Position numbers and translations under genes: made by a program. Below the pieces are notes generated by a model. The model ran no database searches, was not told the DNA's origin, and saw only the letters and a program-made list of their open reading frames with translations. From contig JAJEKV010000041.1 of NCBI GenBank assembly GCA_021234155.1, positions 4,330,829 through 4,394,828 on the forward strand: 64,000 nucleotides of DNA, given 5' to 3'. This document shows positions 1 through 64,000 of the stretch, piece by piece (the first letter of the stretch is position 1; every line of letters starts with the position of its first letter). Source of the stretch: Isoetes taiwanensis (taxonomy: Eukaryota > Streptophyta > Lycopodiopsida > Isoetales > Isoetaceae).

Positions 1-444
1 AGTTTAAATCTGTGCCTCATTTTTAGGCCTGGAGTCACAAGTGGTGTTGTATATTGTATATGACAGTCATATTTTGTGACTAGTGTGGAAAAGGGACATG
101 AATCGTCGGCATCGACTAATTAGCCTATGGGATCCAAACAGGAAATATAGCAAATGTATTATTCTTAGGAATAGAAAACCCTCGCCTTGAACGGAACAAG
201 GACTACAAAAAAAATATTACTCCTAGGAGTAAAAAACCTCGCCCTGAAGGGTTTTCGAGGGAAAAACCTTGGCAGTAGTAGGTATGCTAAAAGGTTGTAC
301 AATGATAGATTTTAAACTCAATTCTATATTTTTAGGACATAACTGAATGCGTGCATCTATGATGTCTTGGAAAAAAGATCCTATCAAATCCACTGAAAGT
401 TGCGTCCACCAGCAGCGCATGAAGCGACTGGTTAGGCAAAATCA
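1..444. other. Left edge, no gene recognised
   Basis: No coding region is supported here. Two related A-rich segments near 170-190 and 222-262 share a stretch resembling TAGGA(A/G)TA followed by ACCCTCGCC, so a small duplication is likely. The part nearest 444 may be the 3' end of the LINE remnant that follows. Confidence 0.4.
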
Positions 445-1130
445 ACTCAACATTGCGGGCTCGGATATGACTGAATGTTAGGACAATATTGAGTATGTGG
501 CATTCGTCTTCAATGGTGCCCTGCTGGTAACACTTACAGAGTCTATCCTTATGCGTCTCTCGAGCTCATCTGTCTATCTCAATTCAGAGGGAATGTGCAT
601 CTGTACAAACTGAAACTATCAATCTGCGCTTTTTCAGTGACAATGTGTACGGAGATAGCGTTGTGAACCCCATATAAGCATGGGATTGACCTGGAGCTGA
701 TAGTATTATATCTTAGAGCACTAGTATCCCAAATCTTACCAAGGAAGCAAGTAGCAAGATATTGTCGTAAATGATCGTGATCCTTTTCGATTTCCACCTA
801 TATACACATGTGTTGTTGCACATTCCATCGGAAGAACCACTGAGCTCATCTCCCCTTCCATCAGGCCTTGAAGCACTGCGGACCCATGGCCACTATATAA
901 GCCACGTTGAGGAGGCGGTCATTGCCCATACCAACTACCTTCTGAAAGTAGATAATCTGGCGGACGAGTGGGGCCCGTTGTAAAGGTAGGAAACATGGTT
1001 CCTGCAGAACAATCTGGTAGGGGACTATGGGTTTTATGCCAAGTGCTCGAGGTAGAAAGCCTTTTCTTACATGTTTCAATTCTTTCCAGGTGGCCAGACT
1101 TCGATCCCGTACAAAAGAACGGGGTACCAC
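445..1130 (-). pseudogene. LINE ORF2 C-terminal remnant
   Basis: Read on the minus strand, three segments in different frames (about 1130-861, 797-579 and 560-450) form the tail of a non-LTR retrotransposon ORF2 protein. The first contains LPLQRAPLVRQIIYFQKVV, a pattern typical of the region after the reverse transcriptase in many LINEs. The last carries a Cys/His cluster (CKCYQQGTIEDECHIL) like the C-terminal zinc motif of these proteins. No RT or endonuclease core is present in the window upstream, so this is a 5'-truncated, frameshifted fragment. It differs from the LINE at 31.5-37.3 kb. Family membership is inferred from motif layout only. Confidence 0.55.
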
Positions 1131-1143
1131 AAAAACTCTAAAC

Positions 1144-1963
1144 CAGGGAAAAAATTAAGCATATTATATATTTTTTCATAAAAAATGGTTTGGCTATTTT
1201 TCAAAATTTTACAGTATTTTATGATATTAATTTGGCTAAAGTTATTATTTTTATTACATTTATATATATTTGGACTTGGCGAAACTTTTAAATTATTACT
1301 ATAAACTTTCACTTGGCTATTTTTTTAATTGGAAAAAGAAAAAAAATGTAAATTAAATTCTGTAGCTTTAGATATATTGTACTACAATTACAAATAATAA
1401 TTAACAATCAAGGAACATACAATAATATTGAAGAACTTTTAACAGAAGCTCACAACATAGCTTATAACATCCATAGTCTGAACTACATTCAATGCAACGA
1501 CATCTTATAGATATGGTGATCAAATTGCACTTATCTCTAACCCTTGAAGGAAGATGCATACCAACTCGGGCATCTAGAGGGATATTGGCCATTTCTTACA
1601 GTTCCTTTTTGAAGATGCATATGTCGTATATATAATAGAAATTCATAGTTTAAAAAACTACTATCATTGATGATGGTAGGTGGGGATGTGTAAAATTCTA
1701 TAATAAGAATTCATTTTTATTTGGCTATTAGTGATTTAATATATAAATATTATAATATAAAGAAAGGCTAATTCCCTTTTCTTTAAGGATAAGAAATAAA
1801 ATAGTTTGGCTAATACTAAAAAAATAATGGAGTACTTGTTTTAACTATGGCTATTTTTTATTTTTTAAAAGAAAATCTCTCTTCATAAAATTCGCCGCAA
1901 AAATTGCCTAGACCCCTTAAAAAATCGCCATTTGGCTATATATAGCCACTAATTTTTTCCATG
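1144..1963 (-). mobile_element. Non-autonomous hAT-like element, copy 1 (inverted)
   Basis: This 820-bp segment is the reverse complement of 30162-30975. Its ends are CAGGGAAAAAATTA on the left and the complement of CATGGAAAAAATTA on the right, forming short terminal inverted repeats of hAT type (CARGG/CATGG start). The flanks, read in element orientation, are GTTTAGG and GTTTAGAG, a degenerate 8-bp target duplication with one base lost. No transposase is encoded. It lies 31 bp left of the giant gypsy LTR and is outside that element. Confidence 0.8.
1401..1592 (-). CDS. Small conserved ORF inside hAT copy 1
   Basis: This 63-residue frame starts MANIPLDARVGMHLPSRVRD and has a Cys-rich second half (CRCIECSSDYGCYKLCCE). 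The copy in the second hAT element (30529-30720) differs by only one residue (Ile versus Thr). No family is recognised. It could be a small captured or element-encoded protein, or merely an open stretch kept by recent duplication. Comparing more copies for synonymous versus non-synonymous change would settle this. Confidence 0.3.
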   Translation of the reverse strand: MANIPLDARVGMHLPSRVRDKCNLITISIRCRCIECSSDYGCYKLCCELLLKVLQYYCMFLDC

Positions 1964-1994
1964 CCTAAACAAGTGTGATGATGGGCCCAGTCAT
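1964..1994. other. Flank and target duplication of the giant gypsy element
   Basis: The last five bases, GTCAT at 1990-1994, are repeated exactly at 54112-54116 on the far side of the gypsy element. They are read as its target-site duplication. Confidence 0.85.
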
Positions 1995-4496
1995 TGTTGA
2001 AGGTATTCCTGGCAAACCTTCAACCTCAATGGTTGAGAACCTCCAGGTTGCTTAAGGCAACCAATCTGTGGCTAAATCCCTGCACAAATCAGCCCAAACT
2101 AGCTTGTGAACAAGTTGTCCCTAAACAAGAAAAAACTGTCTGCCAAACTCTGATTGCCAAATGAAATGGGATGATTGTTTTTTGATGGGAGCAATTGCAT
2201 TTGGTCCTCAGGAGACTCTAGAAGACTCTTGCAAAAGTCAGAGGCAAATGGTTGACCAGAACTAGGTGAAAAATCGTCTCCTGGGCAGAGAGCTCAAACT
2301 TGCAGATGGGAAAATGTGAGGAATTATTTTGAGTTTCTTTCTTTAACACCTTCTGCCTAACCTATAGAACACGTGCATCATGTTGAAACAACAGAAAGTT
2401 TGCAGTAGTGTGCACAAATGCCATTTTCTGTAGATTTTTTGTGTCAGTCTGAAGCAGAGCTAAAAACAAGCTTTGAGTTGTGGTTTAACGTGACCCTTTG
2501 ACTTTTATGTAAAGGAATTGGCTTCCTAGAGATGAGTACAGGCTCTAGATGAACAAAATCTAATGCAGGATGCTACTTGACTAAACTTTTTTGATTTTTT
2601 GAAGAATTATCACTAACTTGACAATGCAGTATTGAATATGCACTTTAGATTGAGATTTAAGCTAAGACAACTTATACAAACCGTAGTTACTTTTGTTGTT
2701 GAGACTCAAGCACTGCTACAGCATAGGTGGAGCCACCAACATTTGAACTTCAGATCAATACAAGACACATTCTTCACCAACTTCAAATTTTCATTCAAAG
2801 GAGCTTTCAAGGATTACAATGAGTGAATTCCCCAGTGATTTAACACAGAAAAATTCATGAAATCCGTGAATCAAAGGTAATACATGACTTCAAAGGATGA
2901 TATAAGACTTTATTGCATCAGATCTTCAGGAAATCTGACACAAGGAGGCAGTACAGGGCAGATAGAGGTCATTCATCAGTAAGATGCTGGATTTGATCAC
3001 TCAAGACGCTGTGGTGCTCGAAAAATTCCTGAAGCCTCATTAATCCCTTAAACCCGACAATTTCTGGTCGGTTCTTGATGAAACGGATCGGATTTGGCCT
3101 CTTCTGCTTGTCAGATTCTTTCTTGACCTGTAAAGTAGTCGGCTGAGGTGTTGTAACCATGATTTCTCTTTCAAATTGATGTCCCCTTTTTCGAATAAAC
3201 CCCTCTAACGTGGCCTTGCTCTTGTCTGACAACAATAAATGAGGTTTTAACCGTTCTTAGTGAGATTCTTGGCATCAAAAATGCTAAATCGGGCCGGTTT
3301 GGTCATGATTTGCCTGTTAGTTAGGCTGCATTCTCGGATCTTGCCATGATTTTAGGGTTCTTCACGAAAAACAGAAATACCCCACAGGCGTTCAGCGAAA
3401 AATGGGCTCGGCGGATTTCCACGCGGCTAAACATGGTTGGCCAGAAAATGACATGGATTTTGGGGGGTAACCAAGCTAATTGTTTGCGAAAATGAGGTAT
3501 GGCGCGCATCCCAAGAACAACTAAACCAAGGGCTAGATGTGGTCAAAATGAGAAGTTATGACCACCACTTTGCATGATTTTTCACGAGCTTTCAGGTGGA
3601 AAAAACAAATTTTGAAAATAAGCAACTTCATTTTTTGGCCCGTTTTCCATGGTGTACAAGGTCATGTGGCATATGGGTGGTGACTTGGCAAATGGTGATG
3701 ATGTGGCATGGTGAAGTGGAAGGCAAGGTGTCAAAGAAAATTTCCCTAGGTAAAATCTTGATGGTGTATCAAAGTGTGAATGACACGTGTTGGGTGACTT
3801 GGTGATGATGTGGATGAGGTGTGCATGATTTTGATGGTGAGGTGGCACTAAATAGTGATTTTTCGACTTTGACCTAGCCCTTTTTGGGGTAGTCAACTTA
3901 GGCTTTTTGAGACTTGATCTTTGACCAATACTTTGGTCTTGAACTAATGATGTGATGGATTTGTAGACCTTCTCTCCTCTTTCTTTTTCTTTTTTAGAGA
4001 GAGAGTGACTTTTTTTTTTCAAACTTGTCATGTGCATGGTAATGGATTATGAAGTGTGTGTGTGATGTACATGGTGCATGAGTATGAAAATATGTGGTGT
4101 GTGAGATTTTGCCCTAGGGAAAAAGACTTTGAGCTGATAAAGGAAGGGTATGAGGAGTGAGTATGGATGTGAGCAATGCCTTCTTGAGCCAAGAACTCTA
4201 AGATAGTGTAAAAATCTCAAAAGGTGTCAAGACAACATACTCTTTGGGGGGTCTTCCAATCTTTGACTAGGGGTCTTCTCTCTTTGACTTCTTTTTCAAC
4301 ATTTGACTCAAGTCTTGCTTCCTTTTGCTAACTTGAATGCTCCTTTGAATGTTCTCCATTGGCCTTCAACTTAGTGTCAAGATTTGTCTTCATACCTAAA
4401 CAATGAGCTCCAAATAGAAATGTCTTGCACATGTGTCTTGATCTTCTTGTGATTTCTTGTGAAGTTGCTCTTACATGCTGCCACAACATGGCAGCA
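1995..4496 (-). repeat. 3' LTR of giant gypsy element
   Basis: This 2502-bp segment matches 51775-54111 along nearly its whole length. It keeps about 190 bp (roughly 2870-3060) that the other LTR lacks, and it lacks about 35 bp near 2280 that the other LTR has. Its right end reads TGCTGCCACAACATGGCAGC then A, an inverted repeat at the LTR terminus. Short open frames inside occur in both copies but look non-coding. Confidence 0.9.
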
Positions 4497-5017
4497 TCAT
4501 GCTAAACAAACAAAGGGAGTATGAAATGGAGATAGTGTTCTTCAAATGAGCTTGCCAATGTGGGAAAATGGTTGGCAATGCTTAGGGAGAAGGCAGGTGT
4601 GTATGGGAACAAGGGTGATGGAAGAAAGGCTGTTTGAGTGGTCAGATGAATATGAATGAATCAAGTGATGAACCTCCATGACAAAATGATGATCTTGTTA
4701 GGAATGTGACTGCCATGTGGAGGTATGGTGGCAGTTTTGACTTGGTTTTGAAGGAAATGGAGATGGGGAAAGGGCTTGTGATGGATTTTGGCCAACTCTG
4801 AGCAGATTAGGTGTTTGTGAGTGTTTTGAAGGGTGAACCTGCATGGTAATGTGTGTGATATGCTATTAGTCTGAGCATGTTTGAAGCTCTTCTTGATGTT
4901 TTCCTAATAAGTACACATGACTAGGAAGTAAGGAAAGTGTTGTTTGCATAAGAAAGTAAACCTAGGCCTAGCTAAGTCTGATCTAACCTACAACTACCTA
5001 ATTTTCTGTAAATAGGA
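4497..5017. other. Gypsy 3' untranslated region
   Basis: This lies between the end of integrase and the 3' LTR. No gene was seen. A clear polypurine tract directly next to the LTR was not recognised in the minus-strand reading, which is unusual for an LTR element and may reflect decay. Confidence 0.5.
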
Positions 5018-5979
5018 CTATTCAAATAGACTTAAGGCAACATGTTGTTGCCAGTACCTCTTTAAGTGAAGGACATTGAAAGGATTTGGCAATTCTTGGC
5101 CATCTGTGAGATCCTTGAGCCAATAAGACTCCCTGCCAGCCTCACCAATGACCTCATAGGGCCCCTCCCATAAATTCTCAAACTTTCTTGCAACCTTTTC
5201 TCTGGCCTTGTTCCATTTTAGCACAAGTTCTCCTGCTTTTATGGTACCTTGTAATATGTGAGCAGCTTTGAATGCTGCCATATCCTTGGTTTTTTCAATA
5301 AGACTGCATTTTCAGCATCATACCTGTGCTCTTCAAGTTGCATCAACCTGATGAACCTGTCTTGCAAAGCATCTTCCATTTTGAGGTTAATAATATGCGC
5401 CATTCTTAAAGAAGGCAACTCTAGCTCTATAGGTAGAACAGCTTCAATGCCATAAACCAAACTAAAAGGGGTATGCTTAGTAGCATGCTTTATGGTGGTT
5501 CTGTAGGCCCATAATGCATCAGTTAGCTTCAAATGCCAATCTTTTTTGGATATGCTTACTGTTTTTTGTAGAATTGACTTAAGTAGCTTGTTTGTTGACT
5601 CTGCCTGGCCATTTCCTTGAGGATAATATGCTGAGCTTTTTGTGTGTTTGATCTTGAGGGTGCAGAGTAGGTTGTCAATCACTTCATTGACAAATTGTGA
5701 TCCTCTGTCTGATATTAGCTTCAGGGGGATGCCAAATCTGGCACAGATATTTTCATGAAGGAATCTGGCTATTGTCAGGGCATTGGCTTGTCTCAATGGC
5801 ACTGCTTCTGCCCATTTTGTGAAATAATCAGTAGCTACCAGTATAGACTCATGATGAGCAGAAGAAGGAGGATCTATAGGCCCTATAAAGTCCAATCTCC
5901 AGATTTGGAAGGGTCCTGGAGATATTATGACTGTCAGAGGAGCAGGCTGAAGGATTCTTTTTCCAAAGATTTGGCATTT
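5018..5979 (-). pseudogene. Gypsy integrase (core and C-terminal part)
   Basis: Integrase inserts the retrotransposon DNA into the nuclear genome. The rve core is visible on the minus strand with the catalytic triad in order: Asp in WRLDFIGP, Asp in LISDRGSQF and Glu in GNGQAESTNK. A GPYEV module lies downstream in a second frame (5281-5018), so one frameshift separates core from tail. At 5980 the gene is cut by the 8.5-kb DNA transposon. The N-terminal zinc-finger half lies at the end of the RT segment beyond 14501, and the split falls between the two Cys-containing motifs of the HHCC finger. The gene is therefore broken by both insertion and frameshift. Confidence 0.88.
5976..5979. repeat. 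4-bp target duplication ATTT (left)
   Basis: ATTT here and at 14502-14505 flank the 8.5-kb transposon. Removing the element and one copy leaves the integrase reading frame continuous. Confidence 0.75.
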
Positions 5980-6004
5980 AACACGATTGCAAATTAAACG
6001 GGAG
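5980..6004 (+). repeat. Left terminal inverted repeat
   Basis: The repeat begins AACACGATTGC and ends ATTAAACGGGAG; it pairs with 14477-14501. It runs into an 11-bp stem hairpin at 5996-6023 (AAACGGGAGTG, loop TTGCAT, then the complement), a subterminal foldback not matched exactly at the other end. Confidence 0.8.
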
Positions 6005-6333
6005 TGTTGCATCACTCCCGTTTCAAAGATTCCCTTTAAAAAAACACCAAGTTTCTAAAATAAGCCTTTTTTGATAGTTGTTAAGAATTTCTAGAGGTTT
6101 GCATTTTTTTTCATGCCATTTTGGCCCATTATTAGACGAAAACTTTGTACTTATGAAACACAAATCATAAAAATAGCAAAATTTAGGCATAGACTTGAAG
6201 AGACTGAAAGCATTACAAAAAACAAGCACCAGAATAGAAAGGAAAAAAAAGTACTATGTTTTTAATAAATTGTTGTACATCAATATTGAAGATTCATTGT
6301 AATAAATAATGATAATTTTAATATCACGATGAG
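6005..6333. other. Transposon left subterminal region, no gene
   Basis: AT-rich sequence follows the end of the methyltransferase gene. The stretch AAAGATTCCCTTT near 6025 also occurs inverted near 14430, extending the similarity of the two ends past the TIR. Confidence 0.5.
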
Positions 6334-7013
6334 TCAAAGATCTACATCATAGTCCTCCTCATTCTTTTTGCTGCTCTCTGCCATCTCGTCCTTCTGTTCT
6401 ATCTGCTCCTTTACTGGGGACTTGAGTTTTGTATCCTCTTTGTTCTCTGGAATGGTAGCTAAAGCTACTTCTTTAAGCTCTGCAAAGGTTGCCTCATCGT
6501 CTAGTGAGCTGGAGAATGGAGGTTGTATCTCTGAGGACGTTAGTTTAGCATAATCAGATGAAGACTTGGCCCCTAACTCCTGATTTTCATCTGGTAAAGT
6601 AGGTAAGGCAGCCGATCTCATCTTCACAAAATGCACGACCTCCTTATCAATATCCACGGCTACACACGCTTCTGCGGCCCTTCTTAAGTGCACATGCGAT
6701 AGTAGTACGAAACCGGAGAAAGCATCAAGTACCCAATCTCACCGGCGCGAGAACATGTCCGGGGAGATGGTTGATGAGCTTTTGTGGTTTCTCGTAGTGA
6801 TTCACAATCCCGCCTTGTGCACTTGGGTCCCGCAATTTACTGTAAGAGGCTCATTTGGAAACTCTAGGACGTTTGAAAAGTTTTGACAAAGCGGCAAGTT
6901 AAAGTGATCCATGGTCCTCTTCCCATCAAAACTCCAATAAGCTACATGAAGGTACTCTACCTTCTTTGAGCAACCTTGGTCCTCCACCATGGTAGTTGAT
7001 GTTCGTTTTGTAC

Positions 7014-7145
7014 CTAGTGAAGCATATAAAGTGATATTAGCAAAAACAAGAAAACACTTCGAAAACCAGAAACAGGAAATACTATTCCGGAATACACACT
7101 ACGTTATTAAAGAGAAAAGTAATTGTATTCTGGAATAAGACTTAC
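7014..7145 (-). other. Predicted methyltransferase intron (132 bp)
   Basis: The donor is G|GTAAGT and the acceptor CTTCACTAG|G. It holds two palindromic sites, TATTCCGGAATACACA at 7083-7098 and TGTATTCTGGAATA at 7124-7137. Confidence 0.6.
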
Positions 7146-7589
7146 CGCACAAAGGTTTTCATATCACACTGGAACCGGAGAACCAAAGTGATTTTTGAAA
7201 GCTGATTCCACCAAGCCAGACTGCATGCTCGAATGGAACGTAACTAAACGCCAATGTTTGGCCGTTGAGATCTGCTTAATTCCTTCAATAAAAGCATTAA
7301 ACTCTGAAAATTTGAAGGGCTGGTCGTCGTATCTGCTGTCTTTAAGCTTAAACCCATAGGGAAGATCAGCAATAACCAAAGTAAAGTCCTGTGGCTTAAC
7401 CGTTCCGACAAGGTTCGTGCAATCACCATGAATGATTGAATATAAATTGTTTTGATCAAACATGCAGAATCTCTCGTAGTCGGATGGTTCTGGCTCAACA
7501 GTTCTTCTTTCAGCTAACGACCTCTCTTCCCGTGCTGTTCTAACCAAATTCATAAAGCCCTCGGGTAGGTCTTTATTTTTCTTTTTGTT

Positions 7590-7659
7590 CTAAGAAAAAC
7601 AAAACAACAACTGTCAAGAGATCGTTTGTGCGGAGAGAAGGAATTCTAAGTGTAATTAC
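7590..7659 (-). other. Predicted methyltransferase intron (70 bp)
   Basis: The donor is G|GTAATT and the acceptor TTTCTTAG|A after a T-rich tract. It joins an exon with CQTCLMEQL and NVDTWERCKELYPIA to the exon carrying the DLPYG motif. Confidence 0.55.
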
Positions 7660-7798
7660 CCAGCCCTCAAAATTTGGTGAATATTGGACAATGCGCTCGT
7701 CGGATGTGGCAATTGGGTAGAGTTCCTTGCACCTTTCCCATGTGTCGACGTTTAGCTGCTCCATCAAACATGTTTGACATGTTATGACGTTTTTTTGG

Positions 7799-8275
7799 CT
7801 GCAAGACGTTAAGGAAACAATGAGTTTAAACAAAAGAATGAAGGCAACGTAAAAGAAAAACAAATACAAGTCAAGCTAATTGTATTCTGGAATACAAACC
7901 GGTTAACTTGTGATGCTACCTCGAAACAATATGCAGAAAATAGTTCTACTACAGGACAAACACATTGCTTCTCTAAAGGAACGCATGCGTATTCCAGAAT
8001 ACACAGGCCAACATTCAGAGGAGCAATGTGTATTCCGGAATACACATGCCTTCCTTCACACGGGCAATGTGTATTCCGGAATACACAATGCCTTTCTAGA
8101 GACAAGCAATGTGTATTCCGGAATACACAATGCCTTTCTAGAGACAAGCAATGTGTATTCCGGAATACACATTGCCCGTGTAAAGAAAGGCATGTGTATT
8201 CTGGAATACACTAGCCACGCCGATGTTTTTGGGAATCTAACATGCAATAACTAATGTTTGTGTCAGAAAACTTAC
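7799..8275 (-). other. Predicted methyltransferase intron carrying palindrome array 1 (477 bp)
   Basis: The donor is GTAAGT and the acceptor GTCTTGCAG|C. Almost half of it is the palindrome array at 7987-8212. A further site (7880-7897, TTGTATTCTGGAATACAA) lies closer to the acceptor. Confidence 0.6.
7987..8212. repeat. Palindrome array 1, six 20-bp units at 40-42 bp spacing
   Basis: Units start at 7987, 8027, 8068, 8110, 8152 and 8193. Four are the perfect palindrome TGTGTATTCCGGAATACACA, and the outer two carry one or two changes. Spacers are 21-22 bp. The third and fourth spacers are identical, and the second and fifth are near reverse complements of each other, so the array has overall dyad symmetry. 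Spacing close to four helical turns would put every site on the same DNA face. Open frames across it are artefacts. Confidence 0.92.
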
Positions 8276-8505
8276 TTGTGTAATTCCTTTGACATTTCTT
8301 CTAGGCTAAACTCCTTATCAACAACTTTTTGGAGAAGCTGCTCGAGAAGCTCGCGTGTCGGGAGAAGCCACCGCATTTCCGACGGTAATGGTCATTTCTT
8401 TTTTGGTATGCGTCGAGCTTTTTTTTCTTAGTTGTCTCCTTTCCCTTGCTCTTTAACTCCCTCGCTTTCGAACATTGTAAATATCTCGGTCCCGAGTTCC
8501 CAAAT

Positions 8506-8566
8506 CTGTTCAAGAAGATTCACGTTAAATAGTTGATTTGCTATTACGAATACATTTTGTGCTTAC
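8506..8566 (-). other. Predicted methyltransferase intron (61 bp)
   Basis: The donor is AAG|GTAAGC and the acceptor CTTCTTGAACAG|A. It separates the exon ending near AFRDGK from one beginning IWELGTEIF. Confidence 0.55.
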
Positions 8567-9755
8567 CTTGCCATCTCTAAAAGCTAATCGGAACCGGTTA
8601 TGTCGTGGTGTCGAGACCGCCTTTTGTTGGCCTCGTCATATTTCAGCAAAGATTCAATAGCACACGCCTCCTTAAGCTCCAAGGAAAATGCTGGCTTCTT
8701 CTTGTCCTCACCGTACTTTTCCTTGAATATTACGTTACTCCCACGCGCATGAACCGGATCTTGTCGTGAAGCTCATCTTTAGTTTATATTAGTTGTCGAC
8801 ATTGTGGGTGTTGGCAACGATTTTCGCTTCTTCATCGGTAAGACCACGATGCGCTTGGCCTTGAGGGGCGGAGAGGTACCTCGGGTTCTTCTTCTCTTTA
8901 TAAAGTTGCCTTCTTGCCTTAAAGCTGTGATTGCCTCCCAAGACGTAGTGAGTGTAGATCTCTGCGTTTTCTCATCATAGTCCCTGGGGGTTTTGCACTC
9001 TTCCCCTCATCAACAAGGACAACTATTGGGGCCACATGAGCATTTGGATTGCTCCTTATTCTGTCTTTCAGGTTCCTTAAGTGATCGGCATAAATTTTGC
9101 GAACCTGAAGTGGCCTTTCACCAGCTTCATTTTTCGGTGGAAGCTTCATTGAAGTGACTGGCAAATAAATTACACCTTGCACAAACTTGTGCAGGTTAAT
9201 CTCTTCCATCTTTTCAGCTGTCTTGTCAACTTTTTTTTCCTTTATAGCAACACCAGGTGCTTTACCCTTCCCCTTCTTCTTCTTAGGTTCCTCGGAAATA
9301 TCCTCTGCTGCAATTAAGGCCGTCTGCTTTTTTTTAGGCTCTTTAGCAGCAATTGTGTCCCTTGGCCGCTTCTTTGGTGGTGGTGACGGTGGCCTTTCGC
9401 CGGACTGTGATGGACTCCCAGATTGTGATGAGGAACTGCTCGGGCTCGGTTGCTCATCCTCTTCCTCGGGCTCGGACTCGGACTCGCTGTAGGGGAAGTC
9501 TTCGCTCGTTGTGCTTCGAACATAGTTGATGATGGCACTGAGCGACCTCTTGCTGATGTAGTGAGCAACATACTTGTACAGAGGACGAGGATTTACTTTC
9601 GCCACTCTAAAATAGGATTCATCAACATGAATAAAGCCTTGGGATGTCTGAAAAGACAGTCTCCCTCGCTGGCCGGACTCCCCAGCTACTTCACTCACGG
9701 ACTGGATGGTGCCCATGCAAACAAATTCCCTCTCATCGTACCTTTTTTGCTCCAA

Positions 9756-10890
9756 AGACTCAGAAGCAGGACATGTAGGAAAGTAAGTGTCTTTGTACTT
9801 TCCGTATACCCCTTGTAAAAAACCATTGAGTTTGAAAGTTTTTAGAGATGGATGGCGGTATGAGATGACTCCTCAACCCTTCTCTCTGTGGGTGCGGTTT
9901 CGTTGGGATTTTAACGGTTCTCTTGTGTTTGTTTCTTCTTTGCCTTCTTATGCATGCAAATTGTGTGTAAACACGATCTTGTTAGAGAAAGCAGTGGCAA
10001 AAAACTATTCCAGAATACAAAATGTCTTGCGAAAAGGAAAAAACAAGGGCAAAAAGAGGACCAAAATGCCAAAACAACACTGCAATCTTGACAAAAAAAC
10101 AGGTCTAAACAAGTTTTAAAAGCAGAAAAAACACCTAAAGTCACTACAAAAATCACGGAAAAACTACCTTACAAAACAAAAGAACACGAATGTGTATTCC
10201 GGAATACACTTTCGCCTTTGAGGAAAGCGCGAGCGTGTATTCCGAATACACTTTCCTTTTCCTCAAAGGCGAAGTGTATTCCGAATACACTTTCGCCTTT
10301 CCTCAAGCGAAGTGTATTCGGAATACACTTACGCCTTCTCGAAAAGCGAAAGTGTATTCCGGAATACGCTACGCCTTCCCTCGGCGAAAGTGTATTCCGG
10401 AATACACATTAAATCTTTCCCTCGAAGCGTATTCAGGAATACACTTTAAGCGAGGGAAAAGCGAATGTGTATTCGGAATACACTTTCGCCTTCATCGTAA
10501 ATGTATTCGGAATAAAGCAGGACACACAAATGATTGTACCTTGTACTTTCTTACTCACCTCTCCATGTTTTCTCTATGAGTATCGGAATACTGACTCTGA
10601 ATATTATATTCGAAATACCGGGCGACTTCAGCTCGAATTTGGAATCAATACCCCAAGGCGCCAAAATTTCCTTTTAAAGGTGTCCATTCCCTCTTGCTCG
10701 TTTTTCTATGTGAAGTGGAATACGTTTGGCCTTCTTGTTACGCTCTAGTGTATTCGGGAATAGCTTTTAGTTTGCCTTTAAACTTAATTGTTGCGGGAAG
10801 TTCTACTTTTAGTAGGCGGGCTTGTATTACGGAATAAGAAAAGCTCTGCGATGAGAAACATTATCTAAACTCTACAATCGTTTTGCGCCT
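9756..10890. promoter_or_regulatory. Divergent intergenic region of the transposon
   Basis: This lies between the methyltransferase (leftward) and transposase (rightward) starts and must hold both promoters. It contains palindrome array 2 (10191-10514) and isolated sites near 10005-10020, 10747-10762 and 10823-10837. Apart from these, no conserved promoter box was recognised. Confidence 0.55.
10191..10514. repeat. Palindrome array 2, nine units at 35-44 bp spacing
   Basis: Units start near 10191, 10235, 10274, 10312, 10352, 10390, 10427, 10467 and 10501. They share GTGTATTC then GAATACAC; several have lost one central base (TTCCGAA or TTCGGAA instead of TTCCGGAA). Most spacers are themselves imperfect inverted repeats built on TTTCGCCTTT and AAAGCGAA, so the whole array could fold into alternating hairpins. 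It is more diverged than array 1. Confidence 0.9.
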
Positions 10891-10932
10891 TAAGATGACA
10901 AACCGCCGTCAACAAACTTCCACCACCTTTCG

Positions 10933-13900
10933 TTGTCTCAAGCTCGCTGCAGTTACGAGGACACGCTTGGGACCAACGTCGTTTTCTTCCAACACCGAAT
11001 TCTCCAGACTCCTACCTCTGCTTCATCGTTCTTGCTTCTCGAAGACACACCGAGTCCAGCACGTAACAGACTTCCACCACCCTTCCAACCGTCACCAAGT
11101 CCTGTAGACAGCACACTGGCATCTCCTTCCAAAGAATCACCACTAGTTCGGAGCGGGCTGCCACCACCCTTTGCTCCATCCCCGGGACCTGCAGAAGCTC
11201 CACAACAAAGGGTGCTCAAGAACAAGCTACCCCCCCCTTTTGTAGTTTCGCCTCCTTCGTGCAAACATACAAGGAACACAGAAAACACAGAAGACTGTGA
11301 GATTCACTACAATTTCTCTCACCAGGACTTCACTACAAATGAGGACGAAGCTCCAGCATGCACTCCTCTTCACACAACAAGGGTTGTGACACATGGATTT
11401 GCAGAATTCCAGTCCGCTCTAAAGGAGATGTTTGCAAGAACTCCTTTTCAAGATGGTACAAGAACAGCTGATGCCACAACCTCTTATGGGCCATCACCAC
11501 CCTTTAACACTGTACCCCCGCCTATTCCGGGAACAACTTCACGTGGTCTGTTTTCCTCTACAAGCACACCACTCAGGACAGAGGAAGTCACCCCCAGAGT
11601 AGAAGTTTCATCAGAAGATGAAGACACCAACGAGGAACAAAGAGATTACATGTTCTCAAGCCAATCTTCAAAGAAATTCAAGGTGGATTTTGGTTTGAGG
11701 GCTTGCTCCTCTGCAAGAAGAAGAAAAATCTTATGGATGAAACAGAAAATGAGGAGACTTTTGAGAACTAAATGCTGCTCATTGGGTTGCATCAACAGAG
11801 ACTTAACATGGCTAAATTACGAAAGCGGTTAGAGACAACTACTGAGTTCCATGACATTGGCGGACCCGAATGCCTACTTAGCTTATCATGTAAGACCAGA
11901 CCGCAAACACCTTCTTGCACTACATTAACCGCCAAGAAGTTTGCGAAATGTTTTATGGTTGTCCACCGTTTAGGGTCCACAAGAATGTCTAGAATACACA
12001 AAAAGATGGACAAAAATCCAAAGAATCGATGATCATTGTGGACCAAGAAGAGTTGTAACCATGCATGCCCTTCTTCTTTGTCCCTGGATGGAGAAATATT
12101 TTAGAGAAACATGTGAGAAGCTACCCTAACGACAACATGTATCATTTAACCGATAACATCACCAAAAAGATGTTTTTAATGAGTACAAAGAGACTTGCAC
12201 TTTCAGCTTCAAAGACATCTCTTACTCACACTTCACCGGTGTGGAAAAGTGAATTCGGTCTTGTGAAAATTCCTAGAAAACATAGAATGTCCGTTTGCTC
12301 GAGGTGTGCGAAATTAAAGAGTCAACGAAAACCGCAAAGACAGAGGTCGAAAAGAAGTAAGTTCATGTTCTCCAATCTCTCACTTGTTTTAGAGAAAATG
12401 CTTTGACCTGATTTCTTCTACGTGATATTGTGCAACGTGAAACCTTGCCGGACATCGTGAACAACAAGCGCGAGAGAGAGAAGAAAGCTTGCCAAGCATA
12501 GAAAAAAAAAAAAACTCTTGAACGTCCAACGCAATACATGTGTCTTGTGATTGATGGAATGGACCAAAAAAAACAACTCTACCACATTTCTTGAACATTC
12601 CTAAAGATGTGCCAGAGGAATGTTTTGTTAAGGTCCACCTTGTAGGAGCTATGGTCTTCAAAGGAAGTCTAAGGTGCAAAGTTTTTTTGACGTATCCAAA
12701 CTTGCATGGTGACCCCAACCTCACAATTACAATTCTTAACAAGGTCTTGTGCGAGCAAGAGCAATTACCACCAGTGCTTTATCTGCAACTTGACAATACT
12801 ACAAGGGAGAACAAGAATCAAACACTCTTTGCGTACTGTGCCATGTTAGTGGAGCTAGGGATCTTTAGAAAAGTGAAGCTCGGTTTCTTACTTGTAGGCC
12901 ACACTCATGATCAGATTGACCAAATGTTCAGCAGATTTTCTGTGCGCCTTAGAAGGAAGAAGGCTTTCTGTCTTCCTTCTTTAGTTCGAATTATTGAAGA
13001 TTCTTACACTCCTACTCCAAAGGTCGATCTTCTTAAAGAGATCGCTGATTTCGAGAGTTTGTTTTCTCTCAACGTTCAAACAGAGAACAAGCTTTGGAAC
13101 AAGTTGAATGATCTCACCTTTCAACATCATATCAAGTTCTACTTGAAGGATGGCCAAAGCTTCTTCTGAGGGAAGAAGTATACCACAACTAAGGACCGAG
13201 TCCGCCGAGGGATTACGCTTCCTTAAATATATTCCGCACACTTCCTTCATAGAACGTCTTTGAGCAACTTCCTCTCAAAAATCCTAAGGAGTCCAAGCGG
13301 AAGAAAAGTACCCCGAGTCATCCTTAAAAGCCATTGAAAATGGAATTTCCTCGAGCTTTAAGTACTTCTTAGAAGAAGATCGGATGTGGTGGAGTAATTT
13401 CTTTCTCGAGCAGTAAAATTGTTGTACAAAACATAGCTCTAAGACAGTTGCAAGAACCATTTCAATGGCCTAACACCTTCCATCAACCCCAGCACCAAGC
13501 AGGTCCAAGCAGTGCTACATTTGCACCTGAAGTAGAAGACGAGGAGGACCGAGTCATGTACCTCGGACCAAGACGCAGGAATGAGCCCCAAGGTAATATC
13601 ACAGAAATTACCAAAGGTATGCTAATTGCTCTTCCGACCCGAGGAGGATGACAAAGGTCGACCGCTTACGGATAGCAAAAGTGCTTGACATACCAAGGAG
13701 GAAGGCTTAGTCACTAAACTCAAGATTCATTGGCTTGCAACACGCCGAGAAAATGCTTTTGAAGGTAGATATGAGTTAGAAATGAGAAGCCAAGGAAAAG
13801 GGAGAAAGTCCAAGAAGGTGGGTTGTAGGGACGAAATTTGAACCTTAATGACGTGACTATATTGTGCTATGATTTTAAATTGAAATCTGACAATCGTCTA

Positions 13901-14125
13901 CGCCAGAAGACTATCAATTTGCTTAAAAAAGCTTGTAATTATGAAGAAGATGATGAAGAAGGTGGTGACAATGCTTCACCGTCTGTTGATAGTGATGAGG
14001 AAGATAACTCAAGCACTTCCTCGAGTGACAGTGAAAGAAGTGAAGGTGATGACGATGGCATAAATGAACATGAGGACGTCCTGGATCCCTCTCTCATCAC
14101 TCCTCACACTTTTGCACATAACTGA
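10933..14125 (+). pseudogene. DUF7869-like DDE transposase, decayed
   Basis: This is the probable transposase of the 8.5-kb element. The N-terminus (10933-11600) has four related Pro-rich motifs (RLPPPFQPSPSP type). After several frame changes a Cys motif follows (VCSRCAKL, near 12290). The catalytic-looking core comes next: VIDGMDQKK (Asp at 12553-12555), LQLDNTTRENKN (Asp at 12792) and GHTHDQIDQMFSRFS (Asp at 12909 and 12918). This D..D..(D/E) spacing suggests an RNase H fold. A C-terminal part (13700-13920) has KIHWLA and VTILCYDFKL, and the protein ends in an acidic Ser-rich tail (13950-14125). Such proteins are widespread in eukaryotes and largely uncharacterised. Multiple frameshifts and stops make it a pseudogene, although some breaks could be unrecognised introns. 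Confidence 0.72.
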
Positions 14126-14476
14126 GTCTTAGAAAAAGACTGTAAATTTTGATGTGAATATGAAGATTCTATCTTCAAATTTTGAGAATACTACAGTTTC
14201 AATTACAGACTTACTTCAATTTTTTGTTAAATATTTTATCCTCTGAAATTAGAGTTTCTCTCTTAAAACATACTTTAAGAACATTCTTTTTGCTAAGAAA
14301 AGTGACACTTTAAAAAAGTCAATTCCTTCGTTGCAAAAAAAATTTAGTCATTTCGGGGGGGGTCAAAATAGAATTTCATGCATCTTTTTTTTTTTTAACC
14401 TCATTTTACCCCCTTTTTCGTAAAAAAAAAGGGAATCTTTGCGGAATATTCCTTTTGCTCTCGTTTCAATGATTTG
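14126..14476. other. Transposon right subterminal region, no gene
   Basis: AT-rich sequence with T tracts follows the transposase. It contains the 10-bp palindrome GGAATATTCC at about 14443-14452, which resembles the array core, and AAAGGGAATCTTT, the inverse of a motif near the left end. Confidence 0.55.
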
Positions 14477-14501
14477 CTCCCGTTTAATACGCAATCTTGT
14501 T
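14477..14501 (-). repeat. Right terminal inverted repeat
   Basis: Read inward on the minus strand it begins AACAAGATTGC and ends ATTAAACGGGAG, matching the left repeat at 22 of 25 positions. The duplication ATTT follows at 14502-14505. Confidence 0.8.
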
Positions 14502-16240
14502 ATTTGTGGCAACTTCTAATGTTCTCAAAGCAGTCTTTGAAGATTGAAGGCCAGTAGTAACCTGATCTAAGTATATTTTTGGCATTTGTGTCTGCAGCAA
14601 AGTGACCTCCACATACACCATCATGGCAGGCTTTTAACACCAATTCTGCTTCAAACTTGTCCACACATCTTAGCAAGACACCTTCTTTGTTCACCCTGCC
14701 CAAAACATCACCAATTAGCCTAAACTTCTTGACCTTGTCTTTGAATCTCTTGTGTTGGCTCGGGCTCTGATTCTTTGGCAGTTCTCCCCTTTCAAGAAAG
14801 TTTCTAATGGCTTGTTGCCAGTCTTCCTCCTCAAGTAGGTTAATTGTAGCCTCTACGTGAGTGCTGCCTAGATCCTCCAAGTCTTCATACTTAAACAAAA
14901 CATCAGTAAGATAAGAGCTAGGATCCTTAGATTTTTTAGTTACCTGAATGTCTATATCATAGTCTTGCACTTTGCAAGCCCACCTGCATAGTTTGGCTTT
15001 CTGTGGTTTCTTTGCAAAGAGCAGGGGCAGTGGATTTTGCTTCATGAACACTTGAGTCTTGCTGTTCTGGATCAGGTGTCCCTGTTTGTCAAACAAATAC
15101 ATCAAAGCTGCTGCACTCTTCTCTAGCCTAGCATATCTCATTTCAATATTAGACCACATTTTGCTGGAAAAGGTCACAATATTGTTTCCTTGCATCAGAG
15201 CAAGGCCTACAGCTTTTTTGGTCACACTCAGGTAGGCTTGGAAGGGCTCAGATGTGTCTGGTGGCTTACGCAAGGTTGATTTGCATATGGCTTCAATGAT
15301 TGCCTCAAAGGAAGCTTGGCATGCCTCTGTCCACTCTACAGATATGAATTTGCTTCCTTTTTTTGAGAACTTCCTTCCTTTGGTCAAGTTTGTAATAGGA
15401 TGGACTGTATGAGAGAAGTGTGGCACATACATCCTTAAGAAGCTTGTCATGCCCAGAAAGCTCTTGACTTGCTTGATAGTCTTGGGTGGTGCTAAGTTCA
15501 TGAGGGCTTGGATCTTGCTTTCTGCCACCTGGATTCCTTGATCTGAGACCTCATGCCCAAGTAGATCCTCTTTTGAGCAAAAGAAAATGCATTTCCTTGG
15601 GTTTAAGCTCACTCCTCCTTTCCTGCACAAAGAATAGAGTCGTGTGAGGTATGTCATGTGATCCTTTAGCTTAGTATTGACACACAGATCATCTAAATAA
15701 ACTCTGAACAAACTAAGAGCCATATCCTTGAAAATGGTGTCCATTGCTCTTTGAAATGTGGCAGATGCATTCATAAGTCCAAAGGGCATTTTTTTCATGG
15801 CAAAAGTCCCCCAAGGTGTGACAAAAGATGTCTTGGCTTGATCCTCTTCTTTGATACTGATCTGGTTAAAACCTGAGAAGCCATCTAAGAATGAATAGAC
15901 CTCCTTTGCCTGCAACACTTCCTCAAGAAAAGGCAGAGGATAGATTGTTGTCTTGTTCAAATCCCTGTAATCAATGCATATCCTAATGGTTTTGTTCCTT
16001 TTTTCAACAGGCACAATGCAAGACAACCAATCAGGATTAATTATTTCCTTTATGACTTCAGCATCTTTCATTTTGAAGAGTTCTTCCCTAATGAGATCTA
16101 ACAAAGAACTATTAATTCTTCTAAGTTTTTGCACAACTGGTTTTGATTTTTCTTTTATCTTAATTTCAAACTCACAAACACTCTTATCTACTCCTAAAAT
16201 TCCTTATAATCCCAAGCAAAAACATCATTCCAAGTATTAA
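14500..16240 (-). pseudogene. Gypsy reverse transcriptase, RNase H and integrase zinc finger
   Basis: An open frame of 544 residues runs from 16134 to 14500. It shows RT motifs in order: the RICIDYRDLNK box, SFLDGFSGFNQI, FAMKKMPFGLMNA and the catalytic VYLDDL. A degenerate gypsy RNase H follows, then the integrase H-H-C-C finger up to GHFAADTNAKN and the first Cys. A stop supplied by the inserted transposon ends the frame. Upstream of 16134 the protein continues in another frame to about 16310 (NTWNDVFAWDYKEF), so at least one frameshift is present. It is the polymerase of the giant gypsy element, and the archaeal-type RNase H lies directly upstream. Confidence 0.9.
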
Positions 16241-16318
16241 AAAAACTTACAAATGCTTCCCTCTCTTCTTCTTTGAACATGTCTCCCACATACAAGACCC
16301 TATCTTCATTGTTTTTTC

Positions 16319-17074
16319 TCACCTTGCATTGATTAACAAGATTGGATAGAGTTGCTGAAGCTCCTCATCCTCCAGATCTTCCTCCTTGATGGCTCCCTTA
16401 GCTAGATGCTCCAAGAGCACATCTCTGCATAGGGAGTCTGCTTCAGAATTAAGCTCTCTAGGTATGTGCTGCAATTCCCAGGTTGTGAACTTTGCTAGTG
16501 CCTCCAATGCTTGATCCTTGAGTTTTATCATTTCTTCATGTTTTGCCTGATAGTATCCTTCAATTTGCCTGCATATGAGTTAAAAATCTCCAAAGATAAC
16601 AAGGTTAGTCACACCCAAATGGTTAGCTTCTTGAAGACCTGCAATTAGTGCCTTATATTCTGCCATATTTGAAGTTAGATTCTAATAGATTCTCCCTACC
16701 CAAGGGGGATTCACTCATGTATAAGGGGGATATGCCATCTGCGTGCATGGGGTGGCAAAAAACCCCCCTGTATACGGATTTTTAAAAGCAAATTTTGACC
16801 CCTTCCGAATAAAAATTACCTAGGATAGTGCAAAAAATACCAGAAAAAGGACCCCCTGCCGACCGTATATGTACGAAAATGGGTCCAAAAAACCCCCTCC
16901 CCGTGCATGCACATGGTTTATACGCCCAAAACTGTGAACTCCCCTTGTCCCTACCTTGGTTAGCAATCTGTTGTCTTTATCTTTTATGATTGCAGTATAT
17001 GAAGCTATGCTTAGCCTTTTTAACACACCCCCATCAAACCACATGTAAGCACTCATTTCCTTTTGCATACCTTT
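16319..17074 (-). pseudogene. Archaeal-type RNase H domain, upstream of RT
   Basis: This is a second RNase H in the same element. The N-terminal strand carries FDGG (Asp codon about 17033-17035) and ASYTAIIKDKDNRLL. The rest reads NMAEYKALIAGLQEA (near 16640-16680), VIFGDF, and WELQHIPRELNSEADSL (16440-16490). AEYKAL, GD and EAD match the Glu/Asp positions expected of the RNH fold. A 247-bp hAT MITE splits the domain between its first and second halves. An in-frame TAG remains at the repaired junction and another stop follows VIFGDF. In plant Tat elements an additional RNase H is established knowledge, but it is usually placed after the RT/RNase H. Here it is between protease and RT. Confidence 0.8.
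16701..16947. mobile_element. 247-bp hAT MITE
   Basis: The ends are CAAGGGGGATTCAC and the complement of CAAGGGGAGTTCAC (12 of 14 match). TCCCTACC is perfectly duplicated at 16693-16700 and 16948-16955. Eight-base duplications and CARGGG termini are hAT hallmarks. No protein is encoded. It sits inside the archaeal-type RNase H of the gypsy element. Confidence 0.88.
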
Positions 17075-17178
17075 GTGCACCTCCAAGGGCAGATTTTCTT
17101 TCACAAGATTTCTTTGTGAGCTACAAGGTGCATTTCCTCCTCTAGTCTCGATAAAGTATTCTCCAATTTGCCTGGGAA

Positions 17179-17559
17179 TCAACATCTCCTTTTGAATAGA
17201 GTGGTAAGACTCAACTCACCTAGTTTGTTGAAAAGTGTAACAGTTCTTCTCCCATCCGAGATGGTACATTCTCCTTTTGACCAAACTGGCCTTGCATCCA
17301 CAGTTGATAGCCATCTTCTCCCTAATAATAAGTCATAAATTTCTGACTTTTCATTAGCTCCCTCAAATGCCACCACAACAAAATTAGCAGCTACCTTGAT
17401 TCCTTCAATATCAATTGCCACATCACTCACCATGCCTACAGGATTGATTCTTGAGTTGGAGAAGGATTTTAGGATCATAGGGGCCTTTTTGTCCACCTCC
17501 AACCCACTGAGTTTTATAATATGATGTGGCATGACATTCAAAGGTGATCCCCCATCTAA
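17179..17559 (-). pseudogene. Gypsy aspartic protease, main part
   Basis: Retroviral-type aspartic protease that matures the gag-pol polyprotein. The active-site region reads DGGSPLNVMPHH, Gly replacing the usual Thr/Ser of DTG/DSG. It is followed by the flap-like VSDVAIDIEGIKVAANFVVV and the hydrophobic YDLLLGRRWL, standing for the conserved ILG motif. Helitron 1 interrupts the gene exactly at 17559/17560, just upstream of the DGG codons, and the N-terminal strand continues at 21135. The segment otherwise remains open and runs into a stop before the RNase H segment. Confidence 0.85.
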
Positions 17560-17792
17560 TCTACTTATTTAAAATGTTTTTGGGGTGGGTGTCTCCCTTT
17601 TTTCGGCCGCCGGTAACGCTGGTAACACTCCATTTTCCGGCCAAAAGCGTGATTTTGGCACCGGAAAATCCAAAAAAAAAAAAACAATCGTTGCTTTTTT
17701 TTTTTCCTTTAGGCGGTGGACGTTTTTGGTGGGGGGAAGTAGATAACGGGAAGAAGACCGCCATTACGAAGAGAGAACAGAGAGGAGAGAAT

Positions 17793-18127
17793 ATGGCGGT
17801 CTTCAATCGAATCACATACAGAACAATAGCAGCAGGTTGAACTCCGCTGCGTAACCTTCAAGGAATAAGCTTGGCTTGCTCGAACCGCCTCAACTATCCG
17901 GCAGCAGCTTCAGGCGCACACCAGGTTTAGAGTTTAGGGTTGTCAAGTTCTTCAATATCAGAGTTTGTGTCCAGTCAATATCATCAGGCGATTACGAACT
18001 GCTGGCCGCTGGAAGGAATAAAAAAGTAAACTGTTTTATGGAGCATTTGGGTTTTTCAGACTTCTTATATTTCTTGCTGTTTTGCAGAAATCCAACTCTG
18101 TTTTGCAGAAATTCAACTCTATTTTGA
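17793..18127 (+). other. Possible captured first exon
   Basis: A plus-strand start MAVFNRITYRTIAAG is followed in another frame by LRNLQGISLACSNRLNYP and AAASGAHQ before a possible GT. It is Arg/Ser/Ala-rich without acidic residues, like a mitochondrial or plastid targeting peptide. Helitrons often carry host exons. The gene is not recognised and the frame is broken. Confidence 0.3.
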
Positions 18128-20104
18128 ATGCACGTAAGTTTTTTTTACCATAGATTACAGGCCCTTGATTCTTCTACTCTTTCCTTACATCTTCTGATTG
18201 AGAATGTGCTGCTTTTCTGTCTTTGATCTTTGCATTAGAACAGGGGTTTGGACGTTTTGGCCATCCACATATTATTCCAGGTTGCAACATATAAAGGTGT
18301 ACAGATGGTTAGGAATATTTTCTCATTTGTTATAAATATGTAAAAGATTAATTATTTTATAAGTAATTGCCTATTTAAGTCACACACTCATTGAATAAAG
18401 TCTGACAATAGACTGAGCATTATAAATAGCATGAAGCTGCTCGTATTAGCCTATTCTTGAAGCCTTTTCATCCCACTGTCAAATTTCAGAACCACACATT
18501 TTTCTTTCTTTGCATGAGCATTCCATAAAACTCCATAGAAAATTCAAATTTGTTTTGTTCTGTGCATTGCATGTCATTCTCATACTCAGTTTTTGCAAAG
18601 TTCATTCTAACAACAATGATTTCTAGACTTATGCATTTCGTTTTTGTATAAACAAAATCTTTTTGAGCATTTGAGGATATGTTGAAGATATGATCGATTT
18701 TTGCAGGGGTTTTCTCTAGCATAAATGATCGATTTTATGATGTAGCCTCAGCACAGACAGCATCAACAATAGTCTCAGCTGGTATGCCCATGGCATTCCT
18801 ACCAATGTGTAAGATTAGATTTGCTTTTCTAATTACTGACATCATGCTATGTTCAGCCAGCGATGCAGTCAACGATGCAAGCTATAACTCTGAACGCCAT
18901 ATTTGGAATGCATCTGTTCCACTATGATGGGACTAATGGGGACTATGTCAGGTTCCTCTGGATGGACACCTCCTCGCAGTGGTAGACTCAAACATCCCAA
19001 TCGGCGTGCTTTCTCTATCATCATCTCCAGAGCAACAAAGAACGGTGAGCCTTTGTGCCTTCAATACAGTAGTTGTTGTATTTGAAATGCATTTCTAATG
19101 GCTTAGTTATTTTCAAATGCTGGGAGAGCAACTATATACCTTGGTGGATCAACTGGAGCATGACCATGCTGGCAAAGTCACTGATATGCTTTTAGAGATG
19201 GTCACTGTTAATAAATTTCTAGACTCTGGGATTTGTCCAGTGGGATTTGTCCAGTATACAAGTATACAGAAGGTTGTTTCAAACGAGTATTAAAGTTAAG
19301 GTAGCATGGATCTTCTAGAAGGCAACACATCTCGATATTAAGAGAAAACTATTGTATGAGAAGAAATTTATGTTACCTTGATGTGACATGGCTCAGAGCG
19401 AGAGTTTGCTTTGTAGCAGACATTGAGACAGGCGTCTTGCTCTGTTTGTTTTATAGTCATTCATAATTTCCTTTGGCTCCTGACCATTATTATTGGTAGT
19501 ATAACTATTTGCAGCAACAAATGTGCTTGAACTGTCTGGTTTCGTGAAGTACCTAGGAGGCATGCTGATCTGGATTTTGTCGTCTAGCTCAGCTTGAAGA
19601 CTTTTGTATCCACCATTTTAGTATTTCCAAATTCTACTTTAAGGTCACCTTCTCTCTTCTCATCATATCTTACAGTTATGTTTATTATATTTTGCGGATC
19701 TTAGGATACCCAAGGAAGAGAATATTCTGATACCCCATAGGTTGAGTTGATAATGGCATGGAGCTGTGAGAACATGTAGTTTGTCCAGTTTGCCTGTTTT
19801 GTGTAAATTGCTTTGCAGAGGCCAGCTACAATGAATGTAAGACATGCTGTATTGACAAGTGCTGGGAGACTGCAACAAGTCATGTTCGTCTACATATTTT
19901 AGAACTTTTATCTCCAATTTCCTGCTGGACAATAGTGCAAGATGATAAGCGGAGTTGCATTATTTTCACACTTCATTTATCCAATTTGATTTTCCTTTTT
20001 AAAGCAATTGCATGTTGATTTGTTTACTGTTTTGTGCAAATATGAGAGGACTGAGACAAAATAAACAACTATCATGATGTAAGGCAACAAATAAATCAAA
20101 TATA
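18128..20104. other. Helitron 1 interior, unassigned
   Basis: Short open pieces occur (for example around 18760-18825 and 18903-19050, the latter SGSSGWTPPRSGRLKHPN), possibly exon and intron debris of a captured gene. None has a recognisable domain. Confidence 0.3.
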
Positions 20105-20760
20105 AAAAACAATGCCTTATCCACGTACTAAAGGATATATCAATTAAGTTCACTATTTCCAATGTACTAAAGGATATATCAATTAAGTTCACTATTTCCA
20201 CTAATACATTCTTCGATAAATCATACTAGCAACGAAAACAAATTTGGTTTAAGGCAATGAGTTGATCATTTTCCTTTTTGTAATTCCATAAAAGTTGTGA
20301 CAAGTTTGCTGGCAATTGCATGTTTGTTCAGAGGTACCGCTATTGCAAGTTGACCTTCTTGACCATGGTGAGGCAAATAATTCTTCTTACATTGTATTAA
20401 TAATTTCTCAAGGGTTGCATTACAATTGAGACATTCCCAGGGACATTGCTCTATTGGATGTTGGTTGATCTCAATGCATTATTATTCTTGAGTCAATCAA
20501 ATATCACTTCAAAGCGATCATAGTCAATCACGTTGAATACAAGAACTATTATTACCCCTCTTCCAATGTTATTTTCACAATGCCAATGCTAATATTTTAT
20601 AATAAGCCGATAACATTGTTATTCTTGAATCAATCGAATATCACTACACGTTGAAGCACTATTAATGCCCCTCCTCCACTATTAATGCCCCTCTTCCAAT
20701 GTTATTTTCACAATGCCAATGCCAATGCTAAGATTTTATAATAAGCCGATGGGTTAAGCA
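20105..20760. repeat. Short duplications inside Helitron 1
   Basis: The phrase ACTAAAGGATATATCAATTA is tandemly repeated about 41 bp apart (20127 and 20166). Farther on, a segment containing ATTATTCTTGAGTCAATC and CCCCTCTTCCAATGTTATTT is present twice (about 20470-20610 and 20620-20750). Confidence 0.7.
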
Positions 20761-20904
20761 TCTGGGGTTAAAACGTGGTGTTGCGTATAATAATAAGCTT
20801 TAAGGGTGATGACATAATAAGGACACATTACATGGAGACATATCCAAAACTACCTTGACATGATCTTATATGACATACCTCTTCAAAAGATCATGAACAC
20901 ACAT

Positions 20905-21060
20905 GCCCCTACTTATGGAATGCATTTTAGGGTCTACAAATCATTGCAGCCAGAGGTGGTATTTGATTCCATTATACGAACCTACCTTCGGGATGAGTTG
21001 TCTCACGTGTTTGATACTCGTGATCTTTAATATCAACATGGGCTGCTGTCGAAAGTTGCA
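20905..21060 (+). other. Helitron-family 3' coding-like segment
   Basis: The reading DSIIRTYLRDELSHVFDTRD on the plus strand matches a segment near 23120-23200 (minus) in the autonomous Helitron (DSIIGVYFRDELSHVLDSRE). Both lie a few hundred bases from the Helitron 3' end, so this is an element-borne conserved segment. Function is unknown. Confidence 0.5.
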
Positions 21061-21134
21061 CATATAGACATTAAGGTCGAGTAAAAATACAAGTCGGGAC
21101 ATTAGCCCGGCAACGCCGGGCACACGTTTACTAG

Positions 21135-21253
21135 TAATACCTTGTTTAGGATCTGATTACCAACTCTTGCAGTGCAGGTGAAAGCATCAGGGTCATGCTC
21201 TTCTTGTCTTAGCATTTGCTCAGCTATATGATTGGTAAAAACAACTTGCTTGC
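21135..21253 (-). pseudogene. Gypsy protease, N-terminal strand
   Basis: Minus-strand frame QVVFTNHIAEQMLR, then DPDAFTCTARVG, leading directly to the DGG active site across Helitron 1. It joins the 17179-17559 segment in the same frame when the Helitron is ignored. The right edge is cut by the composite insertion at about 21254. Confidence 0.8.
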
Positions 21254-21633
21254 GTTATGTGTTTTAGACGCATATGTGTTATTTAGATGCATATGTGTTT
21301 TAGACATATGTGTTATAATAAATATGTGTTATATAGTAGACATATGCCGCATATGTGTTATTTAGACGCATATGTGTTATTTACTAAAACACATATGTCT
21401 ACTCTCAGACGTTTTCGACGGACAAATTTCTTTGTGTTAGAACAGAAGCACACTGATCAACCAGAATAAACCCAAAGAAAAATCTGATTTATAGATAAGA
21501 AACCCACAGATTCAACCTAAAAATCAGAAAAAACCAGGATCCCACGGATTGAACCCATTGTAACAAAAAAAAAGTGTATGAATCAACCAAAAAGAAACCC
21601 AAGCACCGTAAAATCCACCTACTTCTGTGTGTT

Positions 21634-21789
21634 TTATCCACAAATAACTTTGTATCTTACACTCCTTGCACTTTCTAGAATCGGAACGAACTGTTTTGCC
21701 ACCCTCACCCCAATCGCCATTCGCCTTTGCTCAATGTCTGTTTGAGTTAGCGTCTTGTTCAAGAAATTTTCCCAAGCTGGTGCCGCCAT
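21634..21789 (-). pseudogene. Truncated B3-domain exon, copy A
   Basis: It starts MAAPAWENFLNKTLTQTDIE and is the first third of the B3 protein encoded intact at 48461-48886. After VICG it runs into unrelated sequence and stops, so the DNA-binding fold is incomplete. Confidence 0.7.
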
Positions 21790-22285
21790 GTCTGAACATA
21801 AATAAATGTTAGAAACTGTCATCCAGCATTTAGCATTTGTTATGAAATGTTGTCTACTAAATAACACATATGCGTTATGTGTTTTAGACGCATATGTGTT
21901 ATTTAGACGCATATGTGTTTTAGACATATGTGTTATAATAAATATGTGTTATATAGTAGACATATGCCGCATATGTGTTATTTAGATGTATATGTGTTAT
22001 TTACTAAAACACATATGAGAGTAGACATATGTGTTACTAAAACACATATGTCTACTCTCAGACGTTTTCGACGGACAAATTTCTTTGTGTTAGAACAGAA
22101 GCACACTGATCAACCAGAATAAACCCAAAGAAAAATCTGATTTATAGATAAGAAACCCACAGATTCAACCTAAAAATCAGAAAAAACCAGGATCCCACGG
22201 ATTGAACCCATTGTAACTAAAAAAAGAGTATGAATCAACTAAAAGGAAATCCAAGCACCCTAAAATCCACCTACTTCTGTGTGTT

Positions 22286-22435
22286 TTATCCAACTTTGTA
22301 TCTTGCACTCCTCGCACTTTCTAGAATCGGAAAGAACTGTTTTGCCACCCTCACCCTAATCGACATTCGCCTTTGCTCAATGTCTGCTTGAGTTAGCGTC
22401 TTGTTCAAGAAATTTTCCCAAACTGGTGCCGCCAT
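22286..22435 (-). pseudogene. Truncated B3-domain exon, copy B
   Basis: The same 5' exon piece as copy A, ending after SARYK. It is almost identical to copy C at 28383-28532, showing recent amplification within the tandem array. Confidence 0.7.
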
Positions 22436-22639
22436 GTCTGAACACAAATAAATGTTAGAAACTGTCATCCAGCATTTAGCATTTGTTATGAAATGTTGTC
22501 TACTAAATAACACATATGCGTTATGTATTTTAGACGCATATGTGTTATTTAGACGCATATGTGTTATAATAAATACTAGTAAACGTGTGCCCGGCATTGC
22601 CGGGGTAATGTCCTAGGCATGTGTTTTTACTCGGCTTTT

Positions 22640-23380
22640 AACGTCCATACACACGTTGATATAGGCAAGATCAGACAATATTTGTTTTTGTAATTTTTTT
22701 GTTATTGAAATTTGTCTAATGACAGTCTCATCAATCTATTAACTTTGCGTTTATCAATTTCAACAGAGAAAAGAATGCTTTGTAACAAATGTGTTAAATC
22801 TACCTCTAAAAACAAAATTTTGGAAAGCTGGATCCAGAACTTATGCTCAAAATGTCACCCTTAGAAGTAGTTAAGTACACGAACAAAAAATAGGTACAAA
22901 AATACAAAACACAAAATTTTGTCCTAGCTCATTGACGTATTTTAGTTCATGATGGAACTCTAAATATACATCTCCACATGGCGCACATCACCAAGGGCCT
23001 AATATTGTACTTTGTTGGATAACATATTAGCCGGGGTAAAAGTGAAATGCACTTCTCCGACAGATAACATCTTAGCCGGGGTAAAAGTGAAATGCACGGG
23101 CGAGTCATTGATTCGAACTGCCCACGACGTCTCACGACTATCAAGCACGTGAGACAACTCATCCCGAAAGTAGACTCCTATGATGGAATCAGATACCGCC
23201 TCAGGAAGGAATGATTTGTAAACCCTAAAATGGGTTCCATTACATATTCCAACACATGTGAGTTCCTTTGCTACTAAGACACCAATTCACCAGTGCATGG
23301 TATCGTTTCTCATCTGAAAAAGAAGACAAATAATTGCACGTTTAGTCAAAGCACTACATTACCCAAAAGATAGATACATG
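22640..23380 (-). other. Helitron 3' region with a repeated coding-like motif
   Basis: Minus-strand reading gives YFRDELSHVLDSRETSWAVR followed by VHFTFTPAKMLS and a second VHFTFTPANMLS, from a 50-bp tandem duplication near 23025-23095. The upstream half is shared with Helitron 1. No domain is recognised. Confidence 0.45.
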
Positions 23381-23384
23381 CACT

Positions 23385-23720
23385 TTATCCTCCACCTACC
23401 TCTCTCAAAGCACATCCGCTTAAACACCGTTCACTTGGATAGGCTTGATCAAATAGGAAGTCATCAATTAGTTGGATGAACTGCTCCAACTTGACAACCT
23501 CGTCAGTGCAAAATATATCCTTGAGCTTTCCAATAAGCTCCTCAATTTCCACGCTTGCTACTCCATGCATATGAGCATGGTATTTTCGTTCCCAATCATA
23601 CCATGACCCAAGAGCACGTACGACAAAAATAACACTGGTAACGTGATAACTCCTGTCACCTTTTAGGCATTTGGCGACGTGGTGACCAAAGACATACCAA
23701 GGGACCAAAATACGCACCAT
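23385..23720 (-). CDS. Unrecognised Helitron-borne ORF (111 aa)
   Basis: An open frame after the helicase on the same strand, beginning MVRILVPWYVFGHHVAKCLK. It contains SWYDWERKYHAHMHG and an acidic helix-like stretch. It could be the tail of a captured gene or an extra Helitron domain. It follows the helicase by about 110 bp. No known motif is visible and coding status is uncertain. Confidence 0.3.
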   Translation of the reverse strand: MVRILVPWYVFGHHVAKCLKGDRSYHVTSVIFVVRALGSWYDWERKYHAHMHGVASVEIEELIGKLKDIFCTDEVVKLEQFIQLIDDFLFDQAYPSERCLSGCALREVGGG

Positions 23721-23832
23721 CTACATGGATAAATAAGTAAGTAAGTACATAAGAAAAAAAGAAATAAAATAAAAGAAATCAATGAAAAAAAGAGAAATCG
23801 AAAGTAGAGACATTTAAGTATTAGGCTCACAA

Positions 23833-26800
23833 TTAGAGGAGTTCTTTGTATACAATATTTGTTGTATATCTTGATCGGCCGACCTCTGCGGAAGCATCTC
23901 CATCCTTCGATAGAATGAGTACCTTTATGCCTTGGATTCCTTGAGCTCTCGAGAGTGCCACATAGAGTTGTCCGTGACTAAATACTGGGTTTGGCAAATA
24001 CAAACCAACCATTTTCATCGTTTGGCCCCAGGACTTGTTGATTGTCATGCCAAAAGTCAAGTGAGCGAAATTGTATCGCTCAAACCGAAATGGAAGTTCT
24101 CGCATTATTTGGCACCAAAGGAATTCAAATATGAACACTCTGCTCCCAATATTTTTTTCGGTGACAATCTCGATCTCTATAGCACATCTTCCCAATGAAC
24201 GTATGATGAGGCGAGTTCCATTGTAGAGTCCTTTCCGTAGAAACCGACCTCAACAACATGACAATCATGCCAACCTTCAATGTCAATTGATGTGGAGGCA
24301 TCCCACTCGAGTTTGGCGATTCAAAAATTCAACAGGATAGACCCCTGCATCATTCTCATCCACAAACGATCGGCACTGTAATAATCAACAGGCGTAGCAG
24401 GCAACCACCCTGTCATCCTCTTGTTTACTTCATCTACATCGTCATTTAGTGGCGTAAGGATTGCCCTTTGCACCCAATAGGGCACACTTTCATAATTCGT
24501 GGAAACATCCCGAAATGCCACGGCTAGCAAATCATTCAAGTCCTGTGATTTGACACAAATCTCTTCCGGAAGACATATTACGTCCGACCCAATGTCGGGA
24601 AATGTGGTTTCGAGCCCATCTCCAACCCGTAGAAGATAGTCAGCAAATGCCCTTTGCTCTTCCAGATCGTTCCCCACATTGTTCATTACCCGCATGTTTG
24701 TATTGAGCTTATGTTCCTCGACATGATCCCATATGTAAGAGTACTTCAAGGAAGCTTGCACAATTTGGTCGTGGTACCACAGGTGGAACCTGGCGAAAAT
24801 CTCCTCCTAAAACAACAATGAGTCCTCCAAATAATTTGTCACATGACATCACATCATGGAGCGTTCTATCCAGTGCTTCATAAACATGTTTATGCATCAT
24901 TGGGGCCTCATCCCATATAATCATACGTGTCGCTCTTATCAATTTTGCCATGTCGGACTGCTTTGGAATATTGCACGTTGATGTCTCATCTATATTTATC
25001 GGTATCTTGAACCTTGAATGTGCAGTGCGCCCGCCCTTCAATAAAGTGGATGCAATTCCAGAGGAAGCAACTGCAAGTGCAATGAAACCTCTGGCACGAA
25101 CATAAGACAACATGGTGTTAAAAAAAAACTCTTTCCTGATCCACCTGCACCATGAACAAAGAACACCCGTCCTTTTTCCAACATCACGTGCTCATGGATC
25201 ACACAGTCAAAGATAATACGTTGGTTGTGATATAGGCGGTCCACAGCTTCTTGCACCTCTGCCATGTCTTCTTGAAACACCTCATCCCGAAATATCATAT
25301 ATGGATCTATTGCACGCTCGGGAAGAATGAATTCAAACTCTCTCAAAGATCGTCCGCCAGAATTCACACACTTGCACACTTTGATCCTCCGCAACCCTTC
25401 GTGCCTCATGCAAGAAGTCATCGACCATAGAAAGCTTGACTTCTTCCCACGATTCTGTGGATTCGGTGGGTTCGCAATTTAAAAGTATCATGGCGAACAT
25501 ATGTCGCAAATTGTGGTGGCATGTCCCATCTTTGCGCTTCTGAAGAGACTCGAGCCATTCTGTGTCGTCCCGAAGCAACCCACGACGAATGCAAGCTTCT
25601 TTATATGTTGCACACAACTCCCCGTCAAAGGAGCGTAAATCTTCAAAACTAATTGCACCTGTCACGCGGGTCAACAGGAGTCGTAAATAGTATCGCTCTC
25701 CTTCTGAAGGATTAACAAAGTACATGCGTCCAATAGTGGGAAACTTCAAGGTATTCTCTCGACCTTCCATTTTCGACGGGTTGATCGTGGGTAAACTTTT
25801 TAGGAAAATCATGATAGAGCAATTGAGTAGCCTCTCTAGCCTCTCTACCCCCAGATGCATTCATCTCGAAAAATGCTGTCAATGTTGTTCCATTATTCTT
25901 GCTTCTTATACTGTCCATGCTCATACCTTCTCGATAGTATACATCTTGTTGCATTGGGAGATGCACAGCCAATCTAGTGACATGGGGAAACTGTTGTTGT
26001 ATTTCATATGAGAGGATTCTCCATGATGCCTCGTGGTCGGTGAAAATAGCGTGCATTCAAGTATTGCTCAACCTCATCATGGTTTATGGTGGGTCTGGTG
26101 CTAGTAGATGCACCATCACTCGCTGCTTTTAAGTTCACATTGATCATATCCGACCCTTTGTATACATATTTATATAGATATTTAATGGCCTTGACGGCAG
26201 CACATACCTCAACATTGATATGGCACTTGAAGTACGATGTCAGCCACGGATTGTATGGCACGACCCATCTGTTGTCTAAATGTATATCCCCTTTTTTCAC
26301 CTTTCGACCATCATCCCTTCTTCGGTACAATGGATATCCGTCAACAACTGTCGTCTCATCTGAAAATGCACGTGGATAATGTTTTGTACATTTACCATCC
26401 TGCATACACGGACTATTCGGATATCCAATACCACATGGCCCGTGCATCATATTACGGGTGACAACCTCATATAATTCGGGATATGCATCCTTATCCGGTA
26501 TTTCAAAGACAAAATGATTTGATCAATCTCTTCTACCGTGAAGGGCTTGTCGGCTGATCCAATATAGTCAACAAATGTACATGTGGCAAGCATCTCTTTT
26601 GGAACTCAATAACATAGACTTTTATGCGATTATGCGGTAGAATATACCATGATTAGTTATCGATCTACCGGCTCCTTTACTTTCATATGGAATACTCGGC
26701 TACTAACTCGGGTCGATCATTTGGCGGTGGGCCATATAATAATTCCTCCTAATCTCTTTCCAATTCGCATTGGCGGTCATGGTTATAAAGAGGTCCTACC

Positions 26801-27903
26801 GCCATGTTCGCGAACAATAGACATGGCATCCCGATACCGTTGGATCATGTATCTCTGACCTCCTACATGTGAGGATGGTAACACAACTTTTCTACCAATA
26901 GCACTTGCATCATCTCCTTCAAAGTCCATAACGCCTGCAACATGTCTTTTTCGAATGGTGTGTTGATTCAACACAATGAATTGTAGCCTTTCTTGTTCCA
27001 TCTTCGCAAAACATATCACAAATGTATTCTTGAAACAACCGGCCCGACCATGTGAAGGGTGGATGCATGTCCACGTCGCGTGAACAGATGATACCTGTAG
27101 TATTCCATAATAGTTACTTCCTTTGCACCACTCCGTCCATGAGGTATTTTAAAATGCCATCCATCTGTACCGTAGGGAAGAAGCAACACAAAGTGCAATG
27201 GGTCATATCTTTGAAAGTGATATGCATCTATAAGTTTCAAGCCACCATCCTTAGAGTGTATAATAATATCTCTCTGACCATCCTCGGGCTTATCATCAAT
27301 AGGCATTAAGACAGCCACCTCATTTGCAGTTGGAGCATTATATTGCCTCCTCACAGGATTTTGCACGTTGCAAGAAGGTATACGCAAACGATATCCATGG
27401 TTGGATGATTACGCATAATTTGTGCCGCATTCAAAAATATGCTAACAAATGGATTGTGCTCTGTCATAAGGGCCCCAGAATCGCACAACTATTTCTTGTT
27501 TCAGTCCATCAAAAATAGACATCCTACGTTCAACTTGCATGTCATCACCATCCATGATGTATATTTGTGCGAATTTTGCATGCTCTTGATGGCCTTGCTG
27601 TGGCAATAGCGTTCCCATCTTATGGCACATGCGGCCATTGACCCTAAAGGTATAGGCCCCACCAATAGCATTTGCCACCGCCTCATCAATTTTCACGCCC
27701 ACTGAGGCAAATGAGAATATATTATTGTACTTCCTGATGTTCGTGCGAAAGTGATCACCTACACTATCTGTTCTCGTATATAGGTCAAATAATGCCTGTG
27801 GTGGTTCAGGAATCAATGGTAGTTGAACCTTTCTATTTTCACATGCCCGACATTTCTTTTTAACTAAGAGCTCTTCTATCCATTGCATAGCCCCACAATG
27901 CAA
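23833..27903 (-). pseudogene. Helitron Rep-helicase (RepHel)
   Basis: A large protein broken into at least eight frames. In order: an N-terminus with HCGAMQWIEEL (27900); a Rep motif FITMTANANWKEI (about 26760-26800) and the HUH-type LPHVH (about 26580-26620); GPCGIGYPNSPCMQDGKCTKHYPR (26450-26380), the conserved Cys/His stretch after it; a Pif1-type helicase with Walker A GAGGSGKSF (about 25140) and Walker B IIWDEAPMM (about 24900); and helicase motif TINKSWGQT followed by HGQLYVALSRA (24030-23930). Gln is replaced by Trp in the TINKSQGQT consensus. This is the rolling-circle transposition enzyme for Helitrons. Frameshifts, stops and a missing 5' end mean no active product here. Confidence 0.9.
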
Positions 27904-28985
27904 TGTTAGAAACTGTCATCCAGCATTTAGCATTTGTTATGAAATGTTGTCTACTAAATAACACATATGCGTTATGTGTTTTAGACGCATATGTGTTATT
28001 TAGACGCATATGTGTTTTAGACATATGTATTATAATAAATATGTGTTATATAGTAGACATATGCCGCATATGTGTTATTTAGACGCATATGTGTTATTTA
28101 CTAAAACACATATGAGAGTAGACATATGTGTTACTAAAACACATATGTCTACTCTCAGACGTTTTCGACGGACAAATTTCTTTGTGTTAGAACAGAAGCA
28201 CACTGATCAACCAGAATAAACCCAAAGAAAAATCTGATTTATAGATAAGAAACCCACAGATTCAACCTAAAAATCAGAAAAAACCAGGATCCCACGGATT
28301 GAACCCATTGTAACTAAAAAAAGAGTATGAATCAACTAAAAGGAAATCCAAGCACCCTAAAATCCACCTACTTCTGTGTGTTTTATCCAACTTTGTATCT
28401 TGCACTCCTCGCACTTTCTAGAATCGGAAAGAACTGTTTTGCCACCCTCACCCTAATTGACATTCGCCTTTGCTCAATGTCTGCTTGAGTTAGCGTCTTG
28501 TTCAAGAAATTTTCCCAAACTGGTGCCGCCATGTCTGAACACAAATAAATGTTAGAAACTGTCATCCAGCATTTAGCATTTGTTATGAAATGTTGTCTAC
28601 TAAATAACACATATGCGTTATGTATTTTAGACGCATATGTGTTATTTAGACGCATATGTGTTATAATAAATATGTGTTATATAGTAGACATATGCCGCAT
28701 ATGTGTTATTTAGACGCATATGTGTTATTTACTAAAACACATATGAGAGTAGACATATGTGTTACTAAAACACATATGTCTACTCAGACGTTTTCGACGG
28801 ACAAATTTCTTTGTGTTAGAACAGAAGCACACTGATCAACCAGAATAAACCCAAAGAAAAATATGATTTATAGATAAGAAACCCACAGATTCAACCCAAA
28901 AATCAGCAGGATCCCACGGATTGAACCCATTGTAACTAAAAAAAAGGGTATGAATCAACCAAAAGAAACCCAAGCACCCTAAAAT
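27902..28985. repeat. Tandem 645-bp palindrome/B3 units, right block
   Basis: Unit starts at 27902 and 28549 (647 bp apart) continue the array seen left of the Helitron. Sequence identity with 21807-22451 is very high by eye. The second unit lacks the truncated B3 exon after it and instead passes into the gene-G promoter region. Confidence 0.88.
28383..28532 (-). pseudogene. Truncated B3-domain exon, copy C
   Basis: Nearly identical to copy B, starting MAAPVWENFLNKTLTQADIE and ending after SARYK. It is part of the tandem unit. Confidence 0.7.
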
Positions 28986-28991
28986 CCACCT

Positions 28992-29060
28992 GCTTTCTAA
29001 CGGTACTTTCTAACGGTTCTTTCTAACGGTACTTTTACCTTCAAACTATATATACCAATA
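28992..29060 (+). promoter_or_regulatory. Triple TTCTAACGG repeat and TATA-like box, copy X
   Basis: Three direct copies of TTTCTAACGG(T) lie 14 bp apart, followed by CTATATATACC 20 bp later. TCTAACGG(T/C)(T/C) resembles the plant MSA element bound by three-repeat MYB proteins at G2/M promoters. The same block occurs at 49388-49452. That it drives gene G downstream is inference. Confidence 0.5.
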
Positions 29061-29152
29061 CGTAAGTATTGAGAAATAGCTTGGAGGAGAAGATGGTGCG
29101 CACTCGCAAGCAGAGAGAGTTTTGTGAATCCAGTCTCAGCAACATGCACACT
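29061..29152 (+). other. Gene G 5' exon, copy X (interrupted)
   Basis: Sequence identical in layout to 49460-49552, up to CAACATGCACACTC. Copy Y then continues straight into the next part of gene G, whereas here more than 8 kb, including the LINE, intervenes before gene G resumes at 37348. Confidence 0.6.
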
Positions 29153-29469
29153 CTTAGACCTATGAACAAGGTTATAATGAAATATAGAGAAGGGGAGGAA
29201 ACGTACGTATGTCAGTGAAGCAGATAGGGGACAGGTGGCGGATATACGCACACGAAAAATCCGAAGGACAGGATAAGACAAGACCAGCATTTAAGACAGA
29301 CGGGCGTAATAAAGGAGCGAGAATTTAGATAGATTTCGTAACCCTAAAGGTTATAGCACAGTGATAACAAGGAGAAGACGAAAGCTCCGCCTTCAGAATT
29401 TCTCGATCTCTTGAGCTCAGGTTTAGTAGGGAAGCGCCAGCCTATTCCGGCTCAGGTCGGGAGCAGAAA

Positions 29470-29832
29470 ATGGATAAGGGTAAGAAAGCTGCTCCCGACA
29501 GCGATGGGGAGAAGCAGAATGTCAAGAAGCGTTCAAGATCGGGGGTTCCGGGCAACCTCACAATGCCTTATAACCCTGATCTCGAAGATCTCAATCCTTG
29601 GTGTATTTGTGAGCCAGACTGTTTGTGTTTAGGCCGAGGTCTGTCATCATGCATAAGTTGCGGACGAGTACACTGCCTTTTCTGTGATCGTATACATCAT
29701 GCACAATCAATGCGGGATCATGGCTATAATCTTGGGCTGCTAGGTGTGCTTGGTGTTCTAGGAGACAAGAATGATTCAGTCCGGCGCCAGGATACATGCA
29801 GCAATACAGAGATCATCGAGTTATCAGCATAA
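29470..29832 (+). CDS. Small Cys-rich, putative zinc-binding protein
   Basis: A 120-residue frame begins MDKGKKAAPDSDGEKQ with a basic patch (KKRSRS), then a dense Cys/His cluster: WCICEPDCLCLG, SSCISCGRVHCLFCDRIHH. The pairwise CxxC and CxC spacing implies zinc binding; no named domain fits. A second frame downstream (to 29980; IYCCEKNPVDFMCRAYMG and a Lys-rich end) could be a continuing exon. It lies in the same orientation as the LINE downstream, between the interrupted gene G exon and a hAT insertion. Whether it is a host gene fragment or part of the LINE insertion is unresolved. Confidence 0.45.
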   Translation: MDKGKKAAPDSDGEKQNVKKRSRSGVPGNLTMPYNPDLEDLNPWCICEPDCLCLGRGLSSCISCGRVHCLFCDRIHHAQSMRDHGYNLGLLGVLGVLGDKNDSVRRQDTCSNTEIIELSA

Positions 29833-30161
29833 TCTTATGATATGTGATTTTGGCAAAGTCTGTATATATTGCTGTGAAAAAAATCCAGTCGATTTTATGT
29901 GCCGCGCCTACATGGGGAGGAATTTGGAGAAGATCAAGAAGATAGGCGAGCCGTCTACAGAAAAAAAGCAAAAGAAGTAGATCGTCGGGAGTAAGGAACA
30001 AGGAAGGGATGGGATGAAGGACAAGAACGGAGGGGTTTGAAGGGGTTTTGTTCTCTTCTGTTTTTCTGTTTTTATGTTCGTCTTTTATAGCAACCTTTTT
30101 AGCTTCAGCTTCACCAGTGATTTTCTGGCAACTGCCAAACATAAGTAATCAGTGTCAGCTC

Positions 30162-30975
30162 CATGGAAAAAATTAGTGGCTATATATAGCCAAATGGCGA
30201 TTTTTTAAGGGGTCTAGGCAATTTTTGCGACGAATTTTATGAAGAGAGATTTTCTTTTAAAAAATAAAAAATAGCCATAGTTAAAACAAGTACTCCATTA
30301 TTAGTATTAGCCAAACTATTTTATTTCTTTTCCTTAAAGAAAAGGGAATTAGCCTTTCTTTATATTATAATATTTATATATTAAATCACTAATAGCCAAA
30401 TAAAAATGAAATTCTTATCATAGAATTTTACACATCCCCACCTACCATCATCAATGATAGTAGTTTTTTAAACTATGAATTTCTATTATATATACGACAT
30501 ATGCATCTTCAAAAAGGAACTGTAAGAAATGGCCAATATCCCTCTAGATGCCCGAGTTGGTATGCATCTTCCTTCAAGGGTTAGAGATAAGTGCAATTTG
30601 ATCACCATATCTACAAGATGTCGTTGCATTGAATGTAGTTCAGACTATGGATGTTATAAGCTATGTTGTGAGCTTCTGTTAAAAGTTCTTCAATATTATT
30701 GTATGTTCCTTGATTGTTAATTATTATTTGTAATTGTAGTACAATATATCTAAAGCTACAGAATTTAATTTACATTTTTTGCTTTTTGCAATTAAAAAAA
30801 TAGCCAAGTGAAAGTTTATAGTAATAATTTAAAAGTTTCGCCAAGTCCAAATATATATAAATCTAATAAAAATAATAACTTTAGCCAAATTAATATCATA
30901 AATACTGTAAAATTTTGAAAAATAGCCAAATCATTTTTTATGAAAAAATATATAATATGCTTAATTTTTTCCCTG
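30162..30975 (+). mobile_element. Non-autonomous hAT-like element, copy 2
   Basis: Starts CATGGAAAAAATTAG and ends with the complement of CAGGGAAAAAATTAAGC. GTCAGCTC is perfectly duplicated at 30154-30161 and 30976-30983, the 8 bp expected of hAT. It is the inverted homologue of 1144-1963. It contains the small ORF 30529-30720 and no transposase. Confidence 0.92.
30529..30720 (+). CDS. Small conserved ORF inside hAT copy 2
   Basis: A 63-residue frame starting MANIPLDARVGMHLPSRVRD, one residue different from the frame in copy 1 (1401-1592). It contains RCRCIECSSDYGCYKLCC. No homologous family is recognised. Its start codon is preceded by an A-rich leader and it ends MFLDC before a TAA. Confidence 0.3.
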   Translation: MANIPLDARVGMHLPSRVRDKCNLITISTRCRCIECSSDYGCYKLCCELLLKVLQYYCMFLDC

Positions 30976-30983
30976 GTCAGCTC

Positions 30984-31505
30984 ATGGCTGAGTACGAAAT
31001 GTTTGGGTGATGCGGGTAAGTTCATGCAGAAAAGAGACAAAATATTTTTTTGAGAAATAGAAGTGTTTTAAGGATGGGCGAATACGCCAAAAATATGTGC
31101 TTGTGGAAAGCGTCTTTTTTGAATACAAAAGTTAGAATGATGAATGAAATACAGCTCTTCCGTGTATCGCAAATCGGTTGTCTTTGTGTGAATTACTTTA
31201 CCTTTAAAGTAAAGTGTTATATTCATTATCCGCATGTTCTCTATAGGATTTAGTAGACGAAATAGGGCCATGGAATAGATGGTGCTCTAAGGACTTGCAT
31301 TCTGCTGATGACCTGCACGCAGTTTACGACATAATACTAATTCGACCACGCAGCTCTGTAACTTGTTAACACACCCACATTTTCTGTTAAGATTCTGCAA
31401 TAGGAATAGTTATCTTCCTCCATGCACTACCCTCTCCTCAAATGTATTTTCCATAAACTGTATAAACTAGGTGACTAACAATTATCACAAAGGAAAATTT
31501 CTCGT
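30984..31505. other. Unassigned, possibly 3' part of the Cys-rich gene locus
   Basis: Once the hAT element is ignored, this continues the sequence left of 30154. A plus-strand reading near 31260-31360 (GPWNRWCSKDLHSADDLHAV) looks protein-like but no domain is recognised. Confidence 0.3.
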
Positions 31506-32127
31506 CGATCATCGGCCAGTTACACAGTACACAGTACACAGTATCAGCCACGACAGACACGACAGCAAAGGTACTAGCTAACAGATAGAAACTAAAGAAC
31601 ACATGAACGGATATACAAGAACAAGGAAGACTACTGTATACATAAGTAGGAGGAAGTAGAGAACGCAGATATTGAAAATGGCAGGCTTAGTAGTGGTAAA
31701 AAGGATACATAAACAGACGGAAATAGGAGGATAGCGAAAAGCATGAATTGAAGATAGCAGTATTAGTCGTAAAGATAAATAAACAGGTATAGAACACAGG
31801 ATACCAAGACAGTGAAAGGCAAAGAGGAAAGGACAAAGTGCGACAGACGCAAGGAAACAAAAAGCAATTGAATCGATCATATACTGTAACACGGTGGAAA
31901 TCAACGTGGAGCAAAAGATGGCGAAGGTGGTGGACTTGGGATGTACTCACAAAGAAAGGGAGACAGGTAAACAGATGGACGCCAGAAACGATGACGGGTC
32001 AGAACGAAATACGGATGGAAATGTAGATGGAAAGCAACAGACATAGGGACAACGATAATAGTGAAAGACAGTTAAGGCACGTGGGGGAAAAGCAAATCAT
32101 AGAAACAAGAGTGGACATAATAAGTGC

Positions 32128-32520
32128 GGAACAGAGAGTTCCAAACTCCGCTGCACGCCAGTATAACGAGGGCTAGACCCACCAACTGGTAAACTGAACC
32201 ACTCCGAATCTAGAAAAGGCAGCTAGACAAGGTCGCAGGACCATAAGAGTAAAAGGTGGACAGAATAAGATACGGGACAGAGAGGCTCAGCCTCCGCCGT
32301 ACACCAGGATAGCGAGGGATAGACCCACCAACTGGTAAATCTGGACCACTATAAACTCAAAAATGTCGCAAAAATGCACAAAGTGCGAAATGCGAATACA
32401 CAAGAGTAAAAAGCGGATGGTATAAGTTACGGGACTGAGAGGCTCAGCCTCCGCCGTACACCAGGATAGCGATGGGCTAGATCCACCAACTGGTAGCCGT
32501 ACCACTATAAACTCAAATTC
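32128..32520 (+). repeat. LINE 5' UTR tandem monomers
   Basis: Three units of about 145-160 bp share CGGGAC(A/T)GAGAGGCTCAGC, CCGCCGTACACCAGGATAGC and GACCCACCAACTGGTAAA. Starts are near 32128, 32273 and 32433. Tandem 5' monomers are known as promoter units in some L1 families; that use here is inference. Confidence 0.8.
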
Positions 32521-32596
32521 ATACAGGTACAGGGTACGACCCCGATGTAGATCGCGGACCTATCGAAAATGGAGAAATACATAAATACTGTGTAGA

Positions 32597-33757
32597 ATGA
32601 ATATGACAGTATCGCATTGTACAGTCTGTAGTGATCAACTGGACGAAGAGCACAGCGGCACGATATACCTCGAAGCAATGGCGGAAAGCACCAGCCTTAG
32701 TCAACTGAAGAGAGCAGATGCGGCAAAAGCACCACCAAGTCAGCAGGACCTCAGAGATTTTCTAGCACAGATAAACAAGCAGCTGGAGACTAGGATACCC
32801 AGCATGGATGCACTCAACACGCTGACAGAATCAGTCAACCGTAATAAAGCAGCCATCGCCAGCATGGATGGGAGGATAGAGGGAGTGGAAAAGACGAGCG
32901 AGGAAGTGCAGCGCAGAATGAACGAGCTGGAGGAGGAGAGAGCCAAGATTCTGAATAGGTTAGTTGAATTAGAAAAAGGAAATGTTCAATTGAATGCATG
33001 GGAATCGTTTGATAAAATAAAGCCTCACATCATAGAGTATGAGGAACAGAATAGAATTAGGCATGACGTTAGGTTGATAGGGGTAGCAGAGAAACCTAAC
33101 GAGGATACGTACCGAGTGACTGCAGAAGTGATAGAGGTGGTCTTCAAAGAGCACCGGAGCATCATTGTCAAAGCCGTACGGTCGGGCCAATGGAGGGGGA
33201 GGGCGAGGCACATAAATTTGACGCTCAGGGACCGGTCAGCCAAGGAAAGATTGCTGCGCACGGGATCCAGGCTGAGGAACGGGATCAAGGTACAGGAAGC
33301 CCTAACAGTCATGCAACGGCAAGGGCTACACAGGGAGCTGGCCAAGGCCAGAAAACTGAACCAGGCAGGGGTACAGGCAGGGGTCAAGAATGGCAAGGTA
33401 TATCTGCACAAAAGAGTACGAGAATTGACAGGAACGGCGCAGGAGCGAAGTTGGGGAATACTGGAAATAGGGAGATCGACAGATGCAGAGAAGGAGAATA
33501 TAAACCCAATGGGGGTCCTGACACAGGGACACGAGAGCATGGCAATGGGGAGGGCAATAGCAGCACTAGCCCCCGACATGAACCAGTACAGAAGGGAAGA
33601 AAGAGGCGGAAAAGAGGACGGCATAGACCGAACAACGCAAGCCGGGAACATAGATCCAACCCCAACCATGAAGACAAGGGGGAGGCCGAGAAGAATGGGA
33701 AATGGAGCAGAACACACGGAGACCCCAAGAGAGCAATCTCGGGGGAAGAAACGCTGA
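32597..33757 (+). CDS. LINE ORF1 protein (386 aa)
   Basis: An intact frame. The N-terminal part has a Cys pair (CTVCSDQ), then a long heptad-rich coiled coil (about residues 40-130, with NRNKAAIASMDGRIEGVE and RRMNELEEERAKILNRLVEL). The central part (about 145-260) resembles the L1 ORF1p RNA-binding region, with VRLIGVAEKPNEDTYRVTAE and INLTLRDRSAKERLL. A basic, low-complexity C-terminus follows. ORF1p-type proteins coat the LINE RNA and act as nucleic-acid chaperones. ORF2 overlaps its 3' part in the -1 frame. The first Met was used; an internal Met at MAESTSL is an alternative start. Confidence 0.8.
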   Translation: MNMTVSHCTVCSDQLDEEHSGTIYLEAMAESTSLSQLKRADAAKAPPSQQDLRDFLAQINKQLETRIPSMDALNTLTESVNRNKAAIASMDGRIEGVEKTSEEVQRRMNELEEERAKILNRLVELEKGNVQLNAWESFDKIKPHIIEYEEQNRIRHDVRLIGVAEKPNEDTYRVTAEVIEVVFKEHRSIIVKAVRSGQWRGRARHINLTLRDRSAKERLLRTGSRLRNGIKVQEALTVMQRQGLHRELAKARKLNQAGVQAGVKNGKVYLHKRVRELTGTAQERSWGILEIGRSTDAEKENINPMGVLTQGHESMAMGRAIAALAPDMNQYRREERGGKEDGIDRTTQAGNIDPTPTMKTRGRPRRMGNGAEHTETPREQSRGKKR

Positions 33758-36700
33758 AGATATGGTATTGGAACTGTACTGGGTACCCCTGGGATGACGG
33801 GGAGAGGTTGGAAGGAGCACACAGTTGTGATATAATATGCCTGGTGGAGACATGGGAACACAACATAAAACGGCTGCCAGAAGAGGAAGGGTTCCAGCTA
33901 TTCACATGCTGGAAGGACAAGGAGTTCAAGAGTGGGAGAGGGAGTGCAGGATTAGCCTGCTATGTAAAAGAAAATGTAGTAAACAATGCATGTATTTTGC
34001 AATCAGATGTCAATAAGAGATACATGATTTTGAATATACAGCTACAAAACAAAATGGAGCTAATTCTGATTTTAGCATACTACCCACCAAGCAGTGATAA
34101 GCTAGAGCTGTTAGAATTGGGGGAGACTATGATGAAATGGAAGGAACAAGGATCAATGATATTAATGGGTGATCTAAACGCCAGAACGGGGCAGGAACAG
34201 GCACAAATCGTGAGCATGGGAAGTACAAACGGGCAATGGACGAGCACGACAAGATCAGAGGAATGGAACAGACATACAGAAGACAGAGCAGAAGTCAATG
34301 CCAGAGGAGAGCTACTACTCGAGATATGCTCGACCACAGGGGGCATTATAGCTAATGGAGTACAGAGGTGGGAAGGGTCAGGAAAGTACACAAGTCAAAA
34401 TGCACACGGGAGAAGTATAGTGGATTATGTGATAATGAATGACACAGCAGCAGAGATAATATCAGAATTCAAACTATTAGAATGGCCGATCGGGAAAAGG
34501 GAGAGCCACAGACCTATACAGCTGACACTTACAGGGAATGAACACACCTCGAGTGACAGACATCAAGAGACAGAGGAGGTCAACGGGAAACTGAAAATAC
34601 AGTTTCAAGAGAAGCGGGTGGATATATTTGTACAGTATAACAAAGAAGAGATGGGAAAATGGAACTGGGGGGCACATAGGGCAGACGAAAATGGGGACAG
34701 GCTTAACGATATAACAGTGAAGGTAGCAACGGAGGTGTTCAGAAAGAGAAGAAGAAAAAGAGGGAAGGACGCATTCAAGGCCTCGAATTGGTACGACGAT
34801 GAGTCTAGAGAACAAAAAAGGAAGGTCAGAGAGCATAGAGGGAGAGAGACATATCAATCCGAAAGAATGGTGTATTTGAAGATGCTGAAGGCGAAGAGAA
34901 ACAAAAACTTGGTACAGCACCAATGGGGACTGGTTCTGAAGAAGAAACCCCGGAATTTCTGGAAAGGATTTAAAGGGAAAGGGAAAGGGAATCAGAAGAA
35001 GGATAGCACGCAAGACGATATTGGGGCAGACGGGTGGGAGAGATACCTGGAAAAACTGTATAAGACCGGAGCATCTCCAGCACCAATACCAGAGCTGCAA
35101 GAGATGGACAAACCGTGTTTTAGCACACAGGAAGTGATGATAGCACTAAACAAAATGGCCAATAACAAAGCCCCAGACCTATATGGATTAACGGTGGAGT
35201 TGTTAAAATGTCCAGACACAACGTTAGGAAAACAGGTGACAGATATATTCAACGGCATCATACACACAGGACTTCCATCCAGATGGGCGTATAACAGGGT
35301 GATACCCCTACACAAGGGAGGGAGTAGACAGGAACCTGGAAATTATAGAACCATAATGGTGAGTTCTATTTTTGTAAAATGGTTTGAAAAAGTTTTAGAC
35401 AATAAGCTGAAGCAGTGGGCAGAGGTAGGGAATCGGAGAGCACAGGGGCAGGCAGGGTTCAGGCCGGAACACTCAACTATGGATCACCTAGTGACCCTCA
35501 GGATACTGGTAGAACAAAATAGAAACCAGGGAAAGAAAGTAATATGCTGCTTTATGGACTTTAAGAAAGCTTTTGACACAGTACCGAGGGAAAAACTAAT
35601 ACAAAAGCTTATAGATATGCAAGCACCAAAAGATATGGTAGGGGCAATTGCAAGATTGTATTATAATGTATATGCAAAAAATGGAAGAAGAAGGGAAAGC
35701 AATAGATTGCGACACAGGGGTCAAGCAGGGATGCCCACTATCCGCCACGCTGTTCGAGATATACATAGATGCATTACAAGATTTCATAACAGAACAGCAA
35801 GGGGACAGAGACACTCCCACACTAGGGGACACCAAAGTACCTATTATGTTATATGCAGATGACCTGAGCATGATGGCCACAAAGAACAAGGGAATGCACA
35901 AAGTTATTCTTTGCTCACTGGAAAGCTTCTCGCGAACGCATTGTGGTTGACAGTTAATCTCGCGAAAACCAAAATCGTCTTCTTCGGTCACAATACTAGA
36001 CATAAACCGTTCAGATATTTGGGAACAGAGTTAGAAGAATCAATAGAATACAGATATCTGGGATACGACACACATGGCAAAGGGAAATGGGCTAAAGGGG
36101 CAGATACAAGATTCCAAACAGCCATTGGGAGTTACTACAATATGAAAAATTTCTGCAATAAAAGCAGAATAATAAACTGGGAGATCAAATGCTATCTGTT
36201 CAGCGCAGTGGTCGCAACCACGCAGCTATATGGGGTAGAGGCATGGGGACCGGGGCTAACAGAAAGAAAATGGGAGAAACAGAAGGGAATATTCAGGCAA
36301 TGGCACAAACAGGAATTCAAATTGAGAACGAACACACCGCAAACAACCATAGTGTATGAGACAGGGCAGAAACCAATGGAGGTAAGAGCGTGAGAAAAGA
36401 CCATCAGATATCTCATAAGAAACAATGCAGGCGGGAAACCGAGTAAGTTAACGAATATTGCGATCAGTGAATCAGCGAAAACCCATATAACCGAGGGCAA
36501 CGGATGGTTTAGGGATGTGGCAATGTGGACAAGAAAAATGGGGATGAATCTGAGCGATCTGATAAGTGAAGGGGAATGGAATGATGAATGGACAAACAAA
36601 GCTACGCAAGCTTGGCTGCAGAAACACACAGGACCCAAGACAATTTGGCTTCTAACTGTATTTAACCCAGAACAACAGATAGGACAGCAGATATATCAGG

Positions 36701-37035
36701 GTAATCTGCTAGGGAAGACCAGGAGGGATATCCTGGCAAGATTTAGAATGGGAAGCCACGACCTAAGAATTGAAAAGGACAGATGGCGGAGAATTGAGAA
36801 AGATGACCGGATATGCAGAATCTGTGACAGAGGGGAAGTGGAAGATGAAAATCATATGCTAAATGAATGCCCAATATATGAAGGCATTAGGAACAAGTAC
36901 AGAAACATAAGATGGGGCCAACCCGTACACACCATGATGGCAAGGACGGAAACAATGAGGGAACTGGCAGACGCAATACGGGAAATGACGGCAAAGCACT
37001 GGGAAGTACATAAAGAAAAAGGGCTTCTGTTATGA
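33190..37035 (+). pseudogene. LINE ORF2: endonuclease, reverse transcriptase, zinc motif
   Basis: The protein nicks target DNA and primes cDNA synthesis. The APE-type endonuclease begins at KIWYWNCTGYPW (33760), with CLVETWE, ILMGDLNARTG and SIVDYVIMND. RT motifs are NNKAPDLYGL, RVIPLHKGG, QAGFRPEHSTMDH, CFMDFKKAFDTV, GVKQGCPLS and the catalytic YADD (about 35850). The C-terminus has CRICDRGEVEDENHMLNECP, a CCHC motif. Damage is light: a frameshift near 35690 beside an A run, another near 35925, and one in-frame TGA at 36391-36393. The frame is open from 33190, overlapping ORF1 by 570 bp, but domain content starts only after the ORF1 stop; no Met lies just before it. Confidence 0.88.
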
Positions 37036-37182
37036 ACCGCCTGAGAGGCGCGCCATACATGCCCAGAAATGCTCAGCTCAAAGCTGATTGATAACGACGC
37101 AGAGATGTGCTAGTAGTGCCCACCAGGGAGCTCGCCCATGCTACACAAGTCCACGGGCCTCAGGGCACAAGGGACAATAATG

Positions 37183-37347
<165 letters not shown>

Positions 37348-37905
37348 GTTCGATTCCACTTGAACAATATTCAATATGATGTGGGGTTACAGTTCTCTGA
37401 GGAGAATCGCCTCCATCCATTCACAAGTAAGCATTCTTTTGTTTTCCCTTGGATCTTTGTTCTTTGTCATGTATGATTCTAGCTACAAGGTCAATGCAGA
37501 GACTGTGGAGAAGGAGGGGTTCAAACATACCGTCAGGCCTCTGAATCGGGATGCTAATAGGCCAACCCACGGTTCCATGCTAGCTGACCTAAAGAGGTGC
37601 ATGATCTAGGCCAAGTCATTGAAGAGGTTGTTGGCAATGGACTTGTGGGAGGGCAACAACCTGCACAGCTGTTTTGAGGAATTTATCTTTGTAGACGTTC
37701 CGATCAAAAGGGCTTGATTACTAAGCTGTTAGAGGAGTTCTCGCCATACTTATGCGAGAACCTTGATCATCTGCTATGGACACAACCAACTTCAGTCCCA
37801 GATTTCACAGTCGAGAGCATCAAAGCAGAAGGCATGTCCACATTCATTGAAATAGATGCAGATGCCTTTGCAAATAATTTTAGAATCGTGGCTTCATCCT
37901 TTTTG
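37348..37905 (+). pseudogene. Gene G, unrecognised, copy X
   Basis: A first exon reads [20 protein letters not shown] and ends at a donor (ACAA|GTAAGC). After a 60-bp intron ending GATTCTAG the second exon has EGFKHTVRPLNRDANRPTHG, LADLKRCM, then a TAG stop, a 2-base change near 37680, and continues LLEEFSPYLCENLDHLLWTQ and GMSTFIEIDADAFANNFRI before a stop. Exon-intron form suggests a host gene fragment. Copy Y (49553-50074) lacks the TAG. No family is recognised. The 5' part was separated by the LINE insertion. Confidence 0.5.
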
Positions 37906-38154
37906 TAACCAACATTGGCCTTTTAGAAATGGTCGAAGAAAACTAATTTTAATTATTCCAAGAGTGATGCCACCAACTTTCTTTATCTTTGCTCCCCCTT
38001 CCACCCTACCCAAACCTTTGCCCCAAGCCTACCCTTCTCTAGTCCCCCCCGCCGTTTTTGCTGTATTAAAATTCTTTAAAGTGCCAAGCATTGATTTATA
38101 AGAGCACTCAATATAATAATCCAATATAATAATCCAAGACATATTATGTCCATA
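37906..38154. other. Sequence after gene G copy X
   Basis: A C-rich stretch (ACCCTACCCAAACC) and a short AT-rich duplication (CCAATATAATAATCCAA) lie here. No gene. It runs up to the A preceding Helitron 2, with continuation at 47744. Confidence 0.4.
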
Positions 38155-38584
38155 TCCTATATTATAAAACCGTGGGTCTGTGCGCCTGATCGACGGCCGA
38201 GATCGCGCTAATGTCCCTGCCCCCTATCGACGTCCCAGATTTGTTCGTTTGTTCCTCCGTCACTATGGAGGATCCAGATTTGGCCACGTGGCAAAGAGAA
38301 AGGAGGCGTCGTTTCATGATTTTAACGTGGCATAGTTTGGGGTTTGCAAATTTAACTCGGGCCCATGCTTCCGTTCCTCTATTTTGTTACAGGGAGGAGA
38401 CAGAGCAGCAGAGAAGCCACGTCTTTTAGCCGCCTTACAAGGGTCCGGCCAATGGATCCACCTTGACTCCTCGGATTAGTCGTTAGATATTATAGCGAAA
38501 TGTTGGCTTCAGATCCAAATTTTCTGTTGTCTTCGGCTCCCCTATCCTCATTTTCTATTAGTTTTTCAGGTTTCCTCACCAAAC

Positions 38585-38859
38585 AATCCTCCAATTTGAT
38601 GTGATGCCACAGCATTGGCTGAGATCCACGACAGGTATTCATCTGTTTTGGAGATGGAAAAATCTGAGGAATGGCTAAAGGCGTTAAAAAAAAAGCTGAG
38701 TTTTAGCCCAGAAAATCAAAATAGCGTTGAAGAATCGAGCAACCCATTTCAAGATTGGAAGCAATATTTAGACATGCCATCTGGACATGGATGTTGAAAA
38801 TATGTCTGAAGTTGCATGGTTTAGCACAATCGCAAGTAAAGCATATGACCTAAAGTTAT
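38585..38859 (+). other. Captured coding fragment, first half
   Basis: The plus-strand reading IHDRYSSVLEMEKSEEWLKA, then NPFQDWKQYLDMPSGHGC and, after a stop, EVAWFSTIASKAYDLK is clearly protein-like. It is interrupted by the Copia element and continues at 43280 (PPISRLHKEQPEHAYP). The gene is not recognised. Stops indicate decay. Confidence 0.5.
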
Positions 38860-39212
38860 TGTTGAATACACTTGGCACAAAATAAAATGTTCAGCCTGTA
38901 CACACGTGGCAGTGAAGGGCAATGACAAGTGAAGGTCTGGATGTGCAGATCGAGATGGGCTAATTGCAGAAAAAGGAAAGGTCGAAAAGGTTTTAAGGCG
39001 CGGGGAGAAACAAACGGGGAAGAAGCGTGGCAGAGCGTACGGATTGATCCGGAAGGTGCATCGCTGGTCTCGGCAGGAGAGCGGTGAGGTCGTGGTTCCC
39101 GGAAGAAGATTTGGCAGCGTTTTACCGGATAAGCTTGGGCTGTCGGGGTTGGGTTACCGCAGTAGACTCATCGAGGTACCGCAATCTTAATATTTGTATT
39201 CTATTTCCATCG
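38860..39212 (+). repeat. Copia 5' LTR
   Basis: 353 bp, the same length as the 3' LTR with scattered substitutions and small compensating indels. It ends CCATCG rather than CCATCA. Confidence 0.93.
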
Positions 39213-39842
39213 CTGGTATCGAGCCACAATCGATCCCCGGCCTCTGTAAGTCGGTTTTGAAAGCACTTATGCAAGGGAAAGAACCGTCTCGATGCGAATT
39301 GGCCGAGGTCGGAATTGCTCGATGAGTTAATCAGAGTCTGCGGTCTGGCAGGGAGGATTTATCATCTAGCATCCGCCGCATGATTCGCACGCATTTAAGA
39401 TTTGCTCTGAGTTTTGCACAGGGGAAGAATATCTGCCGTGAACCGCAGAGCCGGAGTTTGTTGTGTGCATTCTAGGAGGTGGCTTATAGACACAAAGGTA
39501 ACAAGCGCTTTTCATCATGGCAAGCGCACAAGGTATATTGTTGCAAAGGTCGAGGGAAAATAGGTGGAGACGGATCGTGAAGGTCGATGTTTGAATACAA
39601 GAAAAGGGAGATAGCACTTGAAAGCGAAATTAACAACCGTGGAGCAGCTTGGTCTTACACAAAGGAGTAAGAATGTATTGACCCTAGATTGTGGAGCCGA
39701 GGTTATCAAGTGAATTCATGCGAGATGTTACGGGGTTTTCGTAAAGGTGAGAGGCCCGAGTAGTTCAAATGGGGAATGGAATACTTGAGGAAGTCTCCGA
39801 CGAGGAAATCTTGAATTATTAAGGGAAGGTAAGCCCGTTGTC

Positions 39843-42780
39843 AATGTGCCAAATGCATTGTATGTACCAGGTATGTTCTTTAATTTATTATCAGTAGCAA
39901 ATCTAGTAGACGATGGTTTTGAGTTGAGATTTCACAAGACTGGTTGCAGATTTATAAAAGAGGGTGTGAAAACATTTGAGGCTCAAAGAAACGGAAATTT
40001 ATTTGAGTTGAACGTAAATGCTATTAACAAAGTTTCAGTAGTAGACGATATACATACTTGGCATTTGAGAATGGCGCATGTAAATTATAACAAAGATTAA
40101 AATTGCAAGAAAGCATAACTTGTTAGATGGATTGACATTTGGTAAAGAAGAGCATGGAATATGTGAATCTTGCATGCTAGGCAAGCAGGCTAGACTTCCC
40201 TTCAAAAATAAAGGACGGCGAGCATCTAAGCTGCTTGAGTTGGTGCATTCTGATGTATGTGGACCTATGCAAGTACAGAGTCTTGGAGGCAAGTTTTATT
40301 TTGCTACATTTATAGATGATTTCAGTAGACGCACAAAGTGTTATTATCTGCTCGAAAGATCAAGTATTCAATGCTTTCCAGCCTTTATGTCGCAGAGGTG
40401 GAACGTGAGACATCTTCACGTGTAAAATCATTGAGGTCGGATCTTGGTGGCGAATACAGAATGGGCGTGAATTTATAAGATTTTGTCGATCGCGTGGAAT
40501 TAAGAGGCAGTATACATGTCGTTATACACCTCAACAGAATGGTGTTTCAGAGCGTAAAAATCGCACCATTATGGATGCAGCCAGATGTATGTTGAAGCAT
40601 GCTGGATTACCCAATTACCTGTGGGGAGAAGCAAGAGCGATCGCCGCTATATACGTAAACGAGTTGCCAACAAATGCTTTGAAGGGAGGTGTTCCCGAGG
40701 AAATATGGTCCGAAAAAGACACCGCTTGAACGATTGAAGATGTATGGGTGTCCGCCTATATGTTAGTTCCTAAGAGTCGCGTGGGAAGCCGGATGACGTA
40801 AGTATTCCGACCTTCTTAGTAGGGTATGATGAGGAAACTAATGGCTATAGGCTTTATGACCCAAGAATACACACAAAATACACGCGAAGCGTAGACGCTT
40901 GTATTTGATGAAACAATATTGTATAAGGATAGGAAGTGCCTAACGAAGCAAGAAGCAGCAGAATGGGTGCCGATAGAATTCTTTGAAGAGGATACAGAAA
41001 AGGAAAAGGAAAAGGAGGAAGTAGCGGAGCAGCCAAATCTGGCGATGGATGACTCAGATGTTGAACCGGATGAGGTGCATGAGATCGTAGAGGTCGATAG
41101 TGCACCGCATACACCGGAGATGGAGCACGAGGAGGTGCATGAGGCCTTTGAGGCCGATAGTGCACCGAGGAGCGTGCAAGGTGAGGTGCGTCAGGAGACG
41201 CAGGAAGAGGAAGGAAGAGGAGTAAGGGGGAGGTACACACGTCGTAAAGAGGTCGAGCGCCTCAGAGCAGAACTCCCCTTTGATACAGAACTATATGGCA
41301 GAACAAAGAGAGAGCCAAAGCCAAAGCTGATGTCGTGTGTTGTAGAGCCAAAAACAGTTGAGCAGGCGGTAACAGGGTCTGACGCAGCAAGATGGAAGGA
41401 AGCAATGGAAGGTGAATTGGACTCTTTTAAGCAAACAGGAACATATGAATTGGTGACTAGACCAAAAGACAAGAATGTAGTAGGAAGCAAATGGTTGTTT
41501 AAGATCAAAAGAAATGCTGATGGGTCGGTGGAAAGGTACAAGGCTCGGCTAGTTGCAAAGGGTTACACACAGGAAGCTGGTATCGATTACAAAGACACCT
41601 TTTCACCTATTGTGAAGCTCACAAGTGTAAGGATGCTGCTGGCACTTGCAGTTCAGAGAAACATGGACATAGAACACATGGACGTCAAGACTGCATTCCT
41701 AAATGGCGACTTGGAAGAGGAAATATACATGGAGCAGCCAGAAGGGTATGAAAAAGGCACTAATATGGTTTGCAGGCTAAAAAAGGCCATTTATGGATTA
41801 AGGCAAAAGTAAAGAAGGCAAAGGGTACTTGTGTATGAACAAGTTCTTGATATCGCTTGGCTTTATAAAGTCAAGACCAAGGCAATCTATACATGTGGAA
41901 AGAAGGAGACAAATGCCCGATTATGGCATTGTATGTAGATGATCGCGTCATTGCAAGCAATGACAGAGAGTGGATGGCCGATGCAAAATGCTATTAAAGA
42001 AACGCCCAAATGACGGATGCCTGAGAACTAAAAAGCCGCTAGGGATGGAAGTCCGAAGGAGTCGGGCTTAAGGGGAGGAGTCAGACTGACACGTGAGCAA
42101 AGATATCGTAAAGATGTTAAATAAATTTAGGATGCAAGATTGCAATCCCGCTAAAACCCCATTGGCGCCGTGTACAAGGATCAAAAGAGTGAGATGAGCC
42201 CCAAGACTGCATTAGAGATGAAAGAAATGAAGAAAAGGCCTTATCGCGAGCTAATCGGAAGCTCGCTTTATGCCGCAAATTGCACTAGGCCTGATATTGC
42301 ATATGCAAATAACTTGCCGAAAGCGGATATAATAATAATCCGTATACAACATTGGATAGCCGCCAAACGAAGTTTTGAGGTATTTGAAGGGGACGATCAT
42401 CATGGCATCCATTTTACACAAAGTGATGGACATGAACTAACAAAGTTATGCAGATGCTGATTGGGGAGGAGACATAGACGACGTAAAAATCCACATCGTG
42501 GCACGCGGTGCAAAATCGAAACACAAAGAATATCATGGGCATGTAAAAGCGTGAAATGCGTGGCCAAATCAAGTCTTTGAAGAGAATATGTGGCGCCTCT
42601 CCTTAGCGCTTCCGTAAATTGTATGGCTAAGAAGAATGCTCAAATAAATAGGTCATACGAAAAAGGAGCCAACCGTGCTTTTATGTGGACAATAAAAGTG
42701 GAGTGGCGATGTGCAAGAATCCCACATGCCATTCTAGAACCAAACATATTCGGATACATCATCATTTCATAAGGGATGAA
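39843..42780 (+). pseudogene. Copia polyprotein, integrase to RNase H
   Basis: Domains in order, across many frames: the gag-pre-integrase zinc finger (HLRMAHVN with CESCMLGKQARLPF near 40150), the integrase core (HSDVCGPM, FIDDFSR and, near 40540, TPQQNGVSERKN), an acidic linker (41000-41200), then RT with ARWKEAMEGEL, YKARLVAKGYTQEAG, DVKTAFLNGDLEEEIYMEQP and YVDD (about 41935). RNase H remnants follow (ADWGGDIDD near 42455). Gag upstream of 39843 is too decayed to define. Small deletions of one or two bases are frequent, so no functional product is possible. Confidence 0.88.
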
Positions 42781-42921
42781 GTAGAAAAAGGGGAAATAGA
42801 AGTAAGGCATATCTCGACACATGAGCAAAGAAAGCGCACATGCTCACAAAGGCATTGACGGAGACAAAGTTGAAATTAGCAAAGGAGCAAGTTGGCATTC
42901 GAATGTACAGCCGAGGGGAGA

Positions 42922-43274
42922 TGTTGAATACACTTGGCACAAAATAAAATGTTCACCCGCATTACACGCGGCGAAGAAGGGCAATGACAAGTGAAGGTCC
43001 GATGTGCGATCGAGATGGGCTAATTGCGTAAAAAGGAAAGGTCGAAAAGGTTTTAAGGCGCAAGGTGAGAAACAAACGGGAAGAAGCGTGGACGTGAGCG
43101 ACGGATTGATCCGAAGGTGCATCGCCGGTCCGGCAGGAGAGCAGGAGGTCGTGGTTCCCGGAAGAAGATTTGGCAGCGGTTTTACCGGATAAGCTTGGGT
43201 CGTTTGGGGGTTGGGTTACTGCAGCCGACTCATCGAGGTACTGCAATCTTAATATTTGTATTCTATTTCCATCA
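42922..43274 (+). repeat. Copia 3' LTR
   Basis: Begins TGTTGAATACAC right after the purine tract and ends CCATCA before GTTAT. It pairs with 38860-39212. Confidence 0.95.
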
Positions 43275-43279
43275 GTTAT

Positions 43280-43740
43280 GATCCTCCTATTTCAAGACTG
43301 CATAAGGAGCAGCCCGAGCATGCATATCCCTGTCATACTTCATTTCTTCAAAGTGCATCTTTGCAAAGAAATATTCATGAAGGTTGTTATTAAATGTACT
43401 GCTACTATTATCCATGCGCAGGGCGCTTTGATTTTCTAGATTGTCGTGTTTCCAACTCTTCTTTCAAACTGTTGCAATATGGTGTAAAACCATACATGCA
43501 TTATTAATCCTAGATTGCACGAAACGCTGACAGTGCTTGATTCTGCATGCAGATTGCAGGGCAGAAGGAATTGTAGATTGCAAGACAGAAGGAATTGTAA
43601 ATTGCAGGGTAGAAGGAACTGTGTGATCAACAACTTCATCATCCAACAGACGAAATTGATGGGCCTAATTGAAGAGTCTGCAAAACCACGATGTTATTTG
43701 GAATGGTCAAACTGAGGAGCTTGGTCCAAGACTGCAACTT
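43280..43740 (+). other. Captured coding fragment, second half
   Basis: It continues the reading frame broken by Copia (SRLHKEQPEHAYPCHTSFLQ). It contains a 24-bp motif (GATTGCAGGGCAGAAGGAAT type) tandemly repeated three times at about 43554-43625. The 24-bp length keeps frame, so it would add eight residues per repeat. The gene is not recognised. Confidence 0.45.
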
Positions 43741-44439
43741 GCCACTATCTTCCAGGTATTACCATATATTTCTACTGCAGTCTTTGACGTTTGCTTATCA
43801 CAGTTCACAACCTCTCGATGATTGTAATCTTTGTAGCAAATGCACAAAAGAATAGGCAAATATAAGAATTGGGGATCTAGAATCGCTTTGTTTCAAGTAC
43901 AGAACATGTAACATTGCAAATTGCATTTACATTTATATTAATAATAGAATAACCTTATCTTATTCGAGCAATTGTTTTGCTGTGGGAAGACAAGACAGTT
44001 GAGTCTTGGGTACTGTTGTTGCATACAGACCATGATACAAGAGTACGGCATGAACTGCAAAGGCATTATACCAATAAAATGTTTTAACTTGCATACGTTA
44101 ATGCAGCCTTTGATTATATTAAAATGCCAAACACTCTTTGACAAGCTATACAGACCTGTGTCTAGAAAAGTGTTGGACGAAAGTGAACTCAGAACTCGAC
44201 TCTAGGCGGGGTTTTAGAACTACAATCTTTATTAACTTTAGTAGGCTTTATAGTCCCATAGTTGATGTTTTCAAAATAGTTTTGAGAATGCATATGTTTC
44301 GTAAGTCCATCACACCTGATGACCCAAAAGGATTATGGAATTGCAAGATGTTGTTGTATTTGTAACTTCTACAGCTGGTACTTCATTTTTCTAAGGTTCT
44401 TCATAGGTTACTTAAATTTGCTAATGTTTGAACATTTAC

Positions 44440-44597
44440 ATATAGCAAACAGGTATGCATTTTCTATGGATAAATTAGGAATCCATGAATTTCCAAACCG
44501 CCGGAAATATTTTGAGGAATGGATGGCACGAGATAATCGTGTTCCATTTAGAGTGGAATCTACAAGGAAGAAATACTCATTGCATGTGCATAAATAA
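44440..44597 (+). other. Captured last exon
   Basis: After an AG the frame reads NRYAFSMDKLGIHEFPNRRK, then EWMARDNRVPFRVESTRKKY, ending at TAA. It has the look of a C-terminal host exon carried by Helitron 2. The gene is unidentified. Confidence 0.4.
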
Positions 44598-46240
44598 TCC
44601 AATCCTACTGCTGCTTAAAATTATCTGAATATGCAGACATGCCTGTTGGACCAATAACATGAATGATGATTCCCAGTAAAGACAAAATAAGAATGAGGTT
44701 TATGTGACATTTATTTTCAAATGGATCTCAGAGATCATAAAATGTAATCCAAAATCCAAATAGGTCCAAAGCGAGATGTTACACTACTTGCACAACACAA
44801 ATTAAATTAAAACTACATGTTTAGATGTTGCGCAGGATAAGTTAATTCTGTTTCCATTGTTGTGTTTGCAGTTGTACACAAATAGGAGAGCTGCAACTAT
44901 TTACAAGACTACAAAGGCCCTGTATGTATTTACATTGCTGGTCAGATTTTGCATAGTGCCTTTCAAATCTTCTATTCCATGTCAATGTCAAAGCTATTGA
45001 GAGTATTGAAAGAGCGAAATATTTGCATCCGTTATTTAGCTTTCAAAAGATGTGTTAACATTATTAGAGCGATTCAAATGCGCACCACGCTCTTCTTATT
45101 TCTAGAATAAGTCAGATGTTCACGAAGGCCCCGCATGTATGTTACATTGCTGGTCAAGGTGAGTAATTCTCCAAATGTAATGAAATTTATATTGTCATAT
45201 TAACGCTCCTATTTATGGGCAAACCAATTTTGCATAGAGCCTTTCAAATCTTCTATTCCATGTCAATGTCAAAGCTATTGAGAGTATTGAAAAGCTTTCT
45301 AGAGCGAAATATTTGCATCCGTATTTAGTTTTGCAGGCTAATCACTTTCTAGAGTTCCCCTAAATGCATTTGCAAGAAATGGATATAAATGAAGCTTCTA
45401 AAAGCTTAAATGACTATTTTAACAAGTTTATAAGTGACGGATTCTGGTATAGCCCCATCGAGTAGATGAAGCTACACATTTGTGCATTGTTTAGAAGATG
45501 TAGATCTAGATCCGGATCTAATATGTATTTGCATGAAGGCTGGTGGATGTCATAAGGGCTAGAGTTTCTTAGGGTTTACATTGAACTTTTCTCCAAGGTT
45601 GCGTAACACATGAACCCTACACTTTTCTCAAACTCCAAAGATAAACTTCAAATGATGGTTTTGCACTCTCAAAATTTCCTACCTATGCATCTCAATAAGA
45701 CTACCTATGCATCTCAATAAGACTATCTCATTATAAAACTATGTGTGTTCTAACACCCTTAGACTAATGCAATCCCAATAATGTTATTTCACTACAAGGA
45801 CTTTTCCATTAACGTTCTTTAACACCCTTCTATGAGAAACTATTGCTATCAGCCTTTACACAAAGGGACAAGATAGGTTATATAGTAGGCAGTTCGGCCT
45901 ACTTATTACTCTGCCCATCTGCTTCAAGATTCTCGATTTTGGTTGGCCTCTGTTTCTCAAGCTAACAGAACTGTTGTCCACACAATTTCGTCTCTTTTTG
46001 AGATCAAGTTAGGGCATAGCAAGTTGTTTGTTTGATGTTTTATGCAAGATGATCAGTTGACACACAATTTCGTATGTCATGCCGATATTCTCTTTTTGAG
46101 ATCAAGTTAGGGCATAGCAAGATGTTTGTTTGGTGTTTTATGCAAGATGCCCGGTTGACCAGATTACAGAATTCTTAAAGTAGCGTCAAGGACAACATAG
46201 AACCCCAGATAACTATAGAAAGTAAAACAATATTTGGCAC
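44598..46240. repeat. Helitron 2 interior with duplications
   Basis: No gene. A segment with CAAATCTTCTATTCCATGTC is present at about 44965-45055 and again at 45240-45330. Another, with TTTTTGAGATCAAGTTAGGG, occurs at 45995 and 46090. Confidence 0.6.
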
Positions 46241-46249
46241 TGCGAGTGC

Positions 46250-47600
46250 GTCAGTTCAAATGTCTGTTGCAACACAGCCAGGCAACTAAGCCCACAACTG
46301 CACAAGGACATGAAAATTTCCAAGCGCGAAAGGATCCTTGAGGTTTGAGCTTGCTAGCTAATTGATACGGTTCTTGAAATAATTGCCATAATCCTTATGT
46401 TCTTCTTCCTCATAGAACATCTTATATTTTTTCGGCTTCTTGAAATGGTTGCCATAATCCTCATTGTCTGCTTCCTCACTATCATCATTTTTATTAAATG
46501 CATTAATGATGCATTTTCCATGTCTTGGTTTAGCATCTTATCACTAATTTAATTCTGATTTGGATTTTAAGGAAATATAATAGTTGGCATGGTTGTGTTG
46601 CTTTATTGGCGGTACATAAACAACACCTCTCCAAACAATCCCAATGTCCAATTACATCGTGATAGTGCAGTGACTATTGAAATATATTATGATGTTCTTT
46701 TCTTTTTACTTTACCCTTGCTGCGTGTCTATTAGCAATGCTTTTTCGCCTCATAACTGCTAGATGGTCTCTATTCTTCCAGTAGCATGACCCCAGATAAC
46801 TATAGAAAGTAAAACAAGCATCAAGTTTAGATTTTCAAATTATAGGGTTTGCCAACTCCAGAAGTTATATTGGACCCCTTGTGAAGTAATATTCAGACCA
46901 GATATTCAGATTCAGTTGATCATGTTGATAAGTGCAGACAGTGATTTTCAGATGGTAGATTGTCAAGATAACACATACAGATAATGTAAAACCTGCTCTG
47001 CTTTCTGGGTAGATAAAGCGTACATTGTTGTAGGAACCAGGTATGTTGCTACTCCATCAATTATCTGGGAACGCTTTGGGGACATAGCAAGCAAGACAAG
47101 TAGCCGTGAAGCTTAGTTTTAGACTTCATCTTTTCCTGTATTCTTACAGTAAGACAAGTAGACATATAGATTGGTTTTAAATTTCGGCTGCTTCTCATGA
47201 CATTCTTGCAAGTCTAGAAAGGTAATGTAGAGATGCTAATATTTTGTTTGTAGTCATAAACACAGATACTGTTCAAAATGACCTCAAAGCTCTTTGCATC
47301 AGTTCAAATGTCTGCTGCAAGACAGCCAGGCAGACTGAGCCCACAACTATACAAGAACATAAAAATTTCCAAGCGGGGAAGGGTCCTTGAGGTTTTGAGT
47401 TTAACTTATCATTTGAGCTGTCCTTTGCTAGCTAGTTGATACGGTTCTTGAAATAATTGCCATAATCCTTATGCTCTTCTTCATCATAGAACATCTTATA
47501 TTTTTTCGACATTTCTTGAAATGCTTGCCATAATTATTCTCTTCTTCCTCACTATCATCATTGTTATTAAATGTGGTTTTAACACGTTAAAGACCCAGAT
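46250..47600. repeat. Pair of about 190-bp direct repeats in Helitron 2
   Basis: A block starting CAGTTCAAATGTCTG, with ACACAGCCAGGCA (or GACAGCCAGGCAG) and GATACGGTTCTTGAAATAAT, is at 46251-46440 and 47302-47510. Within the first, a shorter piece about Cys/His-free TTCTTGAAAT.GTTGCCATAAT is repeated again. Between them is no recognisable gene. Confidence 0.7.
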
Positions 47601-47743
47601 ATACCCATGGTTTAAAAGTGATGGCATCTGATTTTTACGGAGCTCCTCAAACTACTGGTAACACATCACTACCCCATTGTTTGTGAACAATCACATGTGA
47701 ACAATCACATGTAAAGCCCACCAACGGTGGGCAATTTACTAGT

Positions 47744-48460
47744 TAAAGGCACTAAAAAAATTCACAGGTTTGAAGGAAACCATCACCATAACACTTAAAT
47801 CTATGATATAAAAGCACGTGTAAAGAACTTATGGTGGTTTTTCTAAAAAGAGAGGGTATAGAATATAGAGATTATTCACGGGACTAATTATAGAACTTGT
47901 GTTAGTTGGAATGATAAAAAACCGATTGTACACTAAAAGTATGGTTTTTTCATCTAGTTGGCCCATGGCCCAATAGACTTAGAGAACCTTTGGAATGTCA
48001 AGGGACATGTGAGCACTGCTACAAAATGTGATCAATGCTATCAAATTACTATGCCCTTTTATTTCTGATCCATAGTGTATTTTAGTATCGGAGTTTTTCC
48101 TTGGTGCCAATTTTCTTAATGGGAGCCAATATCAATATAAACAAACTTTCACATTTTTATTTCTCATCAATGTTATAGCCAACCATTCATGTAATATTAC
48201 CATAAATAGCAAAACATGCATACATTATATTATATTTGATGAAAGCAAACTGAACAGAGATTGACCAGTGCTACTCTATAACGAAATTCAACTAGGCGCC
48301 TTTAGTTATATATCTATAGGTTTTGTATTTCAGCTATCACTACTCTTTGATTGATAAGAAACTCGCAGCTTGCGGGACGACTTACACACCTCGCTGCAAC
48401 CCATAGCTTAGCAAAAAGCACAGATATATTTTTGCCATACAACAGTGAGGTAGCTGCCTC
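47744..48460. other. Unassigned spacer between Helitron 2 and the B3 gene
   Basis: AT-rich, no coding potential recognised. It continues the sequence left of 38155 once Helitron 2 is ignored, and forms the 3' flank of the B3 gene. Confidence 0.4.
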
Positions 48461-48886
48461 TTATTCTTGAGCAGGATGTGCAGGGGGCGGAGGAGGGATA
48501 TAGGAGCTTATAGCATATTGGCAGCTATCTTTCTTCTTGTACAGACTCACTACAACCCCCACCACAAGACCTTTATTTTCGACATAGTCTGACCATCCGA
48601 CGCTTATCGATGGCATTTGATTATCGCAAAAAAACAACTGGTATTGCATAGGCCACACTTGCCCTTCCACATCCAGGTCTGTAAAAAGAAACATCCTCTG
48701 CCTCAATCTCATTTCTTCATCGCTTGTGCACTCCCCACAAATAACTTTGTATCTTGCACTCCTCACACTTTCTAGAATCGGAAAGAATTGTTTTGCCACC
48801 CTCACCCCAATCGCCATTCGCCTTTGCTCAATGTTTGTTTGAGTTAGCGTCTTGTTCAAGAAATTTTCCCAAGCTGGTGCCGCCAT
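48461..48886 (-). CDS. B3-domain DNA-binding protein (141 aa)
   Basis: An intact frame starting MAAPAWENFLNKTLTQTNIE. The whole protein is essentially one plant B3 domain: LT.(T/S)(N/D)I near the start, VAKQFFPIL as the first strand and helix, an insertion, LFTDLDVEGQVWPMQYQLFF as the central beta strands with the conserved Trp, SISVGWSDYVENKGLVVG as the GW..FV..K.L..GD equivalent, then VVSLYKKKD. The tail is Pro-rich (IPPPPPAHPAQE). Val replaces the usual Asp in GD. Three truncated copies lie in the 645-bp units. Directly upstream is the palindrome cluster 48950-49170. It may be a captured regulator or an element-borne DNA-binding protein. Confidence 0.7.
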   Translation of the reverse strand: MAAPAWENFLNKTLTQTNIEQRRMAIGVRVAKQFFPILESVRSARYKVICGECTSDEEMRLRQRMFLFTDLDVEGQVWPMQYQLFFCDNQMPSISVGWSDYVENKGLVVGVVVSLYKKKDSCQYAISSYIPPPPPAHPAQE

Positions 48887-48899
48887 GTCTGAACATAAA

Positions 48900-49385
48900 T
48901 AAATGTTAGAAACTGTCATCAAGCATTTAGCATTTGTTATGAAATGTTGTCTACTAAATAACACATATGCGTTATGTGTTTTAGACGCATATGTGTTTTA
49001 GACGCATATGTGTTATTTAGAGGCATATGTGTTTTAGACATATGTGTTATAATAAATATGTGTTATATAGTAGACATATGCCGCATATATGTTATTTAGA
49101 CGCATATGTGTTATTTACTAAAACACATATGAGAGTAGACATATGTGTTACTAAAACACATATGTCTACTCGCAGACGTTTTCGACGGACAAATTTCTTT
49201 GTGTTAGAACAGAAGCACACTGATCAACCAGAATAAACCTAAAGAAAAATCTGATTTATAGATAAGAAACCCACAGATTCAATCCAAAAATCAGAAAAAA
49301 CCAGGATCCCATGGATTGAACCCATTGTAACTAAAAAAAGGGTATGAATCAACCAAAAGGAAACCCAAGCACCCTAAAATCCACC
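48900..49385. repeat. Palindrome unit upstream of the B3 gene
   Basis: The same unit as in the arrays at 21.3-22.6 and 27.9-29.0 kb. It holds repeated CATATG-centred palindromes, including AACACATATG(T/A) runs, and the GACGTTTTCGACGG motif at about 49177. Here it lies next to a complete B3 gene, probably the ancestral arrangement. Confidence 0.85.
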
Positions 49386-49387
49386 TA

Positions 49388-49452
49388 CTTTCTAACGATA
49401 CTTTCTAACGGTTCTTTCTAACGGTACTTTTACCTTCAAACTATATATACCA
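49388..49452 (+). promoter_or_regulatory. Triple TTCTAACGG repeat and TATA-like box, copy Y
   Basis: Counterpart of 28992-29060, with the first repeat changed to TTCTAACGA. The TATA-like CTATATATACC is conserved. Confidence 0.5.
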
Positions 49453-49459
49453 ATACATA

Positions 49460-50074
49460 AGTATTGAGAAATAGCTTGGAGGAGAAGATGGTGCGCACTC
49501 GCAAGCAGAGAGAGTTTTGTGAATCCAGTCTCAGCAACATGCACACTCGATGATGTTCTATTCCACTTGAACAATATTCAATATGATGTGGGGTTATAGT
49601 TCTCTGAGGAGAATCGCCTCCATCCATTCACAAGTAAGCATTCTTTTGTTTTCCCTTGGATCTTTGTTCTTTGTCATGTATGATTCTAGCTACAAGGTCA
49701 ATGCAGAGACTGTGGAGAAGGAGGGGTTCAAACATACCGTCAGGCCTCTGAATCAGGATGCTAATAGGCCAACCCACGGTTCCATGCTAGCTGACCTAAA
49801 GAGGTGCATGATCCTGGCCAAGTCATTGAAGAGGTTGTTGGCAATGGACTTGTGGGAGGGCAACAGCCTGCACAGCTGTTTTGAGGGAATTTATCTTTCT
49901 AGACGTTCCGATCAAAAGGGCTTGATTACTAAGCTGTTAGAGGAGTTCTCACCATACTTATGCGAGAACCTTGATCATCTGCTATGGACACAACCAACTT
50001 CAGTCCCAGATTTCACAGTCGAGAGCATCAAAGCAGAAGGCATGTCCACATTCATTGAAATAGATGCAGATTAA
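49460..50074 (+). pseudogene. Gene G, unrecognised, copy Y
   Basis: Uninterrupted version of gene G. A first exon ([17 protein letters not shown], with TAG where copy X has CAG) ends at the same donor. The second exon is open from about 49680 to the right edge (SMLADLKRCMILAKSLKRLL, LITKLLEEFSPYLCENLDHL). It stops abruptly at 50074 where gypsy gag sequence resumes, so the last exon is truncated relative to copy X. No domain is recognised. Confidence 0.5.
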
Positions 50075-50084
50075 TGGACAAGGA

Positions 50085-50195
50085 TTGTTTTGGAATTGTA
50101 GTAGTCTTGAAATTGGCATAAACGATTGTTTTGGAATTGGAGTATTGGATTAGTTTAAAATTGGCATAAACCATTGTTTTGGAATTAGTGTATTG
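50085..50195 (-). repeat. Tandem repeat in gypsy gag tail
   Basis: Three imperfect units containing ATTGTTTTGGAATT and ATTGGCATAAAC(C/G), about 40-50 bp each. In the coding direction they read NTPIPKQSFMPI-like repeats. Confidence 0.65.
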
Positions 50196-51738
50196 AAGTA
50201 GCTTTGAAATTCAAATACAACGTTGTTTCGATCTTCTTTGGTGAGGTTTACCTGCTCTTCTTTAGACATGTCCACAACTTTATCTCTATAAGAAGGAGCA
50301 ATTTTTAGCAAGGTCAACAGATCTACACTAACTTTGGCATTCTTGAGCAGATATTCAAATTCATCACTATCCTTTTTTAGAAATTTCTGGTGGGGAGGGG
50401 GAGGTACAACCTGATTATCAACTTGCTTTTGCTTCTGTATTTCTGGTCCATGAGACTCAAACTCTACTTCCTTGCCTTTGGCATTGAGGGCTCCTCTTGT
50501 GTGCACAGCCATGATTTCTTCTTCTCTTTGAAAGCTTTAAGCTTCATGGTGCAGTGAGTTGCTTTCTTCTTGCAAGTATCTGATGGAGGCACAAGGCTCA
50601 GGTCTTGGAAAACACCTTTCTTCCTTCAAAAACTTAACAGATGCACTTGGCTCACTGGCCTTAGCTTTTTCTTGCCTAGCAAAATATTCGTTGACTCTAC
50701 ATTTATCTTCATAGTGTCCTATAGCTTTGCAGAAAGTACAAAGAGGGCATTCTTTACCATAGTGCCCCTTCTTACCACATTTTAGGCATGTCCTATACCA
50801 GCAATAATCTGAAGAATGGGTATTTCTGGTGCAGTGAGCACAGGCTGGGTAAACTCTCCTTTCTGGTTGACTGGCCTTCATTTCCATGAGTTGTTTGGTG
50901 ACCTCAGCCAAGGCCTCAGTGACTTTGTTGAGATCTGCTCTCATGTCTGACTCAGAACAGTTTGTATCATCAGTTTTAGGTTTCTTTTTTTCCTTTTGAA
51001 TGGCATAGACAGGTACAGGGCAGATCCTATGTACTCTTGATCATAATCAGGAAAAAAAGGGTCATTTAAAGCTTGTAAGTCATCAGGGAGGTAGGCTAAC
51101 ATTTCAGAGGCTTCAATGGATCTTGTAAAAGCTTTGTGTATGGTGTCAAAACCTTCCTGTCTCTGCAGCTTCAGCATTTTTCTGTAGACTCGAGGTCTGC
51201 TGCTTAATCCCCTGATAAAAGAGGCAACCAAATGTAACGTGTGGTTAGGTATCTTGTGCACTTGGCACTTGATAAGATAGCAATTAAACTTCTCAACATA
51301 TTGGTGAATTGTTTCACCATTTTTTATATGAAAGTTCTGCAGCTCAAAGACCAAATCTTGTGGTTCAAGAAGTTTACCAAACCTGGCTAAGAATTTCTTG
51401 ACAATTTCCTCCCAAGTGTTAGCACCATCACTAATCACATACTCTAACCAAGCTCTAACTTCCTCATTCTTAAAGCATTTATTAAATTCAGCAAACTTAC
51501 TTCCTTTCTTGTAGCCACATTCTTGATAATATTCTTCAAAGGTTTTCAGAAAGTTATTGGCATTGATGCTTGGGTAAAAAGTAGGAACAGGAGTAGGAAT
51601 ATTTAGCTCAAAATATGTGCAAGACATGCCTGAACCATTTGGTAGTGTAACATATGGTATTGAGGATGATTCAGGATTTTCTGGTGACTCAATATGTTCA
51701 GCAGCATCAACAATTCTCCTAGGAGCCATGAGTTCCAA
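50150..51738 (-). pseudogene. Gypsy gag polyprotein in three frames
   Basis: Capsid part (51738-50941) starts MELMAPRRIVD. It contains the retrotransposon gag signature around WEEIVKKFLARFG and GETIHQYVEKFNCYLIKC, with FIRGLSSRPRVYRKML. The second frame (50944-50537) overlaps it by ATGA and holds nucleocapsid zinc motifs: CAHCTRNTHSSDYC, CLKCGKKGHYGKEC and CTFCKAIGHYEDKC, three successive CCHC knuckles. The third frame (50512-50150) starts 24 bp later. Gag makes the virus-like particle. The ATGA overlap may be a fossil of one frameshift or a genuine multi-ORF design. The gag start lies only about 36 bp from the LTR. Confidence 0.85.
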
Positions 51739-51774
51739 GATCCAGGTGATGTGATCTCGGTAGAACCTCCAAGA
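51739..51774 (-). other. Gypsy leader with possible primer-binding site
   Basis: In the minus direction the LTR is followed by TCTTGGAGGTTCTACCGAGA; TGGAGGTTCTACC could pair with a tRNA 3' end (..CCA), but I could not assign the tRNA. Confidence 0.35.
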
Positions 51775-54111
51775 TGTTGAAGGTATTCCTCAATGGTTGA
51801 GAACCTCCAGGTTGCTTAAGGCAACCAATCTGTGGCTAAATCCCTGCACAAATCAGCTCAAACTAGCTTGTGAACAAGCTATCCCTAAACAAGAAAAAAC
51901 TGCCTGCCAAACTCTGATTGCTAAATGAAATGGGATGATTGTTTTTTGATGGGAGCAATTGCAATTGGTTCTCAGGAGATTCTAGAAGACTCTTGCAAAC
52001 GTCAGAAGCAAATGGTTGACCAGAACTAGGTGAAAAATCGTCTCCTGACAGGGTCAATTTTTGGTCAATAGCCCTCGCAGAGAGCTCAAACTTGCAGATG
52101 AGAAAATGTGAGGAATTATTTTGAGTTTCTTTCCTTGACACCTTCTGCCTAACCTATAGAACACGTGCATCATGTTGAAACAACAGAAAGTTTGCAGTAG
52201 TGTGCACAAATGCCATTTTTTGTAGATATTTTGTGACAGTCTAAAGCAGAGCTAAAAAACAAGCTTTAAGTTGTGGTTTAACGTGACGTTTTGACTTTTA
52301 TGTAAAGGAATTGGCTTCCTAGAGATGAGTACAGGCTCTAGATGAACAAAATCTAATGCAGGATGCTATTTGACTAAATTTTTTTGATTTTTTGAAGAAT
52401 TTATCACTAACTTGACAATGCAGTATTGAATATGCACTTTAGATTGAGATTTAAGCTAAGACAACTTATACAAACCGTAGTTACTTTTGTTGTTGAGACT
52501 TAAGCACTGTTACAGCATAGGTGGAGCCACCAACATTCGAACTTCAGATCAATACAAGACACATTCTTCACCAACTTCAAATTTTCATTCAAAGGAGCTT
52601 TCAAGGATTACAATGATTGAATTCCCCAGTGATTTAACACAGAAAAATTCATGAAATACGTGAAAAACCGACAATTTCTGGTCGGTTCTTGATGAAACGG
52701 ATCGGATTTGGGCTCTTCTGCCTGTCAGATTCTTCCTTGACCTGTAAAGTAGTCGGTTGAGGTGTTGTAACCATGATTTCTCTTTCAAATTGATGTCCCA
52801 TTTTTCGAATAAACCCCTCTAATGTAGCCTTGCTCTTGTCTGACAACAATAAATGAGGTTTTAACTGTTCTTAGCGAGATTCTTGGCATCAAAAAGGCTA
52901 AATCGGGCCAGTTTGGTCATGATTTGCCTGTTAATTAGGCTGCATTCTCGGATCTTGCCATGATTTTAGGGTTCTTCACGAAAAACAGAAATATCCCACA
53001 GGCGTTCAGCGAAAAATGGGCTCGGCGGATTTCCACGCGGCTAAACATGGTTGGCCAGAAAATGACATGGATTTTGGGGGGTAACCAAGCTAATTGTTTG
53101 CGAAAATGAGGTATGGCGCGCATCCCAAGAACAACTAAACCAAGGGCTAGATGTGGTCAAAATGAGAAGTTATGACCACCACTTTGCATGATTTTTCACG
53201 AGCTTTCAGATGGAAAAAACAAATTTTAAAAATAAGCAACTTCATTTTTTGGCCCTTTTTCCATGGTGTACAAGGTCATGTGGCATATGGGTGGTGACTT
53301 GGCAAATGGTGATGATGTGGCATGGTGAAGTGGAAGGCAAGGTGTCAAAGAAAATTTCCCTAGGTAAAATCTGGATGAAGTGTATCAAAGTGTGAATGAC
53401 ACGTGTTGGGTAACTTGGTGATGATGTGGATGAGGTGTGCATGATTTTGATGGTGAGGTGGCACTAAATAATGATTTTTCGACTTTGACCTAGCCCTTTT
53501 TGGGGTAGTCAACTTAGGCTTTTTGAGACTTGATCTTTGACCAATACTTTGGTCTTGAACTAATGATGTGATGGATTTGTAGACCTTCTCTCCTCTTTCT
53601 TTTTCTTTTTAGAGAGAGAGAGTGACTTTTTTTTTCAAACTTGTCATGTGCATGGTAATGGATTATGAAGTGTGTGTGTGATGTACATGGTGCATGAGTA
53701 TGAAATATGTGGTGTGTGAGATTTTGCCCTAGGGAAAAAGACTTTGAGCTATGGAAATATGATGAATGAGGTAAAGGAAGGGTATGAGGAGTGAGTATGG
53801 ATGTGAGCAATGCCTTCTTGAGCCAAGAACTCTAAGATAGTGTAAAAATCTCAAAAGGTGTCAAGACAACATACTCTTTGGGGGGTCTTCCAATCTTTGA
53901 CTAGGGGTCTTCTCTCTTTGACTCAAGTCTTGCTTCCTTTTGCTAACTTGAATGCTCCTTTGAATGTTCTCCATTGGCCTTCAACTTAGTGTCAAGATTT
54001 GTCTTCATACCTAAACAATGAGCTCCAAATAGAAATGTCTTGCACATGTGTCTTGATCTTCTTGTGATTTCTTGTGAAGTTGCTCTTACATGCTGCCACA
54101 ACGTGGCAGCA
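51775..54111 (-). repeat. 5' LTR of giant gypsy element
   Basis: 2337 bp, the partner of 1995-4496. It is missing about 190 bp near 52665 that the 3' LTR keeps, and has about 35 bp extra near 52050. It ends GGCAGCA followed by the duplication GTCAT (54112-54116). Confidence 0.9.
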
Positions 54112-54590
54112 GTCATATAGCCCTGTCTTGTAGCTGTTGTTCTTCATTGCATCCAACCCACTGTTACCCGTGAGGACAACCCTAGACAACAAGGAGCACC
54201 CTAATTTCAACACCTTATAAAACTTTAACTTGAGGATAGCTCTAGGCAGCAAGAAGCATCAATACTACTCGATACAACTGTGATGGAAGGCAAAGTCATT
54301 GATGTTGATAGTGAATGAAGGTGTGGGGTTGGAAATGATAGCTGGGTTGTTGATTATGGGTAAAAGCACGCTGTGTTGTATCAAAAACGCGCATTTTGAC
54401 GCCACATTTTTATACCTTCTTTGTGGTAGAATCGGGTGGTGCATAGAGAAGTGGAGATTGCGGGAGTGTGAAATAATGAGCGTCAGTTATTTTGAATTTT
54501 ATGCCATGTCATTGTCCCTCTTCTCGAATTAGGAGGAAAATAATCACCTCTTCTTTTGTTTTTTTGCTGCTTCTTGCCGATTGAACCCTA
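54112..54590. other. Right flank of giant gypsy, no gene recognised
   Basis: Continues the sequence left of 1990 in the pre-insertion locus. It immediately precedes the start of the coiled-coil/RING gene and may hold its promoter. Confidence 0.4.
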
Positions 54591-56629
54591 ATGGAGTCAG
54601 AATTGAATGCCAATGATTACACGATGAAATCTCTCCTCAAACAAGAGATTGTATCCTATGAAGATCTAAAGAAGCTTTGGGGTGACAGGGTTCCAAATAA
54701 ATCTGGCTATGGGTATTTCCCCCCAAATGTTTGTTTAAAACTGAAAACTTAAGGCATATATTTTCTTGTACAGGTTGAAGAATCTAAGCAATGAACAATA
54801 TAAGAAGTTCATGCAAATTTACAAAAGAATTACAGGGAAGCCACATACATGGGGTGAATGGCTCCTGGAACCTGGGCAATGGCTTATTATCTGCATATAA
54901 AGGGGGAGGCTATTAATTGGAAGAGCTTCTTGGATTATTGTAAAACTCCCGATGAGAAAGCAAAGACTAGTTCTTCTAGACCAAAGAGAAAGCATAGGTA
55001 AATCCAACCTGAGCAGGAAGAAAATAGTAAAAATGACAGGGATGATGAAGATGATAGGAAAAAACCAAGTCAGGTTCCTCTAGACCACACATTCAATCTG
55101 AACTCACAATCAAAACAGAAAAGCAGAGCAATGTTCTGAGACCAAAATATGCCATTGCAGGTATGCTCAATTATTAGTTCTATTACATTAGAAAAGAATC
55201 TCAAGCTTGACCTAGATTGTTTCTGTCAACACAGAAAAATGTAACCTCAAATCCAGTTCAAGAATCAAGTATGTCTACTACCATTTTGCAGTGTAGTTTA
55301 GGTTCGTTTCTCATGTTGGCTGTATTGTCATAGTTGTTGGCATATTGTTTGTGTTCTAGTGATGAGAATGATGCTAGCATTTGTGGTGTGGTGTGTCTCC
55401 ATCGTGGTGGAGTGGGGTGTTGTGCTACCAATGGTGGTAATAGTATTGTGGTGCAGCATATGTGGGGTGACAGTAGTAGCAAGTGAAGTGTGGTGTACCA
55501 GTGTGGTGTGGTGTAGGTTATTGTGCCGCCAATAGTGGTGATAGTGCAATCTATATTGTGTGATATATGCATCATGTTGTATGGTGTGTATTGTGTTGTG
55601 TTGTGTGTACTGTGTTGTGTGGTGTAGGTTATTGTGCCGCCAATAGTTGTGATAGTGCAACCTATGTTTGTGTGGTGTATGCAATGTGTTGTGTGGTGTG
55701 ATATATTGGGCTGCTTTTTAGTGTTGCTACTTTGAGCTGTATGATATGGTATAGCGTGTTGTACTGCCAATTATGGTGACAATGGTATCATGTGGTGTGT
55801 GATATGTACCATTGTGGTGTGGTGTAGGGTGTTGTGCTACCGATTGCAAAACCACTTTGTATGTGGTAAAGTGGTATAGGATGTTGTCCTGCCAATAGTG
55901 GTGACAATGGTGGCATGTGTGTGGTGCATCTTATACTACTGTGGTGTGATGGAGGGTGTTGTATTGCCACTATGTGCTGGGAGTACCTTGTGTTGTGTGG
56001 TGTGTGATTGTGGTCTTCCATCAGTACGTAGCTTATTATATTAGGAGGTTGACATATATGGAGTGTTTTGTTTTGCAGACTATGACAGACTTGTGAAGGA
56101 ATGGTTGGCTGCAACATCAGCTAGGTTTGATAGATGCAAGCAATGATTGCAAGCAAACGAGGATAGAAAAAGTGATATCAATAGAAACATTGAGTTGATG
56201 GAGCATAAAGCATCAAAAACTAGAGCTGATTTGCGCAAATGGCAGTCAATCATGACGACAAATCTGAAAGTAGCAGAGGGTGCACGGGTTGTAAGCGAAC
56301 TGAAGGATAAAGAGTTAAATGGTACAGTGTTGCCTGGGCTGAGTCAATTGGACAAGGAACTAGCAAAAACTGAAATTGAGCTAAGGGCATGTGAAGCCTT
56401 ACTGCTTGAGCTACAACCTTGAATGCAAAGATTTGAGATTTTTTCTGAACGTACTGGCCATGACACTCCTTTAGATCCCGTGCTTCCAATGCTTCCTGAG
56501 GCAGAAGAAGAGGGTGATGAAGATTGCTCATCTTGTAGACTGTGCCTGGAGGGTAAATCATTACCAGTTGTGATAGCAGAATGCAATCACCAGTATCACA
56601 TTCCATGTTTATCATACCATTTGAGGTAA
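54591..56629 (+). pseudogene. Coiled-coil / RING-like gene, broken
   Basis: Exon 1 (54591-54712) starts MESELNANDYTMKSLLKQEI and joins exon 2 through a GT-AG intron (54713-54773). Exon 2 reads KKFMQIYKRITGKPHTWGEW. A frameshift near 54865 and stops break it, then INWKSFLDYCKTPDEK and a basic segment follow. A later part (56147-56422) is a coiled coil (RNIELMEHKASKTRADLRKW, LDKELAKTEIELRACEALLL). After a TGA comes a RING-like cluster DCSSCRLCLEG, ECNHQYHIPCLSYHLR (56520-56625) that ends at a likely splice donor. RING proteins are usually ubiquitin ligases. The complete gene is not identified. A GT-rich minisatellite fills the middle intron. Confidence 0.5.
55325..56000 (+). repeat. GTGGTGTG-rich degenerate minisatellite
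   Basis: Dozens of short GTGGTGTG and GTTGTG blocks. A longer unit with GTGTAGGTTATTGTGCCGCC recurs at about 55510 and 55621 (near 112 bp apart). It lies in an intron of the RING-like gene. Confidence 0.8.
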
Positions 56630-56639
56630 ACATTATCAT

Positions 56640-58730
56640 ATGTAACCTCGTTCGCCTAATGTTTTGATAGAATATCGAGCCTCTATACAACTTCGCCTAA
56701 GCATTTAGAATATGAAATACAAGAGTGCGAACATCTACCAAAATAACTCAATATCCTAATAAGACTATCTTGACTGATATAACCAGTGAGACAATGTGAT
56801 TACTCCGTCGAGATATTGTACATGGAATTCCTAGATATACCAGGTGGATGTATGAATTGCAACTTTTACATCATAGCCCATTGGCGACATCCCATAAGAC
56901 ATATGACATATAGTGCCTCTGTCTAACTGTTCTTGTAGACTTGAAAAGATCAGAGAGATAATGGAGGAATGAGGGAGGGAGGGAAACACCAACACTCTCT
57001 CATTCACTTCCTCCGCGCTAATTGCCATCACCCTCCTTTTCTACAAGAGGAGTAAATACAAGAGAAATATTACACTACTGAAAGGTCGAAAAGAAGAAGA
57101 AGCTAATGATGTTATGTTCAATATATATAAATTTTGACTTCATATGCACCTTGCATATACTTTATGACTAATGGCTAAACATCTAACATCTTGTTTAAAA
57201 TTTTAAGCAGAAACCAGTTTTGGCATTTAAGGCCTATCCGCATGTTAGATACATGCCAGATCCTCCTTCCGATCGTGCCTCCCCATATATTTTCTCCTCT
57301 TGTTCTCATATATCTTTCAACCTCTTTTCTTCGCATTCAAACTACTTGTCCCAAGCCTGTACTACTGCTAGTTAAGAAAAGGTGTTATATTAATCATAGC
57401 TTAAAATCTACAAAGGTTAGACATTAAGCCCACATAGCAAAAACCAGAGATTGATTCTGTTAGCCATATAGCAAATGGCAGTTATAAAAACCACATTAAC
57501 CATATTATCCAGATGATTACATAACCAAAATTGAGCATGATAGTCTGATCGAATCAGGCGAAATCCACATTCACCCACTAAGTTACATTAACCGCATTAT
57601 CCAGAGGATCATATAATAGAAACTGAGCCTGATAATCTGATCGAATCAGGTCAAATTTACATTCACCTACTTTCAGCACCAGCATGCTAGAAGAGAATCA
57701 AAATTGCTAAAGTCGGCAAAGCATAGCTAAAAGGAGGAAGCAATCACAGTAAAGAATCCGGGACTGGAGGAACATCTAGGAAGGAGCGGATGACATTGGG
57801 ACCAATTTTGTGGGTAGGCAGAGTGCACCAGTTGATCTCAGTCCAGGAAGGAGCCAATGGAGGTAACTCATTGGGAACTCATTAAGGAGGACTTGCAGGA
57901 TATTAAGCGAGATCCCAAGACAAGCCTTACATTTAGCCTTGTGGTAGTAATACATGGATTGAAAGTAGGAAAACCAATGCTTAGTAAACATGCGGTTATG
58001 AGCAACAATATACTTATGGAGAATAACGACATTATAGATCTCTCTGGCCCGCGATCACTATTACAAGGACATTCGTGCATCTGCCCTTGGAACACTGCGT
58101 ACATGAATTAGAGATCTTGGAGCATGTGATGACATTAGTACTAGAACGTCCCCCAAAACAAAAAAAAAAAAAATCAATCTGCTTGCAGATGCCATGGTAC
58201 AGACTGAAACACAAGAACCACACTAGATGTAGATTTTGATGTTCAAATGCAAGAGGGAGCTCAGGATTATACACAGGAGCTAGAGATGAGGACATCAAAT
58301 AGCACGTAGAGTACATGTTTAGATCAGCCCGAGCAGGACTGGCACTTCAACTTACAAATCATGGGGTTTTAAGAAATAGGCTCTTGTTCGGATGATACCG
58401 GGACAATTGCATATCTTTTCACAAATACAATGCACATCTGAAGCCCAGGAATTTTTATAGCATGAAGAGTGGGTGCTCAATGGCCAGACCGACGACGTCA
58501 TCTTCTGGTGCATTTCTCGTCATCGCAGGATAAGCTATATATTCTACAACAAGGGTATACCTCAAGGGCACTCATTTTTTGCTGCAAAAGGATCTCTCCC
58601 CAGTTTAGCTTACTCGACGACATGAGGAGCTGTGTAAGGCTTGAGAGGTAAGGCTTCAAAGAAAATGGGCAGTATACCGGGGAGACATCACTCATTTTTT
58701 ACCAGTGGCCTCAAAATTCTTGGTTGGGTA
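56640..58730. other. No gene assigned
   Basis: Possibly later introns of the RING-like gene. A direct duplication of about 85 bp with ACCATATTATCCAGATGATT/ACCGCATTATCCAGAGGATC is at 57493-57575 and 57590-57670. Plus-strand reading near 57857-57990 (HWELIKEDLQDIKRDPKTS) is protein-like but isolated. Confidence 0.4.
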
Positions 58731-58945
58731 ACTTCTAGCTGCTCCCCCAGGGGTTCTTTACCTTGTTTAGTTTTCTTATTACCGTTTGTCGTGTTCTACG
58801 ATGGGGCTTAGTCCCCAAATCTCATTTGGGCTTAAATGCCCGTTGTTATGTAACCGTGCCATGGCCCGTTGGGGCCCCCGTGGATGTAAAAAATTATCCT
58901 ATCCTATCCTATCCTATCCTATCCTATCCTATCCTATTCTATCTA
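58731..58945 (+). repeat. Probable LINE 3' end with (TATCC)n tail
   Basis: A GC-rich 3' UTR-like stretch (GCCCGTTGGGGCCCCCGTGG) is followed by ATGTAAAAAAT and about ten TATCC units (58887-58937). This resembles the tail structure of the two LINEs in the window but has a different 3' UTR, so it is a separate, severely truncated family. Confidence 0.6.
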
Positions 58946-59139
58946 AGCAAAAGCTTCAATTTGAATGTAGCCAAGACAGCCTGGTTGGGGTACCCGAATG
59001 CTCATGAAGTTTCATTGGATTTCTAATTTTCCTAGCCTTAGAATTCAAAAATAAGGCATTTAAGGGATAAGATGATGCCACATCATTTATATCATGATGT
59101 GGCAGCGACATGAGGATAGGCTACAATTGTAGGAAATGT

Positions 59140-59829
59140 TGTTGTTTTTTTTTTTTTTTTTTTTTTGGGGAGGGGGGCAAGCCTACTAATGAACTTTGTT
59201 GAAGATTAGTTATTACAAAAACTAGGAAAATGTTAGTTATTTTTGTTATTTCATCTCATCCTGAAGTTTACTGGGTGCAATCAATCCAGGACACCTAGTT
59301 GCGGCAGCCCCTGACATAAGCCAGGTAGCCTATTTGGCTGCTCCAAGCTTCTCAGGTCAATTCGTGACCTGTAGGGAGCACCTGGCAGGCATCGCCCAAC
59401 CCAGCTGGGTCTGCTGTTGATGGCTTCAAGGAAAAGCTCTTTGGCTTTTCCTTTGGTAAATCCTAAGGCGCTACATCACCATATTAATGGTTTTCATTCC
59501 ATATCTAATGAATTGATTGGTCTTGCCCCCAGGCTTATAACATACCTTCCCCCTTCAGATTCTTGGTCTCCAAGGATGATAGAGATTAGTTTGAAACTCA
59601 CTCCCTGAATCACCCTGTGATCATGGTTTCAACTTCTAGTCCTTCAGAAACCCGTTCCCTGCGTCACCTTGTAACCATAGTTTCATAGCTCATGTTTGAG
59701 CGGACGTCCTACTTGCCATCCCCGATGCAAGTTAAAATTCTTTCTTACTTTGTAGGTAACTAACCCCCTTCAAGGTTTCCATCAACCCCTCCGCGGTCTC
59801 CATAGGTTTTGATTTAAATGAGGGTTTTA
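59140..59829. other. Possible 3' LTR of the chromodomain gypsy, unpaired
   Basis: A T27-like homopolymer and a G-rich patch start the region, followed by unremarkable sequence up to the end of the chromodomain coding region. The partner LTR would lie outside the window, so the LTR cannot be defined. Confidence 0.3.
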
Positions 59830-61172
59830 CTGCACATACTCTTCACTCTCCCATGTGGCCTCGGAGAGTGGATGACCTTGCCACAAGATCAAGTACTCTG
59901 CTCTGTTGCGCAGCTTTCAAATGCGAGTGTCTGGAATCACCTCAGGAGTTACCTCAGAGCTCAGGGGTATTGTCGCCGGATCTATAATGTTGTCCATGGA
60001 CAATATTTCCTTTTTGAGTTGGCTTACATGGAATATTGGGTGCATATCAATTCCACGTGGAAGCTCTAACTCATATGATGTCTCATTGGCATGTCTTAAC
60101 ACTTTGAAAGGTCCAGCATATCGGGGGTTAATTTGGGTATCTTACCCTTGACTAATGGCTACAAGGTCCCCACCTTGAGTGCCGAAGGGTAAACAACTCA
60201 TAAGAATGCATACTCACCTTCCTTGAAGGTTATCTCTCTACGATGTTTGTTGGCATTTACCCTGGCTTGATCTTGAGCCTTCTTTAAATTAGCCCCGCAC
60301 TGATATACTATGGCTTGCATATCCTCCAACATATGGATAGCCGAATCAGTCTTTAAGGCTTCATTAGTCTCGACATAAGATCTCGGGTTCCTACCCATCA
60401 TTGCCATAAAAGGGCTCATTCTGGTACCTATATGATACCCGTTGTTATAAGTGAACTCAACACAAGTAGTCCTCCCATTTAGACTGTTTCTCAAATATAA
60501 AACTTCTTAACATGTCCTCTAGGATCATGTTAATGCGCTTCGTTTATCAATCTGTTTGGGGGTGGTTTCCACTGCTCATAGTGAGACTTACTCCCAACCC
60601 TTTCATAAAATCCTTCCAAAAAATGCTCTGTGAATTTGGAGTCTCGGTCGCTCATAATCTTTCGTGGCAAAACAAAAGTATTAGGTACTCCTTTGCCACA
60701 TCTTCTCCCATAGCATCACCCCGTAATGCTAAGAACTTTGCATACTTCATTAGGCAGTCTACTAGCTCCAATATCTGGGTGTGCTGTCAGCTGGTTCGTC
60801 GAAAAGCAACTATAAAATCTATATTTATACATTTCCACCTTTCCAAAGATATGGGCAATGGTTGTAACAAGCCTGATACCCTGCCATGGTCTATTTTTAC
60901 TGCTTGACATACTTGGCACTGGGCTATATAAGACTTTACGTCTTGCTTCAAAGCAGGCCAAAAGAATTGTCTCCTAATCAATTCATATGTCTTCTATACT
61001 CCCCCATGCCCTACTTGCGGGGTATTATGAAATTCGTACAGAATTTCCTTGCGAAGGTTCTCCCCTAAGGGTACGTATTTCCGCCCCTTATAGAACCAAA
61101 ATCCATCACCTTGTGCCCATAAAGCACCCCCTCTTTGGGTTGGATCCTGATCCTTGTCATATAAATCCTTGG
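59830..61172 (-). pseudogene. Chromovirus integrase and chromodomain
   Basis: A zinc-finger region (EILYEFHNTPQVGHGG and QCQVCQAVK), core fragments (INIDFIV; a DRDSKFTEHF-like piece near 60640), and YNNGYHIGTRMSPFMAM (60430) are visible. The end holds HPIFHVSQLKK and a chromodomain core EYLILWQGHPLSEATWE (59840-59890), which in this clade directs integration to heterochromatin. Frameshifts and stops are common. Confidence 0.8.
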
Positions 61173-61448
61173 GTTTATTCAGGGCTCTATAGTCAATGCA
61201 TATGCGCATAGTGCCATCCTTTTTCTTTACAAGAATTACAGGCGCACCAAATTGCGATTTACTAGGCCTGATAAACTCTTTTTGGAGTAGGTCTTGAATT
61301 TGTTTCTTGACCTCTTCCTACTCCAAAGGACATGCGCCCTGGCCATTGGTTTAGTCCCGGGTTCCAATTCTATCTCATAATAGATTTCGCATAATGGCAC
61401 TCCTTTTGGGAAGTCATTCGGGAACACATCGTTATATTTTTCTAACAA
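61173..61448 (-). pseudogene. Chromovirus RT N-terminal remnant
   Basis: It includes EKYNDVFPNDFPKGVP, the linker before RT, and ends with RICIDYRALNK, the first RT motif. Motifs for the catalytic Asp pair are missing because of the deletion. Confidence 0.8.
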
Positions 61449-61474
61449 ACTCTACCGCATTTATCATGGAAGAA

Positions 61475-61910
61475 TCAAAGACATAGGCAAGTACCTTTCA
61501 TTGACATTGGAACAGAAGCAACCTTGTCTCGCATAGCCATAATTAATTTAGGAGAGACCACATAAGGAGTTCCCTGAAGGGTGATCTCCTTTACTCCTCT
61601 TGAAATGACTATCAAATGCTTCCTCCAATTAATAGGAGGATTCACCATCTGTAGCCACTTGATACCTAGTATCACATCAAATCTCGTAAGCTTTGCTAAA
61701 TCAAAATTCATGGTCTCCGTATAATCCCCAATGGTTAAGTGCACCCCTGCCACCCCGTGGCACCAATGCTGAACCTGCCGCCCAGCTTCAGTTTCTATTT
61801 TATAGGGTGTGATAGGAACCATTTCCAATGCTAACTTGCGTTAAGTGTGTTGAAATGAAATTGTCAGTACTCCCGGAGTCAACTAGAACAATAACATTTC
61901 TATCATTTAA
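61475..61910 (-). pseudogene. Chromovirus aspartic protease
   Basis: The active site reads VLVDSGSTDNFIS (about 61870-61905), followed in another frame by the VHLTIGDYTETMNF strand and FDVILGIKWL, the ILG motif. It processes gag-pol in intact elements. Confidence 0.8.
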
Positions 61911-61980
61911 TTTTCAAGCAAACGGATAACTTGTCCAGCAAAGTTACCTTCCTTACTTACCGCATTGGTTCTCCCTGGAG

Positions 61981-63305
61981 CTATGGTAGAAAGTTTCTTG
62001 GTTCCCCCTTCTGCTTGCTTCGTGGCGGAGGCCAATGCCTTCTTCTCCTTGCGAGGCTTTGAACAATCCCGCGCCAGATGTCCTTGGGCCCCACAATTAT
62101 AACACGAAAATGTTTTAGACGGCTTCTTCCTAGAAGAAGCCTAACCTTTTCCCTTCTCATTAGCAGGGGAATTACCTGAACCATTTTGAGCAGTACAGGG
62201 TCGTTTGTTTGATCCTCCATATCTACTTTCCATCTTCCTTTGCTTCCATTCTTGGAACCGACGAAAGTTTGGCTGGGACTTTTTATTTTCCTCGTCCCCT
62301 TTATCCTTAGTCAAACTGGCCAATGTTGGAACCAAGAATACTGCGGATTCAAAGTTCGCTGGACACACTTGTATAATATGCACCTTAAGGATGCGGTCCT
62401 TAAGTCCATCCTCAAAATAACTTATTTGTATCCGGGCGGCATGTCCTTAATCCTTGCAAATATACCCCTCAAGGTGTTAATATATTGTTGCAAGGTCCTA
62501 GTCTGCTTAATGCTCTTGAGCTGAATCAAAGCATGGTGTTCATCATAGTGTGGAGCATACTCTTGTTTGAAAATTTTACAAAATTTCGCCCAATATTTTA
62601 TCTCCACATCCCTTCCCATAAGCAGACTCCACCAAGAGGCAACATACTCCCTAAGTTGCAATGCTGGATGCAATACTCTTGTAGCATCTCCTTTATTGGT
62701 GGTCCGGAAATATGTTTCCAACTATTAAGCCAACGAATAGCTTGTTCTGCAGTCTCATATCCTGCAAATTCAGGATGATCCCTCTTCTCCAATCCTTTAA
62801 CTTCATCCATTAATAGAGTTCCTGCAAATCTAGTTTTTGGATGCAGATAAGGAGAAGACGGACGTGCACTTATAGCTTCCCGAGCTTGGCTAGTTTGGCC
62901 AATAATCTGGACTCCCTGAGTCTGATTATCATGCTTTCCCTGCACATTAGCGCCCCCTAGGCTTCGGTCTAATAACCGTTTAATTGTATCAACCAATTTT
63001 ACCTCTCTCCCAGCAGCCTCTTTGGCTTGCTTAGTCATTTGAAGTTGCAATTCCTTGAGCAATTTAGTAGTATGCACTTGCTCAATCTTAGTTTCTGCAA
63101 CTTGCCCCATTAATTATCTAATCATTCCTTTGGAATAATCTAACTCCCCATGGAAGTTAAATGGATCAGAATCAACAAGTTTTTCAGAGGAACAGGAAGC
63201 TTGTGAGAATTTCTCAGCTTCCTTGCCTTTTTCTTCAGGAAAATTTATTTCCTTCTCCCTTACACCATCATGAGAATCTCCCAGATCCCCATCGATGTGT
63301 TCTTG
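61981..63305 (-). pseudogene. Chromovirus gag
   Basis: Several frames. The N-terminal part (63305-63110) is charged. The gag core includes GYETAEQAIRWLNSWKHI, LREYVASWWSLLMGRD, and IFKQEYAPHYDEHHALIQLK, ending in one nucleocapsid knuckle CYNCGAQGHLARDC (62065-62105). Confidence 0.8.
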
Positions 63306-63309
63306 CTAG

Positions 63310-64000
63310 AGTTTAGAATAGAATAGAATAGAATAGAAAAGAATAGAATAGAATTATTGTCCCTAGTGCCCTGAGGCCCCCAGACTGATGTAGCATGGGC
63401 GAGCTCCCAATGGGTGCTACTAGCGCAACACGCTGATACATTGTAGCCCTTTTGGAGGGTTTCTCTTATTTTCTATTGATATCGGCATCCCCTTATAATC
63501 AGCATCATGGCCGCGCGGTGGTGCGTCGTTATCATTAGCTTTTAGCTGAGCTTTTTGCGGGCTCCAATGTCCCACCTTTCCGATGGTTCATATTACAAGC
63601 CTTCTTTCTTTGTGCACCTCCCGATGTATAATTATCATCTTCCTGATTGCATCTACCAGGTCCTTAACTGTATCTACCCTTGCCATTAGGATATGTGCTG
63701 GTTGTCCCTAGCTTATACTCCTGTATTTATTTCTGATGTCTTCATATGTTGTATAATTGTTGAGCATGTGGTTCTCCTCCTCTACTCTCCCTGTGTTACA
63801 GATTTTGCAAATCCGGTTTTCCCTTTCTACTTTCCTCCACCTGTCTTTTTTCGATTCATAGATCGTGGCTCCCCATCCTAAATCTTGCCAAGGTATCTCT
63901 TCTTGTCTTCCCTAATAGATTGTCTCTGTACATCTGTTGTCCTATCTGTTGATCCGGGTTGAAGACTTCTATCAACCAGAGTGTTTTGGTACCGCTATGT
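63310..64000 (-). mobile_element. Second LINE copy, 3' part, running off the window
   Basis: On the minus strand it reads VFNPDQQIGQQMYRDN, LLGKTRR and ARFRMGSHDL, then a C-terminal zinc motif region and a 3' UTR, with GGAGCTCGCCCATGCTACA and CAGGGCACTAGGGACAATAA before an (ATTCT)n tail at about 63318-63354. The match to 36650-37182 is close, so it is the same LINE family. It inserted into the chromovirus 5' region. Confidence 0.88.

Follow-up and report, generated by a model that had tools for sequence, protein, structure and literature searches.

The locus studied here lies in a window of 64,000 nucleotides of Isoetes taiwanensis and raises the question of what a bacterial-style DNA methyltransferase gene is doing in a plant transposon. 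The mobile DNA element, of 8,522 bp, interrupts a Gypsy retrotransposon within the integrase gene, and its features are collected in Table 1. When the element and one ATTT were removed, the integrase flanks could be translated through unbroken (...SCHKCQIFGKRI...). The similarity of the two terminal inverted repeats (TIRs), the ATTT on either side and this read-through empty site bear out the earlier note, which had described a split integrase gene, exact borders, 25-bp TIRs and a 4-bp target duplication. Its two divergent genes were also recovered, the DUF7869 gene on the plus strand and the methyltransferase gene on the minus strand.

Table 1. Features of the element, with positions in the window.
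Feature	Position	Strand	Evidence
Whole element	5980..14501		TIRs, target-site duplication, read-through empty site
Left target-site duplication, ATTT	5976..5979		
Right target-site duplication, ATTT	14502..14505		
Left TIR, AACACGATTGCAAATTAAACGGGAG	5980..6004	+	
Right TIR	14477..14501	-	22/25 positions match left TIR
Methyltransferase exon, motif I region (VLDAFSGSGTT in other copies) and acidic tail	6445..6829	-	Exon match; N6_N4_Mtase in homologous stretch of L036
Methyltransferase exon MT2	6856..7014	-	Exon match
Methyltransferase exon with catalytic motif IV, ADLPYG	7152..7577	-	Exon match; colinear with CcrM motif IV, weakly
Middle exon mid2	7660..7800	-	Exon match
Iteron array 1, 7 sites	7880..8211		Within the mid2-mid1 intron (predicted)
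Middle exon mid1	8275..8508	-	Exon match
ParB/sulfiredoxin-like part, LGGNHSF motif	8614..9215	-	Exon match; TIGR03764 in L024
N-terminal ORF of methyltransferase gene, continuing into ParB part	8919..9755	-	ORF
Iteron array 2, 9 sites	10192..10518		Between the divergent genes; a further, degenerate site begins at 10748
N-terminal ORF of transposase gene, proline-rich, CCSLGC motif	10933..11832	+	ORF; L034 and L036 have similar N-terminal sequence in open frames
Transposase catalytic domain (DUF7869, DDD) and C-terminal part	12567..13948	+	Profile match, copy comparison, predicted fold

The element belongs to a large multi-copy cut-and-paste family in the plant genome. The TIR core ATTAAACGGGAG occurred 814+808 times in the 1.658-Gb assembly, compared to 267+264 for the reversed control, and one methyltransferase exon gave 2,577 first-look candidates in one genome, of which 150 were scored. 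Exact 4-bp target duplications were found in 26 of the 27 TIR-bounded copies tested, that is, the window copy plus 26 further stretches that were exact in 20/20, 3/4 and 2/2 cases in successive batches; L034, L037 and L038, the ends of which were not found, are left out of this count. The sole exception, L033, was an inverted duplication of one end and was excluded from the element counts. Scans of viral contigs with the transposase and the TIR detected no relative.

On the plus strand, the window copy matched DUF7869 at 12591-13169 (E 3.9e-52), and PF25273 was above its curated cut-off of 26 bits both in this copy (177.1 bits) and in L036 (174.8 bits). The predicted fold is RNase H-like, its three acidic residues occupying the canonical positions, and on this model DUF7869 is a DDD transposase, in agreement with the DDE-like protein proposed earlier. 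The Sola superfamily, attributed to Bao et al. in 2009, is said to combine 4-bp duplications with a DDD transposase; compared by description, it resembles the present family in its duplication (26/27 copies) and predicted DDD triad, and DUF7869 was not named Sola in any result obtained. No paper naming DUF7869 was found in the open-licence PMC literature.

The gene on the minus strand is split, with exon matches at 6445-7800 and 8275-9215 in the window copy and introns predicted from sequence. In that copy alone, neither its ParB nor its methyltransferase part attained the Pfam cut-off. A single unedited exon of L036 matched N6_N4_Mtase (PF01555) with an E of 2.7e-16 and 60.6 bits against a cut-off of 26.7, and a profile built from four copy-group sequences matched CcrM (1.5e-8), MboIIA (1.4e-6) and RsrI (6.6e-5). 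As to the target base, adenine enzymes ranked first, the cytosine-N4 enzyme PvuII gave an E of 0.22, and the motif was ADLPYG. Judged by these matches, the gene is an N6/N4-class methyltransferase. It has motif IV before motif I, as do CcrM, MboIIA and YhdJ, the best structural and plasmid matches, although these are bacterial, are at most about 27% identical among the matches listed and cover only the methyltransferase part. In bdelloid rotifers, N4CMT is a host gene that silences transposons, whereas the Isoetes methyltransferase gene belongs to the transposon. N4CMT also provides a case of a bacterial-type amino-methyltransferase working in a eukaryote (PMC8885841).

The ParB/sulfiredoxin-like part is split into several frames in the window copy and is open in L024 and L035. 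It was matched weakly by ParB models (TIGR03764 in L024, E 4.4e-4, 20 bits against a cut-off of 143.75), weakly also by sulfiredoxin (E 0.85) and PHROG ParB (E 0.3) profiles, and by no Pfam ParB model; its AlphaFold2 model was of low confidence (pLDDT 36). The ParB assignment is plausible, if weakly supported. Among the Pfam families that the earlier note had put forward for searching, DUF7869 was recovered in the window copy, N6_N4_Mtase in L036 and ParB not at all. Two protein searches with broken read-through queries from the window returned no ParB-methyltransferase relative, a result that is not evidence of absence. A viral contig, L001, that had matched the methyltransferase exon was rejected, as the match was short, due to chance and located in an ORF of unrelated kind.

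The association of the two genes recurs, as had been anticipated. Between two top-150 lists, 20 methyltransferase/transposase pairs were found within 15 kb of each other, the window copy being one of them, compared to 0.4 expected; 17 pairs were divergent. The earlier note had named copies with the same TIRs and without both genes as evidence against this association. Six such short copies do exist; they carry neither gene, although L028, L030 and L031 retain part of one exon, mid2. However, because they look like non-autonomous derivatives that have kept the ends and mostly the iterons described below, they do not refute the pairing. No methyltransferase exon was detected in the 9.7 kb examined of L034, where iterons are present.

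When the modules of the elements were compared, anciently diverged methyltransferase lineages were found joined to near-identical transposases, the elements being mosaics of three modules. In comparisons of group-majority codons for all lineage pairs except A1-A2, the accessory gene had a dN of 0.06-0.14, a dS of 0.57 to saturated and an omega of 0.03-0.12 where computable, whereas the transposase dS in the same pairs was 0.05-0.18. Single copies compared between groups had a median omega of 0.06 (52 pairs with computable dS). Two earlier dN/dS estimates, in which protein matches had run on in wrong frames, were superseded by these values. The accessory methyltransferase gene is under purifying selection between lineages. 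This strong selection, with synonymous sites saturated, weighs against the enzyme being a hitch-hiking self-protection or antirestriction relic without present function for the element, as do the same-architecture elements reported in algae (PMC12477816). Such a relic would fit the window copy, which has its two genes broken across several frames, and the lack of any open transposase frame longer than 358 residues among copies L010-L026; less broken copies nevertheless exist elsewhere in the family, some of the frame breaks may stem from errors in the assembly, and we consider a relic very improbable. A spread of group A1 after one shared frameshift was also rejected, as the breaks were scattered in the stretch examined.

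The iterons are palindromes of two inverted 8-bp half-sites with a spacer of 0-2 (GTGTATTC-N0-2-GAATACAC; palindrome sequence GTGTATTCCGGAATACAC). The iteron arrays and the broken frames of the window copy are additions to the earlier note. At no more than three mismatches, 301 iterons were counted in 24 elements, a set that omits L035 and L036, compared to one in the reversed sequence; with perfect half-sites, 5,746 were counted genome-wide and none with the reversed pattern. The mid2-mid1 interval held 3-7 iterons, and the region from the ParB exon to the transposase core 5-12, in all 18 long copies, even though module 2 comes in two types with no more than 50-58% similarity over E3751-4250. 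The diverged copy L035 carries its intronic array one intron earlier within the methyltransferase gene, and a single site between the genes; the intergenic sites number three in L036, and neither L036 nor L021 has a perfect one there.

Of the neighbouring gaps shorter than 130 bp, 138/219 measured 40-42 bp, a phasing indicative of proteins bound to the DNA in an ordered manner. It argues against a role of the iterons in expression control, whether as RNA hairpins or as sites for host transcription factors, with the methyltransferase an unrelated general modifier, and so does the way in which the sites track the element family: 37 of the 45 sites in C1-C21 lay no more than 9 kb away from an exact TIR core, an area that makes up 1.8% of the genome, and the three examined of the remaining eight were all in the same family. 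Such control would suit the non-coding position of both arrays and the extended palindromes, which could fold in intron RNA (of 148 perfect sites, 81-85% were palindromic at the first three outer positions), but on balance it appears quite unlikely.

The iterons may alternatively serve the transposase, as sites of regulation or assembly, with the methyltransferase acting on the ends or on target choice, for example through replication coupling; Dam couples Tn10 and IS50 transposition to replication through hemimethylated DNA. The position of iterons ahead of the transposase core in the 18 long copies would agree with this, as would their presence upstream of that core in L034, L037 and L038, the first without a detected methyltransferase exon, and the perfect iterons kept in five of the six short copies without both genes (the other, L032, has only three degenerate sites). 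In L028, L030 and L031 the left iteron cluster is joined to the mid2 remnant, and was therefore passed on together with that neighbour and not kept alone. However, the arrays of the window copy are found some 1.9 and 4.2 kb in from the left end, away from the ends, one of them is within the accessory gene, and palindromic arrays suit a ParB-like dimer. A role as transposase sites is regarded as unlikely.

The reading that we tentatively favour, at slightly less than even confidence, is a cut-and-paste DDD transposon with a self-targeting ParB-like/adenine-type methyltransferase and iteron landing sites. The ParB-like part would bind the palindromic iterons, which, with a period of mostly 40-42 bp or about four helical turns, would present successive sites on the same helix face; binding would concentrate the methyltransferase on the element promoter region and intron, and the enzyme would mark the element's own DNA, most likely with N6-methyladenine. 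This mark might keep the element promoters open against host silencing, or tune expression. In favour of this reading are the methyltransferase matches, the purifying selection on the accessory gene, the phased iterons at both non-coding positions of the 18 long copies and the perfect sites kept by five of the six short ones. It is weakened by the poor ParB matches, by the degenerate sites of L032, by the joint inheritance of cluster and mid2 remnant in L028, L030 and L031, by the few or imperfect intergenic sites of L035, L036 and L021, and by the iterons of L034. Binding by the accessory protein, the methylated base and the anti-silencing outcome are all inferred, the transposase or a host factor could bind the iterons instead, and a role of N6-methyladenine in the host is itself hypothetical. 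The iteron core is identical across all accessory lineages, and so there is no protein/site co-variation to support the pairing of methyltransferase and iterons.

By analogy, the best mechanism would be self-targeted methylation comparable to VANDAL/VANC anti-silencing. VANDALs are MuDR-like, whereas the Isoetes transposase is DUF7869. According to PMC5735166, the VANC21 targets of VANDAL21 are motif arrays in the accessory-gene intron and upstream of the transposase, and the Isoetes elements likewise have an accessory protein separate from the transposase and dense arrays in a predicted intron of its gene and upstream of the transposase (18/18 long copies). Fast turnover of the arrays is a further point of resemblance. 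In contrast, VANC causes methylation loss, whereas the Isoetes accessory protein is itself a putative methyltransferase; the VANC21 motif YAGTATTAY is non-palindromic, whereas the iterons are palindromic; and VANC targets vary between related elements, whereas the iteron core is constant.

The earlier note knew of no described plant transposon with this cargo. For land plants this holds as far as searched, as no ParB-methyltransferase transposon, iterons or cassettes were found for them among the open-licence PMC papers listed, but not beyond them. In the excerpts of PMC12477816, Sola1-1_Ec32 of the brown alga Ectocarpus (21.5 kb) has an opposite-strand gene with ParB-like and N4/N6 methyltransferase domains, green and red algal transposons are cited alongside, and the authors suggest that proteins of this kind bind to the transposon that encodes them and modify it epigenetically. 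Both systems combine a transposase with an opposite-strand methyltransferase gene, although the ParB part is weak here; iteron arrays, phasing, cassette lineages and selection tests are features of the Isoetes side, absent from those excerpts.

A small number of algal transposons had been described as carrying ParB-methyltransferase genes, whose function was no more than suggested (PMC12477816). The large Isoetes family supplies a candidate recognition site and selection evidence that the enzyme mattered, and with these the role of a transposon-borne DNA methyltransferase becomes testable. It is conceivable, although we hold it doubtful, that the activating mark on this plant transposon family is of its own making: a ParB-like/adenine methyltransferase would read phased iteron 'address' arrays in promoter region and intron and methylate the element, which would thereby escape host silencing. 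Divergent accessory cassettes would be swapped between elements with a common transposase, and non-autonomous copies would keep the address and so benefit from the same protection. Should an element stay active because its own enzyme marks it, this would be anti-silencing by adding, and not removing, a mark, and some of the 6mA of a land plant might then come from this family.

The exact borders, 25-bp TIRs and 4-bp duplication claimed in the earlier note were borne out by the ATTT flanks and by the Gypsy integrase frame, which became continuous in the window sequence once the element and one ATTT were deleted. As the insertion sits inside this integrase, the element is younger in place than its host retrotransposon, which is large and carries further nested insertions. 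The repeats that seem to be the LTRs of the host differed by 51 substitutions over two alignments (1,474 and 877 columns).

Features of the window and modules of the element
Feature	Position	Size or identity	Description
Element	5980-14501	8,522 bp	25-bp TIRs, 22/25 identical; ATTT duplication each side
Apparent LTR pair of host Gypsy	2024-4500 and 51788-54116	93-95% identity	retrotransposon on minus strand
ORF in host Gypsy	50941-51738		gag-like in appearance, judged by eye
ORF	33190-35862	890 aa	resembles LINE endonuclease/reverse transcriptase; 386-aa ORF overlaps its start (judged by eye)
Mutually related repeats	21251-22568, 27902-28995, 48735-49548	several hundred bases to 1 kb; 84-99% in longer direct matches	
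M1	E1-3250		left end and most of accessory gene; lineages A, B, C, D, D2
M2	about E3250-5750		5' parts of both genes and intervening iteron region; types I and II
M3	E5751-8500	near-uniform, 86-96%	catalytic domain and right end

In the assembly (1,658,258,908 bases, 1,110 contigs), the TIR core occurred 814 + 808 times, against 267 + 264 for the reversed control. Copies were drawn from the first 100 listed of these 1,622 places, a non-random sample in which pairs 8.2-8.8 kb apart were frequent; 16 such pairs, one 6.8-kb pair and seven short pairs of 2.8-4.3 kb were chosen, omitting wider or nested pairs (>11 kb). An exact 4-bp duplication was present in 26 of 27 tested copies, including the window copy (first set 20/20, new loci of the second 3/4, third 2/2), without fixed sequence: among the 20 loci of the first set, TAAT was found twice and all others once. 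Sola transposons are reported (Bao, 2009) to have a 4-bp duplication and a DDD triad, and the family agrees with them in its duplication and its predicted triad. Locus L033, whose TIR pair is the left end plus methyltransferase exons duplicated in inverted orientation, lacked a true target duplication and was dropped from the element counts.

Frame breaks were scattered and largely unshared in the stretch compared across copies. At window-copy coordinates of about 8690-8880, scrambled stretches and indels, few of them shared, cluster in copies L010-L026 next to sequence that is well conserved. These could be assembly errors, conceivably near modified bases, and our guess is that long-read assembly error in repeats may add to genuine decay. 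As such error may account for part of the breakage, the family is not declared dead.

The accessory gene, on the strand opposite the transposase, gave several separate exon matches, with splicing predicted from sequence alone. The gene in the window copy, too broken for any Pfam match, weakly matched CcrM (E 0.65) and a PHROG DNA methyltransferase (E 0.022). An unedited stretch of copy L036 matched N6_N4_Mtase at 2.7e-16, a profile from four copy-group sequences matched CcrM at 1.5e-8 with adenine enzymes leading the matches, and in a tblastn search of plasmids with a typed composite the first of the listed rows was a site-specific DNA methyltransferase (1e-10). The stretch preceding the methyltransferase part carries LGGNH(S/A)FKARRQL and gave weak matches to TIGR03764 (4.4e-4), sulfiredoxin (0.85) and PHROG ParB (0.3), and none to Pfam ParB; it is probably ParB/sulfiredoxin-like and is called here 'ParB-like', not 'ParB'. 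The proposed ParB and N6/N4 methyltransferase fusion thus holds for the methyltransferase and weakly for ParB.

Both genes recur together, as the earlier note had proposed to check. When the best 150 of 9,902 first-look DUF7869 candidates were compared with the best 150 of 2,577 methyltransferase-exon candidates, at least 20 pairs, the window copy among them, lay within 15 kb (0.4 expected by chance), a lower bound since scoring covered these best candidates. Seventeen of the 20 were divergent, 14 of them spaced 4.0-5.6 kb. In the Branchiostoma DUF7869 proteins P0070 and P0073, a single chain also includes a Ulp1-type protease domain (Peptidase_C48), which is another accessory partner of this transposase.

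Sliding identity across the 18 long copies revealed three modules. M1 lineages were 53-82% identical per sliding window (D versus D2, 68-87%). M2 was of type I in A1, B and D2 and of type II in A2, C and D; over E3751-4250 the types were 50-58% identical, compared with 76% for A1-B and 78-82% among A2, C and D, while D2 matched A1 and B at 64-71% there and at 74-94% over E4251-5750. As A1 and A2 have M1 in common yet differ in M2, elements recombine, and gap repair between copies would explain the modular pattern. Codons were counted on alignment columns, using group-majority codons and single-copy pairs. For all group pairs except A1-A2, the accessory gene had dN 0.06-0.14, dS from 0.57 to saturated and omega 0.03-0.12 where computable, against a transposase dS of 0.05-0.18; for A1-A2, dS was 0.10-0.17 and 0.13, respectively. 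In single copies, the accessory gene had a median omega of 0.38 for the 21 pairs within groups and of 0.06 for the 52 between-group pairs with computable dS; the transposase had 0.47 within groups and 0.27 between them (132 pairs). Therefore, judged by these rates, accessory genes that diverged long ago and have been under selection accompany a single transposase shared more recently.

All 12 window matches to GTGTATTCCGGAATACAC at ≤3 mismatches fell within the element (0.02 expected). Iteron sites numbered 301 in 18 long and six short elements versus one in reversed sequence, and 5,746 genome-wide versus none for the reversed pattern. On contigs C1-C21, 37 of 45 lay ≤9 kb from an exact TIR core, zones making up 1.8% of the genome; three of the other eight, those opened, lay upstream of DUF7869 genes that belong to a diverged branch. 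Of 219 neighbouring gaps <130 bp, 138 were 40-42 bp and 177 were 36-45 bp; the half-site spacer was 2, 1 or 0 in 103, 26 and 19 of 148 perfect sites. Outer flanks varied by lineage (GCAATGTG, GCAAAGTG, CGAAAGTG, CCAAAGTG and others), their first three positions being palindromic in 81-85% of sites. Each of the 18 long copies had sites in two intervals: 3-7 in that from exon mid2 to exon mid1, and 5-12 (none perfect in L021) in that from the ParB exon to the transposase core. L036 had four in the first and three in the second (the latter all imperfect). L035 had none in the mid2-mid1 interval, four in the one from mid1 to the ParB exon and a single site between the genes, so its intronic array is displaced one intron earlier.

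Five of the six short copies had perfect iterons, L032 having three degenerate sites only. In L028, L030 and L031 a remnant of exon mid2 travels with the left cluster, which, contrary to our first reading, is therefore inherited as a block from a long copy. L027, L029 and L032 showed no gene remnant, nor did the right-hand clusters. Common to the six are the TIRs, roughly 250 bp at the right end and, in most, the iterons; their interiors (2-3 kb) are mostly dissimilar to long copies.

ParB-like/methyltransferase cargo in transposons is already known: Sola1-1_Ec32 of Ectocarpus carries it, and the same source cites cases from green and red algae (PMC12477816). This narrows the claim that no plant transposon with this cargo was described to land plants, for which searches of open-licence PMC literature found no case. 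Nor did these searches find a paper describing the iterons or the cassette structure.

The phased palindromes, some intergenic and others in a predicted intron, would address the element-encoded ParB-like methyltransferase to the element's own DNA, which it would methylate. We hold this self-methylation system tentatively, at somewhat below an even chance. That the iterons belong to the transposase instead remains a rival; since block inheritance accounts for part of the evidence from short copies, this rival and that of host-factor sites or RNA hairpins gained slightly, and self-methylation and the activating mark considered below lost slightly. The nearest tested system is VANC, likewise an element-encoded accessory protein, whose target motif arrays occupy introns of VANC21 and VANB21 as well as sequence upstream of VANA21 (PMC5735166); however, VANC strips methylation, whereas the Isoetes enzyme would add a mark. 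An activating 6mA mark is conceivable, given the 2025 paper 'Adenine DNA methylation associated with transcriptionally permissive chromatin is widespread across eukaryotes' (PMC12695648). It is rather doubtful, though conceivable, that the element writes such a mark itself to escape host silencing, with divergent accessory cassettes and an address that non-autonomous copies would keep.
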